Shown here: positions 1 to 64,000 of the stretch, piece by piece
How positions within the stretch are numbered: position 1 is the first letter of the stretch
Layout of the letters: every line of letters begins with the position of its first letter
Source: Streptomyces sp. NBRC 110028
GTDB lineage: Bacteria > Actinomycetota > Actinomycetes > Streptomycetales > Streptomycetaceae
Length of the DNA: 64,000 bases
Reading direction: 5' to 3'
Assembly (NCBI RefSeq): GCF_001417735.1
Contig: NZ_BBUZ01000022.1
Coordinates: forward strand, 620,001-684,000
Translations under genes and position numbers: made by a program
Notes under the pieces: generated by a model
Databases searched by the model: none
What the model was told of the DNA's origin: nothing
What the model saw: the letters and a program-made list of their open reading frames with translations, nothing else

Positions 1-2
1 AC

Positions 3-857
3 GGGGAGTACGGGGCGAACGGGGAACGGCACGGAGACCAGTTCGGAAAACGGCACGGAGACCAGTTCGGAACGGACGGCGATCGCGGCGGCCGGGCGGC
101 CGGGCTCGCCGTGTACATGCTGCGCAGACGCGCCTCCATGGCCTTCGCCGGAGGCGCGTACGCCTATCCGGGTGGCGCGGTGGACCCGCGGGACGAGCGG
201 ATGGTCGCCTGGGCCGGGCCCTCGCGCGCCCAGTGGGCGCGGCGGCTGGGCCTCGACGAGAGCGACGCGACCCAGGCTCAGGCCATCGTGTGCGCGGCGG
301 TCCGGGAGACCTTCGAGGAGGCCGGCGTGCTCCTCGCGGGCCCGACCCCGCACACGGTCGTCGCGGACACCACGGGCGACGACTGGGAGGCGGACCGCCT
401 GTCGCTGGTCGCCCGGGACCTGTCGTTCGCCGAATTCCTCGACCGGCGCGGACTGGTGCTCCGCTCGGACCTGCTCGGCGGCTGGGCGCGCTGGATCACT
501 CCGGAGTTCGAACCACGCCGCTACGACACCTGGTTCTTCGTGGCCGCGCTGCCGCGGGGACAGCGCACGCGCAACGCCTCCACGGAGGCGGACCGCACGG
601 TCTGGATCCGTCCCGGGGACGCGGCCGACCGCTACGACCGGGGCGAGCTGCTGATGATGCCCCCGACCATCGCGACGCTACGGCAGCTGCGGCGCCACAA
701 CACGGTTCACGACGCGCTGGTGGCCGCCACGGACCAGGACCTCACCCCGGTGCTCGCACAGGCCCGGCGGGAGGGCGATCAGCTGGTGCTGAGCTGGCCG
801 GGCCACGACGAGTTCACCAAGCTCATCCCGGGCGCCACGGGGGAGCCGCGAGCATGA
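3..857 (+). CDS. Nudix hydrolase, 5' end outside window
   Basis: This is a Nudix-family pyrophosphohydrolase, cytoplasmic, substrate unknown. The Nudix box is visible as the PGG of the AYAYPGG stretch followed by RETFEEAGV, matching the REUXEEXGU core. The frame stays open to the left edge, so the true start is probably outside the window. A GTG at 111 (Val-Tyr-Met-Leu-Arg-Arg-Arg) is the first internal start candidate, but family members normally carry 40-50 more residues before this point. The upstream in-frame part holds a 24-bp direct duplication (25-72) that adds a repeated octapeptide. The stop overlaps the next ATG as ATGA, so it is probably co-transcribed with the metallo-beta-lactamase-fold gene. 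Confidence 0.85.
   Translation, partial: GEYGANGERHGDQFGKRHGDQFGTDGDRGGRAAGLAVYMLRRRASMAFAGGAYAYPGGAVDPRDERMVAWAGPSRAQWARRLGLDESDATQAQAIVCAAVRETFEEAGVLLAGPTPHTVVADTTGDDWEADRLSLVARDLSFAEFLDRRGLVLRSDLLGGWARWITPEFEPRRYDTWFFVAALPRGQRTRNASTEADRTVWIRPGDAADRYDRGELLMMPPTIATLRQLRRHNTVHDALVAATDQDLTPVLAQARREGDQLVLSWPGHDEFTKLIPGATGEPRA
25..72 (+). repeat. 24-bp tandem duplication
   Basis: Two adjacent copies of a 24-bp unit beginning AACGGCACGGAGACC lie in the open frame of the Nudix gene. The unit is a multiple of three, so it lengthens the protein by eight residues (RHGDQFGK/T) without a frameshift. Confidence 0.7.
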
Positions 858-1684
858 CGTACGCAGCCGCCCTGCCCGGTCAGCCGCGCGGAGGCGCGAT
901 CGGCGGCCCGGCGACCGACCGCGCCGTCTGTGTCCTCGCGCCGAATCCGTCGCCCATGACGCTGGACGGCACCAACACCTGGATCGTCGCCGAGCCGGAC
1001 TCCGACCTCGCTGTCGTCATCGATCCCGGCCCGCGGGACGACGGCCACCTGGAGAACGTCATCGCGACGGCGGAGCGGGCCGGGAAGCGGATCGCGCTGA
1101 CGCTGCTGACCCACGGCCACCCCGACCACGCGGAGGGCGCGGCCCGCTTCGCCGAGCTGACCCGGACGCGGGTCCGGGCGCTGGACCCCGAGCTGCGGCT
1201 CGGCGACGAGGGGCTGGAACAGGGGGACGTCATAACCACCGGCGGTCTGGAGATGCGGGTGGTGCCCACGCCCGGCCACACCGCCGACTCGCTGTCCTTC
1301 CACCTCCCGGCCGACGCCGCGGTCCTGACCGGCGACACGGTGCTCGGGCGCGGCACCACGGTCGTCGCGCATCCGGACGGGCGGCTCGGCGACTACCTGG
1401 ACTCGCTGCGGCGGCTGCGGTCGCTCACGGTGGACGACGGCGTCGGTACGGTGCTGCCGGGCCACGGCCCGGTGCTGAACGACGCGCAGGGCGTGGTGGA
1501 GTACTACCTGGCACACCGCGCCAACCGCCTCGCGCAGGTCGAGACGGCGGTCGAGAGCGGCCACCGCACGCCCTCGGAGGTCGTGGCGCACGTCTACGCG
1601 GACGTGGACCGGTCGCTGTGGCCCGCGGCCGAGCTGTCGGTGCGCGCCCAGCTGGACTATCTGCGCGAGCACGGGCTGATCTGA
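854..1684 (+). CDS. metallo-beta-lactamase-fold hydrolase
   Basis: This 276-residue protein has the MBL fold and is probably a cytoplasmic metal-dependent hydrolase of the glyoxalase II/LACTB2 type. The zinc-binding motif THGHPDH (HxHxDH) lies near residue 84. Further conserved elements are the GHTADS segment, the TGDTVLG segment that supplies the bridging Asp, and a late GHGPV segment. The start is the ATG overlapping the Nudix stop (ATGA); a longer open frame upstream lacks the family signature. The substrate cannot be assigned from sequence; glyoxalase II, RNase or thioesterase activity are all possible in this fold. It probably forms an operon with the Nudix gene. Confidence 0.88.
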   Translation: MTYAAALPGQPRGGAIGGPATDRAVCVLAPNPSPMTLDGTNTWIVAEPDSDLAVVIDPGPRDDGHLENVIATAERAGKRIALTLLTHGHPDHAEGAARFAELTRTRVRALDPELRLGDEGLEQGDVITTGGLEMRVVPTPGHTADSLSFHLPADAAVLTGDTVLGRGTTVVAHPDGRLGDYLDSLRRLRSLTVDDGVGTVLPGHGPVLNDAQGVVEYYLAHRANRLAQVETAVESGHRTPSEVVAHVYADVDRSLWPAAELSVRAQLDYLREHGLI

Positions 1685-1697
1685 GCGCTCCGGGCAT

Positions 1698-1765
1698 GGC
1701 GAAGGGCCAAAGGCGAAGGGCCAAAGGCGAAGGGCCAGAGGCGAAGGCCCATGGCGAAGGGCCCC
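1698..1765. repeat. 14-bp tandem repeat array (about 5 copies)
   Basis: Units of GGCGAAGGGCCAAA repeat at 1698, 1712 and 1726, with degenerate copies at 1740 and 1753. The array lies just after the MBL-fold gene stop, and its last copy forms the left arm of the terminator hairpin at 1757-1790. Confidence 0.85.
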
Positions 1766-1790
1766 GGCCGGGAATCCGGCAGGGGCCCTT
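1757..1790. terminator. bidirectional terminator hairpin
   Basis: AAGGGCCCC pairs with GGGGCCCTT, and an inner GCCGG/CCGGC stem closes a GAAT loop. There is one internal G/A mismatch. It sits between the convergent MBL-fold gene and crp. Confidence 0.8.
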
Positions 1791-1825
1791 CTTGTGTCTT
1801 GTCCTGCTGTCCTACGCGCCGTTCG

Positions 1826-2500
1826 TCAGCGGGACCGCTTGGCCAGCCGCTCGACGTCCAGCAGGATCACCGCGCGCGCCTCCAGCCGCAGCCAGCCGCG
1901 GCCCGCGAAGTCGGCGAGTGCCTTGTTGACCGTCTCGCGGGAGGCGCCGACCAGCTGGGCCAGCTCCTCCTGGGTCAGGTCGTGGACGACGTGAATGCCC
2001 TCCTCCGACTGCACACCGAAGCGGCGCGACAGGTCGAGCAGGGCCCGGGCGACGCGGCCGGGCACGTCGGAGAAGACGAGGTCGGACATCTGGTCGTTGG
2101 TCTTGCGCAGGCGCCGTGCCACGGCGCGCAGCAGCGCGGAGGCGACCTCGGGGCGGGCGTTGAGCCATGGCTGGAGGTCGCCGTGGCCGAGGCCGAGCAG
2201 CTTGACCTCGGTGAGGGCGGTGGCGGTGGCGGTGCGCGGGCCGGGGTCGAAGAGCGAGAGCTCACCGATCAGCTCGCCGGGGCCGAGCACGGCGAGCATG
2301 TTCTCGCGGCCGTCGGGAGAGGTGCGGTGGAGCTTCACCTTGCCCTCGGTGACCACGTACAGGCGGTCGCCCGGGTCCCCTTCGTGGAAGAGGGCGTCAC
2401 CCCGCGCGAGGGTGGCCTCTCCCATGGAGGCGCGCAGCTCAGCGGCCTGCTCGTCATCGAGCGCCGCGAAGAGCGGGGCGCGCCGCAGAACGTCGTCCAC
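1826..2500 (-). CDS. crp: Crp/FNR-family transcriptional regulator
   Basis: This 224-residue cyclic-nucleotide-receptor-type regulator matches the usual Streptomyces Crp length. The N-terminal cNMP-binding beta-roll (about residues 10-120) contains the GELIGELSLFDPGPRTATATA phosphate-binding-cassette region. The C-terminal winged helix has the HTH LTQEELAQLVGASRETVNKAL (about residues 170-190). The start is the GTG at 2500, preceded by AAGGAG at good spacing; an upstream in-frame ATG at 2572 lacks a ribosome-binding site. In Streptomyces, Crp influences germination, growth and secondary metabolism. It is divergent from nth. Confidence 0.93.
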   Translation of the reverse strand: MDDVLRRAPLFAALDDEQAAELRASMGEATLARGDALFHEGDPGDRLYVVTEGKVKLHRTSPDGRENMLAVLGPGELIGELSLFDPGPRTATATALTEVKLLGLGHGDLQPWLNARPEVASALLRAVARRLRKTNDQMSDLVFSDVPGRVARALLDLSRRFGVQSEEGIHVVHDLTQEELAQLVGASRETVNKALADFAGRGWLRLEARAVILLDVERLAKRSR

Positions 2501-2562
2501 GAGTCTCTCCTTGTCGACATGCACAGGGGACCGTCGTCCCCATGATGCCGGACGGTAAAACA

Positions 2563-2576
2563 GTGCGATCAATCAC
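2563..2576. promoter_or_regulatory. possible Crp operator in crp-nth interval
   Basis: GTGCGATCAATCAC resembles the Streptomyces Crp site as I remember it (GTG-N6-GNCAC) with one mismatch. It lies upstream of both crp and nth, so it could mediate autoregulation. This is a single sequence match only. Confidence 0.3.
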
Positions 2577-2680
2577 AAGTTTGACGCACTGGCCTGCCGG
2601 GCCGTGCGGCAGGGGTCCGATTGGGCGGGGTCTGGTCGGTGGCCCGGCCGGATGTCGGTGGCTGGGCTTAGGCTGGCCGG

Positions 2681-3757
2681 GTGTCCAATACGCCGGTGAG
2701 AGCACGGGGCAAGGGGGCCGAACGGGTGACCGCATCTCGTAATTCCGCTGTGGGCGAACAAGCGCCCGCCGAGCCGATGAAAGCGGCGAAGGTGCCCAAA
2801 GCGGCCAAGCCGGCCACTCCCACCACATCCGCTGAGCCCGCGCAGCCCGCGAAGGCGGCCAAGAGCGACAAGGCGGCCAAGAGCGACAAAGCGGCCAAGA
2901 GCGCGAGCGCGGCCAAGAGCGCGAGCGCGGCCAAGCCCGCGAAGGCGGTCAAGGAGGCCAAGGCCGCCAAGCCTTCGAAGCCGCCCCGGCCGGAATCCCG
3001 GACCGCGCTCGTGCGCCGCGCCCGGCGCATCAACCGTGAGCTGGCCGACGTCTATCCGTATGCCCACCCCGAGCTGGATTTCGAGAACCCGTTCCAGTTG
3101 CTGGTCGCCACGGTCCTGTCCGCGCAGACCACCGATCTGCGGGTCAACCAGACCACCCCCGCGCTCTTCGCCGCCTACCCGACCCCCGAGGACATGGCGG
3201 CCGCCGACCCCGAGGCGCTGGAGCAGCTGATCAGGCCCACGGGCTTCTTCCGCGCCAAGGCCAAATCCCTGCTGGGGCTCTCGGCCGGGCTGCGCGACCG
3301 CTTCGACGGCGAGGTGCCGGGGCGCCTGAAGGACCTGGTCACGCTGCCCGGCGTCGGCCGCAAGACGGCCAACGTGGTCCTGGGGAACGCGTTCGGGGTG
3401 CCGGGGCTCACCGTGGACACCCACTTCGGGCGGCTGGTGCGGCGCTGGAAGTGGACCGAGCAGGAGGACCCGGAGAAGGTCGAGGCGGAGATCGCCGCGC
3501 TCTTCCCGAAGAGCGAGTGGACGATGCTCTCGCACCGCATCATCTTCCACGGCCGTCGCGTCTGCCACGCCCGCAAGCCCGCCTGCGGCGCCTGCCCCAT
3601 CGCCCCGCTGTGCCCGGCGTACGGGGAGGGCGAGACCGATCCGGACAAGGCGAAGAAGCTGCTGAAGTACGAGATGGGCGGTCGGCCGGGGCAGCGGCTG
3701 CGGCCACCCGCCGACTACCCGGGGAGCCCCGCCGCCCCGCTGGGAGCCGCCGGATGA
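2681..3757 (+). CDS. nth: endonuclease III (base-excision repair)
   Basis: This is a DNA glycosylase/AP lyase for oxidised pyrimidines. The helix-hairpin-helix [12 protein letters not shown] (near residue 225) contains the catalytic Lys, and VDTH supplies the catalytic Asp. A C-terminal [4Fe-4S] loop with spacing C-x6-C-x2-C-x5-C lies near residues 290-310. The catalytic core begins near residue 105. Before it is a Lys/Ala/Ser-rich low-complexity extension built from repeats such as AAKSDK and AAKSAS, which may help non-specific DNA binding (inference). It starts with GTG at 2681; another GTG at 2696 is possible. It overlaps the next gene as ATGA. Confidence 0.93.
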
Positions 3758-4440
3758 CGAGCACGTACGGCGGAGGCGTGCGGGTCAGCTCCCAGGGGCT
3801 GCCCGAGTGGCTGCTCCCCGTGGCGCGAGCGGCCGAGACGATCGAGCCGCACCAGCTGAGCCGGTTCCTGCCGCCGCCGCAGGGCGGCGGCCGCCCCTCC
3901 GCCGTGCTGGTGCTCTTCGGGGAGGGTCCTGACGGCCCCGAGCTGCTGCTGATGGAGCGGTCCGGGTCGCTGCGCTCCCACGCGGGCCAGCCGTCCTTCC
4001 CCGGCGGCGCGCTCGACCCCGAGGACGGCGATCCGGACGGGGCCGGTCCGCTGCACGCGGCGCTGCGCGAGGCCGAGGAGGAGACCGGGCTCGATCCCAC
4101 GGGCGTCCAGGTCTTCGCCGTCCTGCCGCGCCTGTACATCCCCGTGAGCGGCTTCGTCGTGACGCCCGTGCTGGGCTGGTGGCGGCGGCCGAGCCCGGTC
4201 GGGCCGGTGGACCCTGCCGAGACGGCCCGGGTCTTCACGGTTCCCGTGGCGGATCTCACGGACCCGGCCAACCGGGCGACGACCGTCCACCCCAGCGGTC
4301 ACCGGGGCCCGGCGTTCCTGGTCGGAGGGGCTCTGGTCTGGGGTTTCACGGCGGGTGTGATCGATCGCATACTGCACTACGCGGGCTGGGAACGACCATG
4401 GGACCGGGCGAAGCACGTCCCACTCGACTGGCGCGCGTGA
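3754..4440 (+). CDS. CoA pyrophosphatase-type Nudix hydrolase
   Basis: This 228-residue Nudix protein has the additional CoA-pyrophosphatase (UPF0035) signature [13 protein letters not shown] directly before the Nudix box, whose core is REAEEETGL. Known members cleave CoA and its derivatives to phosphopantetheine and 3',5'-ADP. The ATG at 3754 overlaps the nth stop (ATGA), implying translational coupling. The following membrane protease gene starts 12 bp after this stop, so nth, this gene and the protease probably form one operon. Confidence 0.9.
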
Positions 4441-4452
4441 GACGGTGTCCCG

Positions 4453-5652
4453 GTGAATGTGCTGGACATCCTGCTGCTGCTCGCCGCCGTGTGGTTCGCG
4501 ATCATCGGCTATCGCCAGGGCTTCGTCGTCGGCGTGCTGTCGGTGATCGGATTCGTCGGCGGTGGCTTGGTCGCGGTCTATCTGCTGCCGGTCATCTGGG
4601 ACGGCACCACTGACCGCGCGTCGCCCGGCACCTTCGGCGCCATCGTGGCGATCGTGCTGGTGATCGTGTGTGCCTCGGTCGGCCAAGCGGCCACCACCCA
4701 CCTGGGGAACAAGCTGCGCCGGTACATCACCTGGACACCCGCGCGTGCCCTGGACGCGACCGGCGGCGCGCTGGTGAACGTCCTGGCGATGCTCATGGTC
4801 GCCTGGCTGATCGGCTCCCTGGTGGCCGGGACGTCGCTGCCCACGGTCGGCAAGGAGGTCCGCGACTCCAAGGTGCTGTTCGGGGTCTCCCGCGTGGTCC
4901 CGGAGAAGGCCAACTCCTGGTTCACCGACTTCTCCACCGTGCTCGCGCAGGGCGGCTTCCCGCAGGTCTTCTCGCCGTTCTCGAACGAGCCGATCCCCTC
5001 GGTGCCGCAGCCCGACCCGGCCCTCGCGCAGTCCCCGGTGGCCGGCCAGGCCCAGAAGAGCATCGTGAAGGTCGTCGGCACCGCCCCGAGCTGCGGCAAG
5101 GTCCTGGAGGGCTCCGGTTTCGTCTACGCGCCGAACCGGGTCATGACCAACGCCCATGTGGTCGGCGGGGTCGACGACCCGACCGTGCAAATAGGCGGCG
5201 AGGGCCGGCTGTACGACGCGAAGGTCGTCCTCTACGACTGGAAGCGCGACATCGCGGTCCTCGATGTGCCCTCGCTGCAGGCCCCCGCGCTGCAGTTCAC
5301 CCAGGGCGACGCGAACACCGGAGACGACGCGATCGTGGCCGGGTTCCCGGAGAACGGCGCGTTCGATGTGCGCGCGGCCCGCATCCGCGGCCGGATCACC
5401 GCCAACGGCCCGGACATCTACCACCGTGGCACCGTGCAGCGTGACGTCTACTCGCTGTACGCGACCGTGCGCCAGGGCAACTCCGGCGGCCCGCTGCTCA
5501 CCCCGCAGGGCAGGGTGTACGGCGTGGTCTTCGCCAAGTCGCTCGACGACGCGGCCACGGGGTACGCGCTGACGGCGGACGAGGTCCGCAAGGACGCCGA
5601 GAAGGGGCGTACGGCCGACCAGCCGGTGGACAGCCAGGGCTGTGCCCTCTAG
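4453..5652 (+). CDS. MarP-like membrane serine protease
   Basis: This 399-residue protein has an N-terminal CvpA-like domain with about four membrane helices (residues 1-135) and a C-terminal trypsin-like periplasmic domain (about 195-390). The catalytic triad is visible as NAHVV (His), RDIAVLDV (Asp) and RQGNSGGPL (Ser). This architecture matches mycobacterial MarP, which is needed for acid and oxidative stress resistance. Two Cys (in the PSCGK segment and the C-terminal QGCAL) are positioned for a regulatory disulfide. It starts with GTG at 4453 and has only a weak ribosome-binding site, consistent with coupling to the Nudix gene. Confidence 0.9.
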   Translation: MNVLDILLLLAAVWFAIIGYRQGFVVGVLSVIGFVGGGLVAVYLLPVIWDGTTDRASPGTFGAIVAIVLVIVCASVGQAATTHLGNKLRRYITWTPARALDATGGALVNVLAMLMVAWLIGSLVAGTSLPTVGKEVRDSKVLFGVSRVVPEKANSWFTDFSTVLAQGGFPQVFSPFSNEPIPSVPQPDPALAQSPVAGQAQKSIVKVVGTAPSCGKVLEGSGFVYAPNRVMTNAHVVGGVDDPTVQIGGEGRLYDAKVVLYDWKRDIAVLDVPSLQAPALQFTQGDANTGDDAIVAGFPENGAFDVRAARIRGRITANGPDIYHRGTVQRDVYSLYATVRQGNSGGPLLTPQGRVYGVVFAKSLDDAATGYALTADEVRKDAEKGRTADQPVDSQGCAL

Positions 5653-6084
5653 CCCCTGTTACCCGGTGCGTGCTCCGGTGCCTGCGCCGGTGCGTGCTTC
5701 CCGGTGCCCCGGTGCGCGTGTGGTGCGATGCCGGTAGGCCGTGCCTACCGGCTGCGTGGATGGCGCAGCCGCGCCGAGACCCAGCGGGCACGGCGCCGGA
5801 TGATGCGGGGAATCCCGACGATATTGGGATCATGGCCTTGAACAGGCCCGGAGCCGCCCCGCTCGGAAACGCTGAGTGCGGCATTGGCAGCAGCGGCGGC
5901 TTCGGGGCCGCGGCCGCTTGGTGCGTCACGGTAGTCGTGCGTCCAGCCCATACTTCGGACTGTGCCCCTGGCCCAAGGTCGGTAATCGCCGCTGACTGCG
6001 GCAATTGGCCTATGCGCCAGGCAAGTGGCTGTTCGAGAAACACCTGTTCGCACAGGGCCCGCCGGGGCTCGGCGCGGCGTCGGC
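5653..6084. other. 432-bp intergenic region between convergent genes
   Basis: It contains imperfect CCGGTGCG-type repeats just after the protease gene and the hairpin at 5731-5751. Open frames across it show no recognisable family and look like chance frames. I see no RNA gene. Confidence 0.5.
5731..5751. terminator. perfect inverted repeat, likely terminator
   Basis: CCGGTAGGC and GCCTACCGG flank a 3-nt CGT loop. It lies 79 bp after the protease stop and before a convergent gene, so termination is the likely role. A protein-binding site is the alternative. Confidence 0.5.
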
Positions 6085-7011
6085 TCAGCGGTCCGGTTCC
6101 GGGTCCTTGAGCCAGTTGATCAGCTCCGTGGAGAAGGCGTGCGGATCCTCCTCGTGCGGAAAGTGGCCGAGGCCGTCGAACAGCCGCCACCGGTACGGCG
6201 CCTCCACGTACTGCCCCGAGCCCGCCGCGCTGCGGGTGCGCATCACCGGGTCGAGCGACCCGTGCAGATGCAGGGTCGGCACCCGTACCGGCCGCTTCAT
6301 CCGGCGGTTGAACTGGAAACCGTCCGGCCGCGCCAGCGACCGCACCATCCAGCGGTACGGCTCGATCGAGCAGTGCGCGGTCGAGGGGATGACCATCGCG
6401 CGCCGGTAGACGTCCACCACCTCGTCCTCGGGCAGCCGCGGCCCGGACCAGTCCCGGATCAGCCGCCCCACGGCCGCCGCGTCGTCCGCGACCAGCTGGC
6501 GCTCGGGCAGCCACGGCCGCTGGAAGCCCCAGATGTGGGAGCCCGCGCTGCTCTGCCTGACGTCCCCGAGCATCGCCGAGCGCCAGCGCCGCGGATGCGG
6601 CATGGAGGCCACCGCGAGCCGCCGCAGCAGCTTCGGCCGCATCACCGCCGCCGTCCACGCCAGATATCCGCCCAGGTCATGGCCGACCAGGGCGGCGTCC
6701 GGCTCACCGAGGGAGCGGATCACGCCGGTGATGTCGAGGGCGAGGTTGGCCGGGTCGTAACCCCGCGGCGTACGGTCGCTGCCCCCCACTCCGCGCAGGT
6801 CCATCGCGACCGCCCGGTAGCCGGCATCGGCGAGCGCGGTCATCTGGTGCCGCCAGGTCCACCAGAACTGCGGAAACCCGTGGAGCAGCAGCACCAGCGG
6901 GCCGTCGCCCAGCTCGGCGATGTGGAAGCGCGCGCCGTTGGCCGCGACGTCCCGGTGGGTCCAGGGGCCGTCGAGCCGAACGACCGACGCGGGAATGTCA
7001 GGGACGGTCAT
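6085..7011 (-). CDS. epoxide-hydrolase-like alpha/beta hydrolase
   Basis: This 308-residue cytoplasmic alpha/beta hydrolase has the epoxide hydrolase signature. HGFPQFWW provides the HGxP oxyanion element and GHDLGG carries the nucleophilic Asp, where esterases would have Ser. The histidine of the triad is probably in DGLGHFPHEE near the C-terminus. The Asp nucleophile points to epoxide hydrolase or haloalkane dehalogenase chemistry rather than esterase activity. The start ATG at 7011 overlaps the stop of the upstream holin-like gene (ATGA), so the two are translationally coupled. Physiological substrate unknown. Confidence 0.87.
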   Translation of the reverse strand: MTVPDIPASVVRLDGPWTHRDVAANGARFHIAELGDGPLVLLLHGFPQFWWTWRHQMTALADAGYRAVAMDLRGVGGSDRTPRGYDPANLALDITGVIRSLGEPDAALVGHDLGGYLAWTAAVMRPKLLRRLAVASMPHPRRWRSAMLGDVRQSSAGSHIWGFQRPWLPERQLVADDAAAVGRLIRDWSGPRLPEDEVVDVYRRAMVIPSTAHCSIEPYRWMVRSLARPDGFQFNRRMKRPVRVPTLHLHGSLDPVMRTRSAAGSGQYVEAPYRWRLFDGLGHFPHEEDPHAFSTELINWLKDPEPDR

Positions 7012-7469
7012 GCCGACGAGCGTGTCACATTCTGTGCGGAGCGGCCGCCATTCTCACCCGCCCGCGGATGCGGCTTGACGTTCCCGAGGACGGCCGCCGT
7101 CTCCTTGGACGAGGCCATGGTCCGCTTGGGCGCCTTGACCTTCTTGAACTTCAGCAGCGCGAGCAGGCCCAGGATTCCCGCGATCAGCCAGTAGATGCCG
7201 CCCACGATCAGGAAGCACCAGGCGAGGCCGAGGCCGGTCCAGGACCGCATTCCGTAGGCGAGGGCGAAACTCAGCACCGGAAGTGAGAACAGGATCAGCA
7301 CCCCGGCGGCCATGCCGGCGCCACTGCCGACCGCCGCCTTCTTGGCGCCCACCCGGAGCTCGGCCTTGGCCAGCGCGATCTCGTCGTGCACCAGCGCGGA
7401 CAGCTCGGTGGTCGCCGTGGCCACCAGCTGGCCGAGGCTGCGGTTGCCGCCGTCGTCGGCTGCGCTCAT
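7008..7469 (-). CDS. phage-holin-superfamily-like membrane protein
   Basis: This roughly 153-residue protein belongs to the actinobacterial 'phage holin family' (holin superfamily III). It has an N-terminal amphipathic helical part (LVHDEIALAKAELR) followed by two long hydrophobic segments near residues 50-75 and 80-105. No phage genes lie nearby, and members are common in Streptomyces core genomes, so a lytic role should not be assumed. The ATG at 7469 is preferred because GGGAG lies six bases upstream; the in-frame ATG at 7475 has no spacing from that site. It is coupled to the downstream hydrolase. Confidence 0.75.
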   Translation of the reverse strand: MSAADDGGNRSLGQLVATATTELSALVHDEIALAKAELRVGAKKAAVGSGAGMAAGVLILFSLPVLSFALAYGMRSWTGLGLAWCFLIVGGIYWLIAGILGLLALLKFKKVKAPKRTMASSKETAAVLGNVKPHPRAGENGGRSAQNVTRSSA

Positions 7470-7645
7470 CGCCATCTCCCTCTGCTCTTGTACGTCTTCC
7501 GGTCGTCTTCGGCGCTCGTCGCGGTCTCGGCGCGTCGTCGGTGTGCAGCCGGCGCGTCTTCACACGACTGCGCGTTCTTCCGCGCGTGCAGGTCTTCTGC
7601 ACTGTTTCCGCGGCTTTCAAGCCTCTCAGATCATGGCGTCTCAGA

Positions 7646-9037
7646 TCATGCCGGACCATCGTCACCGGAGCCGTCCGCGGCGGTTACTTCGGCAAGCCGC
7701 CGGTGCTCCGCGGCCTTTGCCTCGAGCAGGGCGGCCATCCGGAGGTGGTATTCGGGGGTGTCGAGTTCGTAGACGTCGGGGATGCCGTCCATGTCCTCGT
7801 CCCGCTCCTCTTCCGTGTACAGCCGCCGGTAGCGGTTGTTGCGCAGCTTGAGGAGGACGCCCGCGAGCAGCGCGGCGCACAGCGAGCCGATGACGACCGC
7901 GGACTTCACCTCTTCGGCGAGCGCCGGAGCGCCGGGGAAGGCGAGTTCGCCGATGAGGAGGGAGACGGTGAACCCGATACCGGCGAGCATCGCGACGGCG
8001 AACACATCCGCCCAGGCCAGGTCCTCGTTCAGCTCGGCCTTGGTGAACCGGGCCGCGCACCATGAACCCCCGAAGACCCCGACGGCCTTGCCCACCACCA
8101 GGCCGAGGACGACGCCGAGGGTCTCGGGACGGGTGAAGACGTTCGCGACGGCGGCGCCGGATATCGGGACCCCGGCGGCGAAGAGGGCGAACACCGGCAC
8201 GGCGAGCCCGGCCGACAGCGGGCGCACCCGGTGCTCGACGCGTTCGGCGGGGGAACGGTCCTCGCCCTCGCGCACGGTGCAGCGCAGCATCAGGCCCATC
8301 GCGACGCCCGCGACGGTGGCGTGCACTCCGCTCGCGTGCATCAGGGCCCAGATCACCAGGCCGAGCGGGAGGTAGATGTACACGCCGCGTACGCCCTTGT
8401 GGTGCAGCAGCCGGAAGAGGGCGAGCCCGGCGAAGGACAGGCCGAGGGCGACGAAGTTGATGTCCTTGGTGAAGAAGATCGCGATGATCAGGATCGCCCC
8501 GAGGTCGTCGACGACCGCGAGGGTGAGCAGGAACGCGCGCAGGGCGGCCGGCAGCGCGGTGCCGATGACGGCGAGGACGGCGAGCGCGAAGGCGATGTCG
8601 GTGGCGGTCGGCACCGCCCAGCCCTTCAGACTGCCGCCGCCGGTCGCGTTGACGACGACGTAGACGAGAGCGGGGGCCGCCATGCCGCACAGCGCGGCGA
8701 TCACGGGCAGCGCGGCGGCCTTCGGATCGCGCAGCTCGCCCGCGACGAACTCGCGCTTCAGTTCGATGCCGGCGACGAAGAAGAAGATGGTGAGCAGGCC
8801 GTCCGTGGCCCAGGACTCGACGGAAAGGTGCAGATGCAGCGCCTGGGGGCCGAAGGAGAACTCCCTGATGTCGCCGTAGACGCCGCTGAGCGGGGTGTTC
8901 GCCAGAATCAGCGCGGCGATCGCGGCGAGGAGGAGGATCATGCCGCCGACGGTCTCGGTGCGCAGCGCGTCGGTGATGAACGTCCGCTCGGGCAGCGAGA
9001 GGCGGCCGAGGAACTTGCGGGTGGTGGGCGCGGCCAC
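7646..9037 (-). CDS. nhaA: Na+/H+ antiporter NhaA
   Basis: This 463-residue cytoplasmic-membrane sodium/proton antiporter has about 12 hydrophobic helices. Hallmarks visible are FFFVAGIELKREF, the TDIAFALAV unwound helix and VVDDLGAI carrying the paired Asp residues of the ion-binding site. The hydrophilic C-terminal tail after about residue 400 is Glu/Asp-rich and longer than in E. coli NhaA, as is usual in actinomycetes. The GTG start at 9037 is preceded by AGGAGG. It helps pH and Na+ homeostasis and is probably monocistronic. Confidence 0.94.
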   Translation of the reverse strand: MAAPTTRKFLGRLSLPERTFITDALRTETVGGMILLLAAIAALILANTPLSGVYGDIREFSFGPQALHLHLSVESWATDGLLTIFFFVAGIELKREFVAGELRDPKAAALPVIAALCGMAAPALVYVVVNATGGGSLKGWAVPTATDIAFALAVLAVIGTALPAALRAFLLTLAVVDDLGAILIIAIFFTKDINFVALGLSFAGLALFRLLHHKGVRGVYIYLPLGLVIWALMHASGVHATVAGVAMGLMLRCTVREGEDRSPAERVEHRVRPLSAGLAVPVFALFAAGVPISGAAVANVFTRPETLGVVLGLVVGKAVGVFGGSWCAARFTKAELNEDLAWADVFAVAMLAGIGFTVSLLIGELAFPGAPALAEEVKSAVVIGSLCAALLAGVLLKLRNNRYRRLYTEEERDEDMDGIPDVYELDTPEYHLRMAALLEAKAAEHRRLAEVTAADGSGDDGPA

Positions 9038-9169
9038 GGGCGGGGCCTCCTGGGTCGTCGGGCGGGTGCGGACACACGTGTGGTGTGTGCCGACCAGACT
9101 TCCCGGCGCGCCCTCGTCATCTTGTCGCGTTGTTGACGCGGCAGGTCTTCACCTTAACCGGAACGGACG

Positions 9170-9200
9170 AGGGGCGCTCCCGCATGGCGGGAGCGCCCCT
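9170..9200. terminator. strong hairpin terminator of acs
   Basis: A perfect 14-bp stem, AGGGGCGCTCCCGC with its complement, closes a 3-nt ATG loop. It lies 36 bp downstream of the acs stop on the minus strand. Confidence 0.85.
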
Positions 9201-9235
9201 CAGCCCGAAGACCGCTGGTCAGACTTCGCTGATGG

Positions 9236-11197
<1,962 letters not shown>

Positions 11198-11301
11198 GAC
11201 ATCTCCCATTCCCAGGGTGTCCGTTGTGTCCCGGCCATAGCTCATCAGCCTCGGGTAGGCCCTGACAAGGCCTGACGCCGTAAATTGGTTTAGACCTGTA
11301 C

Positions 11302-12300
11302 TCAGATCGCCTCCAGCGCTTCCGTGGCTCCCTCCTTCTCGTGCTCCAGGGCGACGGCCGGACCGGCCGCGCAGACGGCCACCGGGGTGCCGTCGTCCGG
11401 CCGGACGGCCAGGAATCTGGCCGATCGGGCGTCCAGGACGTACGCCTGAGCCTCCGCCACATGGAAGTACATCCCGTGCAGCACCAGCCCTCCCTCCGCC
11501 ACCCGCCGCGCGACGCAGGCGTGCGCCATCAGATGCTCCAGTTGCTGCATCACGTTGATCAGCGCCAGCCGCTCCAGCTCGTCGGCCACCGGGCGGTCGG
11601 CCAGCGCGACCTCGCCGCGCCCCAGCCGCCCGATCCGCTCCATGCGCGCCAGCCCCGGCCTGCCGTGGCGCAGCCAGCGCGCCAGCGGCGTCTGTGCTCC
11701 GGGTGGCGCGGCCGACGAGCCGAGCAGTGCCTGCATCGCCCCGCATCCGGAGTGTCCGCACACCGTGATGCTGCTGACCCTCAGCACTTCCACCGCGTAC
11801 TCGATGGCCGCTCCCACCGAATCGCAGGCGGCATCCTCGCCGGGAGGCGGCACCAGATTGCCCACATTGCGCACGGTGAACAGATCGCCGGGGCCACTGG
11901 AGGTGATCATGCTGGTCACCAGCCGGGAGTCGGCGCAGGTGAGGAACAACTGGGTGGGCCGCTGTCCCTCCCGGGCGAGCCGCGCCAGCTCGGCGCGCAC
12001 CAAAGGCGCGGTGTTGCGCTGGAAGGCACTCACCCCGCCCAGCAGCTGCCCCGTGCCGCCCCCGGGGTCGTGTCCGGCCCGGGCCGCCGGAGTGGGGCGG
12101 GTGCAGTGGTGGTTGCGCCAGGGCGTCCATGGGCGGCAGGGGGGTGCGCCGGCCGGCTCGGCGGCCGGCTGGCCCGGCCGGTTGACGAGGCGCAGCGAGA
12201 CGAGGACGACGACCGCGATCCCGGCGAGCGCGACGGCCATCAGCCCGGCGTGCAGCGGGGCCCCCGCCGCAAGCGCGATCTGGTCCAAGAGCTTCAACAT
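11302..12300 (-). CDS. beta-carbonic anhydrase with membrane anchor
   Basis: This 332-residue protein interconverts CO2 and bicarbonate. The beta-class zinc ligands and dyad are present: CADSR (Cys, Asp, Arg) and HSGCGAM (His, Cys). An N-terminal hydrophobic segment (about residues 15-38) and a basic, Pro-rich linker precede the catalytic domain, which starts near residue 75. It therefore looks membrane-tethered rather than soluble, and lacks the SulP transporter domain seen in some fusions. The ATG at 12300 has GGAGGAG seven bases upstream. Confidence 0.9.
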   Translation of the reverse strand: MLKLLDQIALAAGAPLHAGLMAVALAGIAVVVLVSLRLVNRPGQPAAEPAGAPPCRPWTPWRNHHCTRPTPAARAGHDPGGGTGQLLGGVSAFQRNTAPLVRAELARLAREGQRPTQLFLTCADSRLVTSMITSSGPGDLFTVRNVGNLVPPPGEDAACDSVGAAIEYAVEVLRVSSITVCGHSGCGAMQALLGSSAAPPGAQTPLARWLRHGRPGLARMERIGRLGRGEVALADRPVADELERLALINVMQQLEHLMAHACVARRVAEGGLVLHGMYFHVAEAQAYVLDARSARFLAVRPDDGTPVAVCAAGPAVALEHEKEGATEALEAI

Positions 12301-12436
12301 TCCCGTCTCCTCCGGGGCTTCGCGGTCGCGGACAAGGGCGCGGCCGTGGGTCACGGCGTACTGCGGTGCTGACTCCCAAGCGTTGGTAAATGAATCGTAA
12401 TGCCAGGTAAAGTCAATGGGAAGCCTTTTGAGGCAG

Positions 12437-12456
12437 AGAGGGGTGTTGCCCCCTCT
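12437..12456 (-). terminator. weak hairpin downstream of CooC-like gene
   Basis: AGAGGGG and CCCCTCT flank a 6-nt loop, 45 bp past the stop of the ATPase gene at 12501. The stem is short, so the call is tentative. Confidence 0.4.
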
Positions 12457-12500
12457 ATGGGGTGAATAGTCAGATGAGATGACTGTGCCGGGGCGGATGG

Positions 12501-13508
12501 CTAGGCAGGCGTGGGAGCGGTCTCCGCCGCCCGCCCGGCCAGAGCGGACTCGTCCAGGGCGAAGGCCGGGTCGACCTGTGCCGCCAGGTCGGCACCCGTC
12601 TTCGCGTTTCCCCAACTCTGAGCGTTCTTCAGGTGGAAGTGCACCATCTGGCGGGTGTAGCGCTGCCAGTCCCGCCGCTCGTAGGAGGCGTCCACCGCGT
12701 CGTGCAGGGTGCGCAGCGCCTCGCGGTTGGGCTCCTCCAGTTCCGCGAAGCGCGGTGCGCGGCCCTTCTCGATCGCCCGGACCCACTCGGAGTGGCCGAC
12801 GGTGATCAGCAGGTCGTCGCCCACTTCGGCGCGCAGAAAGGCGAGGTCGTCCGGGCCCTGCACCTTGTTGCCGACCACGCGCAGCGCCACGTCGAAATCG
12901 CGGGCGTACTCCTTGTACTGGCGGTAGACCGCGATGCCCTTGCGGGTGGGTTCGGCGACCAGGAACGTCATGTCGAAGCGGGTGAAGAGCCCGGAGGCGA
13001 AGGAGTCGCTGCCCGCTGTCATGTCGACGACCACGAACTCCCCGCGCCCGTCGACCAGATGGTTGAGGCACAGCTCGACCGCGCCGACCTTGGAGTGGTA
13101 GCAGGCGACGCCGAGATCGGACTCGGTGAAGGGCCCGGTCGCCATCAGCCGCACCTCCCCCTCCCCGAGCGGGACCGTCCGGGCGCACGCCTCGTAGACG
13201 GGGTTGTCCTCGCTGATCCGCAGCAGCCGCGACCCCTCACCGGGCGGCGTTGTCTTGATCATGGTCTCGGCGGAGGCGATCCGGGGGTTCGTCCCGCGCA
13301 AGTAGTCCTTGATCAGGGGAAGATGGGCGCCCATGGCGGGCAGTGCGGCGGTCTCCGCCTCGTCGAGCCCGAGTGCCGCGCCCAGATGCTGGTTGATGTC
13401 GGCGTCGACCGCGACGACGGGGGCTCGGGCGGCGGCGAGATGGCGGATGAACAGCGACGACAGCGTCGTCTTGCCGCTGCCACCCTTGCCTACGAAAGCG
13501 ATCTTCAT
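12501..13508 (-). CDS. CooC/ParA-like P-loop ATPase
   Basis: This 335-residue MinD/ParA-superfamily ATPase has the deviant Walker A GKGGSGKTT at residues 7-15. It has a VDADIN switch segment and a VVVDMTAGSD Walker B-like segment. The overall pattern is closest to CooC-type proteins, which help insert metal into carbon monoxide dehydrogenase, but no CODH or other metalloenzyme partner is in the window, so the client is unknown. It is divergent from the Fic-like gene with about 100 bp between the starts. Confidence 0.8.
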   Translation of the reverse strand: MKIAFVGKGGSGKTTLSSLFIRHLAAARAPVVAVDADINQHLGAALGLDEAETAALPAMGAHLPLIKDYLRGTNPRIASAETMIKTTPPGEGSRLLRISEDNPVYEACARTVPLGEGEVRLMATGPFTESDLGVACYHSKVGAVELCLNHLVDGRGEFVVVDMTAGSDSFASGLFTRFDMTFLVAEPTRKGIAVYRQYKEYARDFDVALRVVGNKVQGPDDLAFLRAEVGDDLLITVGHSEWVRAIEKGRAPRFAELEEPNREALRTLHDAVDASYERRDWQRYTRQMVHFHLKNAQSWGNAKTGADLAAQVDPAFALDESALAGRAAETAPTPA

Positions 13509-13610
13509 GTTCAGAAAGCGTAGGTGAGTGATCCTCTCCCGTGAGGGATTTACGTGAAGAAAACCACTCCAACGAGGGTCCTCGGGCCGTGGGTGCGTAG
13601 GGTCGTACTC

Positions 13611-14432
13611 ATGAGTACGTCAGCAGATCCGCTCGCCGCCCTGGCGGGGCTGCCCGGTGTGGCCGAGTCCGTGGAGGCCGTGCGGACGGCAGTGGACCGG
13701 GTCTACGGCCACCGGGTGATGCGCCGCCGCAGCAACGAGGTCACGTCCGAGGCGGCGCTGCGCGGCGCGCGTGGTTCCGCGGCGCTGGCCGGTGCCGACT
13801 GGGCGCTCGAAGAGGTCCGCCGCCGCACCGACTTCGGGGCCGAGGGCGAGCCGCACACGGTGGGTGCGGCGCTGCGGGTGACCGCCGAGGCCGGCCAGTT
13901 GCTGAGCGTCTGGCGGCAGTCGCCGCTGCGGGTGCTGGCCCGGCTGCATCTGGTCGCGGCCGGTGGAGCGGACGATGACGACAGAGTCGGACGGCCCCGG
14001 CTGGCGGGCGAACCGGTGCGGGAGCGGCTGGTCGGCCCCGAGCCGCCGGACGCCGACGAGGTGGCGGGCCGACTCGACGGGCTGGCGCGGCTGCTGCTCG
14101 CGGGCAGCGAGGCCCCGGCGCTGGTGACGGCGGCGGTGGTGCACGGGGAACTGCTCGCACTGCGGCCCTTCGCCTCGTACAACGGCCTGGTGGCGCGCGC
14201 GGCCGAGCGGATCGTGCTGGTCGGCAGCGGGCTGGACCCGAAATCCGTCTGCCCGGCGGAGGTGGGTCACGCGGAGCAGGGTGCCGCGGCGTGTGTGGCC
14301 GGGCTGGAGGGCTATGTGTCCGGGACGCCCGAGGGCATGGCGGCCTGGATAGCGCATTGCGGACGGTCGGTTGAGCTGGGCGTGCGGGAGAGCACGGCCG
14401 TGTGCGAGGCGATGCAGCGGGGAGCGGCCTGA
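13611..14432 (+). CDS. Fic-like protein with degenerate core motif
   Basis: This 273-residue protein has a helical segment, LRPFASYNGLVARAAERI (about residues 185-203), that aligns with the Fic core HPFxxGNGRxxR. The catalytic His position is Arg, the first Gly is Tyr, and the nucleotide-contacting Arg is Leu, so canonical AMP transfer is unlikely. Upstream, RRRSNEVTSEAALRGARGSAALAG fits the N-terminal helical part of Fic-like proteins. Homologs are often labelled 'oxidoreductase', but I see no nucleotide-cofactor motif to support that. It starts at ATG 13611; a hairpin follows at 14472. Confidence 0.6.
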   Translation: MSTSADPLAALAGLPGVAESVEAVRTAVDRVYGHRVMRRRSNEVTSEAALRGARGSAALAGADWALEEVRRRTDFGAEGEPHTVGAALRVTAEAGQLLSVWRQSPLRVLARLHLVAAGGADDDDRVGRPRLAGEPVRERLVGPEPPDADEVAGRLDGLARLLLAGSEAPALVTAAVVHGELLALRPFASYNGLVARAAERIVLVGSGLDPKSVCPAEVGHAEQGAAACVAGLEGYVSGTPEGMAAWIAHCGRSVELGVRESTAVCEAMQRGAA

Positions 14433-14755
14433 GGCCGTCCGGGGCGAGGAGGCCCGGGCCCGGACAGAGTTGCGGCGGCACCACGGGGGTGCCGCCGCTG
14501 GCACGTCCGCCGGGTTACCAGTGCGTGCACGGAAATTCGCCCATCAGGTCGGGATCTTCGCCCGTCACCTGGTGCGGCTGGCCCGTAATCGACGGGTCGG
14601 CGTCGCGTGGGTGCCCGGCATCCATGCTCGGTCCGTGGGGCCTGGTGCGTCTGGGGAGATCCTCCCGGATACCCCTGGTCTCGCGGGCCGTCGATTCCTT
14701 TCTACTCCTGCGCGAAGCCAAGCGGAACCCCTCCACGCAGATCTTTGTGGCCAGG
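14433..14755. other. intergenic region after Fic-like gene
   Basis: It holds the terminator hairpin at 14472-14498. The remainder contains only short unsupported frames. A 73-codon minus-strand frame (14515-14736) follows the HAD gene but has no recognisable family. Confidence 0.5.
14472..14498 (+). terminator. hairpin terminator after Fic-like gene
   Basis: A perfect 11-bp stem, GCGGCGGCACC with GGTGCCGCCGC, closes a 5-nt loop 40 bp after the stop. Confidence 0.75.
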
Positions 14756-15592
14756 TCAAACCCGGGTATAAGGGGCGCGCCGCCGGCTGGCGTACCACAC
14801 CAGACCGGCAGTGGCGGCGGCAGCGCCCACCGCGGCGACCGCGGCCAGGACCGGCCTCGGCGGCATGGACAGTGAGGGCAGTCGCTGCTTCAGTCGCACC
14901 GGGCGGTCGAAGGAGAGGACCGGCCAGCCGCGGGCGACCGCTTCGCGGCGCAGGGCCCGGTCAGGATTCACCGCGTGCGGATGGCCGACGGACTCCAGCA
15001 TGGGCAGGTCCGTCCCCGAATCGCTGTAGGCGTAGCAGCGCGACAAGTCGTACCCCTCGGACTCGGCCAGCTCGGCGATCGCCTTCGCCTTCGTCGGCCC
15101 GTAGGCGTAGTACTCGACTTCCCCGGTGAAGACCCCGTCCTCGACGACCATGCGCGTGGCCACCACCCGGTCCGCGCCCAGCAACTCGCCGATCGGCTCC
15201 ACGACCTCCGCACCCGAGGTGCTGACGATCACCACATCGCGTCCTGCGGCGTGATGCTCCTCGATGAGGGAAGCCGCCTCGTCATAGATGATGGGATCGA
15301 TCAGATCGTGCAGAGTCTCCGCGACGATCTCCTTCACCAGTTGGACATTCCAGCCGCGGCAGAGTGCCGAGAGGTACTCGCGCAACCGTTCCATCTGGTC
15401 GTGATCGGCGCGGCCGGCGAGGAAGACGAACTGGGCATAAGCAGTACGCAGTACGGCTCGACGGTTGATCAGCCCACCCCGGTAGAAGGACTTGCTGAAG
15501 GTGAGCGTGCTTGACTTCGCAATGACCGTCTTGTCCAGGTCAAAGAAGGCGGCTGTCCGGGGCAAGGAGTGGTTTTCCACGACGCCGAGCAT
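14756..15592 (-). CDS. HAD-IB family phosphatase
   Basis: This 278-residue HAD-superfamily subclass IB hydrolase is related to SerB phosphoserine phosphatases. Motif I is FFDLDKT (two Asp), motif II is VIVSTSG, the Lys lies in GPTKAKA, and motif III is DSGTDLPML. A single hydrophobic segment near the C-terminus (about residues 245-268), followed by RRR, suggests membrane anchoring. As I recall, the Streptomyces homolog next to ssd is annotated as morphological-differentiation-associated; its substrate is unknown. The start is placed at ATG 15592, where family similarity begins; the ribosome-binding site is weak and in-frame ATGs at 15604, 15658 and 15667 are alternatives. Confidence 0.82.
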   Translation of the reverse strand: MLGVVENHSLPRTAAFFDLDKTVIAKSSTLTFSKSFYRGGLINRRAVLRTAYAQFVFLAGRADHDQMERLREYLSALCRGWNVQLVKEIVAETLHDLIDPIIYDEAASLIEEHHAAGRDVVIVSTSGAEVVEPIGELLGADRVVATRMVVEDGVFTGEVEYYAYGPTKAKAIAELAESEGYDLSRCYAYSDSGTDLPMLESVGHPHAVNPDRALRREAVARGWPVLSFDRPVRLKQRLPSLSMPPRPVLAAVAAVGAAAATAGLVWYASRRRAPYTRV

Positions 15593-15623
15593 AGGGCCCA
15601 CCATTCGGCGTAAGCTCAGGCGC

Positions 15624-15761
15624 GTGGGTTTGCCTGAGAAGGCTCTCGGGTACACCATGGAAGTCACGGATCGTTCGCGACCGTGCTAACCCGGCCCGAC
15701 TCCTCCCCCCCCGAGTCGGCCGTGGGGACGACCCCCGCTCTCCCCCCCGGCGGGGGTCGTC
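15624..15761 (+). ncRNA. candidate small RNA or leader transcript
   Basis: A strong hairpin ends this segment, although both flanking genes point away from it, so a short rightward transcript is implied. It contains a 21-codon frame starting GTG at 15624 and ending TAA at 15687-15689 (final residues TDRSRPC), which could be a leader peptide. I recall, without being able to check, that a small RNA was reported in the equivalent interval of S. coelicolor. The 5' end given is a guess; no promoter was pinned down. Confidence 0.4.
15727..15761. terminator. hairpin between divergent genes
   Basis: GACGACCCCCG and CGGGGGTCGTC form a perfect 11-bp stem around a C-rich 13-nt loop. Confidence 0.75.
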
Positions 15762-15844
15762 GCATGTCCGGACGCCTTTTCGGTGCTTTCACGAGATCTT
15801 TCTCCCCTCATCCGGGCCTGGGCGACTTCTGCTCCCCGACAGCC

Positions 15845-15874
15845 TGAACGGTTACTGTGCGTAATCGCTAGACT
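15845..15874 (+). promoter_or_regulatory. possible vegetative promoter of the tad operon
   Basis: TGAACG and TAGACT are separated by 18 bp, resembling the HrdB-type TTGACN / TAGRRT pattern. The predicted start of transcription would be about 165 bp upstream of ssd. Confidence 0.35.
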
Positions 15875-16046
15875 GCACTCCGGAAGTCACTGGTTTAGGT
15901 GACTGGGATATTCACAACTGATGAGTTGTCCACGGTTTTGGACCAAGATCCCCAAGATTTTCAGGATCGCGACACGGTGATTCTCCGCGTTGTTTGCACT
16001 CGCCGTTCGCGTGAGTGAGAGCGCGTAACGATATGGGGAGGGGATC

Positions 16047-17159
16047 GTGACTGCATCCATCACACCGGAACGGTCATCACCGGCAGAAGGACAACGCGGC
16101 AGACCGCTGATCATCACCGAGGACGAAGAGCTTCTCGACGATCTGCTGAGGCTGTGCGCCGCAGCCGGGGCCGAAGCCGAAGTGGCCCATGGCGCGCCCA
16201 CACGCCGGGGCAGTTGGGAAGGCGCGCCGCTGATTCTCGTCGGGGACGACGCGGCGGCCGGGCTCCGCGGCCGCGTCCGCAGAGCGGGCGTGCTGCTCAT
16301 CGGGCGCGATCTCGACGACCACGGCATCTGGCGCCGGGCGGTGGATCTCGGCGCCGACAATGTGGCCTTCCTGCCCGATGCCGAGACCTGGCTCGTGGAC
16401 CGGATCGCCGATGTGGCGGAGGGAGTTGGCCGGCAGGCGGTCACCATCGGGGTCATCGGAGGCCGTGGCGGGGCCGGAGCCTCCACCCTCGCCTGCGCCC
16501 TGGCCGTCACGGCGGCCCGCTCGGGGCGGCGCACCATGCTCATCGACGGCGATCCACTGGGCGGTGGCCTCGACGTGCTGCTCGGCGGTGAGGGGGCGGA
16601 GGGGCTGCGCTGGCCCGCCTTCGCCGAATCGCGTGGCCGAGTCGCCGGGAGCGCGCTGGAGGAGTCGCTGCCCGAGTTGCATTCCCTGCGGGTGCTGAGC
16701 TGGGACAGGGGGGATTCGGTCGTCATCCCGCCCTCGGCGATGCGCGCCGTGCTGGCCGCGGCCCGGCGGCGCGGCGGGGTCGTGGTGGTGGATCTTCCGC
16801 GCCGGGTGGACGAGGCGGCCGCCGAGGCACTCGCCCAGGTGGACCTCGGTCTGCTGGTCGTCCCTGCGGAACTGCGCGCCGTCGCGGCCGCCCACCGGGT
16901 GGCGTCCACGGTGAGCATGGTGCTGAGCGATCTGCGCGCGGTGGTGCGGGGTCCCTGCGGGCCGGAGCTGGACGACGAGGAGATCGCACGGCTGCTCGGG
17001 CTGCCACTGGCCGGTCAACTGCCTCCGGATCCCGGGCTGCTGGACGCACACGACGGAGGCGAGCCCCCGGGCGGCAGCGCGCGCGGCCCGCTGGGCCGGT
17101 TCTGTGCCGAATTCTGGGCACGGGCCCTGCCCGGCGCGACGGGGGGTGTCACCGCATGA
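16047..17159 (+). CDS. ssd: Ssd / TadZ-CpaE-like pilus assembly ATPase-fold protein
   Basis: This 370-residue MinD-superfamily protein heads the Tad operon. An N-terminal receiver-like region (about 1-120) precedes a MinD-like domain. Its Walker A is GGRGGAGAST, in which both lysines of the canonical KGGxGKT are replaced (Arg and Ala). That pattern is typical of actinobacterial Ssd proteins, so ATP hydrolysis is doubtful. TadZ/CpaE proteins localise Tad secretion machinery; the mycobacterial Ssd homolog affects septation. The GTG at 16047 follows GGGGAGGGG. The stop overlaps tadA as ATGA. Confidence 0.85.
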   Translation: MTASITPERSSPAEGQRGRPLIITEDEELLDDLLRLCAAAGAEAEVAHGAPTRRGSWEGAPLILVGDDAAAGLRGRVRRAGVLLIGRDLDDHGIWRRAVDLGADNVAFLPDAETWLVDRIADVAEGVGRQAVTIGVIGGRGGAGASTLACALAVTAARSGRRTMLIDGDPLGGGLDVLLGGEGAEGLRWPAFAESRGRVAGSALEESLPELHSLRVLSWDRGDSVVIPPSAMRAVLAAARRRGGVVVVDLPRRVDEAAAEALAQVDLGLLVVPAELRAVAAAHRVASTVSMVLSDLRAVVRGPCGPELDDEEIARLLGLPLAGQLPPDPGLLDAHDGGEPPGGSARGPLGRFCAEFWARALPGATGGVTA

Positions 17160-18322
17160 GCGTCGAAACCCCTGACCTGCTGGACGCGGTGCGGTTGCGG
17201 CTGGCGGAGAGCGGCGCGGAGCCGACTCCCGCCCGGGTGGCGGCCGCGCTGCGCGAGGAGGGGCGGCTGCTGGGCGACACCGAAGTGCTCGGCGTGGTCG
17301 CCGCCCTGCGCTCCGAACTGGTCGGCACCGGCCCCCTGGAGCCGCTGCTCGCCGCGCCCGACGTCACGGACGTGCTGGTCACCGCCCCCGACGAGGTGTG
17401 GGTGGACCGCGGCGCGGGGCTTGAGCGGACGGCCGTCGCCTTCGCCGACGCGGCCGCCGTGCGCAGGCTCGCCCAGCGGCTCGCCGCGGTGGCCGGGCGG
17501 CGGCTGGACGACGCCCGGCCGTGGGTGGACGCCCGGCTGCCGGACGGGACAAGGCTGCACGCGGTGCTCCCACCGGTGGCCGTCGGATCCACCTGCCTGT
17601 CGCTGCGGGTGGTGCGTCCGCGGGCGTTCTCCCTCACCGAGCTGGTGGCCGCCGGGACCGTGCCGCCCGGCGGTGCGGAGCTGCTGCGGGCCATGCTGGA
17701 CGCCCGGCTGTCGTACGTGGTGAGCGGGGGCACCGGGTCAGGCAAGACGACGCTGCTCAGCACCCTCCTGGGGCTGGTCGGCAGGGAGGAGCGGATCGTC
17801 CTCGCCGAGGACTCGGCGGAGTTGCGGCCCGACCATCCCCATGTGGTCCGGCTGGAGACCCGCCCCGCCAACCAGGAGGGCCGGGGCCAGGTCACCCTGC
17901 GGGACCTGGTGCGCCAAGCGCTGCGGATGCGGCCCGACCGGCTCGTGGTCGGTGAGGTCCGCGGCCCCGAGGTCACCGATCTCCTGGGCGCGCTGAACAC
18001 CGGCCACGAAGGCGGCTGCGGCACCGTCCACGCCAATACGGCGGGGGACGTACCGGCCCGGCTGGAGGCGCTGGGCTCGACCGCGGGCCTGGACCGGGCC
18101 GCGCTGCACAGCCAGTTGGCGGCCGCCCTGTCGGTCGTGGTCCATCTGGTGCGGGACCGCGGTGGACGGCGCAGGATCGCCGAGCTGCACGTGCTGGACC
18201 GGGACCGCGCGGGCTTCGTCACCACCGTGCCGGCCGCCGTATGGAGCCCGCGGGGCTTCGAGCGGGCGGCGGGCTGGCAGCGGCTCCAGCGCCTGTGCGG
18301 ACGAGGCGGAGGCGCGTCATGA
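17156..18322 (+). CDS. tadA: TadA/CpaF-type secretion ATPase
   Basis: This 388-residue cytoplasmic secretion-superfamily ATPase powers Flp pilus assembly. The N-terminal domain is followed by Walker A GGTGSGKTT (about residues 192-200), an Asp box with EDSAEL and a Walker B region with LVVGEVRG. The His box GCGTVHAN follows. It is fused by ATGA overlaps to ssd upstream and tadB downstream, so stoichiometry is probably set by translational coupling. The protein is slightly shorter than proteobacterial CpaF. Confidence 0.93.
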   Translation: MSVETPDLLDAVRLRLAESGAEPTPARVAAALREEGRLLGDTEVLGVVAALRSELVGTGPLEPLLAAPDVTDVLVTAPDEVWVDRGAGLERTAVAFADAAAVRRLAQRLAAVAGRRLDDARPWVDARLPDGTRLHAVLPPVAVGSTCLSLRVVRPRAFSLTELVAAGTVPPGGAELLRAMLDARLSYVVSGGTGSGKTTLLSTLLGLVGREERIVLAEDSAELRPDHPHVVRLETRPANQEGRGQVTLRDLVRQALRMRPDRLVVGEVRGPEVTDLLGALNTGHEGGCGTVHANTAGDVPARLEALGSTAGLDRAALHSQLAAALSVVVHLVRDRGGRRRIAELHVLDRDRAGFVTTVPAAVWSPRGFERAAGWQRLQRLCGRGGGAS

Positions 18323-19239
18323 CCGGCACCGGAGGGAACCCCGGGGCGCTGAGCCTCGGCGCGGCCTTGCTGTGCGCGGCGGTGGCCGCGTGGCTGCTCT
18401 CCGCGCGGGACCGGGAACTGCGCCGGGCCAGGCTGCTGTTCGCGGGTGGCGGGCCCGCCGCGCCCACCGGGCCGGACCCGGCGCGGCGGCTGTCCGAGAC
18501 GGCCGCCTGGCTCAAGGAGCGCTGGCGGGTCACGTACGGCGGGCGGATGGGGCGTGAGCTGCTGTGCCTGCCGCTGGGTTGCGTGCTCGCGGTGCTCGGC
18601 GCGTCGGTCCTGCCGCTGTTCGCCGCGGTGGCGGCCGTGCCGTTGGTCGGCCGCTGGCTGCGGGCCCGGGAGCGTGGCCGGGCGCGTGACCGGCGTGCGG
18701 CGGGAGTGATCGAGCTGTGCGGCACGGTGGCGGGCGAGCTGCGGGCCGGGCGGCAGCCCGGCGAGGCACTGCTGTCCGTGCCCTCGGGAGACCTGGGGGA
18801 GCGATGGGGACTGGTGTCCGCCGCCGCCAGGTTCGGCGGGGATGTGCCCGAGGCGTTGCGCAGGGCGGCCCGGCAGCCGGGCGCGGAGGGGCTGACCGGG
18901 GTCGCGGCCTGCTGGCAGGTGGCCGTCGACGAGGGCGCGGGGCTTGCCACCGGGCTCGACCGGGTGGCCTCGGCGCTGCGCGCCGAGCGCGCGCAGCGGG
19001 AGACGCTGCGCGCCAGGCTGGCGGGACCCAAGGTCACTGTCGTGGTGCTGGCCGTGCTGCCGGTCTTCGGGCTGGTGATGGGTTCCGCGCTGGGCACCGA
19101 GCCGCTGCATCAGCTTCTGCACACCCCGGTCGGGCTGGGCTGTCTGCTGGGCGGCTGCTTGCTGGAGTGGGCGGGGTTCGCCTGGCTCAGACGGTCGACG
19201 CGGGCGGCGCTCGCTCCCGGGAAGGCCGTCGGCCGATGA
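18319..19239 (+). CDS. tadB: TadB-like pilus inner-membrane protein
   Basis: This 306-residue type II secretion F-family membrane protein serves as the platform on which TadA acts. Hydrophobic segments lie near residues 7-25, 85-115, 235-260 and 268-290. The cytoplasmic T2SSF-type helical part contains GELRAGRQPGEAL. The ATG at 18319 overlaps the tadA stop and its own stop overlaps tadC. Confidence 0.87.
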   Translation: MTGTGGNPGALSLGAALLCAAVAAWLLSARDRELRRARLLFAGGGPAAPTGPDPARRLSETAAWLKERWRVTYGGRMGRELLCLPLGCVLAVLGASVLPLFAAVAAVPLVGRWLRARERGRARDRRAAGVIELCGTVAGELRAGRQPGEALLSVPSGDLGERWGLVSAAARFGGDVPEALRRAARQPGAEGLTGVAACWQVAVDEGAGLATGLDRVASALRAERAQRETLRARLAGPKVTVVVLAVLPVFGLVMGSALGTEPLHQLLHTPVGLGCLLGGCLLEWAGFAWLRRSTRAALAPGKAVGR

Positions 19240-20081
19240 GCGCCGCCCTTGTCCACAGGCTGGGGATCGCGTTGTCCCTCATGGCCGCCGTCGCGTATGT
19301 GGCGATGGCGGTGGTGGAGGCCCGGCGGGACCGTACCGCCGGGCGGCGTCTGGCGGCGCTGCTGCCGGGCGGGCGAGCGGATGCGGAACCGGACACCGGT
19401 GCGGCCCGGCGGCGGGGCAAGGCCTGGGAGCGCCGGCGTGCCCGGGTGGACGAGTGCGCGGTCCTGGCCTGGGTGGTCTCGCTCGGTGTCCTGCTGGCCG
19501 CTGTCGTCCTCGTCGGAGGACCACTGGGGTGGGTTTCGGGGCCGGCGGCCGCGTATGGCGTCCGGCGGTGGCAGCGGCGGCAGGCCGCCGCCGCGCGGTC
19601 CCGCGGCCGGTCCGGTGGCGCGGGCGGCCAGGAGGCCGAAGCGGTGCGGCAGCTCCCACTCGCCGCCGACCTGCTGGCGGCCTGTCTGGCCGCCGGGGCG
19701 GACCCGCGCACGGCGGCGGACGCGGTGGGCAAGTCGCTCGGCGGCCCGGTCGGCGAGCGGCTGGTCCGGACCGCCGCGGAGCTGCGGCTGGGAGGCGATC
19801 CCGCCGACGCCTGGGGGCGGTTTGGCGCATTGCCCGGCGCGCAAGGGCTGGCACGCGCCCTGGAGCACGCCGGGACCACGGGCGCCCCGGCGGTGGAGCC
19901 GGTGTCCCGGCTCGCCGCCGACAGCCGCGCCGAGCAGGAGAGGGAAGCGGGCCGACGCGCCGATCGGGCGAGCGTGCTGGCCACCGCCCCGCTCGGGGCC
20001 TGCTTCCTGCCCGCGTATCTGCTGATCGGTGTGGCCCCGGTGATGACCGGGCTGGCGGGCGGCCTGGCGGGCCACACCTGA
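19236..20081 (+). CDS. tadC: TadC-like pilus inner-membrane protein
   Basis: This 281-residue second F-family membrane component has hydrophobic segments near residues 10-27, 80-105 and at the C-terminus (about 250-275). It has the family's small-residue helical core LAADLLAACLAAGADPRTAADAVG. It presumably pairs with TadB. The coding sequence contains a perfect DnaA-box-like TTGTCCACA at 19249-19257. The ATG at 19236 overlaps the tadB stop. Confidence 0.87.
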   Translation: MSAALVHRLGIALSLMAAVAYVAMAVVEARRDRTAGRRLAALLPGGRADAEPDTGAARRRGKAWERRRARVDECAVLAWVVSLGVLLAAVVLVGGPLGWVSGPAAAYGVRRWQRRQAAAARSRGRSGGAGGQEAEAVRQLPLAADLLAACLAAGADPRTAADAVGKSLGGPVGERLVRTAAELRLGGDPADAWGRFGALPGAQGLARALEHAGTTGAPAVEPVSRLAADSRAEQEREAGRRADRASVLATAPLGACFLPAYLLIGVAPVMTGLAGGLAGHT

Positions 20082-20154
20082 GCAGGGCGCCTCGGCCCGG
20101 TGCGGCACGAGGGGCCCGTATGTACGGCACATGACAGCTACGAGGGGGATCGAG

Positions 20155-20352
20155 ATGGTGAAGCAGTGGTGGGTCCGGTGGCGCGCGGCGGTGCGTGCAC
20201 AGGCCGAGGCGGGAATGGCCACCGTCGAGTACGCGATGGGGACGCTGGCGGCGTGCGCCTTCGCCGCGGTGTTGTACAAGGTAGTGACGAGCGGGACCGT
20301 CAGCGGTGCGCTGCGATCGGTGATCGGACGGGCTCTCGATGCGCCGTTCTGA
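20155..20352 (+). CDS. Flp-type pilin (DUF4244)
   Basis: This 65-residue pilin precursor has a short basic leader ending in Gly, then MATVEYAMGTLAACAFAAVL. That gives the Flp prepilin pattern G/xxxxEY with Glu at +5 and Tyr at +6 of the mature protein, followed by one hydrophobic helix. The start is ATG 20155, with GAGGGGG six bases upstream; an in-frame ATG at 20131 is less well served. It is the likely structural subunit of the pilus and overlaps the tadE-like start by 14 bp. No prepilin peptidase (TadV) gene is in the window. Confidence 0.87.
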   Translation: MVKQWWVRWRAAVRAQAEAGMATVEYAMGTLAACAFAAVLYKVVTSGTVSGALRSVIGRALDAPF

Positions 20353-20812
20353 GGCACTGTCCACGGTGGGCCGGCCGGGCGCGCGGGCCGGTCTTCGCGC
20401 GCGGAGCGCACCGGGAGCGGCCCGCGCGGGAGCGGTCGGCATCGGGTCGGACCGGGGCTTCGTCACCGCGGAGGCGGCTGTCGCGCTGCCGGTGCTGGCC
20501 CTGTTCGCCCTGATGCTGATCTGGAGCCTGATGGCCGCGTCCGCGCAGCTGAGTTGCGTGGACGCGGCCCGGGCCGGCGCCCGGGCGGCGGCGCGCTCGG
20601 AGCCGCGGGACGCCGTGATGGATGCCGTCCGGTCGGCCGCGCCGCGCGGCGCGCGGGTGGAGCTGTGGCGGGACGGAGACCTGATGCGCGTGCGGGTCCG
20701 GACCCACGCGGTCGGCCCCGGCCCGCTGGCGCTCCGGCTGCACGCCGAGTCGACCGCACTCGCCGAGGACACGGTGGGCGCGGTCGGCGCCGGGCGGGAG
20801 GCAGTCCGGTGA
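20339..20812 (+). CDS. tadE: TadE-like minor pilin
   Basis: This 157-residue pseudopilin has a basic leader of about 40 residues ending in RG, then FVTAEAAVALPVLALFALM. Glu at +5 after the Gly matches the TadE prepilin-processing motif. A single N-terminal hydrophobic helix is followed by a small extracytoplasmic domain. It overlaps the pilin gene by 14 bp and the next gene as GTGA. Confidence 0.85.
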   Translation: MRRSEALSTVGRPGARAGLRARSAPGAARAGAVGIGSDRGFVTAEAAVALPVLALFALMLIWSLMAASAQLSCVDAARAGARAAARSEPRDAVMDAVRSAAPRGARVELWRDGDLMRVRVRTHAVGPGPLALRLHAESTALAEDTVGAVGAGREAVR

Positions 20813-21285
20813 GGGGTGTCGTACGCCGGGCGGCGGACGGTCGTGCGAGGGGTTCCGCAGGCGCGGCGGCGGACGGTCGCGTGAGGCGTTGCGTACGCGG
20901 GGTGGGCGAGCGCGGCGACCGGGGGTCGGCGACGGTGTGGGCGGCGTTCGCCGCGACGGCGCTGTGCGCGGTGTTCGCGGTCGTGCTGGCGGCCGGGCAG
21001 GTCATGGTGGCGCGCCACCGGGCAGGCGGGGCCGCCGACCTGGCGGCGCTCGCCGCGGCGGACCACGGCCTGGAGGGGCCCGGGGCGGCGTGCCGCCTCG
21101 CCCGGCGGGTGGCCTCCGCCCAGGGCGCGCGCGTGGTGCGGTGCGCCCTGAGCGGCGAGATCGCGGATCTCACGGCGGAGGTGCGGGCCGGGCCGTTCGC
21201 CCTCCGGGCCCGGGCGCGGGCAGGCCCCGCCGACACCCCCGTATCCGGCCCCGGCGGGCGCTCGGCGGTGGGCGCCGGGGTCCGG
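20809..21285 (+). CDS. TadG-like secreted/pilus protein, 3' end unresolved
   Basis: This is the last gene of the tad operon. After a basic leader, RGSATVWAAFAATALCAVFAVVLAAGQ forms a TadE/TadG-type N-terminal helix, followed by the HRAGGAADLAALAAAD segment typical of the Rv3654c-like family. The GTG at 20809 overlaps the previous stop (GTGA). The end given is only where free sequence ends. There is no in-frame stop before 23725, and no stop in any frame between 21152 and about 21777. The gene therefore either ends inside the helicase gene as a long antisense overlap or its stop is lost. Family members are about 120-150 residues. Confidence 0.7.
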
Positions 21286-23742
21286 TCAGCCTTCGGTGGG
21301 CGGTTGGTCCGGGGCTTTGGCCAGGAGCGTCGTCAGCAGGCGGATGGCGGCCCTCTTGTCGAGCGGATCGTTCCCGTTGCCGCATTTCGGGGACTGGATG
21401 CAGGACGGGCAGCCCGCCTCGCACTCGCAGGCCGCGATCGCCTCGCGGGTGGCGGTCAGCCAGCGGGCGGCCGTGTGGAAGGCCCGCTCGGCGAAGCCCG
21501 CCCCGCCGGGGTGGCCGTCGTACACGAAGACGGTCGGCAGAAGCGTGTCGGGGTGCAGGGGGATCGACACCCCGCCGATGTCCCAGCGGTCGCAGGTCGC
21601 GAAGAGCGGCAGTATGCCGATGGAGGCGTGCTCGGCGGCGTGCAGGGCGCCGCCGAGGGCCTGGGGATGCACCCGGGCCTCCTCCAGCTGGTCCTCGGTC
21701 ACGGTCCACCACACGGCCCGGGTGCGCAGCGTGCGGGGCGGCAGGTCGAGCTTGGTCTCGCCCAGCACCTCACCGGTGATCAGCTTGCGGCGCAGGAAGG
21801 AGACGACCTGGTTGGTCACCTCGACGGATCCGAAGCACAGCCGCGCGTCACCCCACGGGATCTCGGTGGTGGTCTCCAGGATGGAGATCGCGGTGGTGTC
21901 GCGGGCGGTGGTCGAGTACGGCGGACTGGCCTCCTCCACCAGCGCGACCGAGTCCTCCAGGTCGAGCTGCCGGACGAGATAGCTCCGGCCCTGGTGGAGG
22001 TGGACGGCGCCCTCGTGCACGGTGGTGTGGGCGGCCGAGGCGTCCACGGTGCCCAGCAGCCGCCCGGTCCCCGCCTCCACGACCTGGACCGGGCTGCCGC
22101 CCTCCCCGCGGATGTCGGTGAGGTCGGCGGCGCGCTCGCGGCGGGTCCAGTGCCAGGCGGTCGCGCGGCGGCGCAGCAGCTTGCGCTGCTCCAGCTGCGG
22201 CAGCAGTTCCTCGGTGGCGGGGCCGAAGAGGCCAAGGTCCGCCTCGGTGAGCGGCAGCTCGGCGGCGGCCGCGCACAGGTGCGGCGCGAGGACGTACGGG
22301 TTGTCGGGGTCCAGCACGGTGGATTCGACGGGCTGCCGGAAGAGGGCGTCCGGGTGGTGGACGAGATAGGTGTCCAGCGGGTCGTCCCGGGCGACCAGGA
22401 TCGCCAGGGCCCCTTGTCCGGTGCGGCCGGCCCGGCCCGCCTGCTGCCACAGGGAGGCGCGGGTGCCGGGATAGCCGGCCAGTACGACGGCGTCCAGACC
22501 GGCGATGTCCATGCCGAGTTCGAGGGCGGTGGTGGCGGCGAGGCCCAGGAGGTCACCGGAGTGCAGGGCCCGCTCCAGGGCGCGGCGCTCCTCGGGGAGA
22601 TATCCCCCGCGGTAGGCGGCCACCCGGTCCGGCAGGGACCGGTCGACCTCGGCCAGCCGCTCCTGGGCGATCAGGGCGATCAGCTCGGCGCCGCGCCGGG
22701 AGCGCACGAAGGTGACGGTGCGGACGCCCTGGACGGCCAGGTCGGTGAGCAGGTCCGCGGACTCGGCGGTGGCCGTGCGGCGGACCGGGGCGCCCTGCTC
22801 GCCGTGCAGCTCGGTCAGCGGCGGCTCCCACAGGGCGAAGACCACCTCGCCGCGGGGCGAGGAGTCCTCGGTGATCGCCGTGACCGGCACCCCGGTCAGC
22901 CGGGCGGCCGCCACGGCCGGGTCGGCGGAGGTGGCCGAGGCGAGCAGGAAGACGGGCGAGGAGCCGTAGCGGGCGCAGACCCGCCGCAGCCTGCGCAGTA
23001 CCTGGGCGACATGGGAGCCGAAGACGCCGCGGTAGGTGTGGCACTCGTCGATGACGACGTAGCGCAGCGCGCGCAGGAAGGAGGACCATCTGGGGTGGCC
23101 CGGCAGGATGCCCCGGTGGAGCATGTCGGGGTTGGTGAGCACGTAGTTCGCGTACTGGCGGACCCATTCGCGCTCCTCCACCGGCGTGTCGCCGTCGTAG
23201 ACCGCCGCCCGCACCCCGGTGCCGAGCGGGGTGGTGAGGTCGGCCAGCGCGCGGCGCTGGTCGGCGGCGAGCGCCTTGGTGGGCGAGAGGTACAGGGCGG
23301 TCGTGCCCCGCCCGCTGGGCTCCTCCGAGCCGTCCAGCAGGGTGCTGAGCACGGGGGCGAGGTAGGCCAGGGACTTGCCGGAGGCGGTGCCGGTGGCCAC
23401 GACCACGGATTCACCGCGCAGGGCGTGGGCGGCCGTGCGGGCCTGATGGGCCCATGGGCGCTCGATTCCGGCGGCCCGGATGGCGTCGATCACTTCCGGC
23501 CGGATCGGCGAAGGCCAGTCGGCATGGCTGCCGAGACGCGGGGGCAAGTGCTCCGTATGAGTGATGCGCGCGCCTCGGCCCGCTCCGGTGCCGAGCCGGT
23601 GGAGAACGGCCCGGGGCGAGGGGCGTATGCCCGCCTGCCGCGGGAGTTGGTTGTGGGCCATCGACACCGAGTGTGTCACTGGTCTGACGGACAATGGGCT
23701 CAAGGCGTCGTGCACGCCTGCTGGTAAGTGATTGAATGCCAT
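21286..23742 (-). CDS. MrfA-type DEAD/DEAH helicase with Cys cluster
   Basis: This 818-residue superfamily 2 helicase has motif [13 protein letters not shown], motif II as DECH in [11 protein letters not shown], motif III SATSADP and motif [16 protein letters not shown]-terminal DUF1998-type domain carries a four-Cys motif ([10 protein letters not shown]...KC). This matches the MrfA/Hrq1 group; B. subtilis MrfA repairs mitomycin crosslinks. The start is ATG 23742, 54 bp from the divergent bldG start. Streptomyces annotations call the region 'helicase/secretion neighborhood' because it lies beside tad genes. Confidence 0.92.
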
Positions 23743-23796
23743 CGCGGCTGCCGATCCATGGGGGGCGACCGCTCGATGCAAGGTGCTGGAGGATCC

Positions 23797-24138
23797 GTGG
23801 ACCTGTCCCTGTCGACTCGGACCGTTGGCGACCGCACGGTCGTCGAGGTCGGTGGCGAGATTGATGTATATACCGCGCCCAAGCTGCGCGAGCAGCTGGT
23901 CGAGCTTGTCAACGACGGTAGCTACCACCTGGTCGTCGACATGGAGGGCGTCGACTTTCTCGACTCCACCGGGCTCGGCGTGCTCGTCGGCGGGCTCAAG
24001 CGCGTACGTGCCCATGAGGGCTCACTGCGTCTGGTGTGCAACCAGGAGCGCATTCTCAAGATCTTCCGTATCACCGGCCTGACCAAGGTGTTCCCCATCC
24101 ACACCTCGGTCGAGGACGCTGTCGCGGCGACTGACTGA
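23797..24138 (+). CDS. bldG: anti-sigma factor antagonist BldG
   Basis: This 113-residue STAS-domain protein has the same length and order of motifs as Streptomyces BldG. It is required for aerial hyphae and antibiotic production, and switches anti-sigma factors by reversible phosphorylation. The phosphorylated Ser is residue 57 in [10 protein letters not shown]. The GTG at 23797 is preceded by GGAGG. Its promoters must overlap the 5' part of the divergent helicase gene, given only 54 bp between starts. The RsbW-like partner follows 90 bp downstream. Confidence 0.97.
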
Positions 24139-24228
24139 CCAGTCACCGCGGGAAGACCACCAAGGGGGTTCCGGGCGATTTCGCCCGGCCCCCCCGATCT
24201 GCACGCCCATACGCCCGAGGGGGATGGC

Positions 24229-24663
24229 ATGGCCACTGTCGAACTCCGCTTCAGCGCGCTTCCCGAGCACGTCAGGACCGCCCGGCTGGTCGCGGCTGCC
24301 GTGGCGCGTCGTGCGGGGGTGGACGAGGCCGTGCTCGACGAGGTGCGGCTCGCGGTCGGCGAGGCCTGCACCCGTGCGGTGGGGCTGCACCTGAGCAACG
24401 GGGTGGACGCCCCGGTGCGGGTGGCGCTCACCGAGGAGGAGAAGAAGTTCTCCATCGAGGTCGGCGATGAGTCGCCCACCTCGGCGGGGCATGCCCCCGG
24501 CTCCCATCCGGATGTGGACGACGACGGCGCGGCCGAGACCGAGGACGAGATGGGCCTCGCGGTCATCAGCGGGCTCGTCGACGACGTCGAGGTGACCACC
24601 AGCGAGACCGGCGGTGTGATCCGCATGAGCTGGCCCGCTTCGCCGCAGTCCCTCGTGCCGTAA
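24229..24663 (+). CDS. RsbW-like anti-sigma factor, BldG partner
   Basis: This 144-residue GHKL ATPase-fold protein of the RsbW/SpoIIAB type is the conserved downstream partner of BldG (SCO3548 in S. coelicolor, known to interact with BldG). The N-box region reads EVRLAVGEACTRAV: the Asn that coordinates Mg-ATP in SpoIIAB is Arg here. The G1 region DEMGLAVISGL is also divergent, so kinase activity is uncertain. An acidic insert (about residues 85-105) separates the motifs. A strong terminator follows at 24701. Confidence 0.88.
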   Translation: MATVELRFSALPEHVRTARLVAAAVARRAGVDEAVLDEVRLAVGEACTRAVGLHLSNGVDAPVRVALTEEEKKFSIEVGDESPTSAGHAPGSHPDVDDDGAAETEDEMGLAVISGLVDDVEVTTSETGGVIRMSWPASPQSLVP

Positions 24664-25087
24664 CGATCCGCCGTCATTCCGCTCGATCTGCCGTGACCTT
24701 CGGGCCGGCCGTCCCCGTGACGGCCGGCCCGGTCGTCGTTCCGGGGGTTCCGGGAGTTCCGGGGGTTCCGGTCAGGCCCGGGGCGCGTTCAGGGTGTCCG
24801 GAAAACCGCTCTGAACAGCACTTTTCATAGTGCACTGAGATCGTTTATAGAGATCATTCCACCCCCGTCAGTGAATTGTTGACCTTCGTCCTTCCGGACG
24901 AATTCCTGTGGCCCAAACCTATTGATCTTCGCTGGTGCAGGCGAATTCCCATTCCGGCGCCCTGTTTTGATCGTGTGACGCTACCTACAATCCGTCCACA
25001 TCTTGAGCTCAGGACGCCTGAGCGTGGCGGCTCTTCTGCGGTCGCAGAACTGCTGCGCGCCCATGTGCCAAACGTCAAGGAGGACGA
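24664..25087. other. intergenic region upstream of hppA
   Basis: It contains the terminator at 24701-24731, short CGGGAGTTCC-like repeats (about 24740-24770), and an AT-richer stretch (24815-25000) that probably carries the hppA promoter. I could not assign a confident -35/-10 pair. Confidence 0.5.
24701..24731 (+). terminator. terminator of the bldG operon
   Basis: A perfect 13-bp stem, CGGGCCGGCCGTC with its complement, closes a CCCGT loop, 38 bp after the stop. Confidence 0.85.
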
Positions 25088-27526
25088 ATGGCGGGGCCTC
25101 TCACCCCTCATCAGCTGGACCTCACCACGACCCTGGCCGCCGCAGAACTGACCGACGAAAATCGTGTGATCGTGATGGTGATCGTCGCGGTCGCGGTCGC
25201 GGCGCTCGCGGTCGCCGTGGTGCTGGTACGACAAGTACTCGCGGCCGGCGAGGGCACGGACAGTATGAAGAAGATCGCCGAGGCCGTTCAGGAAGGCGCG
25301 AATGCCTATCTGGCCCGGCAGCTGCGCACGCTCGGCGGATTCGCCGTCGTCGTGTTCTTCCTGCTCATGTTGTTGCCGGCGGATGACTGGCCACAGCGCA
25401 TCGGGCGGTCGGTGTTCTTTCTGATCGGCGCGGGATTCTCGGCGGCCACCGGCTATATCGGCATGTGGCTCGCGGTGCGCAGCAATGTGCGCGTCGCCGC
25501 CGCGGCCCGGGAAGCCACCCCCGAGGCCCCCACCACCCCGGTCAACGGGGATTCCGGGTCGTCCGCTCCGGGGAAGCCGAACGTGGATCTGACGGCGGTC
25601 TCGCACAAGGCAATGAAGATCGCTTTCCGTACGGGCGGCGTGGTCGGCATGTTCACTGTGGGGCTCGGCCTGCTGGGCGCCTCCTGCGTGGTGCTCGTGT
25701 ACGCGGCCGACGCGCCCAAGGTGCTGGAGGGCTTCGGTCTCGGCGCCGCGCTGATCGCGATGTTCATGAGGGTCGGCGGCGGCATCTTCACCAAGGCCGC
25801 CGACGTCGGTGCCGACCTGGTCGGCAAGGTCGAGCAGGGAATTCCCGAGGACGACCCGCGCAATGCCGCGACCATCGCGGACAACGTGGGCGACAACGTC
25901 GGCGACTGCGCGGGCATGGCCGCCGACCTGTTCGAGTCGTACGCCGTGACCCTGGTCGCCGCGCTGATCCTCGGCAAGGCGGCCTTCGGCGACGCGGGCC
26001 TCGCCTTCCCCCTGCTCGTCCCGGCCATCGGTGTGATCACCGCCATGATCGGGATCTTCGCCGTGGCGCCGCGCCGCTCCGACCGCAGCGGGATGTCGGC
26101 CATCAACCGCGGCTTCTTCATCTCCGCGCTGATCTCGATGGCGCTGGTGGCGACCGTCGTCTTCACCTATCTGCCGTCCAGCTACGGCGACCTCGACGGC
26201 GTCACCAATCGCGAGATCCTCGGCCACAGCGGTGACCCGCGGGTGCTCGCGCTGGTCGCCGTCGCCATCGGCATCGTGCTCGCCGCGCTCATCCAGCAGC
26301 TCACGGGCTACTTCACCGAGACCAGCCGGCGCCCCGTGCGGGACATCGGCAAGACCTCGCTGACCGGCCCGGCCACCGTGGTGCTCTCCGGTATCTCGGT
26401 GGGCCTGGAGTCCGCCGTCTACTCGGCGGTGCTGATCGGGCTCAGCGTCTACGGCGCGTTCCTGCTCGGCGGCACTTCGATCATGCTGGCGCTGTTCGCG
26501 GTCGCGCTCGCCGGGACCGGTCTGCTCACCACCGTCGGCGTCATCGTCGCGATGGACACCTTCGGGCCGGTCTCCGACAACGCGCAGGGCATCGCCGAGA
26601 TGTCCGGCGATGTCGAGGGCGCGGGCGCCCAGGTGCTCACCGACCTCGACGCGGTCGGCAACACCACCAAGGCGATCACCAAGGGTATCGCCATCGCGAC
26701 GGCGGTGCTCGCCGCGGCGGCGCTGTTCGGCTCGTACCGTGACGCCATCGCGGAGGCGGTCTCCGATGTGCACACCTCCGTGGCCGGGCAGATGAACCTC
26801 AGCCTGGACATCTCGCAGCCCAACAACCTGGTCGGTCTCGTCCTCGGCGCCGCCGTCGTCTTCCTCTTCTCGGGGCTGGCGATCAACGCGGTGTCGCGGT
26901 CGGCCGGCGCGGTGGTCTTCGAGGTGCGGCGGCAGTTCCGGGAGAAGCCCGGGATCATGAACTACAGCGAGAAGCCGGAATACGGGCGTGTCGTCGACAT
27001 CTGCACCAAGGACGCGCTGCGCGAGCTGGCCACCCCCGGCCTGCTGGCGGTCCTGGCGCCGATCGCCGTCGGCTTCGCCTTCGGGGTCGGCGCGCTCGGC
27101 TCGTTCCTGGCCGGGGCGATCGGCACCGGCACCCTGATGGCGGTCTTCCTGGCGAATTCCGGAGGCGCCTGGGACAACGCGAAGAAGCTGGTGGAGGACG
27201 GGCACCACGGCGGCAAGGGCAGCGAGGCCCATGCCGCGACGGTGATCGGCGACACGGTCGGCGACCCGTTCAAGGACACCGCCGGTCCCGCGATCAACCC
27301 GCTGCTGAAGGTCATGAACCTGGTGGCGCTGCTGATCGCCCCGGCGGTCGTGAAGTTCAGTTTCGGCGACAACGCGAGCCCGGGGCTCCGGGCGGGGATC
27401 GCCGCGCTGGCCTTCGCGATCATCGTCGGTGCCGTCTACGTCTCCAAGCGGCGGGGAATCGCCGTGGGTGACGAAGGCAACTCCGAACGCGTCGCGAAGT
27501 CGGCCGACGCGGCGGTGGTGTCCTGA
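25088..27526 (+). CDS. hppA: proton-translocating membrane pyrophosphatase
   Basis: This 812-residue integral membrane enzyme couples PPi hydrolysis to H+ export. There are about 16 hydrophobic segments. PPi/Mg-binding motifs are visible: DVGADLVGKVE, the DNVGDNVGDCAGMAADLFESY acidic loop and a late GDTVGDPFKDTAGPAINPL. GNTTKA carries Lys at the position that distinguishes K+-independent H+-PPases from K+-dependent ones, which have Ala. The ATG at 25088 follows AAGGAGG. It is conserved next to bldG in Streptomyces. Confidence 0.96.
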   Translation: MAGPLTPHQLDLTTTLAAAELTDENRVIVMVIVAVAVAALAVAVVLVRQVLAAGEGTDSMKKIAEAVQEGANAYLARQLRTLGGFAVVVFFLLMLLPADDWPQRIGRSVFFLIGAGFSAATGYIGMWLAVRSNVRVAAAAREATPEAPTTPVNGDSGSSAPGKPNVDLTAVSHKAMKIAFRTGGVVGMFTVGLGLLGASCVVLVYAADAPKVLEGFGLGAALIAMFMRVGGGIFTKAADVGADLVGKVEQGIPEDDPRNAATIADNVGDNVGDCAGMAADLFESYAVTLVAALILGKAAFGDAGLAFPLLVPAIGVITAMIGIFAVAPRRSDRSGMSAINRGFFISALISMALVATVVFTYLPSSYGDLDGVTNREILGHSGDPRVLALVAVAIGIVLAALIQQLTGYFTETSRRPVRDIGKTSLTGPATVVLSGISVGLESAVYSAVLIGLSVYGAFLLGGTSIMLALFAVALAGTGLLTTVGVIVAMDTFGPVSDNAQGIAEMSGDVEGAGAQVLTDLDAVGNTTKAITKGIAIATAVLAAAALFGSYRDAIAEAVSDVHTSVAGQMNLSLDISQPNNLVGLVLGAAVVFLFSGLAINAVSRSAGAVVFEVRRQFREKPGIMNYSEKPEYGRVVDICTKDALRELATPGLLAVLAPIAVGFAFGVGALGSFLAGAIGTGTLMAVFLANSGGAWDNAKKLVEDGHHGGKGSEAHAATVIGDTVGDPFKDTAGPAINPLLKVMNLVALLIAPAVVKFSFGDNASPGLRAGIAALAFAIIVGAVYVSKRRGIAVGDEGNSERVAKSADAAVVS

Positions 27527-27577
27527 CCCGGTAACCGGCCCGGGAGCGATCAGGGGGCCGTACGAGCCCCCGCGGCA

Positions 27578-27617
27578 TGCGGGCGGACGGTGTGCGACGG
27601 CATGCCGTCCGCCCGCA
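27578..27617 (+). terminator. hairpin terminator after hppA
   Basis: TGCGGGCGGACGG pairs perfectly with CCGTCCGCCCGCA across a 14-nt loop, 51 bp after the stop. Confidence 0.75.
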
Positions 27618-27786
27618 GCCGTGCCCGCCTTTCCGCCCGTTGGCGCGATGGGCACGATGAGGCGGATGGCACACCGAGCTTGGTTCAAATGGCTTCAAAA
27701 GTATCCATACAGGATGCTCGGCAGAAGGTCCGAGCGGCTCGGACGTGTATGTTCCGGGGCCGAGAGCCATGGAAGGGACCAATCCG

Positions 27787-28353
27787 GTGAACAAGAAGCT
27801 TGTGGCACTGTCCGGCGGTGCGGCACTCGTACTGGCGCTGAGCGGCTGCGGCGGCGGCGATGAGGGTGACAAGAAGGTCAACGCCTGGGCCAAGTCGGTA
27901 TGTGACCAGGTGCAGCCGCAGCTGAAGAAGATTCAGGGTGCCAACGCCTCCATCCAGGCCGCGTCCGACGAGCAGGACTCCAAGAAGCTCCAGCAGACGG
28001 ACTCCAAGGCGTTCCAGCAGATCTCCGAGTCCTACGCGGCGCTCGCCAAGGCGGTGCAGAAGGCGGGCGCCCCGCCCGTCGACAAGGGCGAGCAGACCCA
28101 GAAGCAGGCCGTGAAGGAGCTGAACGCCACCTCCAAGGCGTACAACGACCTCAAGACGACCGTCGACAAGCTGGAGACCTCGGACAAGTCCAAGTTCGCC
28201 GAAGGCCTCAAGGGTGTCGCCGACGAGCTCGACAAGCTCAGCAAATCGGGTGACCAGGCCCTGAAGCAGCTCCAGGAGGGCAAGGTCGGCACCGCGATGG
28301 CGAAGCAGCCCGGCTGCCAGAAGCCGAAGACCGGCGCCACCAGCGCCACGTAG
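27787..28353 (+). CDS. small secreted lipoprotein, unknown function
   Basis: This 188-residue protein has a short basic signal peptide and the lipobox LSGC, so Cys is lipidated near residue 21. The mature part is Lys/Gln/Ala-rich and strongly helical, with heptad-like patterns (residues about 40-165), resembling small coiled-coil lipoproteins. Two further Cys (in KSVCDQ and PGCQK) may form a disulfide that ties the ends together. The GTG at 27787 has GGAAGGGA at good spacing; an in-frame ATG at 27769 is possible. No partner is evident. Confidence 0.8.
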   Translation: MNKKLVALSGGAALVLALSGCGGGDEGDKKVNAWAKSVCDQVQPQLKKIQGANASIQAASDEQDSKKLQQTDSKAFQQISESYAALAKAVQKAGAPPVDKGEQTQKQAVKELNATSKAYNDLKTTVDKLETSDKSKFAEGLKGVADELDKLSKSGDQALKQLQEGKVGTAMAKQPGCQKPKTGATSAT

Positions 28354-28420
28354 GGGGCGCCACCAGCGTCACGTAGGGCGCGAAGGTCCGCCCGCACGCC
28401 CCTGTTGTCGAGTTGCCGAG

Positions 28421-28447
28421 TTATCCCCACAGGGTGGCTTGTCCACA
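28421..28447 (+). promoter_or_regulatory. pair of DnaA-box-like sites
   Basis: TTATCCCCA (28421-28429, one mismatch) and TTGTCCACA (28439-28447, perfect Streptomyces DnaA box) lie 18 bp apart, start to start, just upstream of the methyltransferase gene. Confidence 0.45.
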
Positions 28448-28498
28448 GGCCTCCGCCCGTCGTCGCCGACGGCCGGCTGTTGCCCCGACAATGGGGGC

Positions 28499-30061
28499 GT
28501 GAGTACGCACCAGCCCTCGTCCCGCCTCCCGATCGCCGACCCCGAGCGCACCGCCCGCCTCCGCGAAGCGCTGCTGGCCGCCTCGTTCACCGCTGACGGC
28601 CTGCTGGATCTGCTCGGCGCGTCCGCTTACGCCGCCCTGGCCCGCGGTGAGACCGTCCCCGCCCTGCGCGCGTCCCGGGGTGGCAGCCCGCTGGAGATCC
28701 TGGTGCGGCTCTTCCTGCTGCAGCGCCCGGTGCCCCACGAACCGGCGGCCGCCGCCCTGCCGGTGGCGGACTGCCTCACCGACGGCTGGCTTGTGCGGGA
28801 CGGCTCCGAGGTGCGCGCGAGCGTCGACGTGCGCCCCTACGGCGGCCCCGAGGGCCAGGACTGGTGGATCGTCTCCGACCTGGGCTGCGCGGTCGGCGGT
28901 GCCGGAGGCATCGGCGGGCCCGGCGGCGCCCGCGGGGCCGCGGAACGCTCCCGGCTCGTCCTCGGGGTCGGCGGCGCGTCCACCACGCTGGCCGGTCTCA
29001 CCATCCGTACGCCCGTCAAGCGGGCTCTCGACCTCGGCACCGGCTCCGGCATCCAGGCGCTGCACGCGAGCCGGCACGCCGCCCACGTCACCGCCACCGA
29101 CCCCAATCCGCGCGCCCTGGACATGGCCCGGCTCACCCTCGCCCTGTCCGGGGCGCCGGAGCCGGATCTGCGCGAGGGGTCGCTCTTCGAGCCGGTCGGC
29201 GGCGAGATGTACGACCTGATCGTGTCGAACCCGCCGTTCGTGATCTCGCCCCGCTCCGCGGAGGGCGACCGGCTGGTCTACCGGGACGGCGGCATGGGCG
29301 GGGACGATCTGTGCCGCACCCTCGTCCAGCAGTCGGCCGGTCATCTGGGCGACGGCGGCTGGTGCCAGCTGCTCGCCAACTGGAGCCATGTCCGGGGGGA
29401 GGACTGGCGCGAGCGGCTGGCCGCCTGGGTGCCGCCCGGCTGCGACGCCTGGATCGTGCAGCGCGAGGTGCAGGACGTCGCGCAGTACGCCGAGCTGTGG
29501 CTGCGGGACGCGGGCGAGCATCTCGCCGGGCCCGAGGCGTACGCGGCGCGCTACGACGCCTGGCTGGACGAATTCGAGGCGCGCGGGACCACGGCCGTCG
29601 GATTCGGCTGGATCACCCTGCGCAAGTCCGGCGCCGACCGGCCGTCGGTGACGGTGGAGGAGTGGCCGCATCCGGTCGAGCAGCCGCTGGGGGAGGCCGT
29701 GGCGGCCCACTTCGACCGGCAGGACTTCCTGCGCGCGCACGACGACGCCGCGCTGCTGACGGCCCGCTTCCGGCTCGCCGACGAGGTCGTCCAGGAGCAG
29801 GTCGGGCTGCCCGGCGCGGAGGACCCCGAGCATGTGGTGCTCCGGCAGAACCGGGGCATGCGGCGCGCGACCAAGGTCGACACGGTGAGCGCGGGTTTCG
29901 CGGGGGTGTGCGACGGCACGCTGAGCGCCGGCCGGATCCTGGACGCGATCGCCCAGCTGCTCGGGGAGGACCCGGTGGTGCTGCGCGACCGCACCCCGCA
30001 GTCCATCCGGCTCCTGGTGGAGCAGGGTTTTCTGCAGCCGGTGGCCGACGAGGTGCCGTAG
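28499..30061 (+). CDS. SAM-dependent methyltransferase
   Basis: This 520-residue protein has an N-terminal helical domain (about 1-160) and a class I Rossmann methyltransferase domain. SAM-binding motif I is DLGTGSGIQAL and the acidic motif II segment is VTATDPNP. LIVSNPPFVIS gives an NPPF motif, as in N-methyltransferases of Asn/Gln/adenine (PrmC/RlmG-like). A C-terminal domain of about 200 residues is shared only with actinobacterial homologs as far as I can tell. Substrate unknown; a ribosomal or protein target is plausible. It starts with GTG at 28499, just after two DnaA-box-like sites. Confidence 0.85.
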   Translation: MSTHQPSSRLPIADPERTARLREALLAASFTADGLLDLLGASAYAALARGETVPALRASRGGSPLEILVRLFLLQRPVPHEPAAAALPVADCLTDGWLVRDGSEVRASVDVRPYGGPEGQDWWIVSDLGCAVGGAGGIGGPGGARGAAERSRLVLGVGGASTTLAGLTIRTPVKRALDLGTGSGIQALHASRHAAHVTATDPNPRALDMARLTLALSGAPEPDLREGSLFEPVGGEMYDLIVSNPPFVISPRSAEGDRLVYRDGGMGGDDLCRTLVQQSAGHLGDGGWCQLLANWSHVRGEDWRERLAAWVPPGCDAWIVQREVQDVAQYAELWLRDAGEHLAGPEAYAARYDAWLDEFEARGTTAVGFGWITLRKSGADRPSVTVEEWPHPVEQPLGEAVAAHFDRQDFLRAHDDAALLTARFRLADEVVQEQVGLPGAEDPEHVVLRQNRGMRRATKVDTVSAGFAGVCDGTLSAGRILDAIAQLLGEDPVVLRDRTPQSIRLLVEQGFLQPVADEVP

Positions 30062-30239
30062 GCCCGTACCGGCGCGTAGCGCGCGCCGGGCGTACGCCGG
30101 GGGAGCGGTCGCGCGCCCCCTTTGCCCCCGCATGGCGGGAAGCCGCCGCCGGGGACGTGAACACGGCCGGAAAGGGCGGTCGCGCGCCGTTCACCCGGGG
30201 TTCGTGCGTACGCCTCCGGCGCGTGTCACGCTCCGGCTC

Positions 30240-30437
30240 ATGGAGAGCGGACCTGCGATCTTCGCCGGAGCGGCATTCGTGTTGTTCGGTACGGCCCTGC
30301 TGCTGTGGACAGCGGTGCGGCTGAAGCTGCGCGCGCCGGTCGCCGACGGTGTGAGTCCCGTCGCTTCCGCGGCCCTCTCCCTTCTCTTCGCCGCCGCCTC
30401 TCTGGGCGGCGGGATCTGGTGCCTGGGTTACGCCTGA
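30240..30437 (+). CDS. small two-helix membrane protein
   Basis: This 65-residue protein has two hydrophobic segments (about residues 5-25 and 42-62) joined by a short basic loop. It has no recognisable domain. A Streptomyces protein of this kind lies before topA in the conserved order. The ATG at 30240 has no clear ribosome-binding site, so the start may be further upstream or the mRNA may be leaderless. Confidence 0.6.
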   Translation: MESGPAIFAGAAFVLFGTALLLWTAVRLKLRAPVADGVSPVASAALSLLFAAASLGGGIWCLGYA

Positions 30438-30647
30438 CAGGGCGCCTTCCGCGAGGCTTGTGCCGGTCCGGGCGGCAGACAGGACGCTTGTCGGGTTACC
30501 GTTCGAGTGGCGTTGCGGGCTTTTTCCGTTTGACACGGGGGCGGGATGTACCGTCACACTCCGCAGCGTCACCGTAGAGGGGCCGTGTACGCGTTACCCG
30601 CGCTGCATCGCCCGTTCACCGAGCGTCGACCGGAGAGAAGAGCGAAG

Positions 30648-33578
30648 TTGTCCCCGACCACCAGCGAGACCGCACAGGGCGGCCGCCGACTCGTCATCGT
30701 CGAGTCGCCTGCCAAGGCGAAGACGATCAAGGGCTACCTGGGCCCGGGCTACGTGGTCGAGGCGAGCGTCGGGCACATCCGGGACCTGCCGAACGGTGCG
30801 GCCGAGGTTCCCGACAAGTACACCGGCGAGGTGCGCCGGCTCGGCGTGGACGTCGATCATGACTTCCAGCCCGTCTACGTGGTGAACGCGGACAAGAAGA
30901 GCCAGGTCAAGAAGCTCAAGGAGCTGCTCGCCGAGTCCGACGAACTCTTCCTCGCCACCGATGAGGACCGGGAGGGCGAGGCCATCGCCTGGCACCTCCA
31001 GGAGGTCCTCAAGCCCAAGGTTCCGGTCCGCCGGATGGTCTTCCACGAGATCACCAAGGACGCGATCCGCGAGGCCGTCGCCAATCCGCGCGAGCTGAAC
31101 AAGCGCCTGGTCGACGCCCAGGAAACCCGCCGCATCCTGGATCGCCTCTATGGCTACGAGGTCTCGCCGGTCCTGTGGAAGAAGGTCATGCGGGGGCTCT
31201 CCGCGGGCCGAGTCCAGTCGGTGGCCACCCGTCTCGTCGTCGAGCGCGAGCGCGACCGCATCGCCTTCCGCTCCGCCGAGTACTGGGACCTGACCGGCAC
31301 CTTCTCCACCGGCCGGGCCGGTGACGTCAGCGATCCGGGCACCTTCGGCGCCCGGCTGTCCGCCGTGGACGGCCGCCGGGTCGCCCAGGGCCGTGACTTC
31401 ACCTCGCTGGGGCAGCTCAAGAACGGGCAGCGCGAAGCCTCGATTGAGGGCGGTGGTGGGCGACGGGAGGGCGGCGCGAACATTCTGCACCTGGACGAGG
31501 CGGACGCCCGCGCCCTGGCCGCCGCCCTCGCGGACACCGCCTTCACGGTGCGGTCCGTCGAGTCCAAGCCGTACCGCCGCTCGCCGTACGCCCCGTTCCG
31601 TACGACGACGCTGCAGCAGGAGGCCAGCCGCAAGCTCGGTTTCGGCGCCAAGGCCACCATGCAGGTCGCGCAGAAGCTGTATGAGAACGGCTACATCACC
31701 TATATGCGCACCGACTCCACCATCCTCTCCGACACGGCGGTGGCGGCGGCCCGGGCGCAGGTCACACAGCTGTACGGCGCCGACTACCTGCCGGACAAGC
31801 CGCGGTCGTACGCCGGGAAGGTGAAGAACGCGCAGGAGGCGCACGAGGCCATCCGCCCCTCGGGTGATCGTTTCCGCACCCCGGCGGAGACCGGTCTGAC
31901 CGGCGACCAGTTCCGGCTGTACGAGCTGATCTGGAAGCGGACCGTCGCCTCCCAGATGAAGGACGCGGTCGGCAACTCCGTCACCGTCAAGATCGGTGGC
32001 CGGGCGAGCGACGGCCGGGACGCGGAATTCTCCGCCTCCGGTAAGACGATCACCTTCCACGGCTTCATGAAGGCCTACGTGGAGGGCGCCGACGACCCGA
32101 ACGCCGAGCTGGACGACCGCGAGCGCCGGCTCCCGCAGGTCGCCGAGGGCGACGGGCTCGCCGCGGAGGAGATCACCGCCGACGGCCACGCCACCAAGCC
32201 TCCGGCCCGCTACACCGAGGCGTCGCTGGTCAAGGAGCTGGAAGAGCGCGAGATCGGCCGTCCGTCCACGTACGCCACGATCCTCGGCACCATCCTCGAC
32301 CGCGGCTATGTGTTCAAGAAGGGCACCGCTCTGGTGCCGTCCTTCCTGAGCTTCGCCGTGGTCAACCTGCTGGAGAAGCACTTCGGCCGGCTGGTCGACT
32401 ACGACTTCACCGCGAAGATGGAGGACGACCTCGACCGCATCGCGCGCGGCGAGGCCCAGGCCGTGCCGTGGCTCAAGCGGTTCTACTTCGGCGAGGGCGC
32501 GGAGGGCGTCGAGGCTGGTGACGTCGTCGAGGGCGCCGCGGCCGAGGCCGGGAACGGCGACGGTGATCACCTCGGCGGCCTGAAGGAGCTGGTCACCGAC
32601 CTGGGCGCGATCGACGCCCGGGAGATCTCGTCCTTCCCCGTGGGCGACGGGATCATGCTGCGCGTCGGCCGCTACGGCCCGTACGTCGAGCGCCCGTCCC
32701 AGACCGAGGGCGAGACCGGGCACCGCGCCGACGTCCCGGACGACCTGCCGCCGGACGAGCTGACCGTGGCGTACGCGGAGGAGCTGCTCGCCAAGCCGAG
32801 CGGCGACTTCGAGCTGGGCACCGACCCGGAGACCGGGCGCCCGATCGTCGCCAAGGACGGCCGCTACGGCCCGTACGTCACCGAGGTGCTGCCCGACGAC
32901 ACCCCGAAGACCGGCAAGAACGCGGTCAAGCCGCGCACCGCATCGCTCTTCAAGTCGATGTCCCTGGACACGGTGACCCTCGCGGACGCGCTCAAGCTGA
33001 TGTCGCTGCCGCGCGTGGTCGGCACGGACTCCGAGGGCACCGAGATCACCGCGCAGAACGGCCGCTACGGCCCGTATCTGAAGAAGGGCACCGACTCGCG
33101 CTCGCTGGAGAGCGAGGAGCAGCTCTTCACCATCACCGTCGACGAGGCGCTGGCGATCTACGCGCAGCCCAAGCAGCGAGGCCGGGCCGCGGCCAAGCCG
33201 CCGCTGAAGGAGCTGGGCACCGACCCGGTCAGCGAGAAGCCGGTCGTGGTCAAGGACGGCCGCTTCGGCCCGTACGTCACGGACGGCGAGACCAACGCGA
33301 CGCTGCGCCGGGACGACGACGTCGAGACGATCACGCCCGAGCGCGGCTACGAGCTGCTGGCGGAGAAGCGCGCCAAGGGCCCGGCCAAGAAGACCGCCAA
33401 GAAGGCGGCGGCGAAGAAGACCACGGCCAAGAAGACGCCGGCGAAGAAGACCACCGCGAAGAAGACGGCCGCCACGAAGACCGCGGCCACGAAGACCGCG
33501 GCGAAGAAGACCGCGGCCAAGAAGACGGCCGCGAAGAAGACCACCGCGGCCAAGAAGACCGCGGCCAAGGCGGAGTAA
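30648..33578 (+). CDS. topA: DNA topoisomerase I
   Basis: This 976-residue type IA topoisomerase relaxes negative supercoils. The Toprim domain begins RLVIVESPAKAKTIKGYLG, with the acidic triad in ATDEDREGEA. The active-site Tyr is in ITYMRTDST. Instead of zinc fingers it has actinobacterial C-terminal repeats marked by DGRYGPYV-like motifs (several copies, about residues 650-900). The tail after about residue 905 is almost pure Lys/Ala/Thr, known in Streptomyces to increase processivity. The start is TTG at 30648 (Leu-Ser-Pro), as in other Streptomyces TopA genes. Confidence 0.95.
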   Translation: MSPTTSETAQGGRRLVIVESPAKAKTIKGYLGPGYVVEASVGHIRDLPNGAAEVPDKYTGEVRRLGVDVDHDFQPVYVVNADKKSQVKKLKELLAESDELFLATDEDREGEAIAWHLQEVLKPKVPVRRMVFHEITKDAIREAVANPRELNKRLVDAQETRRILDRLYGYEVSPVLWKKVMRGLSAGRVQSVATRLVVERERDRIAFRSAEYWDLTGTFSTGRAGDVSDPGTFGARLSAVDGRRVAQGRDFTSLGQLKNGQREASIEGGGGRREGGANILHLDEADARALAAALADTAFTVRSVESKPYRRSPYAPFRTTTLQQEASRKLGFGAKATMQVAQKLYENGYITYMRTDSTILSDTAVAAARAQVTQLYGADYLPDKPRSYAGKVKNAQEAHEAIRPSGDRFRTPAETGLTGDQFRLYELIWKRTVASQMKDAVGNSVTVKIGGRASDGRDAEFSASGKTITFHGFMKAYVEGADDPNAELDDRERRLPQVAEGDGLAAEEITADGHATKPPARYTEASLVKELEEREIGRPSTYATILGTILDRGYVFKKGTALVPSFLSFAVVNLLEKHFGRLVDYDFTAKMEDDLDRIARGEAQAVPWLKRFYFGEGAEGVEAGDVVEGAAAEAGNGDGDHLGGLKELVTDLGAIDAREISSFPVGDGIMLRVGRYGPYVERPSQTEGETGHRADVPDDLPPDELTVAYAEELLAKPSGDFELGTDPETGRPIVAKDGRYGPYVTEVLPDDTPKTGKNAVKPRTASLFKSMSLDTVTLADALKLMSLPRVVGTDSEGTEITAQNGRYGPYLKKGTDSRSLESEEQLFTITVDEALAIYAQPKQRGRAAAKPPLKELGTDPVSEKPVVVKDGRFGPYVTDGETNATLRRDDDVETITPERGYELLAEKRAKGPAKKTAKKAAAKKTTAKKTPAKKTTAKKTAATKTAATKTAAKKTAAKKTAAKKTTAAKKTAAKAE

Positions 33579-33605
33579 CCGCCCGGTTCGTCCCCACGTC
33601 ATCCG

Positions 33606-33639
33606 CGTCCCCCCGCCCGTTTGTTCGGCCGGGGGGACG
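33606..33639 (+). terminator. hairpin terminator after topA
   Basis: CGTCCCCCCG and CGGGGGGACG form a 10-bp stem across a 14-nt loop, 27 bp past the stop. Confidence 0.65.
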
Positions 33640-33670
33640 TGCATTCATGTGATCCGGATAGGCTGGCGGG

Positions 33671-36600
33671 ATGACGCGAGAGCAGCCTTCGGACGTGACC
33701 CCCACTTCCGGCGCCCTTGCCGCGGACTCCCGCGAGCGTGCCGTCCGAGCCCTCCTGCGCTATCCGCCGCTACGCCGGCTCTGGAGCGCCCAACTCGTCA
33801 GCGGTGCCGCGGACGGGCTGGCCGTGCTGGTGCTCGTCCTGCTGTCGCTGCAGGCCGCGGTGTCCGCGGGCTCGTTCGGCGGGGGCTATCGCGGAGCGGC
33901 GCTGGCGGTCGCGGCCGTTCTGGGCGTGCGGCTCCTCGCGACGCTGCTGTTCGGGGCGGTGTTCCTCGGCCCGCTCTCCGCGCTCATCGGCCCGTCCGGT
34001 CCGCTGGACCGCCGCTGGACCATGATCGGCGCGGATGGGCTGCGGCTCGTCCTGCTGCTCATCGCGCCGCTGTGGATCGACTGGACGCCCGACGACGCCG
34101 TCGCCTGGCTGCTCATCACCACCTTCGTCGTGGGCGTCGCCGAGCGCGTCTGGACCATCGCCAAGGACGACGCGGCCCCCGCGCTGCTCCCCGCGCCGCC
34201 CGTCGAGGGCGCCGCGGTGCGCCCGCTGCCCGACCACATGGACGCGCTGCGCCGCCTCTCGCTGCGGACGAACTTCCTCAGCGTGCCGCTGGCCGCCGCC
34301 GGGCTGCTGGTTGTCATGCTCATCGGCAGGCTGCTGGGGACGGGCGTCAGCTGGTTCCACGAACATCAGGCGGCGCTCGGCTCGTACGTCGGTGCCGGCC
34401 TGTTCGCCGCGTCCATCTCGGTCCTCTACTTCGTGGAACTGCCCGGCGCGCAGACGCCCCGTACGCGCTCCCCGCTCGAAGGGCTGCGCCGTCCGCGCTC
34501 CGTCTCCGGCACCGGTGCCGACAAGGGCCGTACCGGCGCCGCACCGCTGCTGATCCTGGCCTGCGCCGGAGTGGCGGCCGCCATCGCCGCGGCCGTCGGC
34601 GTCGCCGCGCTGCAGGCCGTCGACCTCGGCGGCGGCCCGGTCGGCTTCTCGCTGCTCGTGCTGGTGCTCAGCGGTGGCCCGGCGATGGGCATCCGCTGGG
34701 CGCCCAAGGTCCTCCCGGGGCTCTCGCGGCGGCGGCTGCTCGCCCTGTCGGTCGCGCTGACCGGTCTCGCGCTGCTCGCCGCGGGTCTGGTGCACGACGC
34801 GACGACCGTCCTGATGATCGCGCTGCTCGCCGGTCTGTCGGCCGGAGTCGCGGCGAACACCGGCCACTCCCTCCTGGACCAGGAGCTGGAGGAGGCCCGT
34901 CGGCCCCGGATGACCGAGCACCTGCACGCCGTCGTCCGCGTCGCCGTCGGACTCGGCGCCGTCGTCGCCCCGCTGCTCGCCGCCGTGATCGGGCCGCACC
35001 GGCTCGGCAGCGGCGACTTCGTGTTCGCCCACGGCGGCGCCGCCTTCACGCTCATGCTCGTCGGCGCGCTGCTGCTGCCCATCGCGGCGCTGGTCCTCGG
35101 CCGCACCGACGACCGGCAGGGCGTGCCGCTGCGGCGCGATCTGCGCGAGGCGCTGCTGCGCGGCGGAGGCGCGGAGGAGGCCCCGGCCGCGACCGGCTTC
35201 TTCATCGCCGTCGAGGGCGGTGACGGAGCGGGCAAGTCCACGCAGGTCGAGGCGCTGGCCGAATGGGTCAGGGCCAAGGGCCACGAGGTGGTCGTGACCC
35301 GCGAGCCGGGCGCGACCGCCATCGGCAAGCGGCTGCGCTCGATCCTGCTCGACGTCTCGTCCGCGGGCATCTCGCACCGCGCGGAGGCACTGCTGTACGC
35401 GGCGGATCGCGCCGAACACGTCGACTCGGTGGTCCGTCCGGCCCTGGAGCGCGGCGCGGTCGTCATCTCCGACCGCTACATCGACTCCTCCGTCGCCTAC
35501 CAGGGCGCGGGCCGCGACCTCGCCGCGACCGAGATCGCCCGCATCTCCCGCTGGGCGACGAACGGCCTGGTGCCGCATCTGACGGTGCTGCTCGACATCT
35601 CCCCGGAGACCGCGCGCGAACGCTTCACCGAGGCCCCGGACCGGCTGGAGTCCGAGCCCGCCGAGTTCCACCAGCGGGTGCGCTCCGGATTCCTCGCCCT
35701 CGCCGCCGCCGACCCGGCCCGCTACCTGGTCGTGGACGCCGGGCAGCTGCCGGAGGCGGTCACCTCCGTCGTACGCCACCGCCTGGACCAGATGCTGCCG
35801 CTGTCGGAGGCGGAGGTGAAGGCCCAGGAGGAGGCCCGCAAGGCGGCGGAGGAAGAGGCGCGCCGCCGGGCCGAGGAAGAGGCCGCCCGCAAGGCGGAGG
35901 AGGAGCGGCTGGAGCGCGAGCGCCAGGAGGCGCTGGCCAAGGCGCGCGCCGAGGAGGAGGAGCGCAAGCGCCGCGAGCTGGAGGAGGCGCGGCAGCGCGA
36001 GGCCGAGCGGCAGGCGGAGGAGGCCCGGAAGCGGGCCGAGGACGCGCGCCGCCGGGCCGAGGAGGACCGCAAGCGCATCGAGGCCGAGGACCGCGCCCGC
36101 GCCGCCGAGCAGGAGCGGCTCCGCCGCAAGGCGGAGGCGCAGGCCCTGGAGCGGGCCGAGGCGGCGGCGCGCCGCCAGGAGGAGCAGCGCAAGGCGGAGG
36201 AGGCGCTGCTGCGGGCGGAGCAGGCGCGGATGGCGTCGGACGCCCCGACCGTGGAGACCGAGCTCCCGAGGTCGGCCGGTACGGCGGGCGAAGCTACTGG
36301 CGATACGGCGGCTGATGCGTCCCCGGATGGGGCCGAGACGGCCCGGACGCCGCGCTTCGACCCGCGGACCGCCCGCGATCCCCGCGCGCGTGACGCGGAC
36401 GCCGACGAGACGGCCGTGCTCCCGCCGGTGCGTCCCCGGCAGGATCCGGACGCCGAGGAGACCAGGGTCCTTCCCCAGCCGCAGGAGCCCTCCGCGGCCG
36501 ATGAGACGGCTGTCCTGCCGCCGGTACGGGAGGAGCGGTCCGCCGATCCGGCCGACCGGGTTCCGCCGTGGATGTTCCGCAAGGAGGAGCGGGGGCAGGA

Positions 36601-36823
36601 CCAGGGCCAGGCGCAGGAGAACGACCGTACGCGCGAGCTGCCGCAGTTCGACCAGGACCAGCACCAGGGCCAGCACCAGGATCAGCCGCCACGTCGGCGC
36701 CCGCGCCCCGAGTGGGCGGAGGAGACCCCGCTGGACGACCTGCCGACGCTCGCCGACGAACTCCTCGGCGACCGGGAGCGCGACCGTGACGACGAGGGCG
36801 GCGGCGGTCGGCGCCGCCGCTGA
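33671..36823 (+). CDS. tmk: thymidylate kinase fused to MFS-like domain
   Basis: This 1050-residue fusion is typical of Streptomyces. Residues about 30-490 form an MFS-transporter-like domain with roughly 12 hydrophobic segments. Residues about 510-715 form a dTMP kinase with P-loop EGGDGAGKST and the DRYIDSSVAYQG motif. Residues about 717-860 are an extremely Glu/Arg/Ala-rich coiled coil. The tail has repeated 'DETAVLPPVR'-type segments (three or four copies) and a Gln/Asp-rich stretch. The kinase makes dTDP for DNA synthesis; why it is membrane-tethered is unknown. holB follows. Confidence 0.92.
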   Translation: MTREQPSDVTPTSGALAADSRERAVRALLRYPPLRRLWSAQLVSGAADGLAVLVLVLLSLQAAVSAGSFGGGYRGAALAVAAVLGVRLLATLLFGAVFLGPLSALIGPSGPLDRRWTMIGADGLRLVLLLIAPLWIDWTPDDAVAWLLITTFVVGVAERVWTIAKDDAAPALLPAPPVEGAAVRPLPDHMDALRRLSLRTNFLSVPLAAAGLLVVMLIGRLLGTGVSWFHEHQAALGSYVGAGLFAASISVLYFVELPGAQTPRTRSPLEGLRRPRSVSGTGADKGRTGAAPLLILACAGVAAAIAAAVGVAALQAVDLGGGPVGFSLLVLVLSGGPAMGIRWAPKVLPGLSRRRLLALSVALTGLALLAAGLVHDATTVLMIALLAGLSAGVAANTGHSLLDQELEEARRPRMTEHLHAVVRVAVGLGAVVAPLLAAVIGPHRLGSGDFVFAHGGAAFTLMLVGALLLPIAALVLGRTDDRQGVPLRRDLREALLRGGGAEEAPAATGFFIAVEGGDGAGKSTQVEALAEWVRAKGHEVVVTREPGATAIGKRLRSILLDVSSAGISHRAEALLYAADRAEHVDSVVRPALERGAVVISDRYIDSSVAYQGAGRDLAATEIARISRWATNGLVPHLTVLLDISPETARERFTEAPDRLESEPAEFHQRVRSGFLALAAADPARYLVVDAGQLPEAVTSVVRHRLDQMLPLSEAEVKAQEEARKAAEEEARRRAEEEAARKAEEERLERERQEALAKARAEEEERKRRELEEARQREAERQAEEARKRAEDARRRAEEDRKRIEAEDRARAAEQERLRRKAEAQALERAEAAARRQEEQRKAEEALLRAEQARMASDAPTVETELPRSAGTAGEATGDTAADASPDGAETARTPRFDPRTARDPRARDADADETAVLPPVRPRQDPDAEETRVLPQPQEPSAADETAVLPPVREERSADPADRVPPWMFRKEERGQDQGQAQENDRTRELPQFDQDQHQGQHQDQPPRRRPRPEWAEETPLDDLPTLADELLGDRERDRDDEGGGGRRRR

Positions 36824-36889
36824 CCGCCTCGCGGCGTTGTCGGTGGGGTGCCCCACAATGGGACGCGTCGGGCACGAACGGAGGCAGTC

Positions 36890-38110
36890 ATGGCGGTGTG
36901 GGACGACCTGGTCGGGCAGGACCGCGTAGCGGCCCAGCTGACCGCTGCCGCGCGTGACGCGGACGCGCTGGTCACGGCCGGTGCGTCGGCCGAGCCCGCC
37001 TCCGAGCCCATGGCGTCGTCGAAGATGACGCACGCCTGGTTGTTCACCGGACCGCCCGGTTCCGGCCGGGCCACCGCCGCCCGCGCCTTCGCCGCCGCGC
37101 TGCAGTGCGTGAGCCCCGACCGGGCGCTCGGCAGCGTCCCCGGCTGCGGTTTCTGCGACGGCTGCCACACCGCCCTGGTCGGTACGCACGCCGATGTGGA
37201 GGTGGTGCGGACGGACATGCTCACCATCGGCGTCAAGGAGACCCGCGAGCTCGTCCGCCGCGCCCAGCTCTCGCCCGCGGGCGGCCGGTGGCAGGTGATC
37301 GTCATGGAGGACGCCGACCGGCTCACCGAGGGCGCGGGAAACGTGCTGCTGAAGGCCGTTGAGGAGCCCGCGCCGCGCACCGTGTGGCTGCTGTGCGCCC
37401 CCTCTCTGGAGGACGTGCTGCCCACCATCCGCTCCCGCTGCCGCCTCCTCACCCTCCGTACGCCCCCGGTGGACGCCGTCGCGGACATCCTCGTCCGCCG
37501 CGACGGAATCGACCCCGAGCTGGCCGCCTCCGCCGCCCGCGCCACCCAGGGGCACATCGGCCGTGCCCGGCGGCTGGCCACCGACGAGCGGGCCCGGACC
37601 CGCCGCAAGGCGGTGCTGAAGCTCCCGCTGCGCATCGACGATGTGGGCGGCTGCCTGAAGGGGGCGCAGGAGCTGGTCGACGCGGCGGCCGAGGACGCCA
37701 AGCAGGTCGCGGAGGAGGTCGACGCCAAGGAGACCGAGGAGCTGCGTGCCGCGCTCGGCGCCGCCGCCGGTACGGGCGGGCGGCTGCCGCGCGGCACGGC
37801 CGGGGCCATGAAGGACCTCCAGGACCGCCAGAAGCGCCGCGCGACGCGCACCCAGCGCGACACCCTCGACCTGGCCCTGACGGAGCTGACGGGCTTCTAC
37901 CGGGATGTGCTGGCCCTCCAGCTCGGCTCCCAGGTCGCGCTCGCCAACACCGACGTCCGGGACGCCCTGGAGCGGGTCGCGGCCGGTTCGAAGCCGGAGC
38001 GGACGCTGCGCAGGATCGAGGCGGTCTCGGCCTGCCGCGAGGCGCTGGACCGCAATGTGGCGCCGCTGCTGGCGGTGGAGGCGATGACCATGGCGCTGCG
38101 CGCGGGCTGA
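36890..38110 (+). CDS. holB: DNA polymerase III delta' subunit
   Basis: This 406-residue clamp-loader subunit has an AAA+ N-terminal domain with a P-loop GPPGSGRATAA, in which Arg replaces the catalytic Lys, consistent with delta' being a non-hydrolysing subunit. A zinc module (CGFCDGCH plus an upstream Cys) follows. EDADRLTEGAGNVLLKAVEEP is the sensor region. The collar domain occupies the C-terminal half. The ATG at 36890 follows GGAGG. The topA-tmk-holB order is conserved in Streptomyces and links DNA topology, dTTP supply and replication. Confidence 0.93.
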   Translation: MAVWDDLVGQDRVAAQLTAAARDADALVTAGASAEPASEPMASSKMTHAWLFTGPPGSGRATAARAFAAALQCVSPDRALGSVPGCGFCDGCHTALVGTHADVEVVRTDMLTIGVKETRELVRRAQLSPAGGRWQVIVMEDADRLTEGAGNVLLKAVEEPAPRTVWLLCAPSLEDVLPTIRSRCRLLTLRTPPVDAVADILVRRDGIDPELAASAARATQGHIGRARRLATDERARTRRKAVLKLPLRIDDVGGCLKGAQELVDAAAEDAKQVAEEVDAKETEELRAALGAAAGTGGRLPRGTAGAMKDLQDRQKRRATRTQRDTLDLALTELTGFYRDVLALQLGSQVALANTDVRDALERVAAGSKPERTLRRIEAVSACREALDRNVAPLLAVEAMTMALRAG

Positions 38111-38251
38111 GCCCGGGGGCCCGTCCCGGGTCGCGGGCCGGTTTCCTCATCCGTACGAGTGAGCCGGTCGGCGCATGGAGCGTAGTCGGGCGGATACCCT
38201 CCGTATCGCTGGTGGCTCCTCGCCAGCGCCCGCGACCCGAGGGATCCGCCG

Positions 38252-39796
38252 ATGGCCACCAGCCGCAGCAGCACGCTCACCACCATCGGCGTCGCCGTCG
38301 CGGGCGCCGCCCTGCTGTTCTCCGGCTGCACCGCCGGAGCCTCGGCGCCGCGCGCCGCGTCCATGCCGACGGCCGTCCCCAGCGCCCTCAAGCCGTACTA
38401 CGGCCAGTCCCTGAGCTGGCACAAGTGCCCCGGCGGCGCGGGCTTCGACTGCGCCACGCTGAAGGCCCCGCTCGACTACGCCAAGCCCGGTACCGGCCGC
38501 GACCTCAAGCTGGAGGTCTCCCGGAAGAAGGCGGCCCGCCCCGCCCGCCGCATCGGCTCGCTCCTGGTCAACCCCGGCGGCCCGGGCGGCTCCGCGATCG
38601 GCTATCTGCAGACCTTCGCGGCGATCGGCTATCCGGCGGCGGTCCGCGCGCGGTACGACCTGGTCGCGATGGACCCGCGCGGCGTGGCCGGCAGCGAACC
38701 CGTCACCTGCCTGAACGACCGGCAGATGGACGCTTTCACCCGGACCGACCAGACCCCGGACGACTCCGCCGAGACCCGTCGGCTCGTCGCCGCGTACAAG
38801 ACGTTCGCGCGCGGCTGCGCGGCCCGCTCCGGCCGCGTCCTCCGTCATGTCTCGACCGTCGAGGCGGCGCGCGACATGGACCTGCTGCGCGCCGCCCTCG
38901 GCGACCGCGAACTCGCCTACGTCGGCGCCTCCTACGGCACCTTCCTCGGCGCCACCTACGCCGACCTCTACCCCGCCCGCGTCGGCCGCCTCGTCCTCGA
39001 CGGCGCCCTCGACCCCACGCTGACCTCCCGGCGCATGAACCGCGACCAGACCGCCGGCTTCGAAACCGCCTTCACCGCCTTCGCCCGGGACTGTCTCCGC
39101 CGCTCCGGCTGCCCCCTCGGCACCGGCACCGTGGGATCCGCCCGCAAGGGGCTCGGCGCCCTCTTCCGTCGCATCGACACCCATCCCGTCCCCACCGGCG
39201 GCTCCCGGACGCTGACCGAATCCCTCGCCACCATCGGCGTGATCACCGCGATGTACGACGAGGGCGCCTGGCCCCAGCTGCGCACCGCCCTCCGCGCGGC
39301 CCGGCGCGGCGACGGCGAGGGCCTGCTGAACCTCGCCGACCTCTACTACGAGCGCGACACCGACGGCCGTTACGCCAACCTCATGTACGCCAACCCGGCG
39401 GTCAACTGCCTCGACCTCCCGCCCGCGTTCCGCACCCCCGCCGAGGTCCGCGCCGCCCTCCCCGACTTCGAGAAGGCATCCCCCGTCTTCGGCACGTCGC
39501 TGGCCTGGTCCGCCCTGAACTGCGGCTACTGGCCCGTCCCCCCGACCGGCCGCCCCCACTCCCTCCGGGCCGAGGGCGCCGCCCCCATCGTCGTCGTCGG
39601 CACCACCCGCGACCCCGCCACCCCGTACCGCTGGGCCCGCGCCCTCGCCTCCCAGCTCACCTCCGCCACCCTCCTCACGTACGACGGCGACGGCCACACG
39701 GCCTACGCGCGTGGCAGCCGCTGCGTCGACACCGCGATCAACACCTACCTCCTCACCGGCCGACCCCCCGCCCCCGCCCACCGCCGCTGCGCCTGA
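38252..39796 (+). CDS. secreted S33-family tripeptidyl aminopeptidase-like lipoprotein
   Basis: This 514-residue alpha/beta-fold exopeptidase is of the Streptomyces Slp/Tap type. The signal peptide ends at lipobox FSGC near residue 27. The oxyanion-hole segment is NPGGPGGSA, the nucleophile elbow is GASYGTF, the acid is probably in GTTRDPATP, and the His is in GDGHTAY near the C-terminus. It is expected to trim short peptides outside the membrane. It is monocistronic, with tRNA-Thr following 97 bp downstream. Confidence 0.88.
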   Translation: MATSRSSTLTTIGVAVAGAALLFSGCTAGASAPRAASMPTAVPSALKPYYGQSLSWHKCPGGAGFDCATLKAPLDYAKPGTGRDLKLEVSRKKAARPARRIGSLLVNPGGPGGSAIGYLQTFAAIGYPAAVRARYDLVAMDPRGVAGSEPVTCLNDRQMDAFTRTDQTPDDSAETRRLVAAYKTFARGCAARSGRVLRHVSTVEAARDMDLLRAALGDRELAYVGASYGTFLGATYADLYPARVGRLVLDGALDPTLTSRRMNRDQTAGFETAFTAFARDCLRRSGCPLGTGTVGSARKGLGALFRRIDTHPVPTGGSRTLTESLATIGVITAMYDEGAWPQLRTALRAARRGDGEGLLNLADLYYERDTDGRYANLMYANPAVNCLDLPPAFRTPAEVRAALPDFEKASPVFGTSLAWSALNCGYWPVPPTGRPHSLRAEGAAPIVVVGTTRDPATPYRWARALASQLTSATLLTYDGDGHTAYARGSRCVDTAINTYLLTGRPPAPAHRRCA

Positions 39797-39892
39797 CCTC
39801 CCCGTCCGCCGCCCCGGAACCCCGTACGGAGCACCCTCCGGGACTGTGTAGACTTGGCGAAGCTGCTGCTGCCGATCAGGCGACACCAGCAT

Positions 39893-39966
39893 GCCGCCTT
39901 AGCTCAGTCGGCCAGAGCGACGCACTCGTAATGCGTAGGTCAAGGGTTCGATTCCCTTAGGCGGCT
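39893..39966 (+). tRNA. tRNA-Thr (anticodon CGT)
   Basis: The full cloverleaf folds: acceptor GCCGCCT/AGGCGGC, D stem GCTC/GAGC, anticodon stem ACGCA/TGCGT with loop CTCGTAA, and T arm AAGGG-TTCGATT-CCCTT. The discriminator is T and CCA is not encoded. It reads ACG codons. Confidence 0.96.
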
Positions 39967-39974
39967 CATCAGAA

Positions 39975-40006
39975 GCCCAGGTCACCTCGTGTGGCCTGGG
40001 TTTTTT
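39975..40006 (+). terminator. rho-independent terminator after tRNA-Thr
   Basis: A 10-bp CCCAGGTCAC/GTGGCCTGGG stem with one G-U pair is followed by TTTTTT, a textbook form that is uncommon in this GC-rich window. Confidence 0.88.
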
Positions 40007-40382
40007 GCTGGGCGTCCCGTGTACGCGCCAGAAGGATCCGCCGCCTCCGGCCCCGGCCCCGGCCGCTGGAGCGGCGGGCGCGTCCGTTGGCGGCGAGGGG
40101 GCTGCCCCTCGATCCGGCCTTGGCCGCTTTCACGACAGGCAGGGTGATCACCACCAGGGGCGCGGCGATCACCACCACGTTGAACTGGGGACCCGTTCAG
40201 CCCTCATGTCCCCAGCCGGTCTCCGTCGTGGACGAGTTGGGGAGGGCCGGTGGTCGGCCGTGGGGCGGGGGCTTCGCGGAGGGGGCCAACGGGTCAAGCG
40301 CCCAGGTCGGTTGGGGATCGGTTTGCCCGGGTCTGCCACGGCGCCGTCGTCGGCGCTCGAAGAAAAAGGCATGGAGGTGTGA
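40007..40382. other. intergenic region between tRNA-Thr and sigma factor gene
   Basis: It contains two GCGATCACCACCA-like direct repeats (near 40146 and 40167) and probably the sigma-gene promoter. A 69-codon minus-strand frame with a hydrophobic start (40178 to 39969) runs back through the tRNA terminator and is not convincing. No integrase or phage remnant lies beside the tRNA. Confidence 0.45.
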
Positions 40383-41315
40383 ATGGTGGGTAGGCGGCTC
40401 CTCGTTCAGCTGCAACAAGCCGATGGCAGGGAGGGCGTCGTGAACGGCACGGCAACCGTGGACTCGTCGGAGCTGATGGCAGGGGAGGCTGAGCAGACGT
40501 GCGCGGTAGTCGGGCTGCCGGCCGTGGCGGATCCGACCAAGGTGACGCCACAGGACGCTCGTGCGCTGACCAAGGTCTTCCTTGACCGGCTGACGGAATT
40601 GGAAGAGGGGACGCACGACTACCAGTACGTGCGCAACACCCTGATCGAGCTCAACCTTTCGCTGGTGCGGTATGCCGCCCGGCGGTTCCGTAATCGCTCG
40701 GTGGAGATGGAGGACGTCGTCCAGGTCGGGACGATCGGGCTGATCAAGGCGATCGACCGGTTCGACCTGACCCGCGAGGTGGAGTTCACGACCTTCGCCG
40801 TTCCGTACATCGTCGGTGAGATCAAGCGGTTCTTCCGTGACACGAGCTGGGCGGTGCACGTGCCGCGCCGGCTGCAGGAGTTGCGGATCGATCTGGCCAA
40901 GGCGAACGAGGAGCTGTTCCAGCGGCTGGACCGGTCGCCGACGACGACCGAGTTGGCCGAGCATCTGAACCTGAGCGAGGAGGAGGTCCTCGACGGGCTG
41001 GTGGCCAGCAATGGTTACAGCACCTCGTCGCTGGACGCGCCCGCCGACCCCGAGACCGGAACGACCCGCGTCACCACCTACGCGGACCGGATCGGTGAGG
41101 TCGACCCCGCGATGGAGGTCGTGGAGAACCTGCACGCTCTCAAGCCGTTGATGGAGCAGCTGGGGGAGCGCGACCGGCGCATCCTCCAGATGCGGTTCGG
41201 CGAGGAGATGACCCAGTCCGAGATCGGTGCCGAGCTGGGTGTGTCCCAGATGCATGTGTCGCGGCTGCTCACGAAGGCGCTGACGCGGCTGCGGCGTGGT
41301 CTGCTGGCCGACTGA
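40383..41315 (+). CDS. RNA polymerase sigma factor, SigB/SigF/SigG family
   Basis: This 310-residue group 3 sigma factor has region 2 with DVVQVGTIGLIKAIDRFDLTREVEFTTFAVPYI, followed by GEIKRFFRD, region 3, and region 4 with an HTH (TQSEIGAELGVSQMHVSRLL). This family is normally controlled by RsbW-type anti-sigma factors and STAS antagonists such as BldG, although the closest such pair here is 16 kb away. ATG 40383 has GGAGG upstream; GTG 40440 (also with GGGAGG) is an equally good start and would remove 19 residues. A hairpin follows at 41356. Confidence 0.9.
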   Translation: MVGRRLLVQLQQADGREGVVNGTATVDSSELMAGEAEQTCAVVGLPAVADPTKVTPQDARALTKVFLDRLTELEEGTHDYQYVRNTLIELNLSLVRYAARRFRNRSVEMEDVVQVGTIGLIKAIDRFDLTREVEFTTFAVPYIVGEIKRFFRDTSWAVHVPRRLQELRIDLAKANEELFQRLDRSPTTTELAEHLNLSEEEVLDGLVASNGYSTSSLDAPADPETGTTRVTTYADRIGEVDPAMEVVENLHALKPLMEQLGERDRRILQMRFGEEMTQSEIGAELGVSQMHVSRLLTKALTRLRRGLLAD

Positions 41316-41355
41316 CCGGCCTGGGCGCTGGGCGCCGACTGAAGCCGACTGATCA

Positions 41356-41381
41356 GGGCCGAGCCGTTCGCGGCTCGGCCC
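41356..41381 (+). terminator. hairpin terminator of sigma gene
   Basis: GGGCCGAGCCG and its complement form an 11-bp stem with a TTCG tetraloop, 40 bp after the stop. Confidence 0.85.
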
Positions 41382-41413
41382 CGGCGCATGTCCGCCCTGG
41401 TTTTTCAGCAGCG

Positions 41414-41469
41414 TACGAGCAGGAACCTACGAGCAGGAACCTACGAGCAGGAACGTACGAGCAGGAACG
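41414..41469. repeat. four 14-bp tandem repeats
   Basis: Four copies of TACGAGCAGGAACC or TACGAGCAGGAACG, plus a partial fifth, sit between two terminators. No gene function is evident. Confidence 0.9.
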
Positions 41470-41472
41470 TAC

Positions 41473-41510
41473 GAGTGGGGCCCGACCGGGAATCCGGTCG
41501 GGCCCCACTC
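41473..41510. terminator. 17-bp stem terminator of hydrophobic protein gene
   Basis: GAGTGGGGCCCGACCGG and its complement close a GAAT loop. It lies 17 bp past the stop of the minus-strand gene and may also terminate rightward readthrough. Confidence 0.88.
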
Positions 41511-41526
41511 TTTCCTTATGGCCGTG

Positions 41527-41694
41527 CTACCAGCGGTACCAGCGGCCTCGGCGGCCGCCCGTCGTGGGACGGATGATGAATCCGAGGAGCCAGACAGCTA
41601 GAACGATCACGGCGATCCACCACAGTGCCTTCAGGGCGAACCCGGCACCGAAGAGAAGGAGCGCGAGAAGCAGTACCACGAGAAGGGGGACCAT
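41527..41694 (-). CDS. small hydrophobic membrane protein
   Basis: This 55-residue protein is almost entirely two adjacent hydrophobic helices (residues 2-20 and 22-40) followed by a Gly/Arg-rich tail ending RWYRW. Similar 'hydrophobic proteins' are widespread in Streptomyces, often near SigB-type stress genes; function unknown. The start ATG at 41694 is set by GGAGG nine bases upstream; the longer in-frame extension to 41838 has no family support. Confidence 0.75.
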   Translation of the reverse strand: MVPLLVVLLLALLLFGAGFALKALWWIAVIVLAVWLLGFIIRPTTGGRRGRWYRW

Positions 41695-41836
41695 GATTAT
41701 CAACCTCCGACGCTTCGAGTACCCCTCCGCCAAGGGCACACGCCTGATCATTTCGGTCAGTTGTCGAACACCGTCTCGAGGCGCAGCCTGGAGGTGTACA
41801 GCGCGGCCAGGGCCGCCAGGGCGGAGGGTGATGGTC

Positions 41837-42193
41837 ATGATTCAGCCGGCTGATATCCGTGAGTGGCGCGACCGCGATGTCGTGGACGACGAAGGGCGCA
41901 AGATCGGCGCGCTGGAGTCGGTCTATGTGTCCACGGCCACCGACGAGCCACAGATGGCGACGGTCCGAACCGGGATGCCCACCCGGCACCGTCTGGTTTT
42001 CGTCCCCGTGGACGACGCGATCGTGGGACCGGGCTACGTCAAGGTGTCGTACGCGCGGGCGCTGGTGAAGAAGGCCCCGTCGCTCGGTGTGGACGATGTG
42101 CTGCCCGCCGAGGAGGAGGGCGCGATCTTCCAGTACTACGGCAAGGCGTACCAGGCGGGCGCGGGCGGTCAGCGGCGGCTCGCCCGCCGTTGA
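41837..42193 (+). CDS. PRC-barrel domain protein
   Basis: This 118-residue protein starts with a PRC-barrel (IREWRDRDVVDDEGRKIGALESVYVS), the beta-barrel found in RimM and photosynthetic reaction-centre H subunits. It ends with an EEGAIFQYYGKAYQ segment common in Streptomyces stress-associated PRC proteins. It has no membrane segment. ATG 41837 has GGAGGG nine to ten bases upstream; ATG 41831 is too close. It probably heads an operon with the small membrane protein and GH8 gene. Confidence 0.8.
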   Translation: MIQPADIREWRDRDVVDDEGRKIGALESVYVSTATDEPQMATVRTGMPTRHRLVFVPVDDAIVGPGYVKVSYARALVKKAPSLGVDDVLPAEEEGAIFQYYGKAYQAGAGGQRRLARR

Positions 42194-42227
42194 CGGTTGG
42201 CCCGATGGGCCGGGGAGGTGTCGCGCG

Positions 42228-42398
42228 GTGGCTCTCTTCCTCTTCTTCGTGATCGTGGCGATAGTGCTCGGGCTCATCGGCACGGTGGTGCACGGGCTGG
42301 GATACCTGCTGGTCATCGGGGTGGCGGTGTTCGTGGCCGATGTGATCTTCCTGGCCGTGCACTGGTCGCGGCGGGCGCGGCGGCGGCCGCTGCGATGA
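42228..42398 (+). CDS. small membrane protein
   Basis: This 56-residue protein has two hydrophobic stretches (about residues 2-20 and 25-46) and a basic RRARRR C-terminus. It starts with GTG at 42228, with GGAGG about ten bases upstream. Its TGA overlaps the first ATG of the mini-ORF chain at 42395, so ribosomes finishing here could reinitiate directly into the repeats and on to the GH8 gene. Confidence 0.7.
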   Translation: MALFLFFVIVAIVLGLIGTVVHGLGYLLVIGVAVFVADVIFLAVHWSRRARRRPLR

Positions 42399-42448
42399 GG
42401 ACCGGGCGATGAGGACCGGGCGATGAGGACCGGGCGATGAGGACCGGG
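42393..42448 (+). repeat. four 14-bp repeats forming chained mini-ORFs
   Basis: CGATGAGGACCGGG occurs four times in a row. Each unit starts a 5-codon ORF (ATG at 42395, 42409, 42423, 42437; peptides MRTGR three times, then MRTGS). Its TGA overlaps the next ATG, and its GAGGA lies seven bases before the next ATG. The last stop overlaps the GH8 start at 42451, which lies in the same 14-bp register. Confidence 0.92.
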
Positions 42449-42450
42449 TC

Positions 42451-43593
42451 ATGACGGTGGGGTGGCCTGCCGTGCCGTTCGGCGGCCATGCGTTCCCGTA
42501 CGCCCCCGGCACCCTGCGGGCCTCCGGCGATCCGGCGGCGGCCGACCGGCGGGTGCTGGAGCACTACCTGCTGTGGAAGAGCCATTTCGTACGGTCCTGG
42601 AGCGATGGCTCGTGCGCGGTGTACGCCCCCGACGCGGCGTATCCGTACGTCGCCGAGGCGCAGGGGTACGGCATGGTGATCAGCGCGCTGATGGCGGGCG
42701 CCGACCCCGACGCGCGGGATGTCTTCGACGGAATCCTGCGGTATGTCCTCGACCATCCGTCCGCCGGTCATCCCGATCTGCACGCCGCCCAGCAGGACGA
42801 TGCGGGACGGGACGTCGGAGGGGCGAATTCCGCGACCGACGGTGACCTGGACATCGCGTACGGGCTGCTGCTCGCGGACCGGCAGTGGGGTGGCGATTAC
42901 CTGGCGCGGGCGATACGGCGGATCGACGCCGTCCGGGAGACCGGACTGCCCGCGGCGGGCGGGCCGATCAAGCTGGGCGACTGGTCATCGGGCCACTTCG
43001 ACGAGGTCTCCCGCACCTCGGACTGGATGCCCGGCCACTTCAGGGCGTTCCGGGCGGCGACGGGGGACCCTCGGTGGGGCGAGGCGCTGGACGCGCATCT
43101 GTCGCTGGCGGGGGCGCTGCAGCGGCAGTACGCGCCGGACACCGGGCTGCTGCCGGACTTCGTGGTGGATACGAGGACCGATCCGAAGCCCGCGCCGGGG
43201 CAGGTGCTGGAGAGCGCGCACGACGGTGACCACCACTGGAACGCCTGCCGTGTCCCCTGGCGGATCGGGGTGGACGCGGTCGTGAGCGGCGACGCCCGGG
43301 CGCGGGCGGTGGCCGGGCGGATGGGGCGGTGGATGCGTGCGGCGACGCACGGCGATCCGGGCCGCGTCCGGTGCGGGTACCGGCTGGACGGCGCGGCGTA
43401 CGGGGAGGGCGCGGCGGGGGCGTTCGTCGCCCCGTTCGGGGTGGCCGCGATGGTGGGTGGCGGCGGGCAGGAGTGGCTGGACGCGCTGTGGGAGTGGATG
43501 GCGGCGTCGCCGCCGGTACCGGGCCGGTACTACTCGGCGAGCGTGCAGCTTCAGGCGATGCTGGTGGTCAGCAACAACTGGTGGCCGCCGTAG
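42451..43593 (+). CDS. glycoside hydrolase family 8
   Basis: This 380-residue endoglucanase-family protein has the GH8 acid motif AEAQGYGM with the catalytic Glu, and ATDGDLDIAYGLL with the Asp of the active site. Other conserved parts are SRTSDWMPGHFRAF and NACRVPWRIGVDAV. It has no signal peptide or membrane helix at the ATG 42451 start, unlike typical secreted GH8 enzymes such as BcsZ, so export may be non-classical or it may act inside. The start is fixed by the ATGA overlap with the last mini-ORF. Its function may be linked to the glucan locus at 50-60 kb (inference). Confidence 0.85.
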   Translation: MTVGWPAVPFGGHAFPYAPGTLRASGDPAAADRRVLEHYLLWKSHFVRSWSDGSCAVYAPDAAYPYVAEAQGYGMVISALMAGADPDARDVFDGILRYVLDHPSAGHPDLHAAQQDDAGRDVGGANSATDGDLDIAYGLLLADRQWGGDYLARAIRRIDAVRETGLPAAGGPIKLGDWSSGHFDEVSRTSDWMPGHFRAFRAATGDPRWGEALDAHLSLAGALQRQYAPDTGLLPDFVVDTRTDPKPAPGQVLESAHDGDHHWNACRVPWRIGVDAVVSGDARARAVAGRMGRWMRAATHGDPGRVRCGYRLDGAAYGEGAAGAFVAPFGVAAMVGGGGQEWLDALWEWMAASPPVPGRYYSASVQLQAMLVVSNNWWPP

Positions 43594-43926
43594 CGGTTGT
43601 CCCGGCGGCGCGGGGGCGGGGGTGGAATCGGGTGGCGTGGGGTGAGGGTTTCCGTGGGGTGGAGACGCACAGGGGACAGGGCGAGGGGGCGGGCGCGTAC
43701 CGGTGCGGTGGCGCGGGCGAGTGCCGGCGCCGTGGCGCGGGGGCGCGGCGCGCCGTCGCGCGGGCGCTGGTACGGCGGCGGGAGGCGCTGGACCCCGGGG
43801 CGCTGGCGCGGTTGCGGCGATTCGGGGAGGCGCTGTCGCGGGGCGAGCGGCCGTTCTGAGCCGTCAGCGGTCCTGGGAGGTCGGCCGTTCTCGGTGGGGC
43901 GCTTGCCGTGTGTCGGCTCCTGTGGG
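43594..43926. other. intergenic region between convergent genes
   Basis: Very G-rich. One frame ends plausibly at 43859 (last residues ALARLRRFGEALSRGERPF), but upstream it runs antisense-like through the GH8 gene in another frame and lacks a good start. It could be a gene remnant; I do not call it. Confidence 0.4.
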
Positions 43927-44727
43927 TCAGCCGTCCTGGATCACCGTGTCGCACAGCTCCGCCAGGGCCTCGCGGGCCGGGCTTTCGGGGAGGTCGGTGA
44001 GGGCCTCGCGGGCCGCGGCGCATTGGCGGTGCACCTCCTGGCGGGCCTCGGCCACGGCCGGGGCCGACCGGTCGCCGGAGAGGAGGACCGGCAGCGTGGG
44101 GGCGCCCTGGACCGGGGAGCGCAACTCGGCGGCGAGGTGGCGGGCCACGCCCAGTCGCTCGCCGTACACCGCGAGGGCGTCCGCCGTCTCCTCGTCCGCG
44201 CCGGAGGTCAGCGCGCCGAGGCGGCCGGAGACGGCGGTGAGGGCGCCGGCGCGGGCGGCCAGGGTCCGCAGGTGGTGGGCGACCGGGTCGTGGCCGTCGC
44301 GGGGGCCGGTCGTCTCCAGGATCTGGCCGCTGACCAGGCGCTTGAACGCGTCGGCCTGGAGCCGTACGGCCCGTGGCCCCAGCCCGGCCAGCAGGCGCGA
44401 GGCCCGGGCGAAGAGGAAGTCGCCGATGAGCACGGCGACCGAGGCGTGCGGCTCGTGCCGTACGTCGTCGTGGTAGCGCGTCGCCAGATAGGTCAGTTCG
44501 ACGACGACCGCCGAGGGCACCACGCCCGGCGCGTCCGGATCGCCGAACCGGGCGGCCAGCAGCACCAGCATCGGCCGTAGCCGGCGGCCGCCCGGGCGGG
44601 TGAGATGGCGGGCGGCCTCGCTGATGAACGGCACGTCGCTGCGGGTGGCCTCCACGAGGCTGTCCTCGACCGCCGCCAGCGCGGCCCGCAGATCCGGTTC
44701 CCGCGTGTGGTTCCCGACGACGATCAC
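43927..44727 (-). CDS. degenerate polyprenyl synthase-like protein
   Basis: This 266-residue isoprenyl diphosphate synthase-fold protein keeps GGRRLRPML, the substrate-binding GKxxRP-like element. The first Asp-rich motif is DDVRHE, not DDxxD. The second Asp-rich motif is missing: the expected helix reads LGVARHLAAELRSP. It is also about 70 residues shorter than active enzymes, with the loop after the first motif deleted. Chain elongation is therefore unlikely; it may be a regulatory or heteromeric small subunit. It lies 67 bp downstream of the GAF-kinase gene stop on the same strand. Confidence 0.7.
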   Translation of the reverse strand: MIVVGNHTREPDLRAALAAVEDSLVEATRSDVPFISEAARHLTRPGGRRLRPMLVLLAARFGDPDAPGVVPSAVVVELTYLATRYHDDVRHEPHASVAVLIGDFLFARASRLLAGLGPRAVRLQADAFKRLVSGQILETTGPRDGHDPVAHHLRTLAARAGALTAVSGRLGALTSGADEETADALAVYGERLGVARHLAAELRSPVQGAPTLPVLLSGDRSAPAVAEARQEVHRQCAAAREALTDLPESPAREALAELCDTVIQDG

Positions 44728-44794
44728 CCCGGGTTTCCCTTCACAGATTCGACATGGAGGGGCAGTAATGTCTCATATGTCGCTCGGGTTCGGC

Positions 44795-46450
44795 TCAGGG
44801 CTCGGCCGGGACCGTGGCCCGGATCCGGCTTCCCTGCCCCGGGCGGCTGTCCACGAGCAGGGTGCCGCCCACCTCCCGGGCCCGTTCGTGCATGGACAGC
44901 AGCCCCAGATGGCCGGGGAACGTGCCCTGGGAGTCGAAGCCCACGCCGTCGTCGGCCACGGTCAGCGTGACGGTGTCGGGGCCGCTGAGCAGGTGGAGGG
45001 TGACGTTCCGGGCCCGGGAGTGCTTGGCGATGTTGTGCAGCGACTCCTGCGCGATCCGGTACAGGGCGTGCTTGGCCTCCGGCGTGGTCTCCGGCTCGGA
45101 CCCGAACGTCGCCTCGGCCGTGATGCCGTACCGGTCCCGCAGGGTCTCCACGTGCTGGGTGAGCGCGGCGACCAGGCCCTCGGCCTCCAGCGACTCGGGC
45201 CGCAGCTGGCACAGCAGGGTCCGGGTCTCGGCGATCGCGACGTCCGCGAGCCGCCGGATGTACTCGATCGGCTCGGCGAGCTGCGCCAGCTCGACCACCC
45301 CGGTCGGCTCGGCCAGATCGCGTTCCAGCAGCTCACGGGCGGTACGGGCGCCGAGCGCGATGCCGTACAGCGCCTGCGAGACCGAGTCGTGCAGCTCCCG
45401 GGAGACCCGCTGCCGCTCCTCCCGTACCGCCGTCTCCCGGGCGGCCGCGCGCTGCCGGTCGGTCTCCACGGCGCACGCCGCGTGGCCCGCGATGACCTCC
45501 AGGACGGCCATGTCGGTCTCGCCGGGGCGGCGGCCCGCCGGGAAGTGGCAGCACATCGCGCCGATGACGGTGGTCCCGCGCAGCAGCGGCCAGGCGGCCA
45601 CCGCGCCCCGCGCCGGAGCCTCCCTCGTCCCGGTCCCGCCGTGGCGGATCACCGGCGTGGCGCCCGCGATCGCCTCCAGCGCGGTTCCACGGGACGGCGG
45701 GGTGTGCCCGTGGCCGCCGCCCGCCATGCGCAGGACGGCGCCCGGCCCGGGCTCCAGCAGGTAGACGGTGCAGCTCGCGGCGGTGGTACGGGCCACCGCG
45801 GCCGCGGCCAGGGAGTCCAGGGCGCGCCGTACGGAACCCTGCCCGGCGGCCGCGGCGGCGGTGGCGGCCACCCGGCGCAGCTGTTCGCGGCCGCGGAGCC
45901 GGGCCACGGCGAGCCCGGCGGGCTCCGCGAACATCCGGACGGTCTTCACATCGGCCCGGGTGAGCCGTCGGCCGCCGCGCCGGGTCGCCACCTCGATCAC
46001 GCCCGCGGTCTGGCCGCGCACCAGCAGCGGCGCGTCCAGTACGCAGGCCAGCGCCGTGTCGTGCGGAACCCGCCGGAAGAGGCCGAAGAGGTTGGGGCGC
46101 TCGGGTTCGCCCCCGGAGACCGTGGGGCGTCCGGCGCGGATGGCCCTACGGGCGGGGGCGGACCCGCCCGGGGTCAGCAGCCCGCGGGGGATGGCGTCCG
46201 GGGTGCCGTCGGTGGCCCGTACCGCCAGGACGTCGCCCGGCTCCAGCACCATGATCCGCGCCAGGTCGGCGCCCAGCAGTTCGCGCAGCCGGTGGGCGAT
46301 CAGCCGCAGCACCTCGTCGCCCGGCTCGCCGACGAGGACCCGCTCGGTCACCTCGGCGAGCGCGGTGCGACGGCGCCGCCACCTCACCGGTGTGAAGCCG
46401 TGCCCGTACCGGTGCCCATGTATCCCAAAAGCGATCACGCCGACCACCAC
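44795..46450 (-). CDS. GAF-domain sensor histidine kinase (NarL type)
   Basis: This 551-residue cytoplasmic kinase has two GAF-like domains (about residues 35-185 and 200-335). A HisKA_3 dimerisation helix follows with EERQRVSRELHDSVSQ, carrying the phospho-His. An HATPase domain with N-box AQESLHNIAKHS and G1 box ADDGVGFD completes it. It has no membrane segment, so it senses an internal or redox/light-type signal. It starts with GTG about 46450, overlapping the end of the response regulator gene by 16 bp, which makes the two a coupled two-component system. Confidence 0.9.
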   Translation of the reverse strand: MVVGVIAFGIHGHRYGHGFTPVRWRRRRTALAEVTERVLVGEPGDEVLRLIAHRLRELLGADLARIMVLEPGDVLAVRATDGTPDAIPRGLLTPGGSAPARRAIRAGRPTVSGGEPERPNLFGLFRRVPHDTALACVLDAPLLVRGQTAGVIEVATRRGGRRLTRADVKTVRMFAEPAGLAVARLRGREQLRRVAATAAAAAGQGSVRRALDSLAAAAVARTTAASCTVYLLEPGPGAVLRMAGGGHGHTPPSRGTALEAIAGATPVIRHGGTGTREAPARGAVAAWPLLRGTTVIGAMCCHFPAGRRPGETDMAVLEVIAGHAACAVETDRQRAAARETAVREERQRVSRELHDSVSQALYGIALGARTARELLERDLAEPTGVVELAQLAEPIEYIRRLADVAIAETRTLLCQLRPESLEAEGLVAALTQHVETLRDRYGITAEATFGSEPETTPEAKHALYRIAQESLHNIAKHSRARNVTLHLLSGPDTVTLTVADDGVGFDSQGTFPGHLGLLSMHERAREVGGTLLVDSRPGQGSRIRATVPAEP

Positions 46451-47124
46451 TGCTCCCTCGTCGTGGACTCCAGTGCCTCGGGCGGGGTCAGCTCACCGGC
46501 CGGCACCAGGCCCGACTGCACCGCGTACACCGCCGCCTGGGTCCGGCTGTGCACGCCGAGTTTGGTCAGGATGTGACTCACGTACGTCTTCACGGTCTGC
46601 TGGCCGATGCGCAGATCGCGGGCGATCTCCTTGTTGGCCTTGCCGCGGGCCAGCATCGTCAGCACCTCGGTCTCCCGCTCGGTGAGCTGTTCGGGTCCGC
46701 TCGGCTCGCGGACCTGGCCCATCAGCCGGGAGATCGCGGCGGGGGAGACATGGATCTGGCCGGCGGCCGCGGCCTTCACCGCGTTCCTCAGGTCGTCGGC
46801 CTCGGCGTTCTTCAGCAGGAAGCCGATCGCCCCGGCCCGTACCGCGCCCATCACCATGGCGTCGTCGAGGGAGCTGGTCAGCGCGACCACCTCGACCTCG
46901 GGGATGTCCTGGCGGATCTCCGCCGTGGCCGACACCCCGTCCATCACGGGCATCAGCAGGTCCATGAGGACGACGTCGGGGCACAGCTCGCGGGCCAGCC
47001 GTACGGCCTCCCGGCCGTTGGTCGTCTCGCCGACCACCTTGATCTCGTTGTCGAGCCCGAGGATCATGCGCAGGCCCTGCCGGACCACCGCGTGATCGTC
47101 TGCGATCAGAACGCGAAGCGCCAC
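46435..47124 (-). CDS. NarL/LuxR-family response regulator
   Basis: This 229-residue regulator has a receiver domain (IADDHAVVRQG; phospho-Asp in VVLMDLLMP; Lys in FLLKNAE) and a LuxR-type HTH (LTERETEVLTMLARGKANKEIARDL, then TVKTYVSHILTKLGV). It is the cognate partner of the overlapping GAF kinase gene. It starts with GTG at 47124. There are 152 bp between it and the second regulator gene upstream, so the two systems may have separate promoters. Confidence 0.93.
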   Translation of the reverse strand: MALRVLIADDHAVVRQGLRMILGLDNEIKVVGETTNGREAVRLARELCPDVVLMDLLMPVMDGVSATAEIRQDIPEVEVVALTSSLDDAMVMGAVRAGAIGFLLKNAEADDLRNAVKAAAAGQIHVSPAAISRLMGQVREPSGPEQLTERETEVLTMLARGKANKEIARDLRIGQQTVKTYVSHILTKLGVHSRTQAAVYAVQSGLVPAGELTPPEALESTTREQWWSA

Positions 47125-47276
47125 GTTGACTCACCTGCCCAGGGAACGAGAGCGACGGAACGACGGAACGGAGGTCCAGCTGTGCGCACGGGAAGGGAAC
47201 TCGGCGAGGGCCGTCCGGAATTCCAACTGCCGGGGGATTTCGTCCCCCATTCGTCCGCCCCCGGTTGACCGAGGCG

Positions 47277-47954
47277 CTACTCCGGTTCCACGGGCCGGAA
47301 ACCCCATTCGGTGGCCCTGGCGACGGCCTCCAGCTGCGAGCGGACCTCGAGCTTCTCCAGGATCTTGCGCACATGGGTGCGGACGGTCGCGTAGCTGATG
47401 AGCAAGCGCTCAGCGACGGCCCGGTTGTCCAGGCCCTGGCTCATCAGGGTGAGGATTTCCTGCTCGCGCCGGGTCAGGCTCTCCAGCCGCCCGGTCTGCT
47501 CGGCGGTCGAGCGCGCCGACTCGCGGTGCCGGGACAGCACCTCCACCAGCGTGCCGGCCGGGATCAGGGTCTCGCCCTCGGCGGCGGAGCGGATGGCGGA
47601 GGCGATCTCGTCGCCGCTCGCCGACTTCAGCAGATAGCCGCAGGCGCCCGCCTCCACCGCGGCCAGCAGCGCCGAGTCGCTGGCGTCGGCGCTGAGGATC
47701 ACGATCGCGGTGGAGGGATCATGGGCCCGGATGCCCGCGGCCGCGTCGGCCCCGGTGCCGTCGGGCAGCCGGAAGTCGACCAGGGCCACATCGGGTGACA
47801 GCTCCTTGGCCATGGGCACGGTCTCGGCGACCGAGTCCGCCCAGCCGACCACGGTCAGGTCGGCGTACTCGGCCAGCAGCGCCCACAGTCCCTCGGCGAC
47901 CACCCGGTGGTCCTCGACGATCAGGACCTTGGTCAGCTCCGCCGGGGCGGTCAC
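47277..47954 (-). CDS. NarL/LuxR-family response regulator
   Basis: This 225-residue regulator has receiver acidic pocket VEDH, phospho-Asp in VALVDFRLP and Lys in YLLKSAS. The LuxR HTH is LTRREQEILTLMSQGLDNRAVAERL followed by TVRTHVRKILEKL. GTG 47954 overlaps the stop of the PAS kinase (GTGA), so it is the output of that sensor. Its target genes are unknown; the polysaccharide locus upstream on the same strand is a candidate. Confidence 0.93.
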   Translation of the reverse strand: MTAPAELTKVLIVEDHRVVAEGLWALLAEYADLTVVGWADSVAETVPMAKELSPDVALVDFRLPDGTGADAAAGIRAHDPSTAIVILSADASDSALLAAVEAGACGYLLKSASGDEIASAIRSAAEGETLIPAGTLVEVLSRHRESARSTAEQTGRLESLTRREQEILTLMSQGLDNRAVAERLLISYATVRTHVRKILEKLEVRSQLEAVARATEWGFRPVEPE

Positions 47955-49870
47955 GGCTCCGGTTCCCCTTCCGGGGACGGGCAGCCGAGGGATGGCGCGC
48001 CGAGGGCCGGGATCGGCGGAGGATCGCTCAGCGGCACCCAGAACTCGACGGTGGTGCCCGCGCCCGGGGCGCTCTCGATACGGCACCAGCCGCCCGCGAT
48101 CTGGGCCCGTTCCTGGATCAGGGACAGCCCGAGGTGGCCGGGACGGGATTCGACCTCAAGGGGGTTGTAGCCCTGGCCGTCGTCGACGATCCGTACGAGA
48201 CAGCCCTCGTCGAGCCCGAGCAGCTGGACGTGCACCGTCTTCGCCCGCGCGTGCTTGCGCACGTTCATCAGGGCTTCCTGCGCGGTGCGGTAGATCAGCG
48301 CCATGGTCTCGGCGGGCGGCTTGGCCGCGAGCCGGTCCTCCAGCCGGTAGGTGAGGCCGGTCTCGGTGCGGATCTGCTCCAGCAGTCCGCGCAGCGCGGC
48401 GGCCAGGCAGCCGTGCTCCAGGCTGGACGGACGCAGGTCGAAGATCAGCTGGCGCAGCCGGCTGAGCGACAGCTTCAGGGTCTCGTCCAGCTTGTCCATC
48501 ACCCGCTGCTCCTCCGGGTCCCGCAGCCGCCGCCGCAGCTGCTGGAGCCGGAGGCTGGCCGCGGTGATCACCTGGATGGTGTCGTCGTGGATGTCCGCGG
48601 CGATCCGCCCGCGCTCGGCCTCCTGGGCGTGGACGAGATGGCTGAGCAGGGCCTGCCGGTCCCGGTCGGTGACCTCCAGCAGCTCCAGGCTGCGTTCCAG
48701 GACGAACTGGGCGCGCTGCACCTCGGTGATGTCGCGGACGGTCAGGACGGTCAGCAGACCCTCCTCGGTGCGCAGCGGGCTGATGCTGACGTCGGCCGGG
48801 AACTGCTTGGCGTCACTGCGCCGGCCGACCAGTTCCATGCTGTGGCCGAGCGGTTCCTCGGACTCGTCCCATTCGCGCAGCGAGACGGTCAGCGGCTGGT
48901 CGGGCAGCAGCGCCTCGACGGCGCGGCCGATGAGATGGTCGCGGTCGTAGCCGAAGAGGGCTTCGGTGCGGTTGTTGGCGGCCTGGATGCGCCCGGCGGT
49001 GTCCACGATCATCATCGCGTCCGGGGAGGACTCGATGAGCTGGCGGAACCGGCTCTCGGCGGCCCGCAGCTGGCTCAGGTCGGCGACGAAGACGACGCCG
49101 CGGGCCCGCTTTCCCTGCAGATGGCCGCCGCTGAACTGGGCGGGGAACTCGGTGCCGTCCCGGCGGCGGCCCGCCATCGCCGACGGGGCGCTGAACACCC
49201 GGCCGACGAGCTGTTCGGAGGCGGTGCGGTAGCGCTCGGGGACGAGGTCCCGCAGCCGCTTGTCGCGCAGCTCGGACGAGCTGTAGCCGAACATGTGCCG
49301 TACGTGTGCGTTCGCGAACTCGATCCGGCCGCGGGAGCCGAGGACCAGCACGCCGCAGGGGGCGTGGCCGAGCAGGTCCAGATACGACTCCTCCAGCCGG
49401 CCGCCCACCAGGTCCTCGAAGCGCCAGGCGGCGCGGTCGGCGCGGCGCAGGGGTTCCGCGCAGTCGGTGAGGAGGTCGGCGGACATGGAGAACTGGTCGC
49501 GGGCGGCCCGGTTGATCGCCTCGAGTATCTCCTCGGCGGGGGTGCCCTTGACCAGGTAGCCGGTGGCGCCGACGGCGAGCATGTTGAGGACGGTCTCGCG
49601 GTCGCCGTGGGCGGACAGCGCGACCACGCGGGCGCCGGGGGCCTGGTCACGGATGGCACGGACACTGCCCGGGGCGTCGCCCTTTGGCATGTGCACGTCC
49701 ATTACGACGACGCGGGGATGGTGTTCGACCGCCTCGTGCACGGCCTGCTCGTGGTCGGTGGCCAGCCCCACGAGTTCCAGGTCGGGGTGGGAGTCGATGA
49801 GGTCCGCGAGGGCTTCCCGGACTGCCGGGTCGTCATCGGCCACCACAACGTCGATCCGGTCGTCACCCAT
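47951..49870 (-). CDS. receiver-PAS-PAS-histidine kinase hybrid
   Basis: This 639-residue cytoplasmic sensor has an unusual order. It begins with a complete receiver (about 5-125; phospho-Asp in VVVMDVHMP, Lys in YLVKGTP), then two PAS domains (about 160-270 and 275-395). HisKA_3 (ERGRIAADIHDDTIQ) and HATPase (AQEALMNVRKHA, DDGQGYN) follow. The receiver at the front suggests it takes input from another kinase or is part of a phosphorelay. It is coupled (GTGA) to the downstream regulator and lies 2 bp after the 143-residue unknown protein gene. Confidence 0.9.
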   Translation of the reverse strand: MGDDRIDVVVADDDPAVREALADLIDSHPDLELVGLATDHEQAVHEAVEHHPRVVVMDVHMPKGDAPGSVRAIRDQAPGARVVALSAHGDRETVLNMLAVGATGYLVKGTPAEEILEAINRAARDQFSMSADLLTDCAEPLRRADRAAWRFEDLVGGRLEESYLDLLGHAPCGVLVLGSRGRIEFANAHVRHMFGYSSSELRDKRLRDLVPERYRTASEQLVGRVFSAPSAMAGRRRDGTEFPAQFSGGHLQGKRARGVVFVADLSQLRAAESRFRQLIESSPDAMMIVDTAGRIQAANNRTEALFGYDRDHLIGRAVEALLPDQPLTVSLREWDESEEPLGHSMELVGRRSDAKQFPADVSISPLRTEEGLLTVLTVRDITEVQRAQFVLERSLELLEVTDRDRQALLSHLVHAQEAERGRIAADIHDDTIQVITAASLRLQQLRRRLRDPEEQRVMDKLDETLKLSLSRLRQLIFDLRPSSLEHGCLAAALRGLLEQIRTETGLTYRLEDRLAAKPPAETMALIYRTAQEALMNVRKHARAKTVHVQLLGLDEGCLVRIVDDGQGYNPLEVESRPGHLGLSLIQERAQIAGGWCRIESAPGAGTTVEFWVPLSDPPPIPALGAPSLGCPSPEGEPEP

Positions 49871-49872
49871 CG

Positions 49873-50304
49873 CTACCCACCTCCCTTGAGGACGGCACCC
49901 TGCAGTTCGCGGGTGCTGAGTTCATCGCGCCGGCAGTGCGCCAGCGACGGCATGACCGCGGCGAGCGGCGCGACCAGCACGGTGTAGTGGCTTCCGATGC
50001 GATCGCACACGGCGACCGCCGCCGCGGCGTCCCACACCGCGGCCCAGAAGGCCCAGTCGTGACGGCGGTGGTTACGGGCCGCGTCCAGGGCGGCGCGGCG
50101 CGCGACGGCGGCGGCCACGAGGATGCGGTACCGCTCCTCGTCGGTCGTGGTGCGGTGGACCTCCGCCCACCCCTCGGCCCGGGTCTGGCTGGAGGTCTGC
50201 TTCCACAGATCGGCCACCCGGTCGATTTCTTCGGGGGAGAGGTCCTCGATATGGGTCAGGAACTGGAGGACTCTTCGCGAGTTGGGGCCGAAAATAATAC
50301 TCAT
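49873..50304 (-). CDS. unknown protein heading kinase operon
   Basis: This 143-residue protein of unknown function is mostly helical, with an Ala-rich core (VAAAVARRAALDAARNHRR, then WAAVWDAAAAVAVCDRIG). It has no signal peptide. The stop is 2 bp before the PAS-kinase start, so it is almost certainly translationally coupled and may act in that signalling pathway, for example as a sensor accessory. I do not recognise the family. Confidence 0.7.
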   Translation of the reverse strand: MSIIFGPNSRRVLQFLTHIEDLSPEEIDRVADLWKQTSSQTRAEGWAEVHRTTTDEERYRILVAAAVARRAALDAARNHRRHDWAFWAAVWDAAAAVAVCDRIGSHYTVLVAPLAAVMPSLAHCRRDELSTRELQGAVLKGGG

Positions 50305-50444
50305 AGGACACTCCAGGACGCATGGTACATCTCCGGACTATCGCGAACGTGGGCCCAAGGGCCCTGAAGGCGGCCGGACGGACCTGCCGGCCCACGTTCC
50401 CGCTTCGGGCGTCTTCGCCGGCGTCACCGGCGTCACCGGCGTAC

Positions 50445-51890
50445 CTAATCGTTCTGTCCGTGGCCCGAGGACATGTTGATGCTCGCCTTGGCGATGCCGC
50501 CGCTCTTCTGGCCGACGAGCTGGAAGGCGACGCCGTTCTCGTCGGCCGGGGTGATCCGGTACGAGCCCACAGCCGACGCCTTGCCGCGGCTGTCGACCTG
50601 GAAGGTCGCGATCTTCCGCTGTCCGGTGGAGCCGGACCCGGCGTACGCGGTCACCGTCTCGCCCGGGGCGAAGCCCGCGACGTAGAAGCTCAGCGTGGTG
50701 CCCGCCCGGCCGCCGAAGGCGCTGGGCTCGGCGGACGGGGTGTACGGCAGCACCGTGAACCCCGAGCGCACCACGGCCCGGCTCTGGTCGCCGATCGCCA
50801 TCAGCGTCTGCCGGCCCTTGAGCCCGAACGGCACGTTGAACGCCACGTCGCGGATCTGGCCCATGGCGTTCGCCTGGGCGGTGAAGGCGGGCAGCCCGCT
50901 GTTGCGGTTGATGTAGACCAGCACCCGCTCGCCGGGCGCGAACTTGTTGGCGGACAGCGTGATCCGCTGACCGGCCTTGAGCGCGTACGGCTTGGACTTC
51001 ATCGACGGGTACATGGCCAGCATCTGGAAGGGGGCGGTGGCCGTGGTCTTGCTGCGCTTGCCCACCAGCACCAGCGTGCTGTTGCCGGTCGGGGCCACCC
51101 CGACCTTGATGTCCGCGCGGCCCACGCTGCCGCCGCTGTCGGTGCGCAGCGTGGTGACGGGGACGCCGGTGGTCCGTCCCCAGAACACGTCGATCGACTC
51201 GCCGGGCCGGAAGCCGTGGGCGCTGACCGAGACGGTGTCGCCCGGCCGGCCGACCAGCTTGTTGATCCGCGCGGTGCCGACCGCGCCGCCGGTGATCACC
51301 TTGGCCTCGGCCGCGTTGGCGCTGCCGCGCTGCTGGGCGACGAGGGTGGCGGGCCGGCCGCTGTTGGACTCGGGCACGGTGAACCGGGCGTAGATCGAGC
51401 CGTAGCGGTCGGTGCGGACGCTGCCGATGGCCCGCCCCTTGGTGTCCGACGCCCGGGCCTTGAGCAGCAGGTCCACGGTGGACTTCTTGCCGAAGCCGCC
51501 GCCCTCGACCGTCGCCTTGCCGCCGGGGGTCACCAGGCCCGGGTTGAGCACGATGATCGGGCCGGACGCCTGCGGGACGCGCTGGTTGCCCAGCTTGATG
51601 GTCTTGGGCTGCTTGGGCGGCCGTATCTCCTGCCGCTCGTGCGGATGCCCCTTCTTCGGGGCTCCGCCGCCTCCGTTGCCGGTGGTGTCGAGGGCGCCAC
51701 CGAAGCCACCGCGCGCGATCACCTGCACGAGCGATCCGACGATCGCGAAGACCACGAGAGCGAGCAGGACCGTCTTCCAGGTGAGCTTCTTCTTGGGCTT
51801 GTCGCCCGGGTCGTTCCCGGCCGGGGATTCCTCCTCGTACTCGGGAACATCCCTGTCCTCCGGAACATCCCAGTCGTCGTACTCAGGCAT
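50445..51890 (-). CDS. membrane-anchored multi-domain surface protein
   Basis: This 481-residue protein has an acidic cytoplasmic N-terminus (about 1-35), one membrane helix (about 38-60) and a Gly-rich spacer. The large extracytoplasmic part contains repeated Ig/IPT-like units, recognisable from recurring 'GF-x-PGE' turns (for example GFRPGESIDVFWG and GFAPGETVTAYAG) at about 90-residue spacing. It has no catalytic motif. ATG 51890 has GGAGG eight bases upstream. It is the last gene of the glycosyltransferase operon and may bind or present the polymer (inference). Confidence 0.7.
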   Translation of the reverse strand: MPEYDDWDVPEDRDVPEYEEESPAGNDPGDKPKKKLTWKTVLLALVVFAIVGSLVQVIARGGFGGALDTTGNGGGGAPKKGHPHERQEIRPPKQPKTIKLGNQRVPQASGPIIVLNPGLVTPGGKATVEGGGFGKKSTVDLLLKARASDTKGRAIGSVRTDRYGSIYARFTVPESNSGRPATLVAQQRGSANAAEAKVITGGAVGTARINKLVGRPGDTVSVSAHGFRPGESIDVFWGRTTGVPVTTLRTDSGGSVGRADIKVGVAPTGNSTLVLVGKRSKTTATAPFQMLAMYPSMKSKPYALKAGQRITLSANKFAPGERVLVYINRNSGLPAFTAQANAMGQIRDVAFNVPFGLKGRQTLMAIGDQSRAVVRSGFTVLPYTPSAEPSAFGGRAGTTLSFYVAGFAPGETVTAYAGSGSTGQRKIATFQVDSRGKASAVGSYRITPADENGVAFQLVGQKSGGIAKASINMSSGHGQND

Positions 51891-51914
51891 GGCCTTCACC
51901 TCCTCTTCCCGCGG

Positions 51915-53624
51915 CTATTGCACCCGGTAGATTTCGAGCTTGATGTTGCCCTGGACGTCCGCCCAGACCCGGTCGGAATTCTGCAGGGCCCGTAGGATCC
52001 AGTTTTCGCGGCCGTCGGCGTTGTTTGTCGCCATCGACTTGCGCATCTTGTTCGACAAGATGATGTAGTCGATGTTCTGCCATCTCTTTTTGAACAGCTT
52101 GTCGCGCACATCGGGGTCGGACGAGGCGTTCCAGTGCGAATGCGCATAGGGATAGAACGGGCGCACATCGTGCAGCTCTCCCCATAGGTCGTCGTCCATG
52201 ATGATGCGTGAATTTGATGGCACGTGTTTGCGTATCCAGGCGATCTGATCATGCTGCATTTTGGTGAGATTCAGCTTCGACTGGTACTGGTCGGCGATCT
52301 GCACATGGCCCTCGGTATTGGTGTGCACCAGATATCCGGAGGACGGTGATATCAGCAGGACGACCACGACCAGCGAGGGCACGGCGACCCGGACCATCGA
52401 ATGCGCCTGGCGCATGAAACGGCTTTTGAACGAGGCCTTCAGCAGCCGGTCCGCTGCCATCCCGATGCTGATCGCGAACATGGGGATCAGCGGGGTGACG
52501 TAGAAGTCCAGCACCACACTGCCGCGCAGCAGATAGAAGGTGTAGCCGAAGGCCAGGGTGCCGACGATCAGGTAGCCCAGGTTGCGCTGCCGGTCCCGCA
52601 GCCCCCACCACAGGCACAGCAGCATCGCGCCGAACCCGGTGATCAGCATGAACGAGTCGCGCATCAGCCAGCTCGTGTACAGCAGCCCGTTGTGGCTGAG
52701 CAGATTGCCCTGGCTGCGGTTGAGCTGCCACCACAGGGTGTAGAGCAGCGAGACGTGGTCCGCGGGCGGGTTGTTCAGGTCGAAGTCGAAACTGCTCGGC
52801 AGCAGCTCGTTCTTGAGCAGCGCGTACGTCACATAGGCGCCGATCGGAGCCGCCGCGGCGAACGGCCAGAGCGTCCGGAGGAACCGGTGGCTCGCCGACC
52901 CCTTGATCCGCCGGTAGAGCAGATAGACGAAGCTCGGCACGAAGAAGATCGCGTTTTCCTTGGTGATCAGCGCGAGCCCCAGGGCCAGACCGCCGCCGAA
53001 CACCGATCTGATGGTGGTCTCCCGGCGCAGCAGCGCGAACAGGCTCAGCAGCAGCCAGAACATCATCAGGTTGTCCAGCAGCACCTGGCGCTGGTAGTAG
53101 ACCGCGATCGGCGAGACGTTGAAGAAGAACGCGGCGATGGTGGCGGCCAGCGTGCTGCCCGACAGCCGCCGGGTGACCTCGAACAGCAGATAGACGCTCG
53201 CGACATGCACCAGCAGCATCAGGAAGCGACCGGTGTTGATCGCGTTGCCGAACGTCTCGAACTGCTTCGGCAGCGGGAAGACCCAGCCGGCCAGCGTGAT
53301 CCAGCCCGCCGGGGCGTGGTCGTAGTCGTAGGTGTAGGGGGACAGGCTGGTCTCGCGCACCAGCGACCAGGCCCGCTGCATGTAGATGCCCTCGTCGGTG
53401 AGGTAGAGGGGGTAGCGGAACAGGTGGTAGCCGTGGGTGAGCGCTCCGGTCAGCAGGGAGAGCACCAGGGCGATCCGCCCGGCGTTCCCCAGCGGCGGGA
53501 ACCAGCCGCGCTCCACGGAGAACCGGCGGCGGCGCCGCGCGGGGGGCCGCTGCGGGGCGGCCCGGTCCTGGTCGACGGTGACCGGGTTCGAGGGTGCCCG
53601 GTGGGGCACGGGGTCATGCGACAC
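51915..53624 (-). CDS. GT39/ArnT-type membrane glycosyltransferase
   Basis: This 569-residue integral membrane protein has about 12 hydrophobic segments. The first extracytoplasmic loop carries the acidic pair in YLTDEGIYMQRAW and then DHAPAGW, as in PMT/ArnT (GT-C) enzymes that use polyprenyl-phosphate sugars. A soluble C-terminal domain (about 440-569) follows. It probably adds sugars to protein or polymer outside the membrane. GTG 53624, with GGAGGCGGAG upstream, overlaps the GT2 gene end by 11 bp; the longer upstream frame is noise. Confidence 0.87.
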   Translation of the reverse strand: MSHDPVPHRAPSNPVTVDQDRAAPQRPPARRRRRFSVERGWFPPLGNAGRIALVLSLLTGALTHGYHLFRYPLYLTDEGIYMQRAWSLVRETSLSPYTYDYDHAPAGWITLAGWVFPLPKQFETFGNAINTGRFLMLLVHVASVYLLFEVTRRLSGSTLAATIAAFFFNVSPIAVYYQRQVLLDNLMMFWLLLSLFALLRRETTIRSVFGGGLALGLALITKENAIFFVPSFVYLLYRRIKGSASHRFLRTLWPFAAAAPIGAYVTYALLKNELLPSSFDFDLNNPPADHVSLLYTLWWQLNRSQGNLLSHNGLLYTSWLMRDSFMLITGFGAMLLCLWWGLRDRQRNLGYLIVGTLAFGYTFYLLRGSVVLDFYVTPLIPMFAISIGMAADRLLKASFKSRFMRQAHSMVRVAVPSLVVVVLLISPSSGYLVHTNTEGHVQIADQYQSKLNLTKMQHDQIAWIRKHVPSNSRIIMDDDLWGELHDVRPFYPYAHSHWNASSDPDVRDKLFKKRWQNIDYIILSNKMRKSMATNNADGRENWILRALQNSDRVWADVQGNIKLEIYRVQ

Positions 53625-54909
53625 GCGACTCCGCCTCCTCGGTCGGGCCCCGGTGGGCGCCCACGTGCTGTGTCTTCTCCCAGTCGTGGCGGCCGGCCAG
53701 CTGCCGCCGCATGGCCCGCAGCGCGGCGTACGCGAGGACCATCTGGAACGGGAACCAGGCGATCGCCATCCGGACGACGGCCTTCGGCGAGGCTTCGAGC
53801 CCATGGGCGTCGGTGAACTCGTACAGGCCGACCATCTGCACCAGGAAGTGCGCGACCAGCAGCAGTACGGGCAGATACGAGCAGAGCGCGATCAGCACCG
53901 GCACCTTGAGGATCAGGATCATGCCGAGCGAGAGCGGCAGATAGAGGCCGAGCAGCGCCTGCCCACGCGGGAACACCAGCACGTAGAAGGCCAGCCAGCG
54001 CTGTTTGCGCGTCGGCATCTTCTTCCAGGTGCCCTTCTTCAGGGTCTGCATGAAGCCCTGGCTCCAGCGGGTGCGCTGCCGGATGAAGTGGCCGAGGGTG
54101 GGCGGGGTCTCCTCCTTGGTCACATACCGGTCGTCGTAGACCACGCGCACCCGCTCGCCCATGGCCGAGATCCGCAGGCCCATGTCCGCGTCCTCGGTGA
54201 GGTTGCGGTCGTCCCAGCCGCCGAGCTTCAGCAGCAGCTCGCGGGAGAAGAAGACGGTGTTGCCGCCGAGCGGGATGGAGCCGTGGTGGGCGTGGTAGTG
54301 CAGCCGGCTCTTGAACCAGAAGAAGTACTCCAGGACGTTCAGCGTGGAATACCAGTTGGACTGGTAGTTCATGAGCTGGACGCCCGCCTGCACCACCCGG
54401 ACCCGCTCCTTCACCATCACGGTGTTGACGAGCCGGAATATCTTCGGGTGGATGTCGTCCTCGGCGTCGAAGATGGTCACGACCTGGTTGGCGGTCTGCG
54501 GCAGGGCGGTGTTGAGCCCGTGCGGCTTGTTGATCGGCCCGTCGTCGAAGACCACGACCCGCACGTTGTGCAGCCCTTCCCGGGCCAGCTGGTCGATCTT
54601 CTCCTCGGCCTTTTTCACGGTGCCGTCGTCGTCCTGTGAGCAGATCACGAAGACCTCCAGCAATTCGGCCGGATAATCGGCGCGCACCACCCGCTCGATC
54701 GTGGACTGGATGACGTCTTCCTCATGCCGGGCGGGCAGCAGCACGCTGAAGGAGAGCCGCGGCGGAATGAAGGTCTCCGGCGCCCGGGCCTTCCGCTCGG
54801 CGTCCGCCCGGTCCCAGGTGTAGAGCATGAGGTACAGGACGTGGCTCGACTGCACGGTGAGCAGCACCGAGACCGACACCAGCACCAGATAGACGATCGG
54901 GATCATCAT
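53614..54909 (-). CDS. processive-type GT2 glycosyltransferase
   Basis: This 431-residue membrane GT2 resembles cellulose/hyaluronan-type synthases. An N-terminal membrane helix is followed by the GT-A domain with SVLLPARHEE, DxD-type IFDAEDD, the acceptor-site LTEDADMG and the QxxRW motif in RQRTRWSQGF. At least three C-terminal helices (about 325-410) can form the translocation channel. This motif set indicates processive beta-linked polymer synthesis. ATG 54909 overlaps the GtrA stop (ATGA) and has GGAGG upstream. No PilZ domain is present. Confidence 0.88.
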   Translation of the reverse strand: MMIPIVYLVLVSVSVLLTVQSSHVLYLMLYTWDRADAERKARAPETFIPPRLSFSVLLPARHEEDVIQSTIERVVRADYPAELLEVFVICSQDDDGTVKKAEEKIDQLAREGLHNVRVVVFDDGPINKPHGLNTALPQTANQVVTIFDAEDDIHPKIFRLVNTVMVKERVRVVQAGVQLMNYQSNWYSTLNVLEYFFWFKSRLHYHAHHGSIPLGGNTVFFSRELLLKLGGWDDRNLTEDADMGLRISAMGERVRVVYDDRYVTKEETPPTLGHFIRQRTRWSQGFMQTLKKGTWKKMPTRKQRWLAFYVLVFPRGQALLGLYLPLSLGMILILKVPVLIALCSYLPVLLLVAHFLVQMVGLYEFTDAHGLEASPKAVVRMAIAWFPFQMVLAYAALRAMRRQLAGRHDWEKTQHVGAHRGPTEEAESRVA

Positions 54910-55406
54910 CGGCTTCGCCTCCCCCACACCCAGCCGGTACTGCACACGAAGTTGACCGCGAACGCGGCGGCGATGCCGAGGCAATTCGCCAGCAGGAGAT
55001 GCATTCCGGCGTGCACCAGAGACCAGACGAGCACGACGTTGATCGCGAGTCCGCCCAGCACGGATATGTTGAATTTGACGAAACGTCCGGTCGACGGCGT
55101 GCGCAGGGCGAAGGTCCACCGGTCGTTGAGCAGATAGTTGTGGACCACGGCCAGTTCCACCGCGATGCCGGACGCCACCAGAAGCGGTAGTCCCACCCAG
55201 TGGTAGAGCGCGAAGAGCGCTGCCGAATTCACCAGCACACCGCCCCCGCCGACCACCGCGAACCGCAGCGCCAGACCGGGCAGACCCGCCGTCCTCCGCC
55301 GCGGTGAACCGATCCGGACAGGGCTCCCGTTTCGCCGGTGGGTGGTCACGTCCGCTCGATCGCCCGGCTCTCCGGTGCGCTCACTGAACGTTCGGAAACG
55401 CTGCAT
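54906..55406 (-). CDS. GtrA-family membrane protein
   Basis: This 166-residue protein has four membrane helices (about residues 45-160) with the GtrA pattern FAVVGGGGVLVNSAALFAL and YLLNDRWTF. GtrA proteins are implicated in moving polyprenyl-phosphate sugars across the membrane for GT-C enzymes. That fits the GT39-type gene in the same operon. The ATG at 55406 has GAGGGAG upstream. It is the first gene of the leftward operon; 278 bp separate it from the divergent pseudo-subtilase gene. Confidence 0.87.
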   Translation of the reverse strand: MQRFRTFSERTGEPGDRADVTTHRRNGSPVRIGSPRRRTAGLPGLALRFAVVGGGGVLVNSAALFALYHWVGLPLLVASGIAVELAVVHNYLLNDRWTFALRTPSTGRFVKFNISVLGGLAINVVLVWSLVHAGMHLLLANCLGIAAAFAVNFVCSTGWVWGRRSR

Positions 55407-55684
55407 CGCGACTCCCTCGACAGGAGGCTCTTATCGCCGTCGAGTCCCAGAGTGCGTCACCCGCAAAGGAGGTAGTACCCGCGCTCGGGGGAGCGGTGAG
55501 TGCACCTTCGGCGGACCTCTTTCCTCCCCCATTTCGGGGAGCGCCGCCTCTCCGGCCCCGGGCCTTTCCCCCGAAGAGGGGAAGGGCGGATCCCTCGCCC
55601 GCGGGTGTCAGTACTTCCGGGGGCTGCCCAAGATGAAAGGGGCCCGACGGCCTTGCGTCCCGTGTGATGAGAGTAGGTGACGTA

Positions 55685-56857
55685 ATGTCAGGTCACGTGA
55701 TGTCACGCCATCCATGCGCCGGCCGGGCCGGAGTGGTCATCGCAGCGATGACCCTCGCACTGGCCACGCCGGCCGCGGCGAGTGATTCCGGCAGCGGTGC
55801 GTTGCACGATTCCGAATGGGCGCTCACCGCGCTCAAGGCGGAGCGCGCGTGGAAATTCAGCAAGGGTGCCGGAGTGACCGTCGCGGTCGTCGGCACCGGG
55901 GTGGACGCGACTCATCCGGATCTGCGCGGGCGGGTCGCCGCCGGAAAGGATTTCGCGGGCGGCGGCAGCCCCGTCACCCGGGACGACGCAAACGCGGACG
56001 AGCAGGGCACCCACGCCGCGGGCATCATCGCGGGCACCGGCCGCAATTACCGCGGCGACGGGGTGTACGGGCTCGCGCCCCGGGCCCGGGTCATGCCGCT
56101 CGGGGTGTACCGCAACGGAAAGCCCCAGGCCGAGGCCACCGCCCGGGCCATCCGCCACGCGGCGAGCCACGGCGCGCACATCATCCATGTGGCCGTGTCC
56201 TTCAAGCACCCCAGCCCCGCCCTGAAGTCCGCGGTGAAGTACGCCGCGACCCAGGACGCCGTGGTCGTGGCGGGCGCCGGGGACAACGGCAAGGACGGCA
56301 ACCGGCCCACCTACCCGGCCGCCCTCCCCGGGGTGGTCGCCGTCGTGGCCACCGACAAGAAGGGCGCCGTGTGGACCTCGTCCCACCACGGCAGGGGCAT
56401 CACCCTCGCCGCGCCCGGAGTCGCCATCCTCACCACGGCGGGCAACAACGACTACTGGACCGGCGACGGCACCGGCTACGCCGCGCCCTGGGTCGCCGCC
56501 GGAGCGGCGCTGCTGCGCTCGGAGCACCCCCGCTGGAACTCCCGGCAGATCGTCCGGAAGCTGATCGACACGGCCGACCGGAAGGGCTCGGCGGGCCACG
56601 ATCCGCGCTACGGCTACGGGGTGATCGCCCCCGCCAGGGCGCTCGCGGACCGGGCCGCGCCGCCGCCCTCCGCCGAGCCCACCGCGGCCCCCTCCCCGCA
56701 CCGCACCGAACCGGCCGCCGCCTCCCATGCGGCGGGGGATGAATCCGCCCTGGTCACGATAGGAGTGGTGGCCGGGGTGCTGGTCGTGCTCGCGGTGCTG
56801 GCCGTGGTGCTCATCAGCCGCCGCCGCCCGCCGCCCGGCGACTCCCACCACAGCTGA
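55685..56857 (+). CDS. catalytically inactive subtilase (pseudo-mycosin)
   Basis: This 390-residue S8-fold protein has a signal peptide (residues about 1-33) and a subtilase domain (about 45-320). A Pro-rich stalk and a C-terminal membrane helix ending SRRRPPP follow, the architecture of mycosins. The catalytic Asp position is Gly70 (VVGTGVD for the usual DTGVD) and the Ser position is Gly264 (GTGYAAP for GTSxAAP). The oxyanion Asn segment is altered (AGDNG). Only the His (EQGTHAAG) remains. The frame is intact. Starts at ATG 55685 or 55700 lie in a 15-bp imperfect duplication. No type VII secretion genes are nearby. Confidence 0.82.
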   Translation: MSGHVMSRHPCAGRAGVVIAAMTLALATPAAASDSGSGALHDSEWALTALKAERAWKFSKGAGVTVAVVGTGVDATHPDLRGRVAAGKDFAGGGSPVTRDDANADEQGTHAAGIIAGTGRNYRGDGVYGLAPRARVMPLGVYRNGKPQAEATARAIRHAASHGAHIIHVAVSFKHPSPALKSAVKYAATQDAVVVAGAGDNGKDGNRPTYPAALPGVVAVVATDKKGAVWTSSHHGRGITLAAPGVAILTTAGNNDYWTGDGTGYAAPWVAAGAALLRSEHPRWNSRQIVRKLIDTADRKGSAGHDPRYGYGVIAPARALADRAAPPPSAEPTAAPSPHRTEPAAASHAAGDESALVTIGVVAGVLVVLAVLAVVLISRRRPPPGDSHHS

Positions 56858-56872
56858 CCGGCGGAGGTGGCG

Positions 56873-57946
56873 ATGTTCACCGAACCGCGCGACCGCGCCG
56901 ACCGGGCCCGCCCGCCGGCGCGGTCGCGCCGTGCCTCATGGCTGAGCCGCGGCATGGCCCAGTTGCTGGTCATGGTGCTGGTGGCCGAGGTCGTGATGGC
57001 CGTCACCACGGTGCGCACGCTGCTGCGGCCCGCGGCCACCCCTTCCCACAGGCCCTCACTCTCCGTGGCCAAGCCGTTCTATCCCGCGACGACCCGCTTC
57101 TACACCGACCCGCACAACCCCGCCGCGTCCTGGGTGCGCGCCCATCCGCGCGACCGGCGGGCGGCGGCCATCCGCGGGCGCATCGCCGACCAGCCGCAGG
57201 CCGCCTGGTTCACCGAGACCAACGAGTCGCTGGTCGAGGACCGGGTCCGGGGCCTGGTCGGCACGGCCGCGGCCCAGCGGCGGCTGCCGGTCCTGGTCGC
57301 GTACGCCATCCCGCAGCGGGACTGCGCGCAGTACAGCTCCGGCGGCAGCGGCGACGCGGGCGTCGCCTACCGGCGCTGGATCGACGCGTTCACCCGGGGC
57401 GTCGGTGACCGGCCCGCCCTGGTCGTCCTCGAACCGGACGCCCTCGCCCACGTGGGCTGTCTGCGCAAGCGGCAGCGTGCGGAGCGGTTCGCCGCCCTCG
57501 CGTACGCGGCCCGGACGCTCAAGGCGCGGGCCCCGCGCGCCCGGGTCTACTACGACGCCGGGAACTCCGGCTGGCAGCCCGCGCGCACCATGGCCGGGCG
57601 GCTGCGGCGCGCCGGTATCGACCGGTACGGGGACGGCATCGCGGTCAACGTCTCCAACTTCAACGCCACCGGCGACGAGGTGCGCTACGGCCTGACCGTG
57701 CTGCGCGAGCTGCGCCTCCCCCGGCTGGGGGTCGTGGTCGACACCAGCCGCAACGGGGCGGGGCCCACCTCCAAGCACCAGTTCTGCGATCCGCCGGGCC
57801 GCAGACTGGGCCGGACCCCCACGGCGGCCACCGGGATCCCCGGGATCGACGCCTTCCTGTGGATCAAGCAACCGGGGCAGGCGGACGGCTGCGCGGCCGG
57901 TGCGGGTGTCTTCCTCCCCGGCTACGCGTACCGGCTGACCGGCTGA
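56873..57946 (+). CDS. membrane-anchored GH6 endoglucanase-family enzyme
   Basis: This 357-residue protein has a basic N-terminus, one membrane helix (about 28-50) and a GH6 catalytic domain. The first Asp region is YAIPQRDCAQYSSGGS, the general acid is in VVLEPDAL, and there is a VVDTSRNG segment. The C-terminal substrate loop is FLWIKQPGQADG. GH6 enzymes cleave beta-1,4-glucan with inversion. It lies outside the membrane, tethered, as expected for polymer remodelling at the synthase. ATG 56873 follows GGAGG, 15 bp after the pseudo-subtilase stop, so the two form an operon. Confidence 0.9.
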   Translation: MFTEPRDRADRARPPARSRRASWLSRGMAQLLVMVLVAEVVMAVTTVRTLLRPAATPSHRPSLSVAKPFYPATTRFYTDPHNPAASWVRAHPRDRRAAAIRGRIADQPQAAWFTETNESLVEDRVRGLVGTAAAQRRLPVLVAYAIPQRDCAQYSSGGSGDAGVAYRRWIDAFTRGVGDRPALVVLEPDALAHVGCLRKRQRAERFAALAYAARTLKARAPRARVYYDAGNSGWQPARTMAGRLRRAGIDRYGDGIAVNVSNFNATGDEVRYGLTVLRELRLPRLGVVVDTSRNGAGPTSKHQFCDPPGRRLGRTPTAATGIPGIDAFLWIKQPGQADGCAAGAGVFLPGYAYRLTG

Positions 57947-57968
57947 TCCTCGCCCGGTAGGCATCCCC

Positions 57969-57998
57969 AGGGGCCCCGCGGACCTCCGCGGGGCCCCT
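57969..57998 (+). terminator. terminator after GH6 gene
   Basis: AGGGGCCCCGCGGA and its complement form a 14-bp stem with a 2-nt CC loop, 22 bp after the stop. Confidence 0.85.
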
Positions 57999-58065
57999 TC
58001 GTGTGCCCTCGCACGCTCCCTCGCGCACCCTCCACCACCTCCGCGAAACGGACATAACCCATATA

Positions 58066-58162
58066 AAACGGCCGAATTTCGCTACCTCAACTGAGGTAGT
58101 CGGAATTCGGCCGTTTGGCGTGCCCTGAATTCCTGCAATTGAGGTATCCAGATTTCGGTCGT
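58066..58162. promoter_or_regulatory. inverted-repeat operator cluster
   Basis: A long near-perfect palindrome (58066-58116) has outer arms AAACGGCCGAATT/AATTCGGCCGTTT and inner arms CTACCTCA/TGAGGTAG. A third, direct, degenerate copy (TGAGGTA...GATTTCGGTCGT) lies at 58140-58162. The three related half-sites, two facing and one repeated toward the receiver gene, look like a transcription-factor site array rather than a terminator. Confidence 0.6.
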
Positions 58163-58239
58163 GCGTACGGTGTTTCGAGCCCCGGGTTTTTCTAATGTCG
58201 GTGAGCGACAGGACAAAAAAGCCCGAAGGAGCTCCATCG

Positions 58240-58587
58240 ATGCAAAGAGTTCTCGTCGTGGAGCACCACACCCAAGTGCTGAGTGCTCTCGCTGATCTCG
58301 TGATCGAGGAGCCGGGACTGGAGTTGTCCGGAATTGCCGGATCGGCCCGGGAGGCAATTTCTCTGGCCCGAGCGGCGCAACCGGATGTGGTGCTGATCGA
58401 TGTGGACGGGCCCGGCTGGAAGGACCAGGGTCTTGACCGCCTCATCGGCGACCTCCTCCCACAGGCGCGGATTGTCCGGCTGACCGCCGTATCCGACCCC
58501 CAAATGGAATGCCTGGAATCTCCGACGAATACCCCCAGCATCCTCAAGACCGAAATACGCGAATTCCTCAGGAGTATCACCGAATGA
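58240..58587 (+). CDS. stand-alone receiver-like protein
   Basis: This 115-residue response-regulator receiver domain has no output domain. Phospho-Asp (VVLIDVDG), Thr (RLTAVS) and Lys (SILKTE) positions are kept. The acidic pocket is EHH instead of the usual pair of acidic residues, so Mg-dependent phosphorylation may be weak. ATG 58240 has AAGGAG eight bases upstream. The stop overlaps the GH5 start (ATGA), tying its synthesis to the enzyme. It may be a phosphorelay modulator for the kinases at 44.8-50 kb (inference). Confidence 0.75.
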   Translation: MQRVLVVEHHTQVLSALADLVIEEPGLELSGIAGSAREAISLARAAQPDVVLIDVDGPGWKDQGLDRLIGDLLPQARIVRLTAVSDPQMECLESPTNTPSILKTEIREFLRSITE

Positions 58588-59870
58588 ATTCCCCCATGGA
58601 CCAGAACAACGTCCCGACCAACCCCGAGACCACCGAGACGAAGCGCGCTCCGCGCTCCCGCCGTCTGCGTATGGGTATCGCCGCGGCCGTCGTCGCTGTC
58701 GCTGCCGTGGGTGGCACCGTCACGGCGTTCACCATGAACTCCGACGACTCGGGCTCCTCGTCCTCGGTCGCCGCGGGCAAGCCCGCCGGTTCGCAGGTGA
58801 AGTTCCCGCTGTCCACCAAGAAGGGTGACATCGTGGACTCGCAGGGCCACAAGGTCGTCCTGACCGGTGTGAACTGGTTCGGTTCCGAGACCGGCACCTT
58901 CGCGCCGCACGGCCTGTGGGCCCGCAGCTGGGAGTCCATGCTGGACCAGATGGCGAAGCAGGGGTTCAACACCATCCGCTTCCCCTACTCGAACGAGATG
59001 TTCGACGCCAAGAGCAAGCCCAACGGGATCGACTTCAAGAAGAACCCCGACCTGAAGGGCCTCACCGGCCAGCAGATCATGGACAAGATCGTCAAGGGTG
59101 CCACCGACCGGGGCATGATGGTGATCCTGGACCAGCACCGCCCGGACCAGTACGGCCAGAGTGAGCTGTGGTACTCCCAGAACCTCACCGAGAAGAAGTG
59201 GCTGGGCGACTGGGTCAAGCTGGCCGAGCGCTACAAGAACAACGACCGGGTGATCGGCGCCGACCTGCACAATGAGCCGCGTGGCCAGGCCACCTGGGGC
59301 GACGGCAACCCGAAGACCGACTGGCGCCTGGCGGCCACCAAGGCCGGTAACGCGATCCACAAGGTCAACAAGAACTGGCTGATCTTCGTCGAGGGCACCG
59401 ACCGCCACAAGAACGAGCAGTTCTGGTGGGGCGGCGACCTCCAGGGTGTGAAGAAGTACCCGGTGAAGCTGGACGAGGGCAACAAGGTCGTCTACTCGGC
59501 CCACGACTACGGTCCGGGCGTCTTCAACCAGAACTGGTTCCAGGCGAAGGACTTCCCGAAGAACATGCCCGCCATCTGGAAGAAGCACTGGGCCTACATC
59601 AAGCAGCAGAACATCGCTCCGGTGCTGCTGGGTGAGTTCGGCGGCCGCAAGACCGCGGGCAACAGCACCGAGGCCATCTGGCAGAACGCCCTGATGGACT
59701 ACCTGAAGAAGAACGGCATCAGCTACACCTACTGGACCTGGAACCCGGACTCGGGGGACACCGGCGGTGTGCTGAACAAGGACTGGAAGACGATCGACAA
59801 GAACAAGATGAAGATGCTGTCCGACTACCAGATGCCTCTGCTGCAGCCGAAGGGGAAGACGTCGGAGTGA
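58584..59870 (+). CDS. membrane-anchored GH5 cellulase-family enzyme
   Basis: This 428-residue protein has a short cytoplasmic N-terminus, one membrane helix (about 29-51), a Ser/Gly linker and a GH5 barrel. The acid/base Glu is in DLHNEP and the nucleophile Glu is in LLGEFGG, with conserved LDQHRPD and SAHDYGPG segments. Retaining hydrolysis of beta-1,4-glucan is expected, at the outer face of the membrane. The coding sequence uses noticeably more AAG and AAC codons than its neighbours. It is coupled by ATGA to the receiver gene and followed by a strong terminator. Confidence 0.9.
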   Translation: MNSPMDQNNVPTNPETTETKRAPRSRRLRMGIAAAVVAVAAVGGTVTAFTMNSDDSGSSSSVAAGKPAGSQVKFPLSTKKGDIVDSQGHKVVLTGVNWFGSETGTFAPHGLWARSWESMLDQMAKQGFNTIRFPYSNEMFDAKSKPNGIDFKKNPDLKGLTGQQIMDKIVKGATDRGMMVILDQHRPDQYGQSELWYSQNLTEKKWLGDWVKLAERYKNNDRVIGADLHNEPRGQATWGDGNPKTDWRLAATKAGNAIHKVNKNWLIFVEGTDRHKNEQFWWGGDLQGVKKYPVKLDEGNKVVYSAHDYGPGVFNQNWFQAKDFPKNMPAIWKKHWAYIKQQNIAPVLLGEFGGRKTAGNSTEAIWQNALMDYLKKNGISYTYWTWNPDSGDTGGVLNKDWKTIDKNKMKMLSDYQMPLLQPKGKTSE

Positions 59871-59909
59871 CCCCTTCCGGCCATCGGCCGAGCACGGTGA
59901 AGTGACAGC

Positions 59910-59941
59910 GAGGGCCCGCAGGCAGCCGCCTGCGGGCCCTC
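59910..59941 (+). terminator. terminator after GH5 gene
   Basis: GAGGGCCCGCAGGC and its complement form a perfect 14-bp stem with an AGCC loop, 40 bp past the stop. Confidence 0.87.
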
Positions 59942-60115
59942 CGTCGTGTCCGCGCCCTGGAAGGCCTGTAAGACCTGTAGGGCCTGGAAGGCCCGGAAAA
60001 GTGCCGAAAGCCGGGAAAGTCACGGATGGAGGGAAGCGGGACGCGCTCCCGCCGGGTTTCCCTCCCGGGCCCGGCCCGTGCCACGGACCGGCCCCGGCAT
60101 CCAGGGAGGCCGCCC

Positions 60116-60802
60116 ATGAACCCCCACCAGCACACCGGCCGGCTGCTCTTTCCGCTGGCCGCGCTCATGGTGATCGCGGCCGACCAGGTGAGCAAGGCGC
60201 TCGCGGTGGCCGCCTGGAGCGGTACCTGGGGGCCACAGGCCCGGCTGGGACCGTTCCGCGCGGTGCTGGTGCACAACGCGGGCGTGGCCTTCGGGCTGGG
60301 GAACGGCCGCCCGGCGCTGATCACCATGATCACTCTCACCGGCGCGGTCGCCACCCTGGCCGCCGTGTGCGCGGGGCTGCGAGCCCACGGCCGGGGCCTG
60401 GCCTGCGGCATGGCGCTGATCGCCGGGGGCTCGGTCGGCAACGGCGCCGACCGGGTGGTGCGGGCGCCGGGCCCGCTGCGCGGCGCCGTGGTCGACTGGA
60501 TCACGGTGGCGGGGCGCGGCCCGGTGTTCAACCTGGCCGATGTCGCCCTCGTCACCGGGACCCTGCTCACCGCGGCCGTACTGCTGTGCTCCGCCGCGCG
60601 GCGGCCCCGCGTCAGCCTCCGGACTTGCGCACCGCGCTCGGCCCCGACCCCGACCCCGACCCCGGCCCCGACCCCGGCCCCGGACCCGGGTCCGCCCCCG
60701 GCTCCCGGGTGTTCTCCCGCTCCGCGATCGAGGCCGCGAACTCCTTCAGCCGCGCCAGCGCCGCTTCGTCGGTCACCCCCCGGGAGGCCAGCGCGCTGGT
60801 GA
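60116..60802 (+). CDS. lspA: lipoprotein signal peptidase
   Basis: This aspartyl membrane protease cleaves prolipoproteins. The catalytic Asp motifs are GNGADRVVR with VVDWI, and FNLADVAL. About four helices lie in residues 10-165. After residue 165 the protein is a Pro/Thr/Ala tail (PTPTPAP repeats) caused by running, without a stop, into the 3' part of the convergent anti-sigma gene (60612-60983), so the overlap is 191 bp. ATG 60116 has GGAGG six bases upstream. The family is normally about 160-200 residues, so the tail is probably dispensable. Confidence 0.88.
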   Translation: MNPHQHTGRLLFPLAALMVIAADQVSKALAVAAWSGTWGPQARLGPFRAVLVHNAGVAFGLGNGRPALITMITLTGAVATLAAVCAGLRAHGRGLACGMALIAGGSVGNGADRVVRAPGPLRGAVVDWITVAGRGPVFNLADVALVTGTLLTAAVLLCSAARRPRVSLRTCAPRSAPTPTPTPAPTPAPDPGPPPAPGCSPAPRSRPRTPSAAPAPLRRSPPGRPARW

Positions 60803-60983
60803 CGCGCTGGTAGAGGGACAGCTCACGGGCGCAAGCGTGGCACTCCGCCACATGGGCCCGTACCCGGCTCGCGTCCGGCGCGTCCAGTTCGCCGTCGAGG
60901 TACGACTGGAGCATCGGCGCGCCCACCGGGCACTCTCTCGTCCGGCGCCGCTCGGTGTCGCGCCACCATGTCCATCGGCTCAT
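60612..60983 (-). CDS. zinc-binding anti-sigma factor
   Basis: This 123-residue zf-HC2/ZAS-type anti-sigma factor has no membrane segment. The zinc motif is in AHVAECHACAREL (H-x3-C-x2-C), with an earlier Cys at residue 18. The tail is a Gly/Pro/Ser repeat (GPGPGSGPGSG), read from the opposite strand of the LspA tail repeats. The soluble ZAS form suggests redox sensing, as for RsrA. The start overlaps the ECF sigma stop (ATGA), forming a coupled sigma/anti-sigma pair. Confidence 0.83.
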   Translation of the reverse strand: MSRWTWWRDTERRRTRECPVGAPMLQSYLDGELDAPDASRVRAHVAECHACARELSLYQRVTSALASRGVTDEAALARLKEFAASIAERENTREPGADPGPGPGSGPGSGSGSGPSAVRKSGG

Positions 60984-61534
60984 GCCTCACCTCGCTCGGG
61001 TTCCCGTCCGGTGCGCCCCGCGGCCAGCAGCTGGTTCCGGATCCGCCTCCGGGCCCGGTGCAGCCTGCTCATCACCGTGCCCTTGGGGACGTCCAGCACC
61101 TGCGCCGCCTCCGCGTACGACAGCCCGTCCACATGGACCAGCCGTACGACCTGCTGGTCACGGAGCGGCAGTGCGGTGAACGCGGCGTCCACGGCCTCGT
61201 CGAACGCGGTGTCCACCACCAGTTCCTCCGGGGTGGCGTCGCGGGCCGGGGAGAGCCGTTCCAGCTCGGTGTCCGGGTCGTCCAGCAGGCGGGGCCGACG
61301 CTGGCGGCGCCGGCTCACCTCCGCGTGCCGCATGATCGTCAGCAGCCAGGCCCGTGGATGTCTCCCGTCAAAACGGCCGACTGCCCGGTACGCCCGTAGT
61401 AACGTGTCCTGCACGAGATCTTCGGCGTCGGCGCGCTGAGCGGTCAGAGACATCGCCACGCGCAGCAGCACCTCGATCTCGGGCAGCACGTACTGGGTGA
61501 ACATGCGTTGCTGATGGGCGTCCGGGTCAGCCAC
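60980..61534 (-). CDS. ECF sigma factor
   Basis: This 184-residue extracytoplasmic-function sigma factor has region 2 (QRADAEDLVQDTLLRAYRAVGRFDGRHPRAWLL) and region 4 (LPLRDQQVVRLVHVDGLSYAEAAQVLDVPKGTVMSRLHRAR). GTG 61534 is set by GGAGG five bases upstream. It is paired with the zinc anti-sigma factor downstream (ATGA overlap) and sits next to a second, separate ECF/anti-sigma pair on the same strand. Confidence 0.92.
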   Translation of the reverse strand: MADPDAHQQRMFTQYVLPEIEVLLRVAMSLTAQRADAEDLVQDTLLRAYRAVGRFDGRHPRAWLLTIMRHAEVSRRRQRRPRLLDDPDTELERLSPARDATPEELVVDTAFDEAVDAAFTALPLRDQQVVRLVHVDGLSYAEAAQVLDVPKGTVMSRLHRARRRIRNQLLAAGRTGREPERGEA

Positions 61535-61676
61535 GTGTGCCTCCTCGGATCCGGACCCCCCGGGGACGCGAAAGCGACATATCACACTCTGTGTAACATC
61601 TCGCTCACGGCGTCGCACGGGGTGGTCGGCGATCCGGGTGACACGGCGGCCGGCGGGGCTGTTCGGGCAGGGCTGG

Positions 61677-62492
61677 TTACGCCTTGACGGAGACCAGCCG
61701 CTTGCCATCGCTCGTGCGGACCTCGAAGCGATCGATGTCGTCGCTCTTCATGCCCGCTCCGCCGTGTGCCCACAGCGGCTTCTTCGCGATCTCCTCGGTG
61801 CTGTTCTCGATCCCGTAGCCCCACTTGGGCACGGCCCAGGTCATCATGGTCTGCTCATGACCGTCCTTGGAGATCGCGACGAGGCTGCAGTTGAGCGGGC
61901 CCTTGACGTTCTTCAGCCGCAGTACGGCGTCGACGCCCCACATCTTGTCCTGCAGCGCGACCGCCGCCGACACCTTGGTGGTCGGGTCGGTGCCCTCCAT
62001 CTTCATCGGCATCTTGGCGAAGAGCGCGCTGTCGGTCGGGCTCGCCGCGACGGGCGCCTTGGAGTCGGAGCCCGAGGTGGCGGCCATCGTGCCGAGCGGT
62101 CCGCCGACGATCAGGGCGGCCGCCGCCGCGACCAGGTACAGGCCGCGCCGCTTGCGCTTGCTGCGGGCCGCGGCGACCTCGCCGACCATGCGGTTCAGCA
62201 GGGCGGGGCCGGGCTTTGCGGTCAGGGTGTCGATGGCGGTCGGGGTGGCGGTGAACGCGTGCGGGGTGTGGCCCGTGATCGCGGTCCGGCCGGGCGCCCC
62301 ATGGATGCCGGGGATGTCCGCCGCGAGGTCCGCCAGCAGGGGTTCCAGTCCGGTCAGCTCGTCGAGCTGCCGTCCACACTGGTCACAACCGGCCAGATGC
62401 TCCTCGAAATAGGTGGCGTCCGCCTCGTCGAGCACGCCGAGCACATACGCGCCAACGGCGTCGTGTCCCGCGTGGTGCGCCTGCGCTGTCAT
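61677..62492 (-). CDS. membrane zf-HC2 anti-sigma factor
   Basis: This 271-residue anti-sigma factor has an N-terminal zinc-type domain (HDAVGAYVLGVLDEADATYFEEHLAGCDQCGRQ, with HxxxC-type spacing) and a basic stretch KRKRRGLY. One membrane helix (about 118-138) and an extracytoplasmic C-terminal RskA-like domain with an AVAL...MWGVDAVLRL core follow. It probably releases its sigma factor after extracytoplasmic proteolysis. Its start overlaps the upstream ECF gene stop (ATGA). Confidence 0.87.
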   Translation of the reverse strand: MTAQAHHAGHDAVGAYVLGVLDEADATYFEEHLAGCDQCGRQLDELTGLEPLLADLAADIPGIHGAPGRTAITGHTPHAFTATPTAIDTLTAKPGPALLNRMVGEVAAARSKRKRRGLYLVAAAAALIVGGPLGTMAATSGSDSKAPVAASPTDSALFAKMPMKMEGTDPTTKVSAAVALQDKMWGVDAVLRLKNVKGPLNCSLVAISKDGHEQTMMTWAVPKWGYGIENSTEEIAKKPLWAHGGAGMKSDDIDRFEVRTSDGKRLVSVKA

Positions 62493-63085
62493 GCCGTCAC
62501 TCCTCTCTCCTCAAGCGCGAGCTTCATGGAGCGCAGCGCGTAGAAGACCCGGGACCGAACCGTCCCGCTGGGTATGCCGAGCGTTTCCGCCGCCTCGTTG
62601 ACCGTACGGCCCTTGAAGTAGGTCTCGACGAGCACCTCGCGATGGGCGTCGCTGAGGTCGTGCATCGCGTCGGACAGTGTCATCAGTCGTAGTGCCCGGT
62701 CGATCTCGTCCTCCGCAGGCATCAGCTCCAGTGGAGAGGGGTCGACCTCCTGAGGCCTGGCCTGCCTGCTGCGGTGCCCGTCGATGACGATGCGCCGCGC
62801 GACCGTGACCAGCCAGGGCCGGATGGAGCCGGTGGCCCGGGACAGCTGGTCCGCATTCCGCCAGGCGCGGACCAGGGTCTCCTGCACGACGTCCTCCGCG
62901 CGATGGCGATCGCCCGCGACCAGGCGCAGTACGAACGCGAGCAACGGTCCGGCGTGCTCCTGGTAGAGCGCACGCATGAGTTGCTCGTCCGGTGTACCGC
63001 GCTGCGATCTGGACGGACGCTCATCGGCCACGGCGGCGTCGTCGTGCACCAGAACCTCCAGGACAGGACCTGAGTTGGACAACAT
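62489..63085 (-). CDS. ECF sigma factor (SigK/SigL-like)
   Basis: This sigma factor of about 198 residues has region 2 with HRAEDVVQETLVRAWRNAD and region 4 with DLSDAHREVLVETYFKGRTVNEAAETLGIPSGTVRSRVFYALRSM. ATG 63085 has GGAG about ten bases upstream; family similarity begins near residue 35, so a later start is possible and the longer frame to 63175 is less likely. It is the cognate of the overlapping membrane anti-sigma factor gene and resembles pairs that sense redox or envelope stress in actinomycetes. Confidence 0.88.
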   Translation of the reverse strand: MLSNSGPVLEVLVHDDAAVADERPSRSQRGTPDEQLMRALYQEHAGPLLAFVLRLVAGDRHRAEDVVQETLVRAWRNADQLSRATGSIRPWLVTVARRIVIDGHRSRQARPQEVDPSPLELMPAEDEIDRALRLMTLSDAMHDLSDAHREVLVETYFKGRTVNEAAETLGIPSGTVRSRVFYALRSMKLALEERGVTA

Positions 63086-63246
63086 CAACTGACGACTCCC
63101 GGTCTGTGCCCCGGGGGGGTTGGGTGGCCATGTCGGCCTCTTCCTCCCTTCGTACGGACGGGAGGGGGCGGCCACTCAACGCGTCGGGAAGAAAGTTCCG
63201 ATCAGTTCCTGGAGTTGCCCGGAGGGAGAGGTGGTGAGCGGTGGTC

Positions 63247-64000
63247 TCAGGTGATGGCCGAACTGAGGACATGAGGCTGGACCTTGCCCTCCAGCATCGC
63301 GCCGAGGCCTTCCACCGCGCACACGCCCGGGTTGTCCGCGATGTTCACCGGGACACCGGTCGACTCCCGCAGCAGGGTGTCCAGCCCGGGCAGCACCGCG
63401 CTGCCGCCCGCCAGGACGATGCCGCGGTCGGCGAGGTCGGCCACCAGATCGGGCGGGCAGCGGCGCAGTACGGCGCTGATCGCGTCGATGACGGCGGTCA
63501 GCGGGGTGCGGATGGCGTTGCGCACGCCCTCGACGTCGATCGTGACGGACCGGGCGAGCCCGGTGGCCACATCACGGCCGTGCACCTCGGTACCGAGAGA
63601 GGCCAGCGCCGTGTCGCCGAGGACCAGGTGCAGCGGGCGGACGGCCTGGCTCGGCAGCATCAGGGCGTGCGCGTTGCGCAGGTGCTGGACGACGGCGTGA
63701 TCGACGGTCTCGCCGCCCACCGGCACCCGCTCGGCGGCCACGATCGCGCCCAGCGACAGCACCGCGACCTGAGTGGTGGCCGCGCCGCACACCACGATCA
63801 TCGTCGCTTCGGGCCGCTCCACGGGCAGCCCGCAGCCCACGCCGGTGGCGATCAGCGTGTCCACCAGCTCGACCCGCCGGGCGCCGAGCCCGGACAGCGT
63901 CTCCACGGCGGCGCGCTGGGCGAGCGGATCGGCGTCGTGCGGGACGCAGACGGCGGCGCTGGGCAGCGGCTTGCGGCGCCAGGCGCGGCGCAGCTTGTTG
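63247..64000 (-). CDS. MreB-like actin-fold protein, 5' end outside window
   Basis: About 250 residues of an MreB/Mbl-family protein are visible, entering from the right edge in frame. Typical actin-fold elements are present: the phosphate-2-type segment IVVCGAATTQVAVLSLG, VGGETVDHAV, and the adenosine-site IVLAGGSAVLPGLDTLL near the C-terminus. The subdomain with DVEGVRNAIRTPL fits MreB. Streptomyces has several MreB paralogs used mostly in sporulation walls. The visible end is unusually variable (KVQPHVLSSAIT). Confidence 0.87.
   Translation of the reverse strand, partial: NKLRRAWRRKPLPSAAVCVPHDADPLAQRAAVETLSGLGARRVELVDTLIATGVGCGLPVERPEATMIVVCGAATTQVAVLSLGAIVAAERVPVGGETVDHAVVQHLRNAHALMLPSQAVRPLHLVLGDTALASLGTEVHGRDVATGLARSVTIDVEGVRNAIRTPLTAVIDAISAVLRRCPPDLVADLADRGIVLAGGSAVLPGLDTLLRESTGVPVNIADNPGVCAVEGLGAMLEGKVQPHVLSSAIT

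Follow-up and report, generated by a model that had tools for sequence, protein, structure and literature searches.

In Streptomyces, the cslA-glxA genes have a GH6 gene placed divergently beside them (PMC9040799). Mycosins of type VII secretion systems (T7SS) stabilise ESX complexes, and their protease activity is not needed for this (PMC5082899). We analyzed a locus from Streptomyces sp. NBRC 110028 that shares features with both. Like the cslA-glxA-cslZ cluster (with lpmP), it is a Streptomyces locus in which a cellulose-synthase-like GT2 gene stands beside a divergently encoded GH6 beta-1,4-glucanase gene (PMC9040799), and it adds a GtrA protein, a GT39-like transferase, an Ig-like protein, a pseudo-mycosin and a GH5 enzyme. 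No earlier description of this gene set was found in a limited search of open-licence PMC papers, made partly with narrow terms.

Within the window (the whole stretch of 64,000 nucleotides that was analyzed), positions 50445-59870 hold the genes for GtrA, a QxxRW-type GT2, a GT39-like transferase and an anchored Ig-like protein on the minus strand and, divergently on the plus strand, those for a mycosin-type pseudo-subtilase, a GH6 enzyme, a receiver-only protein and a GH5 enzyme. A preliminary description had read the former as one operon and the latter as a divergent set, and all of these genes were found where it had placed them (Pfam and NCBIfam). The features of the block and its flanks are as follows.

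42451-43593, plus strand: GH8 glucanase, peripheral (PF01270, 54.6 bits)
43927-44727, minus strand: loosely linked polyprenyl-synthetase-like protein in which the Asp-rich motifs are altered (PF00348, 70.9 bits; seen in loci of both clades)
44795-46450, minus strand: GAF-HisKA_3 histidine kinase (Pfam; synteny)
46435-47124, minus strand: second LuxR-type response regulator (Pfam; synteny)
47277-47981, minus strand: LuxR-type response regulator (PF00072 and PF00196; in 22/22 covering loci)
47951-49870, minus strand: hybrid sensor with receiver, PAS, PAS, HisKA_3 and HATPase domains (Pfam; in 22/22 covering loci)
49873-50304, minus strand: conserved 143-aa protein of no assigned family (no Pfam or NCBIfam match; in 22/22 covering Streptomyces loci)
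50445-51899, minus strand: membrane-anchored Ig-like protein (one predicted transmembrane segment, residues 44-62; no Pfam match)
51915-53624, minus strand: GT39-like (PMT_2) membrane glycosyltransferase (PF13231, PMT_2, 42.4 bits; PMT, 32.6 bits; both above cut-off)
53614-54909, minus strand: GT2 with cellulose-synthase-like motifs (PF13641, 132 bits)
54906-55406, minus strand: GtrA/DPMS-type membrane protein, candidate lipid-linked-sugar flippase (PF04138, 87.5 bits)
55664-56857, plus strand, start uncertain (55664-55700): mycosin-type pseudo-subtilase with a C-terminal transmembrane segment (PF00082, 136 bits)
56867-57946, plus strand: GH6 beta-1,4-glucanase with an N-terminal hydrophobic segment (PF01341, 186 bits)
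58195-58587, plus strand: receiver-only protein (PF00072, 24.9 bits, below the 30.2 cut-off)
58509-59870, plus strand, likely start 58584: GH5 endoglucanase, endocellulase E1-like, with an N-terminal hydrophobic segment (PF00150, 198 bits)

The GtrA stop codon is overlapped by the ATG of the GT2 gene, the end of which is overlapped by the GTG start of the GT39-like gene; likewise, the receiver stop is overlapped by the likely GH5 ATG at 58584. With moderate confidence, we read the block as a laterally acquired cell-surface module in which beta-1,4-glucan synthesis and remodelling are coupled to lipid-linked sugar transfer. Envelope beta-glucan synthesis and remodelling had already been proposed from the sequence, and the co-occurrence with cellulases supports this reading; that the product would be a beta-glucan is itself drawn from these cellulase partners.

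Another 24 Streptomyces loci carry the block, which is thus not a chance assembly; co-occurrence in other genomes, set as a test in the preliminary description, was borne out. The pseudo-subtilase, GtrA and GT2 genes are each present in all 24 loci and, where the contig covers the gene, so are those for GH5 (22/22), the receiver (22/22), GT39 and the Ig-like protein (22/22) and, in most, GH6 (21/23). The conserved Streptomyces block extends to the 143-aa protein, the hybrid histidine kinase and a LuxR regulator. Beyond Streptomyces, co-occurrence held in part: in the Chloroflexota loci read (40 of 47 GT2 matches taken in; L079, a 59-residue match, left out of all counts), the GT2 is paired with GT39 in 38/40, but with the Ig-like gene in only 9/40 and with GH5 in only 16/40, and GT2, GT39, Ig-like and GH5 genes are all together in 7/40. 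Of 47 Chloroflexota cases, 16 have a GH5 gene within ~10 kb of the GT2, where 0.61 would be expected. With GH labels entered by hand from separate GH searches, 23/40 Chloroflexota loci have a cellulase, and none was found in 17/40, some of them on short contigs. In the GT2 tree (21 of 92 rows removed for redundancy; no row for L168), the Streptomyces sequences nest inside Chloroflexota, and the GH5 tree (L147 left out as too short) agrees on this kinship. Together, the two trees make lateral transfer of the cassette between phyla likely, with the Streptomyces gene set apparently acquired from Chloroflexota.

The GT2 carries the DxD-type, TED and QxxRW motifs of QxxRW (CESA-like) enzymes and is a putative processive synthase. 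The window copy carries DAED, TED and QRTRW; among 48 aligned rows, QRTRW and FDAED or FDSED are present in all, with TED in 29 and AED in 19. The top NCBIfam scores all fall below their cut-offs (XrtP-associated glycosyltransferase 72, NfrB-like 71, PgaC 70, EpsU 66 and CelA 50), and the CelA/BcsA family, TIGR03030, reaches 50.2 bits against a cut-off of 699.1; lipid-type families score lower still (HpnI 36, HpnB 29, MftF 28). A profile search against the PDB placed BcsA (3.4e-15) almost level with PcManGT (1.4e-13), a minimal CESA-like mannosyltransferase. Grouping with non-processive lipid glycosyltransferases, named beforehand as what would overturn the glucan reading, was not found but would still be compatible with these scores: NCBIfam favors PgaC/NfrB-type enzymes, and the PDB search was split between BcsA and PcManGT. 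Three or four hydrophobic segments are present in the GT2, few for a secreting synthase. An AF2 model built from 14 rows was too poor (pLDDT 50.7) and was set aside.

GtrA and a GT-C transferase are the usual parts of three-component glycosylation systems, and the alternative that survives best is built on them. A non-processive GT2 would attach a single sugar to a carrier lipid or to a lipid-linked oligosaccharide, GtrA would flip the product and the GT39-like enzyme would glycosylate a surface protein, for example the Ig-like one, with the cellulases tidying the glycan. GtrB-type synthases alongside the GT2 at 7/40 Chloroflexota loci, the place of PcManGT among the two best solved relatives of the GT2 and its few hydrophobic segments all speak for such a system. 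Nonetheless, we regard it as rather unlikely, given the invariance of QRTRW, the NCBIfam ranking of PgaC/NfrB-type above lipid-type families and the recurrence of GH5, GH6 or GH8 glucanases beside the GT2 or fused to its partner. GtrA itself, conserved throughout the Streptomyces loci, is present in 7/40 Chloroflexota loci, and the DE motif of the GT39-like protein is intact in 26/26 aligned rows. Among GH8 matches in 37 genomes, 9 of 13 adjoin the GT2, and seven of these nine ORFs score above cut-off for GH8 as well as PMT as a single protein, a GT39-GH8 fusion; the aligned acid Glu is lost in 3/9 of their GH8 domains. These fusions suggest that the GT-C enzyme and the CESA-like synthase may act on the same glucan. 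Twenty paralogue loci from the same genus and order also pair a GT2 with a GT39 and gave no match to the GH5, GH6 or GH8 of the window, so the GT2-GT39 pair alone can have another role; like the Chloroflexota loci with no cellulase found and the fusions that have lost the Glu, this weighs against the glucan module.

The Ig-like protein was modelled by AF2 as tandem beta-sandwich domains (mean pLDDT 72.8). Foldseek matched the model to tandem beta-sandwich repeats, best to the adhesin repeat 6xi3, at query-normalised TM-scores of 0.16-0.24 among the 50 matches listed, which give a type of fold rather than a relative. Orthologues are present in Chloroflexota, of which that in L075 carries a LysM domain above cut-off.

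The GH5 matches its family and has the two catalytic Glu motifs (25/25 aligned rows), as expected of a GH5 cellulase; its best matches among solved structures are cellulases, with endocellulase E1 (1ece) at 2.2e-113. The GH6 is also close to solved cellulases in a structure profile search, and in the window copy it carries the catalytic Asp motifs (22 rows aligned; L052 masked by N over three motifs, the L055 row incomplete). Both had been called anchored: each has one long N-terminal hydrophobic segment, which suggests tethering but may instead be a signal peptide. CBM3 was matched on the GH5s of two Chloroflexota loci, above cut-off in L075 and below it in L076. The closeness of both enzymes to solved cellulases, together with two-component genes close by, might instead mark the plus-strand half as a set for sensing and degrading environmental cellulose, a mere neighbor of a glycosylation operon. 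We consider this improbable, since the GH5 tree tracks the GT2 tree across phyla, both halves are kept together in the 24 loci, and the hydrophobic segments suggest tethering, although they may be signal peptides. The GH8 noted earlier as nearby is real, but it lies ~7 kb from the block and its membership of the module is unsupported: a copy 88% identical stands beside the same neighbor gene in S. himastatinicus, no match appeared in the short flanking stretches read from two genomes of the other clade, and with so little evidence we did not adopt it as a core part.

The receiver-only protein retains its phospho-acceptor Asp, whereas its acidic pocket is changed, with EH, EP, ES or EY in place of the usual DD in 23/23 rows (a count that includes the window and omits L054, the row of which is a kinase's receiver). 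Both the second LuxR-type regulator and the GAF-HisKA_3 kinase are linked in many loci, in a different order outside the violaceusniger clade.

The subtilase comes closest to the T7SS mycosin family TIGR03921 (260.8 bits, below the 278.75 cut-off). In the window copy, G, Q and G occupy the catalytic D, H and S positions, and across 25/25 copies D is replaced by G, H by Q, the oxyanion N by D and S by G or A, confirming that the enzyme had rightly been called dead. The other mycosin-like matches in this genome keep D, H and S intact in 10/10 cases. Three mycosin matches of the genome sit on one other contig, C40, with WXG100-like neighbors as judged by eye. These could make the pseudo-subtilase a decaying leftover of a type VII secretion locus without a role, but this is highly improbable given the same replacements in every copy, its presence in 24/24 loci and dN/dS values of 0.24-0.45 in seven pairs, well under 1.

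Returning to the surface module that we favor, we infer its polymer, donor, complex and the role of each protein as follows. The GT2 would build a cellulose-like chain with beta-1,4 linkages at the membrane, its substrate being a sugar nucleotide of the cytoplasm, most likely UDP-glucose. As a second arm, GtrA and the GT39-like enzyme would handle a polyprenyl-phosphate sugar that is flipped and then transferred, outside the membrane, to the glucan chain or to the anchored Ig-like protein, which may be a scaffold or attachment site. Tethered GH5 and GH6 would trim or release glucan, the non-cutting, mycosin-derived pseudoprotease would hold the assembly together, as mycosins do in ESX complexes, and the linked kinases and regulators would set expression. 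A more specific version is possible, and we put it forward tentatively: an undescribed envelope glucan machine found across phyla, with a CESA-like synthase and a GT-C enzyme dependent on polyprenyl phosphate that act on one and the same beta-1,4-glucan. A surface Ig-like protein would decorate this glucan or be its covalent anchor, and a dead mycosin would have been recruited as a structural subunit in Streptomyces.

If the module works in this way, cellulose-like polymers of filamentous bacteria have a second source, a system that moves laterally and combines glucan synthesis driven by sugar nucleotides with the transfer of lipid-linked sugars, chemistries usually treated apart. The GT39-GH8 fusions offer a direct handle on the substrate of the GT39-like partner. 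A pseudo-subtilase beside intact glucanases is a clean test case for whether the mycosin fold can serve structurally beyond type VII secretion. A few soil Streptomyces carry the set, and the loss of the protease residues in all copies read points to an undescribed mode of surface building.

Regarding glxA, which had been described as absent, no glxA or LPMO was matched by Pfam among the proteins of the block, but PF09118 has a single match in the genome, a galactose-oxidase-like gene beside a GH6 gene on another contig, C34. A CslA-like gene adjoins a GH6 gene on contig C29; this pair was dropped as a canonical csl locus because the galactose-oxidase-like gene is on C34. The CslA-like protein has 642 aa and the GT2 of the block 431 aa, and they are different proteins. 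With BcsA and its GH8 enzyme BcsZ, the block shares a QxxRW GT2 and a dedicated glucanase, which is a GH8 in some relatives. In contrast to bacterial cellulose synthase, it has a GT39-like partner and a GT2 far below the CelA cut-off (50 vs 699 bits), and neither PilZ nor BcsB was matched among the proteins scanned. With GtrA-GtrB-GtrC three-component glycosylation it shares GtrA and a GT-C transferase, and GtrB in some relatives, but it differs in its QxxRW-type GT2 and its linked cellulases. No other T7SS family was found among the block's proteins (Pfam, NCBIfam). Like the mycosin MycP, the locus protein belongs to the subtilase family and has a C-terminal transmembrane segment, but it scores below the TIGR03921 cut-off and all four of its catalytic positions are replaced.

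The gene set is conserved as a unit in Streptomyces. When one genome per species was scanned with the QxxRW-type glycosyltransferase (GT2), 28 loci were returned: 24 from Streptomyces (76-97% identity), 3 from Chloroflexota (63-64%) and a single short match that was discarded. The order common to the 24 Streptomyces loci is GH5, receiver, GH6 and pseudo-subtilase, followed divergently by GtrA, GT2, a GT39-like transferase, an Ig-like protein, a 143-aa protein, a hybrid kinase and a LuxR regulator. Counting only loci whose contig spans the gene concerned, the pseudo-subtilase, GtrA and GT2 were each found in 24/24, the GH5 and the receiver in 22/22, the GT39, Ig-like, 143-aa protein, kinase and regulator genes likewise in 22/22, and GH6 in 21/23 (absent from L068 and L069). 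Thus, the genes placed at 50445-59870 in the preliminary description, which proposed looking for their co-occurrence elsewhere, do recur as a block in Streptomyces and partly in Chloroflexota loci, but the module is longer, since the conserved order through the 143-aa protein, kinase and regulator carries it to ~47277. Past GH5, the window's sigma/LspA flank is common to 14 Streptomyces loci; nine have different flanks and those of L054 lie outside coverage. In L055 (S. violaceusniger NBRC 13459), GH5 and GH6 were each split into two matches, pointing to frameshifts in the record.

The window is C22:620001-684000 of the source genome; among the named relatives found, S. himastatinicus is the closest, with a GT2 of 97% identity. 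Gene calls and family searches recovered every gene originally named. On the minus strand, GtrA, GT2 and GT39 overlap one another, with the Ig-like gene 15 bases beyond; on the plus strand, 9 bases separate the subtilase and GH6 ORFs. Further features are:

43927-44727: polyprenyl-synthetase-like protein (PF00348)
58195-58587, plus strand: receiver-only protein
58584, plus strand: likely ATG of GH5, overlapped by the receiver stop
60026-63175: gene for signal peptidase II (PF01252), adjacent to GH5 where the flank is of the violaceusniger type; past it, on the opposite strand, sigma factors with zinc-finger/anti-sigma-like partners (named partly by eye)

The receiver retains its phospho-acceptor Asp, but the usual pair of acidic residues is gone in 23/23 rows, including the window. 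The polyprenyl-synthetase-like gene was found close to the locus in Streptomyces of both clades. By eye, its Asp-rich motifs seem altered in the window, while the L060 copy has the first; it is possibly a second pseudoenzyme.

We consider it somewhat probable that the locus is a module for making and remodelling a beta-1,4-glucan, a reading that upholds in outline, and extends, the glucan locus initially proposed. Aligned GT2s carry QRTRW in 48/48 rows, with TED in 29/48 and AED in 19/48. The highest NCBIfam scores were to an XrtP-associated glycosyltransferase (72 bits), NfrB-like (71), PgaC (70), EpsU (66) and CelA (50), ahead of HpnI (36), HpnB (29) and MftF (28), all below cut-off. A 34-row GT2 profile matched the solved structures of BcsA (3.4e-15) and PcManGT (1.4e-13), the latter a non-processive N-glycan enzyme. 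PcManGT has three antiparallel transmembrane helices (excerpt of PMC10569066). Hydrophobic segments in our GT2 number three or four, with overlap between two of the four peaks. By topology, a single-transfer enzyme in a glycosylation system is therefore possible; the motif and the family scores point rather to polymer-forming relatives, and we regard such a system as rather unlikely. A GT2 structure model was too poor in quality to inform on polymer synthesis. Among the proposed partners of a glucan module, the GT39 DE motif was kept in 26/26 rows, both GH5 Glu motifs in 25/25, and the GH6 Asp motifs throughout 22 rows barring masked L052 and shortened L055.

Of the links seen around GT2 elsewhere, the strongest is domain fusion. 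Among GH8 matches in 37 genomes, 9/13 adjoin GT2, each after a GT39-like part, and their hosts are Chloroflexota plus two Actinomycetota (G606, G814). A PMT/GT39-like transferase and GH8 form one ORF of 884-1030 aa beside GT2 in L127, L134, L135, L122, L124, L138, L120 and L123. Both Pfam cut-offs were passed by 7/9 ORFs; in L135 PMT fell slightly under (21.0 vs 22.7) and L121 had a GH8 match only. The Glu aligned with the acid motif is present in 6/9 GH8 domains and lost in L120, L121 and L123, which may be pseudo-glucanases.

From 47 Chloroflexota GT2 matches, 40 loci were read, with GT39-like in 38, Ig-like in 9, GtrA in 7, a GtrB-type synthase in 7, GH5 in 16 (counting a contig-end fragment in L077), GH8 in 7 and no cellulase in 17; GT39, Ig-like and GH5 occurred jointly in 7/40, GH5 and GH8 assignments being carried over from separate searches. 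GH5 lay within ~10 kb of GT2 in 16/47 cases vs 0.61 expected from GH5 density, the genomes being related and not independent. The GH5 of L075 carries a cellulose-binding CBM3 over cut-off, and that of L076 one below it. Adjoining GT2 loci, L075:2790-5531 and L077:1267-3996 each encode a protein that joins a glucose/sorbosone dehydrogenase to a cupredoxin at its C-terminus (the cupredoxin scoring under cut-off in L077); it may correspond to the copper oxidase GlxA. Twenty paralogue loci (16 same genus, 4 same order) also pair GT2 with GT39; none matched the window's GH5, GH6 or GH8.

Close GT2 matches (E ≤ 1e-130) occurred in at least 34/400 Chloroflexota and at least 4/396 Actinomycetota genomes, source genome included, these being lower bounds because no more than four candidates were scored per genome. 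None of 36 other same-genus genomes had a GT2 above 47% identity, matches there being a separate paralogue. In a 71-row tree (21/92 removed as redundant), the GT2s of the 13 Streptomyces loci group as a single clade (SH-aLRT 100) nested with 10 Chloroflexota in a 98-supported clade, and same-genus and same-order paralogues form another (98). Grouping locus GT2s with the paralogues, a group picked after the tree was seen, was rejected (p-AU 8.6e-52). In the GH5 tree, midpoint-rooted only, Streptomyces locus GH5s join those of Chloroflexota GT2 loci (nearest L075, L115 and L118; supports 84, then 80), apart from four sampled same-genus cellulases; two further Actinomycetota GH5s share that half. 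Identity to the window GH5 is 42-58% for Chloroflexota locus GH5s and 41-49% for Actinomycetota relatives outside the locus. The agreement of the two trees indicates that GT2 and GH5 probably moved together, apparently from Chloroflexota into Streptomyces. GH6 and the pseudo-subtilase, for which tblastn over the Chloroflexota loci retained no match, look like Streptomyces additions.

The subtilase, which has a C-terminal hydrophobic segment, is nearest to type VII secretion mycosins. It resembles them in part and falls outside the family, scoring 260.8 bits on TIGR03921 (cut-off 278.75), with Asp replaced by Gly, His by Gln, Ser by Gly or Ala and the oxyanion Asn by Asp, each in 25/25; D, H and S are intact in 10/10 other mycosin-like matches of the same genome. 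Its dN/dS of 0.24-0.45 (seven close pairs) is in a similar range to that of neighbouring genes, which, together with the replaced triad, argues that it is maintained as a non-enzyme. A scaffold role is a natural guess, because ESX complex stability needs mycosins and MycP1 protease activity is dispensable for secretion (excerpt of PMC5082899).

The known Streptomyces cslA-glxA-cslZ locus likewise has a CESA-like GT2 adjoining GH6 (excerpt of PMC9040799). The window locus failed membership on glxA and its GT2 failed as BcsA, each with partial resemblance. Elsewhere in the genome, contig C34 carries a galactose-oxidase-like gene and GH6, beside which a cslA-like sequence (L177 6701-7475) lies in pieces in three frames, covering only residues 268-611 of a CslA-like protein; this cslA is broken or misassembled. 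A recombinase-like ORF, recognized by eye, lies just upstream. Contig C29 holds a separate 642-aa CslA-like gene adjoining GH6. The window locus is a system different from both of these csl-like loci.
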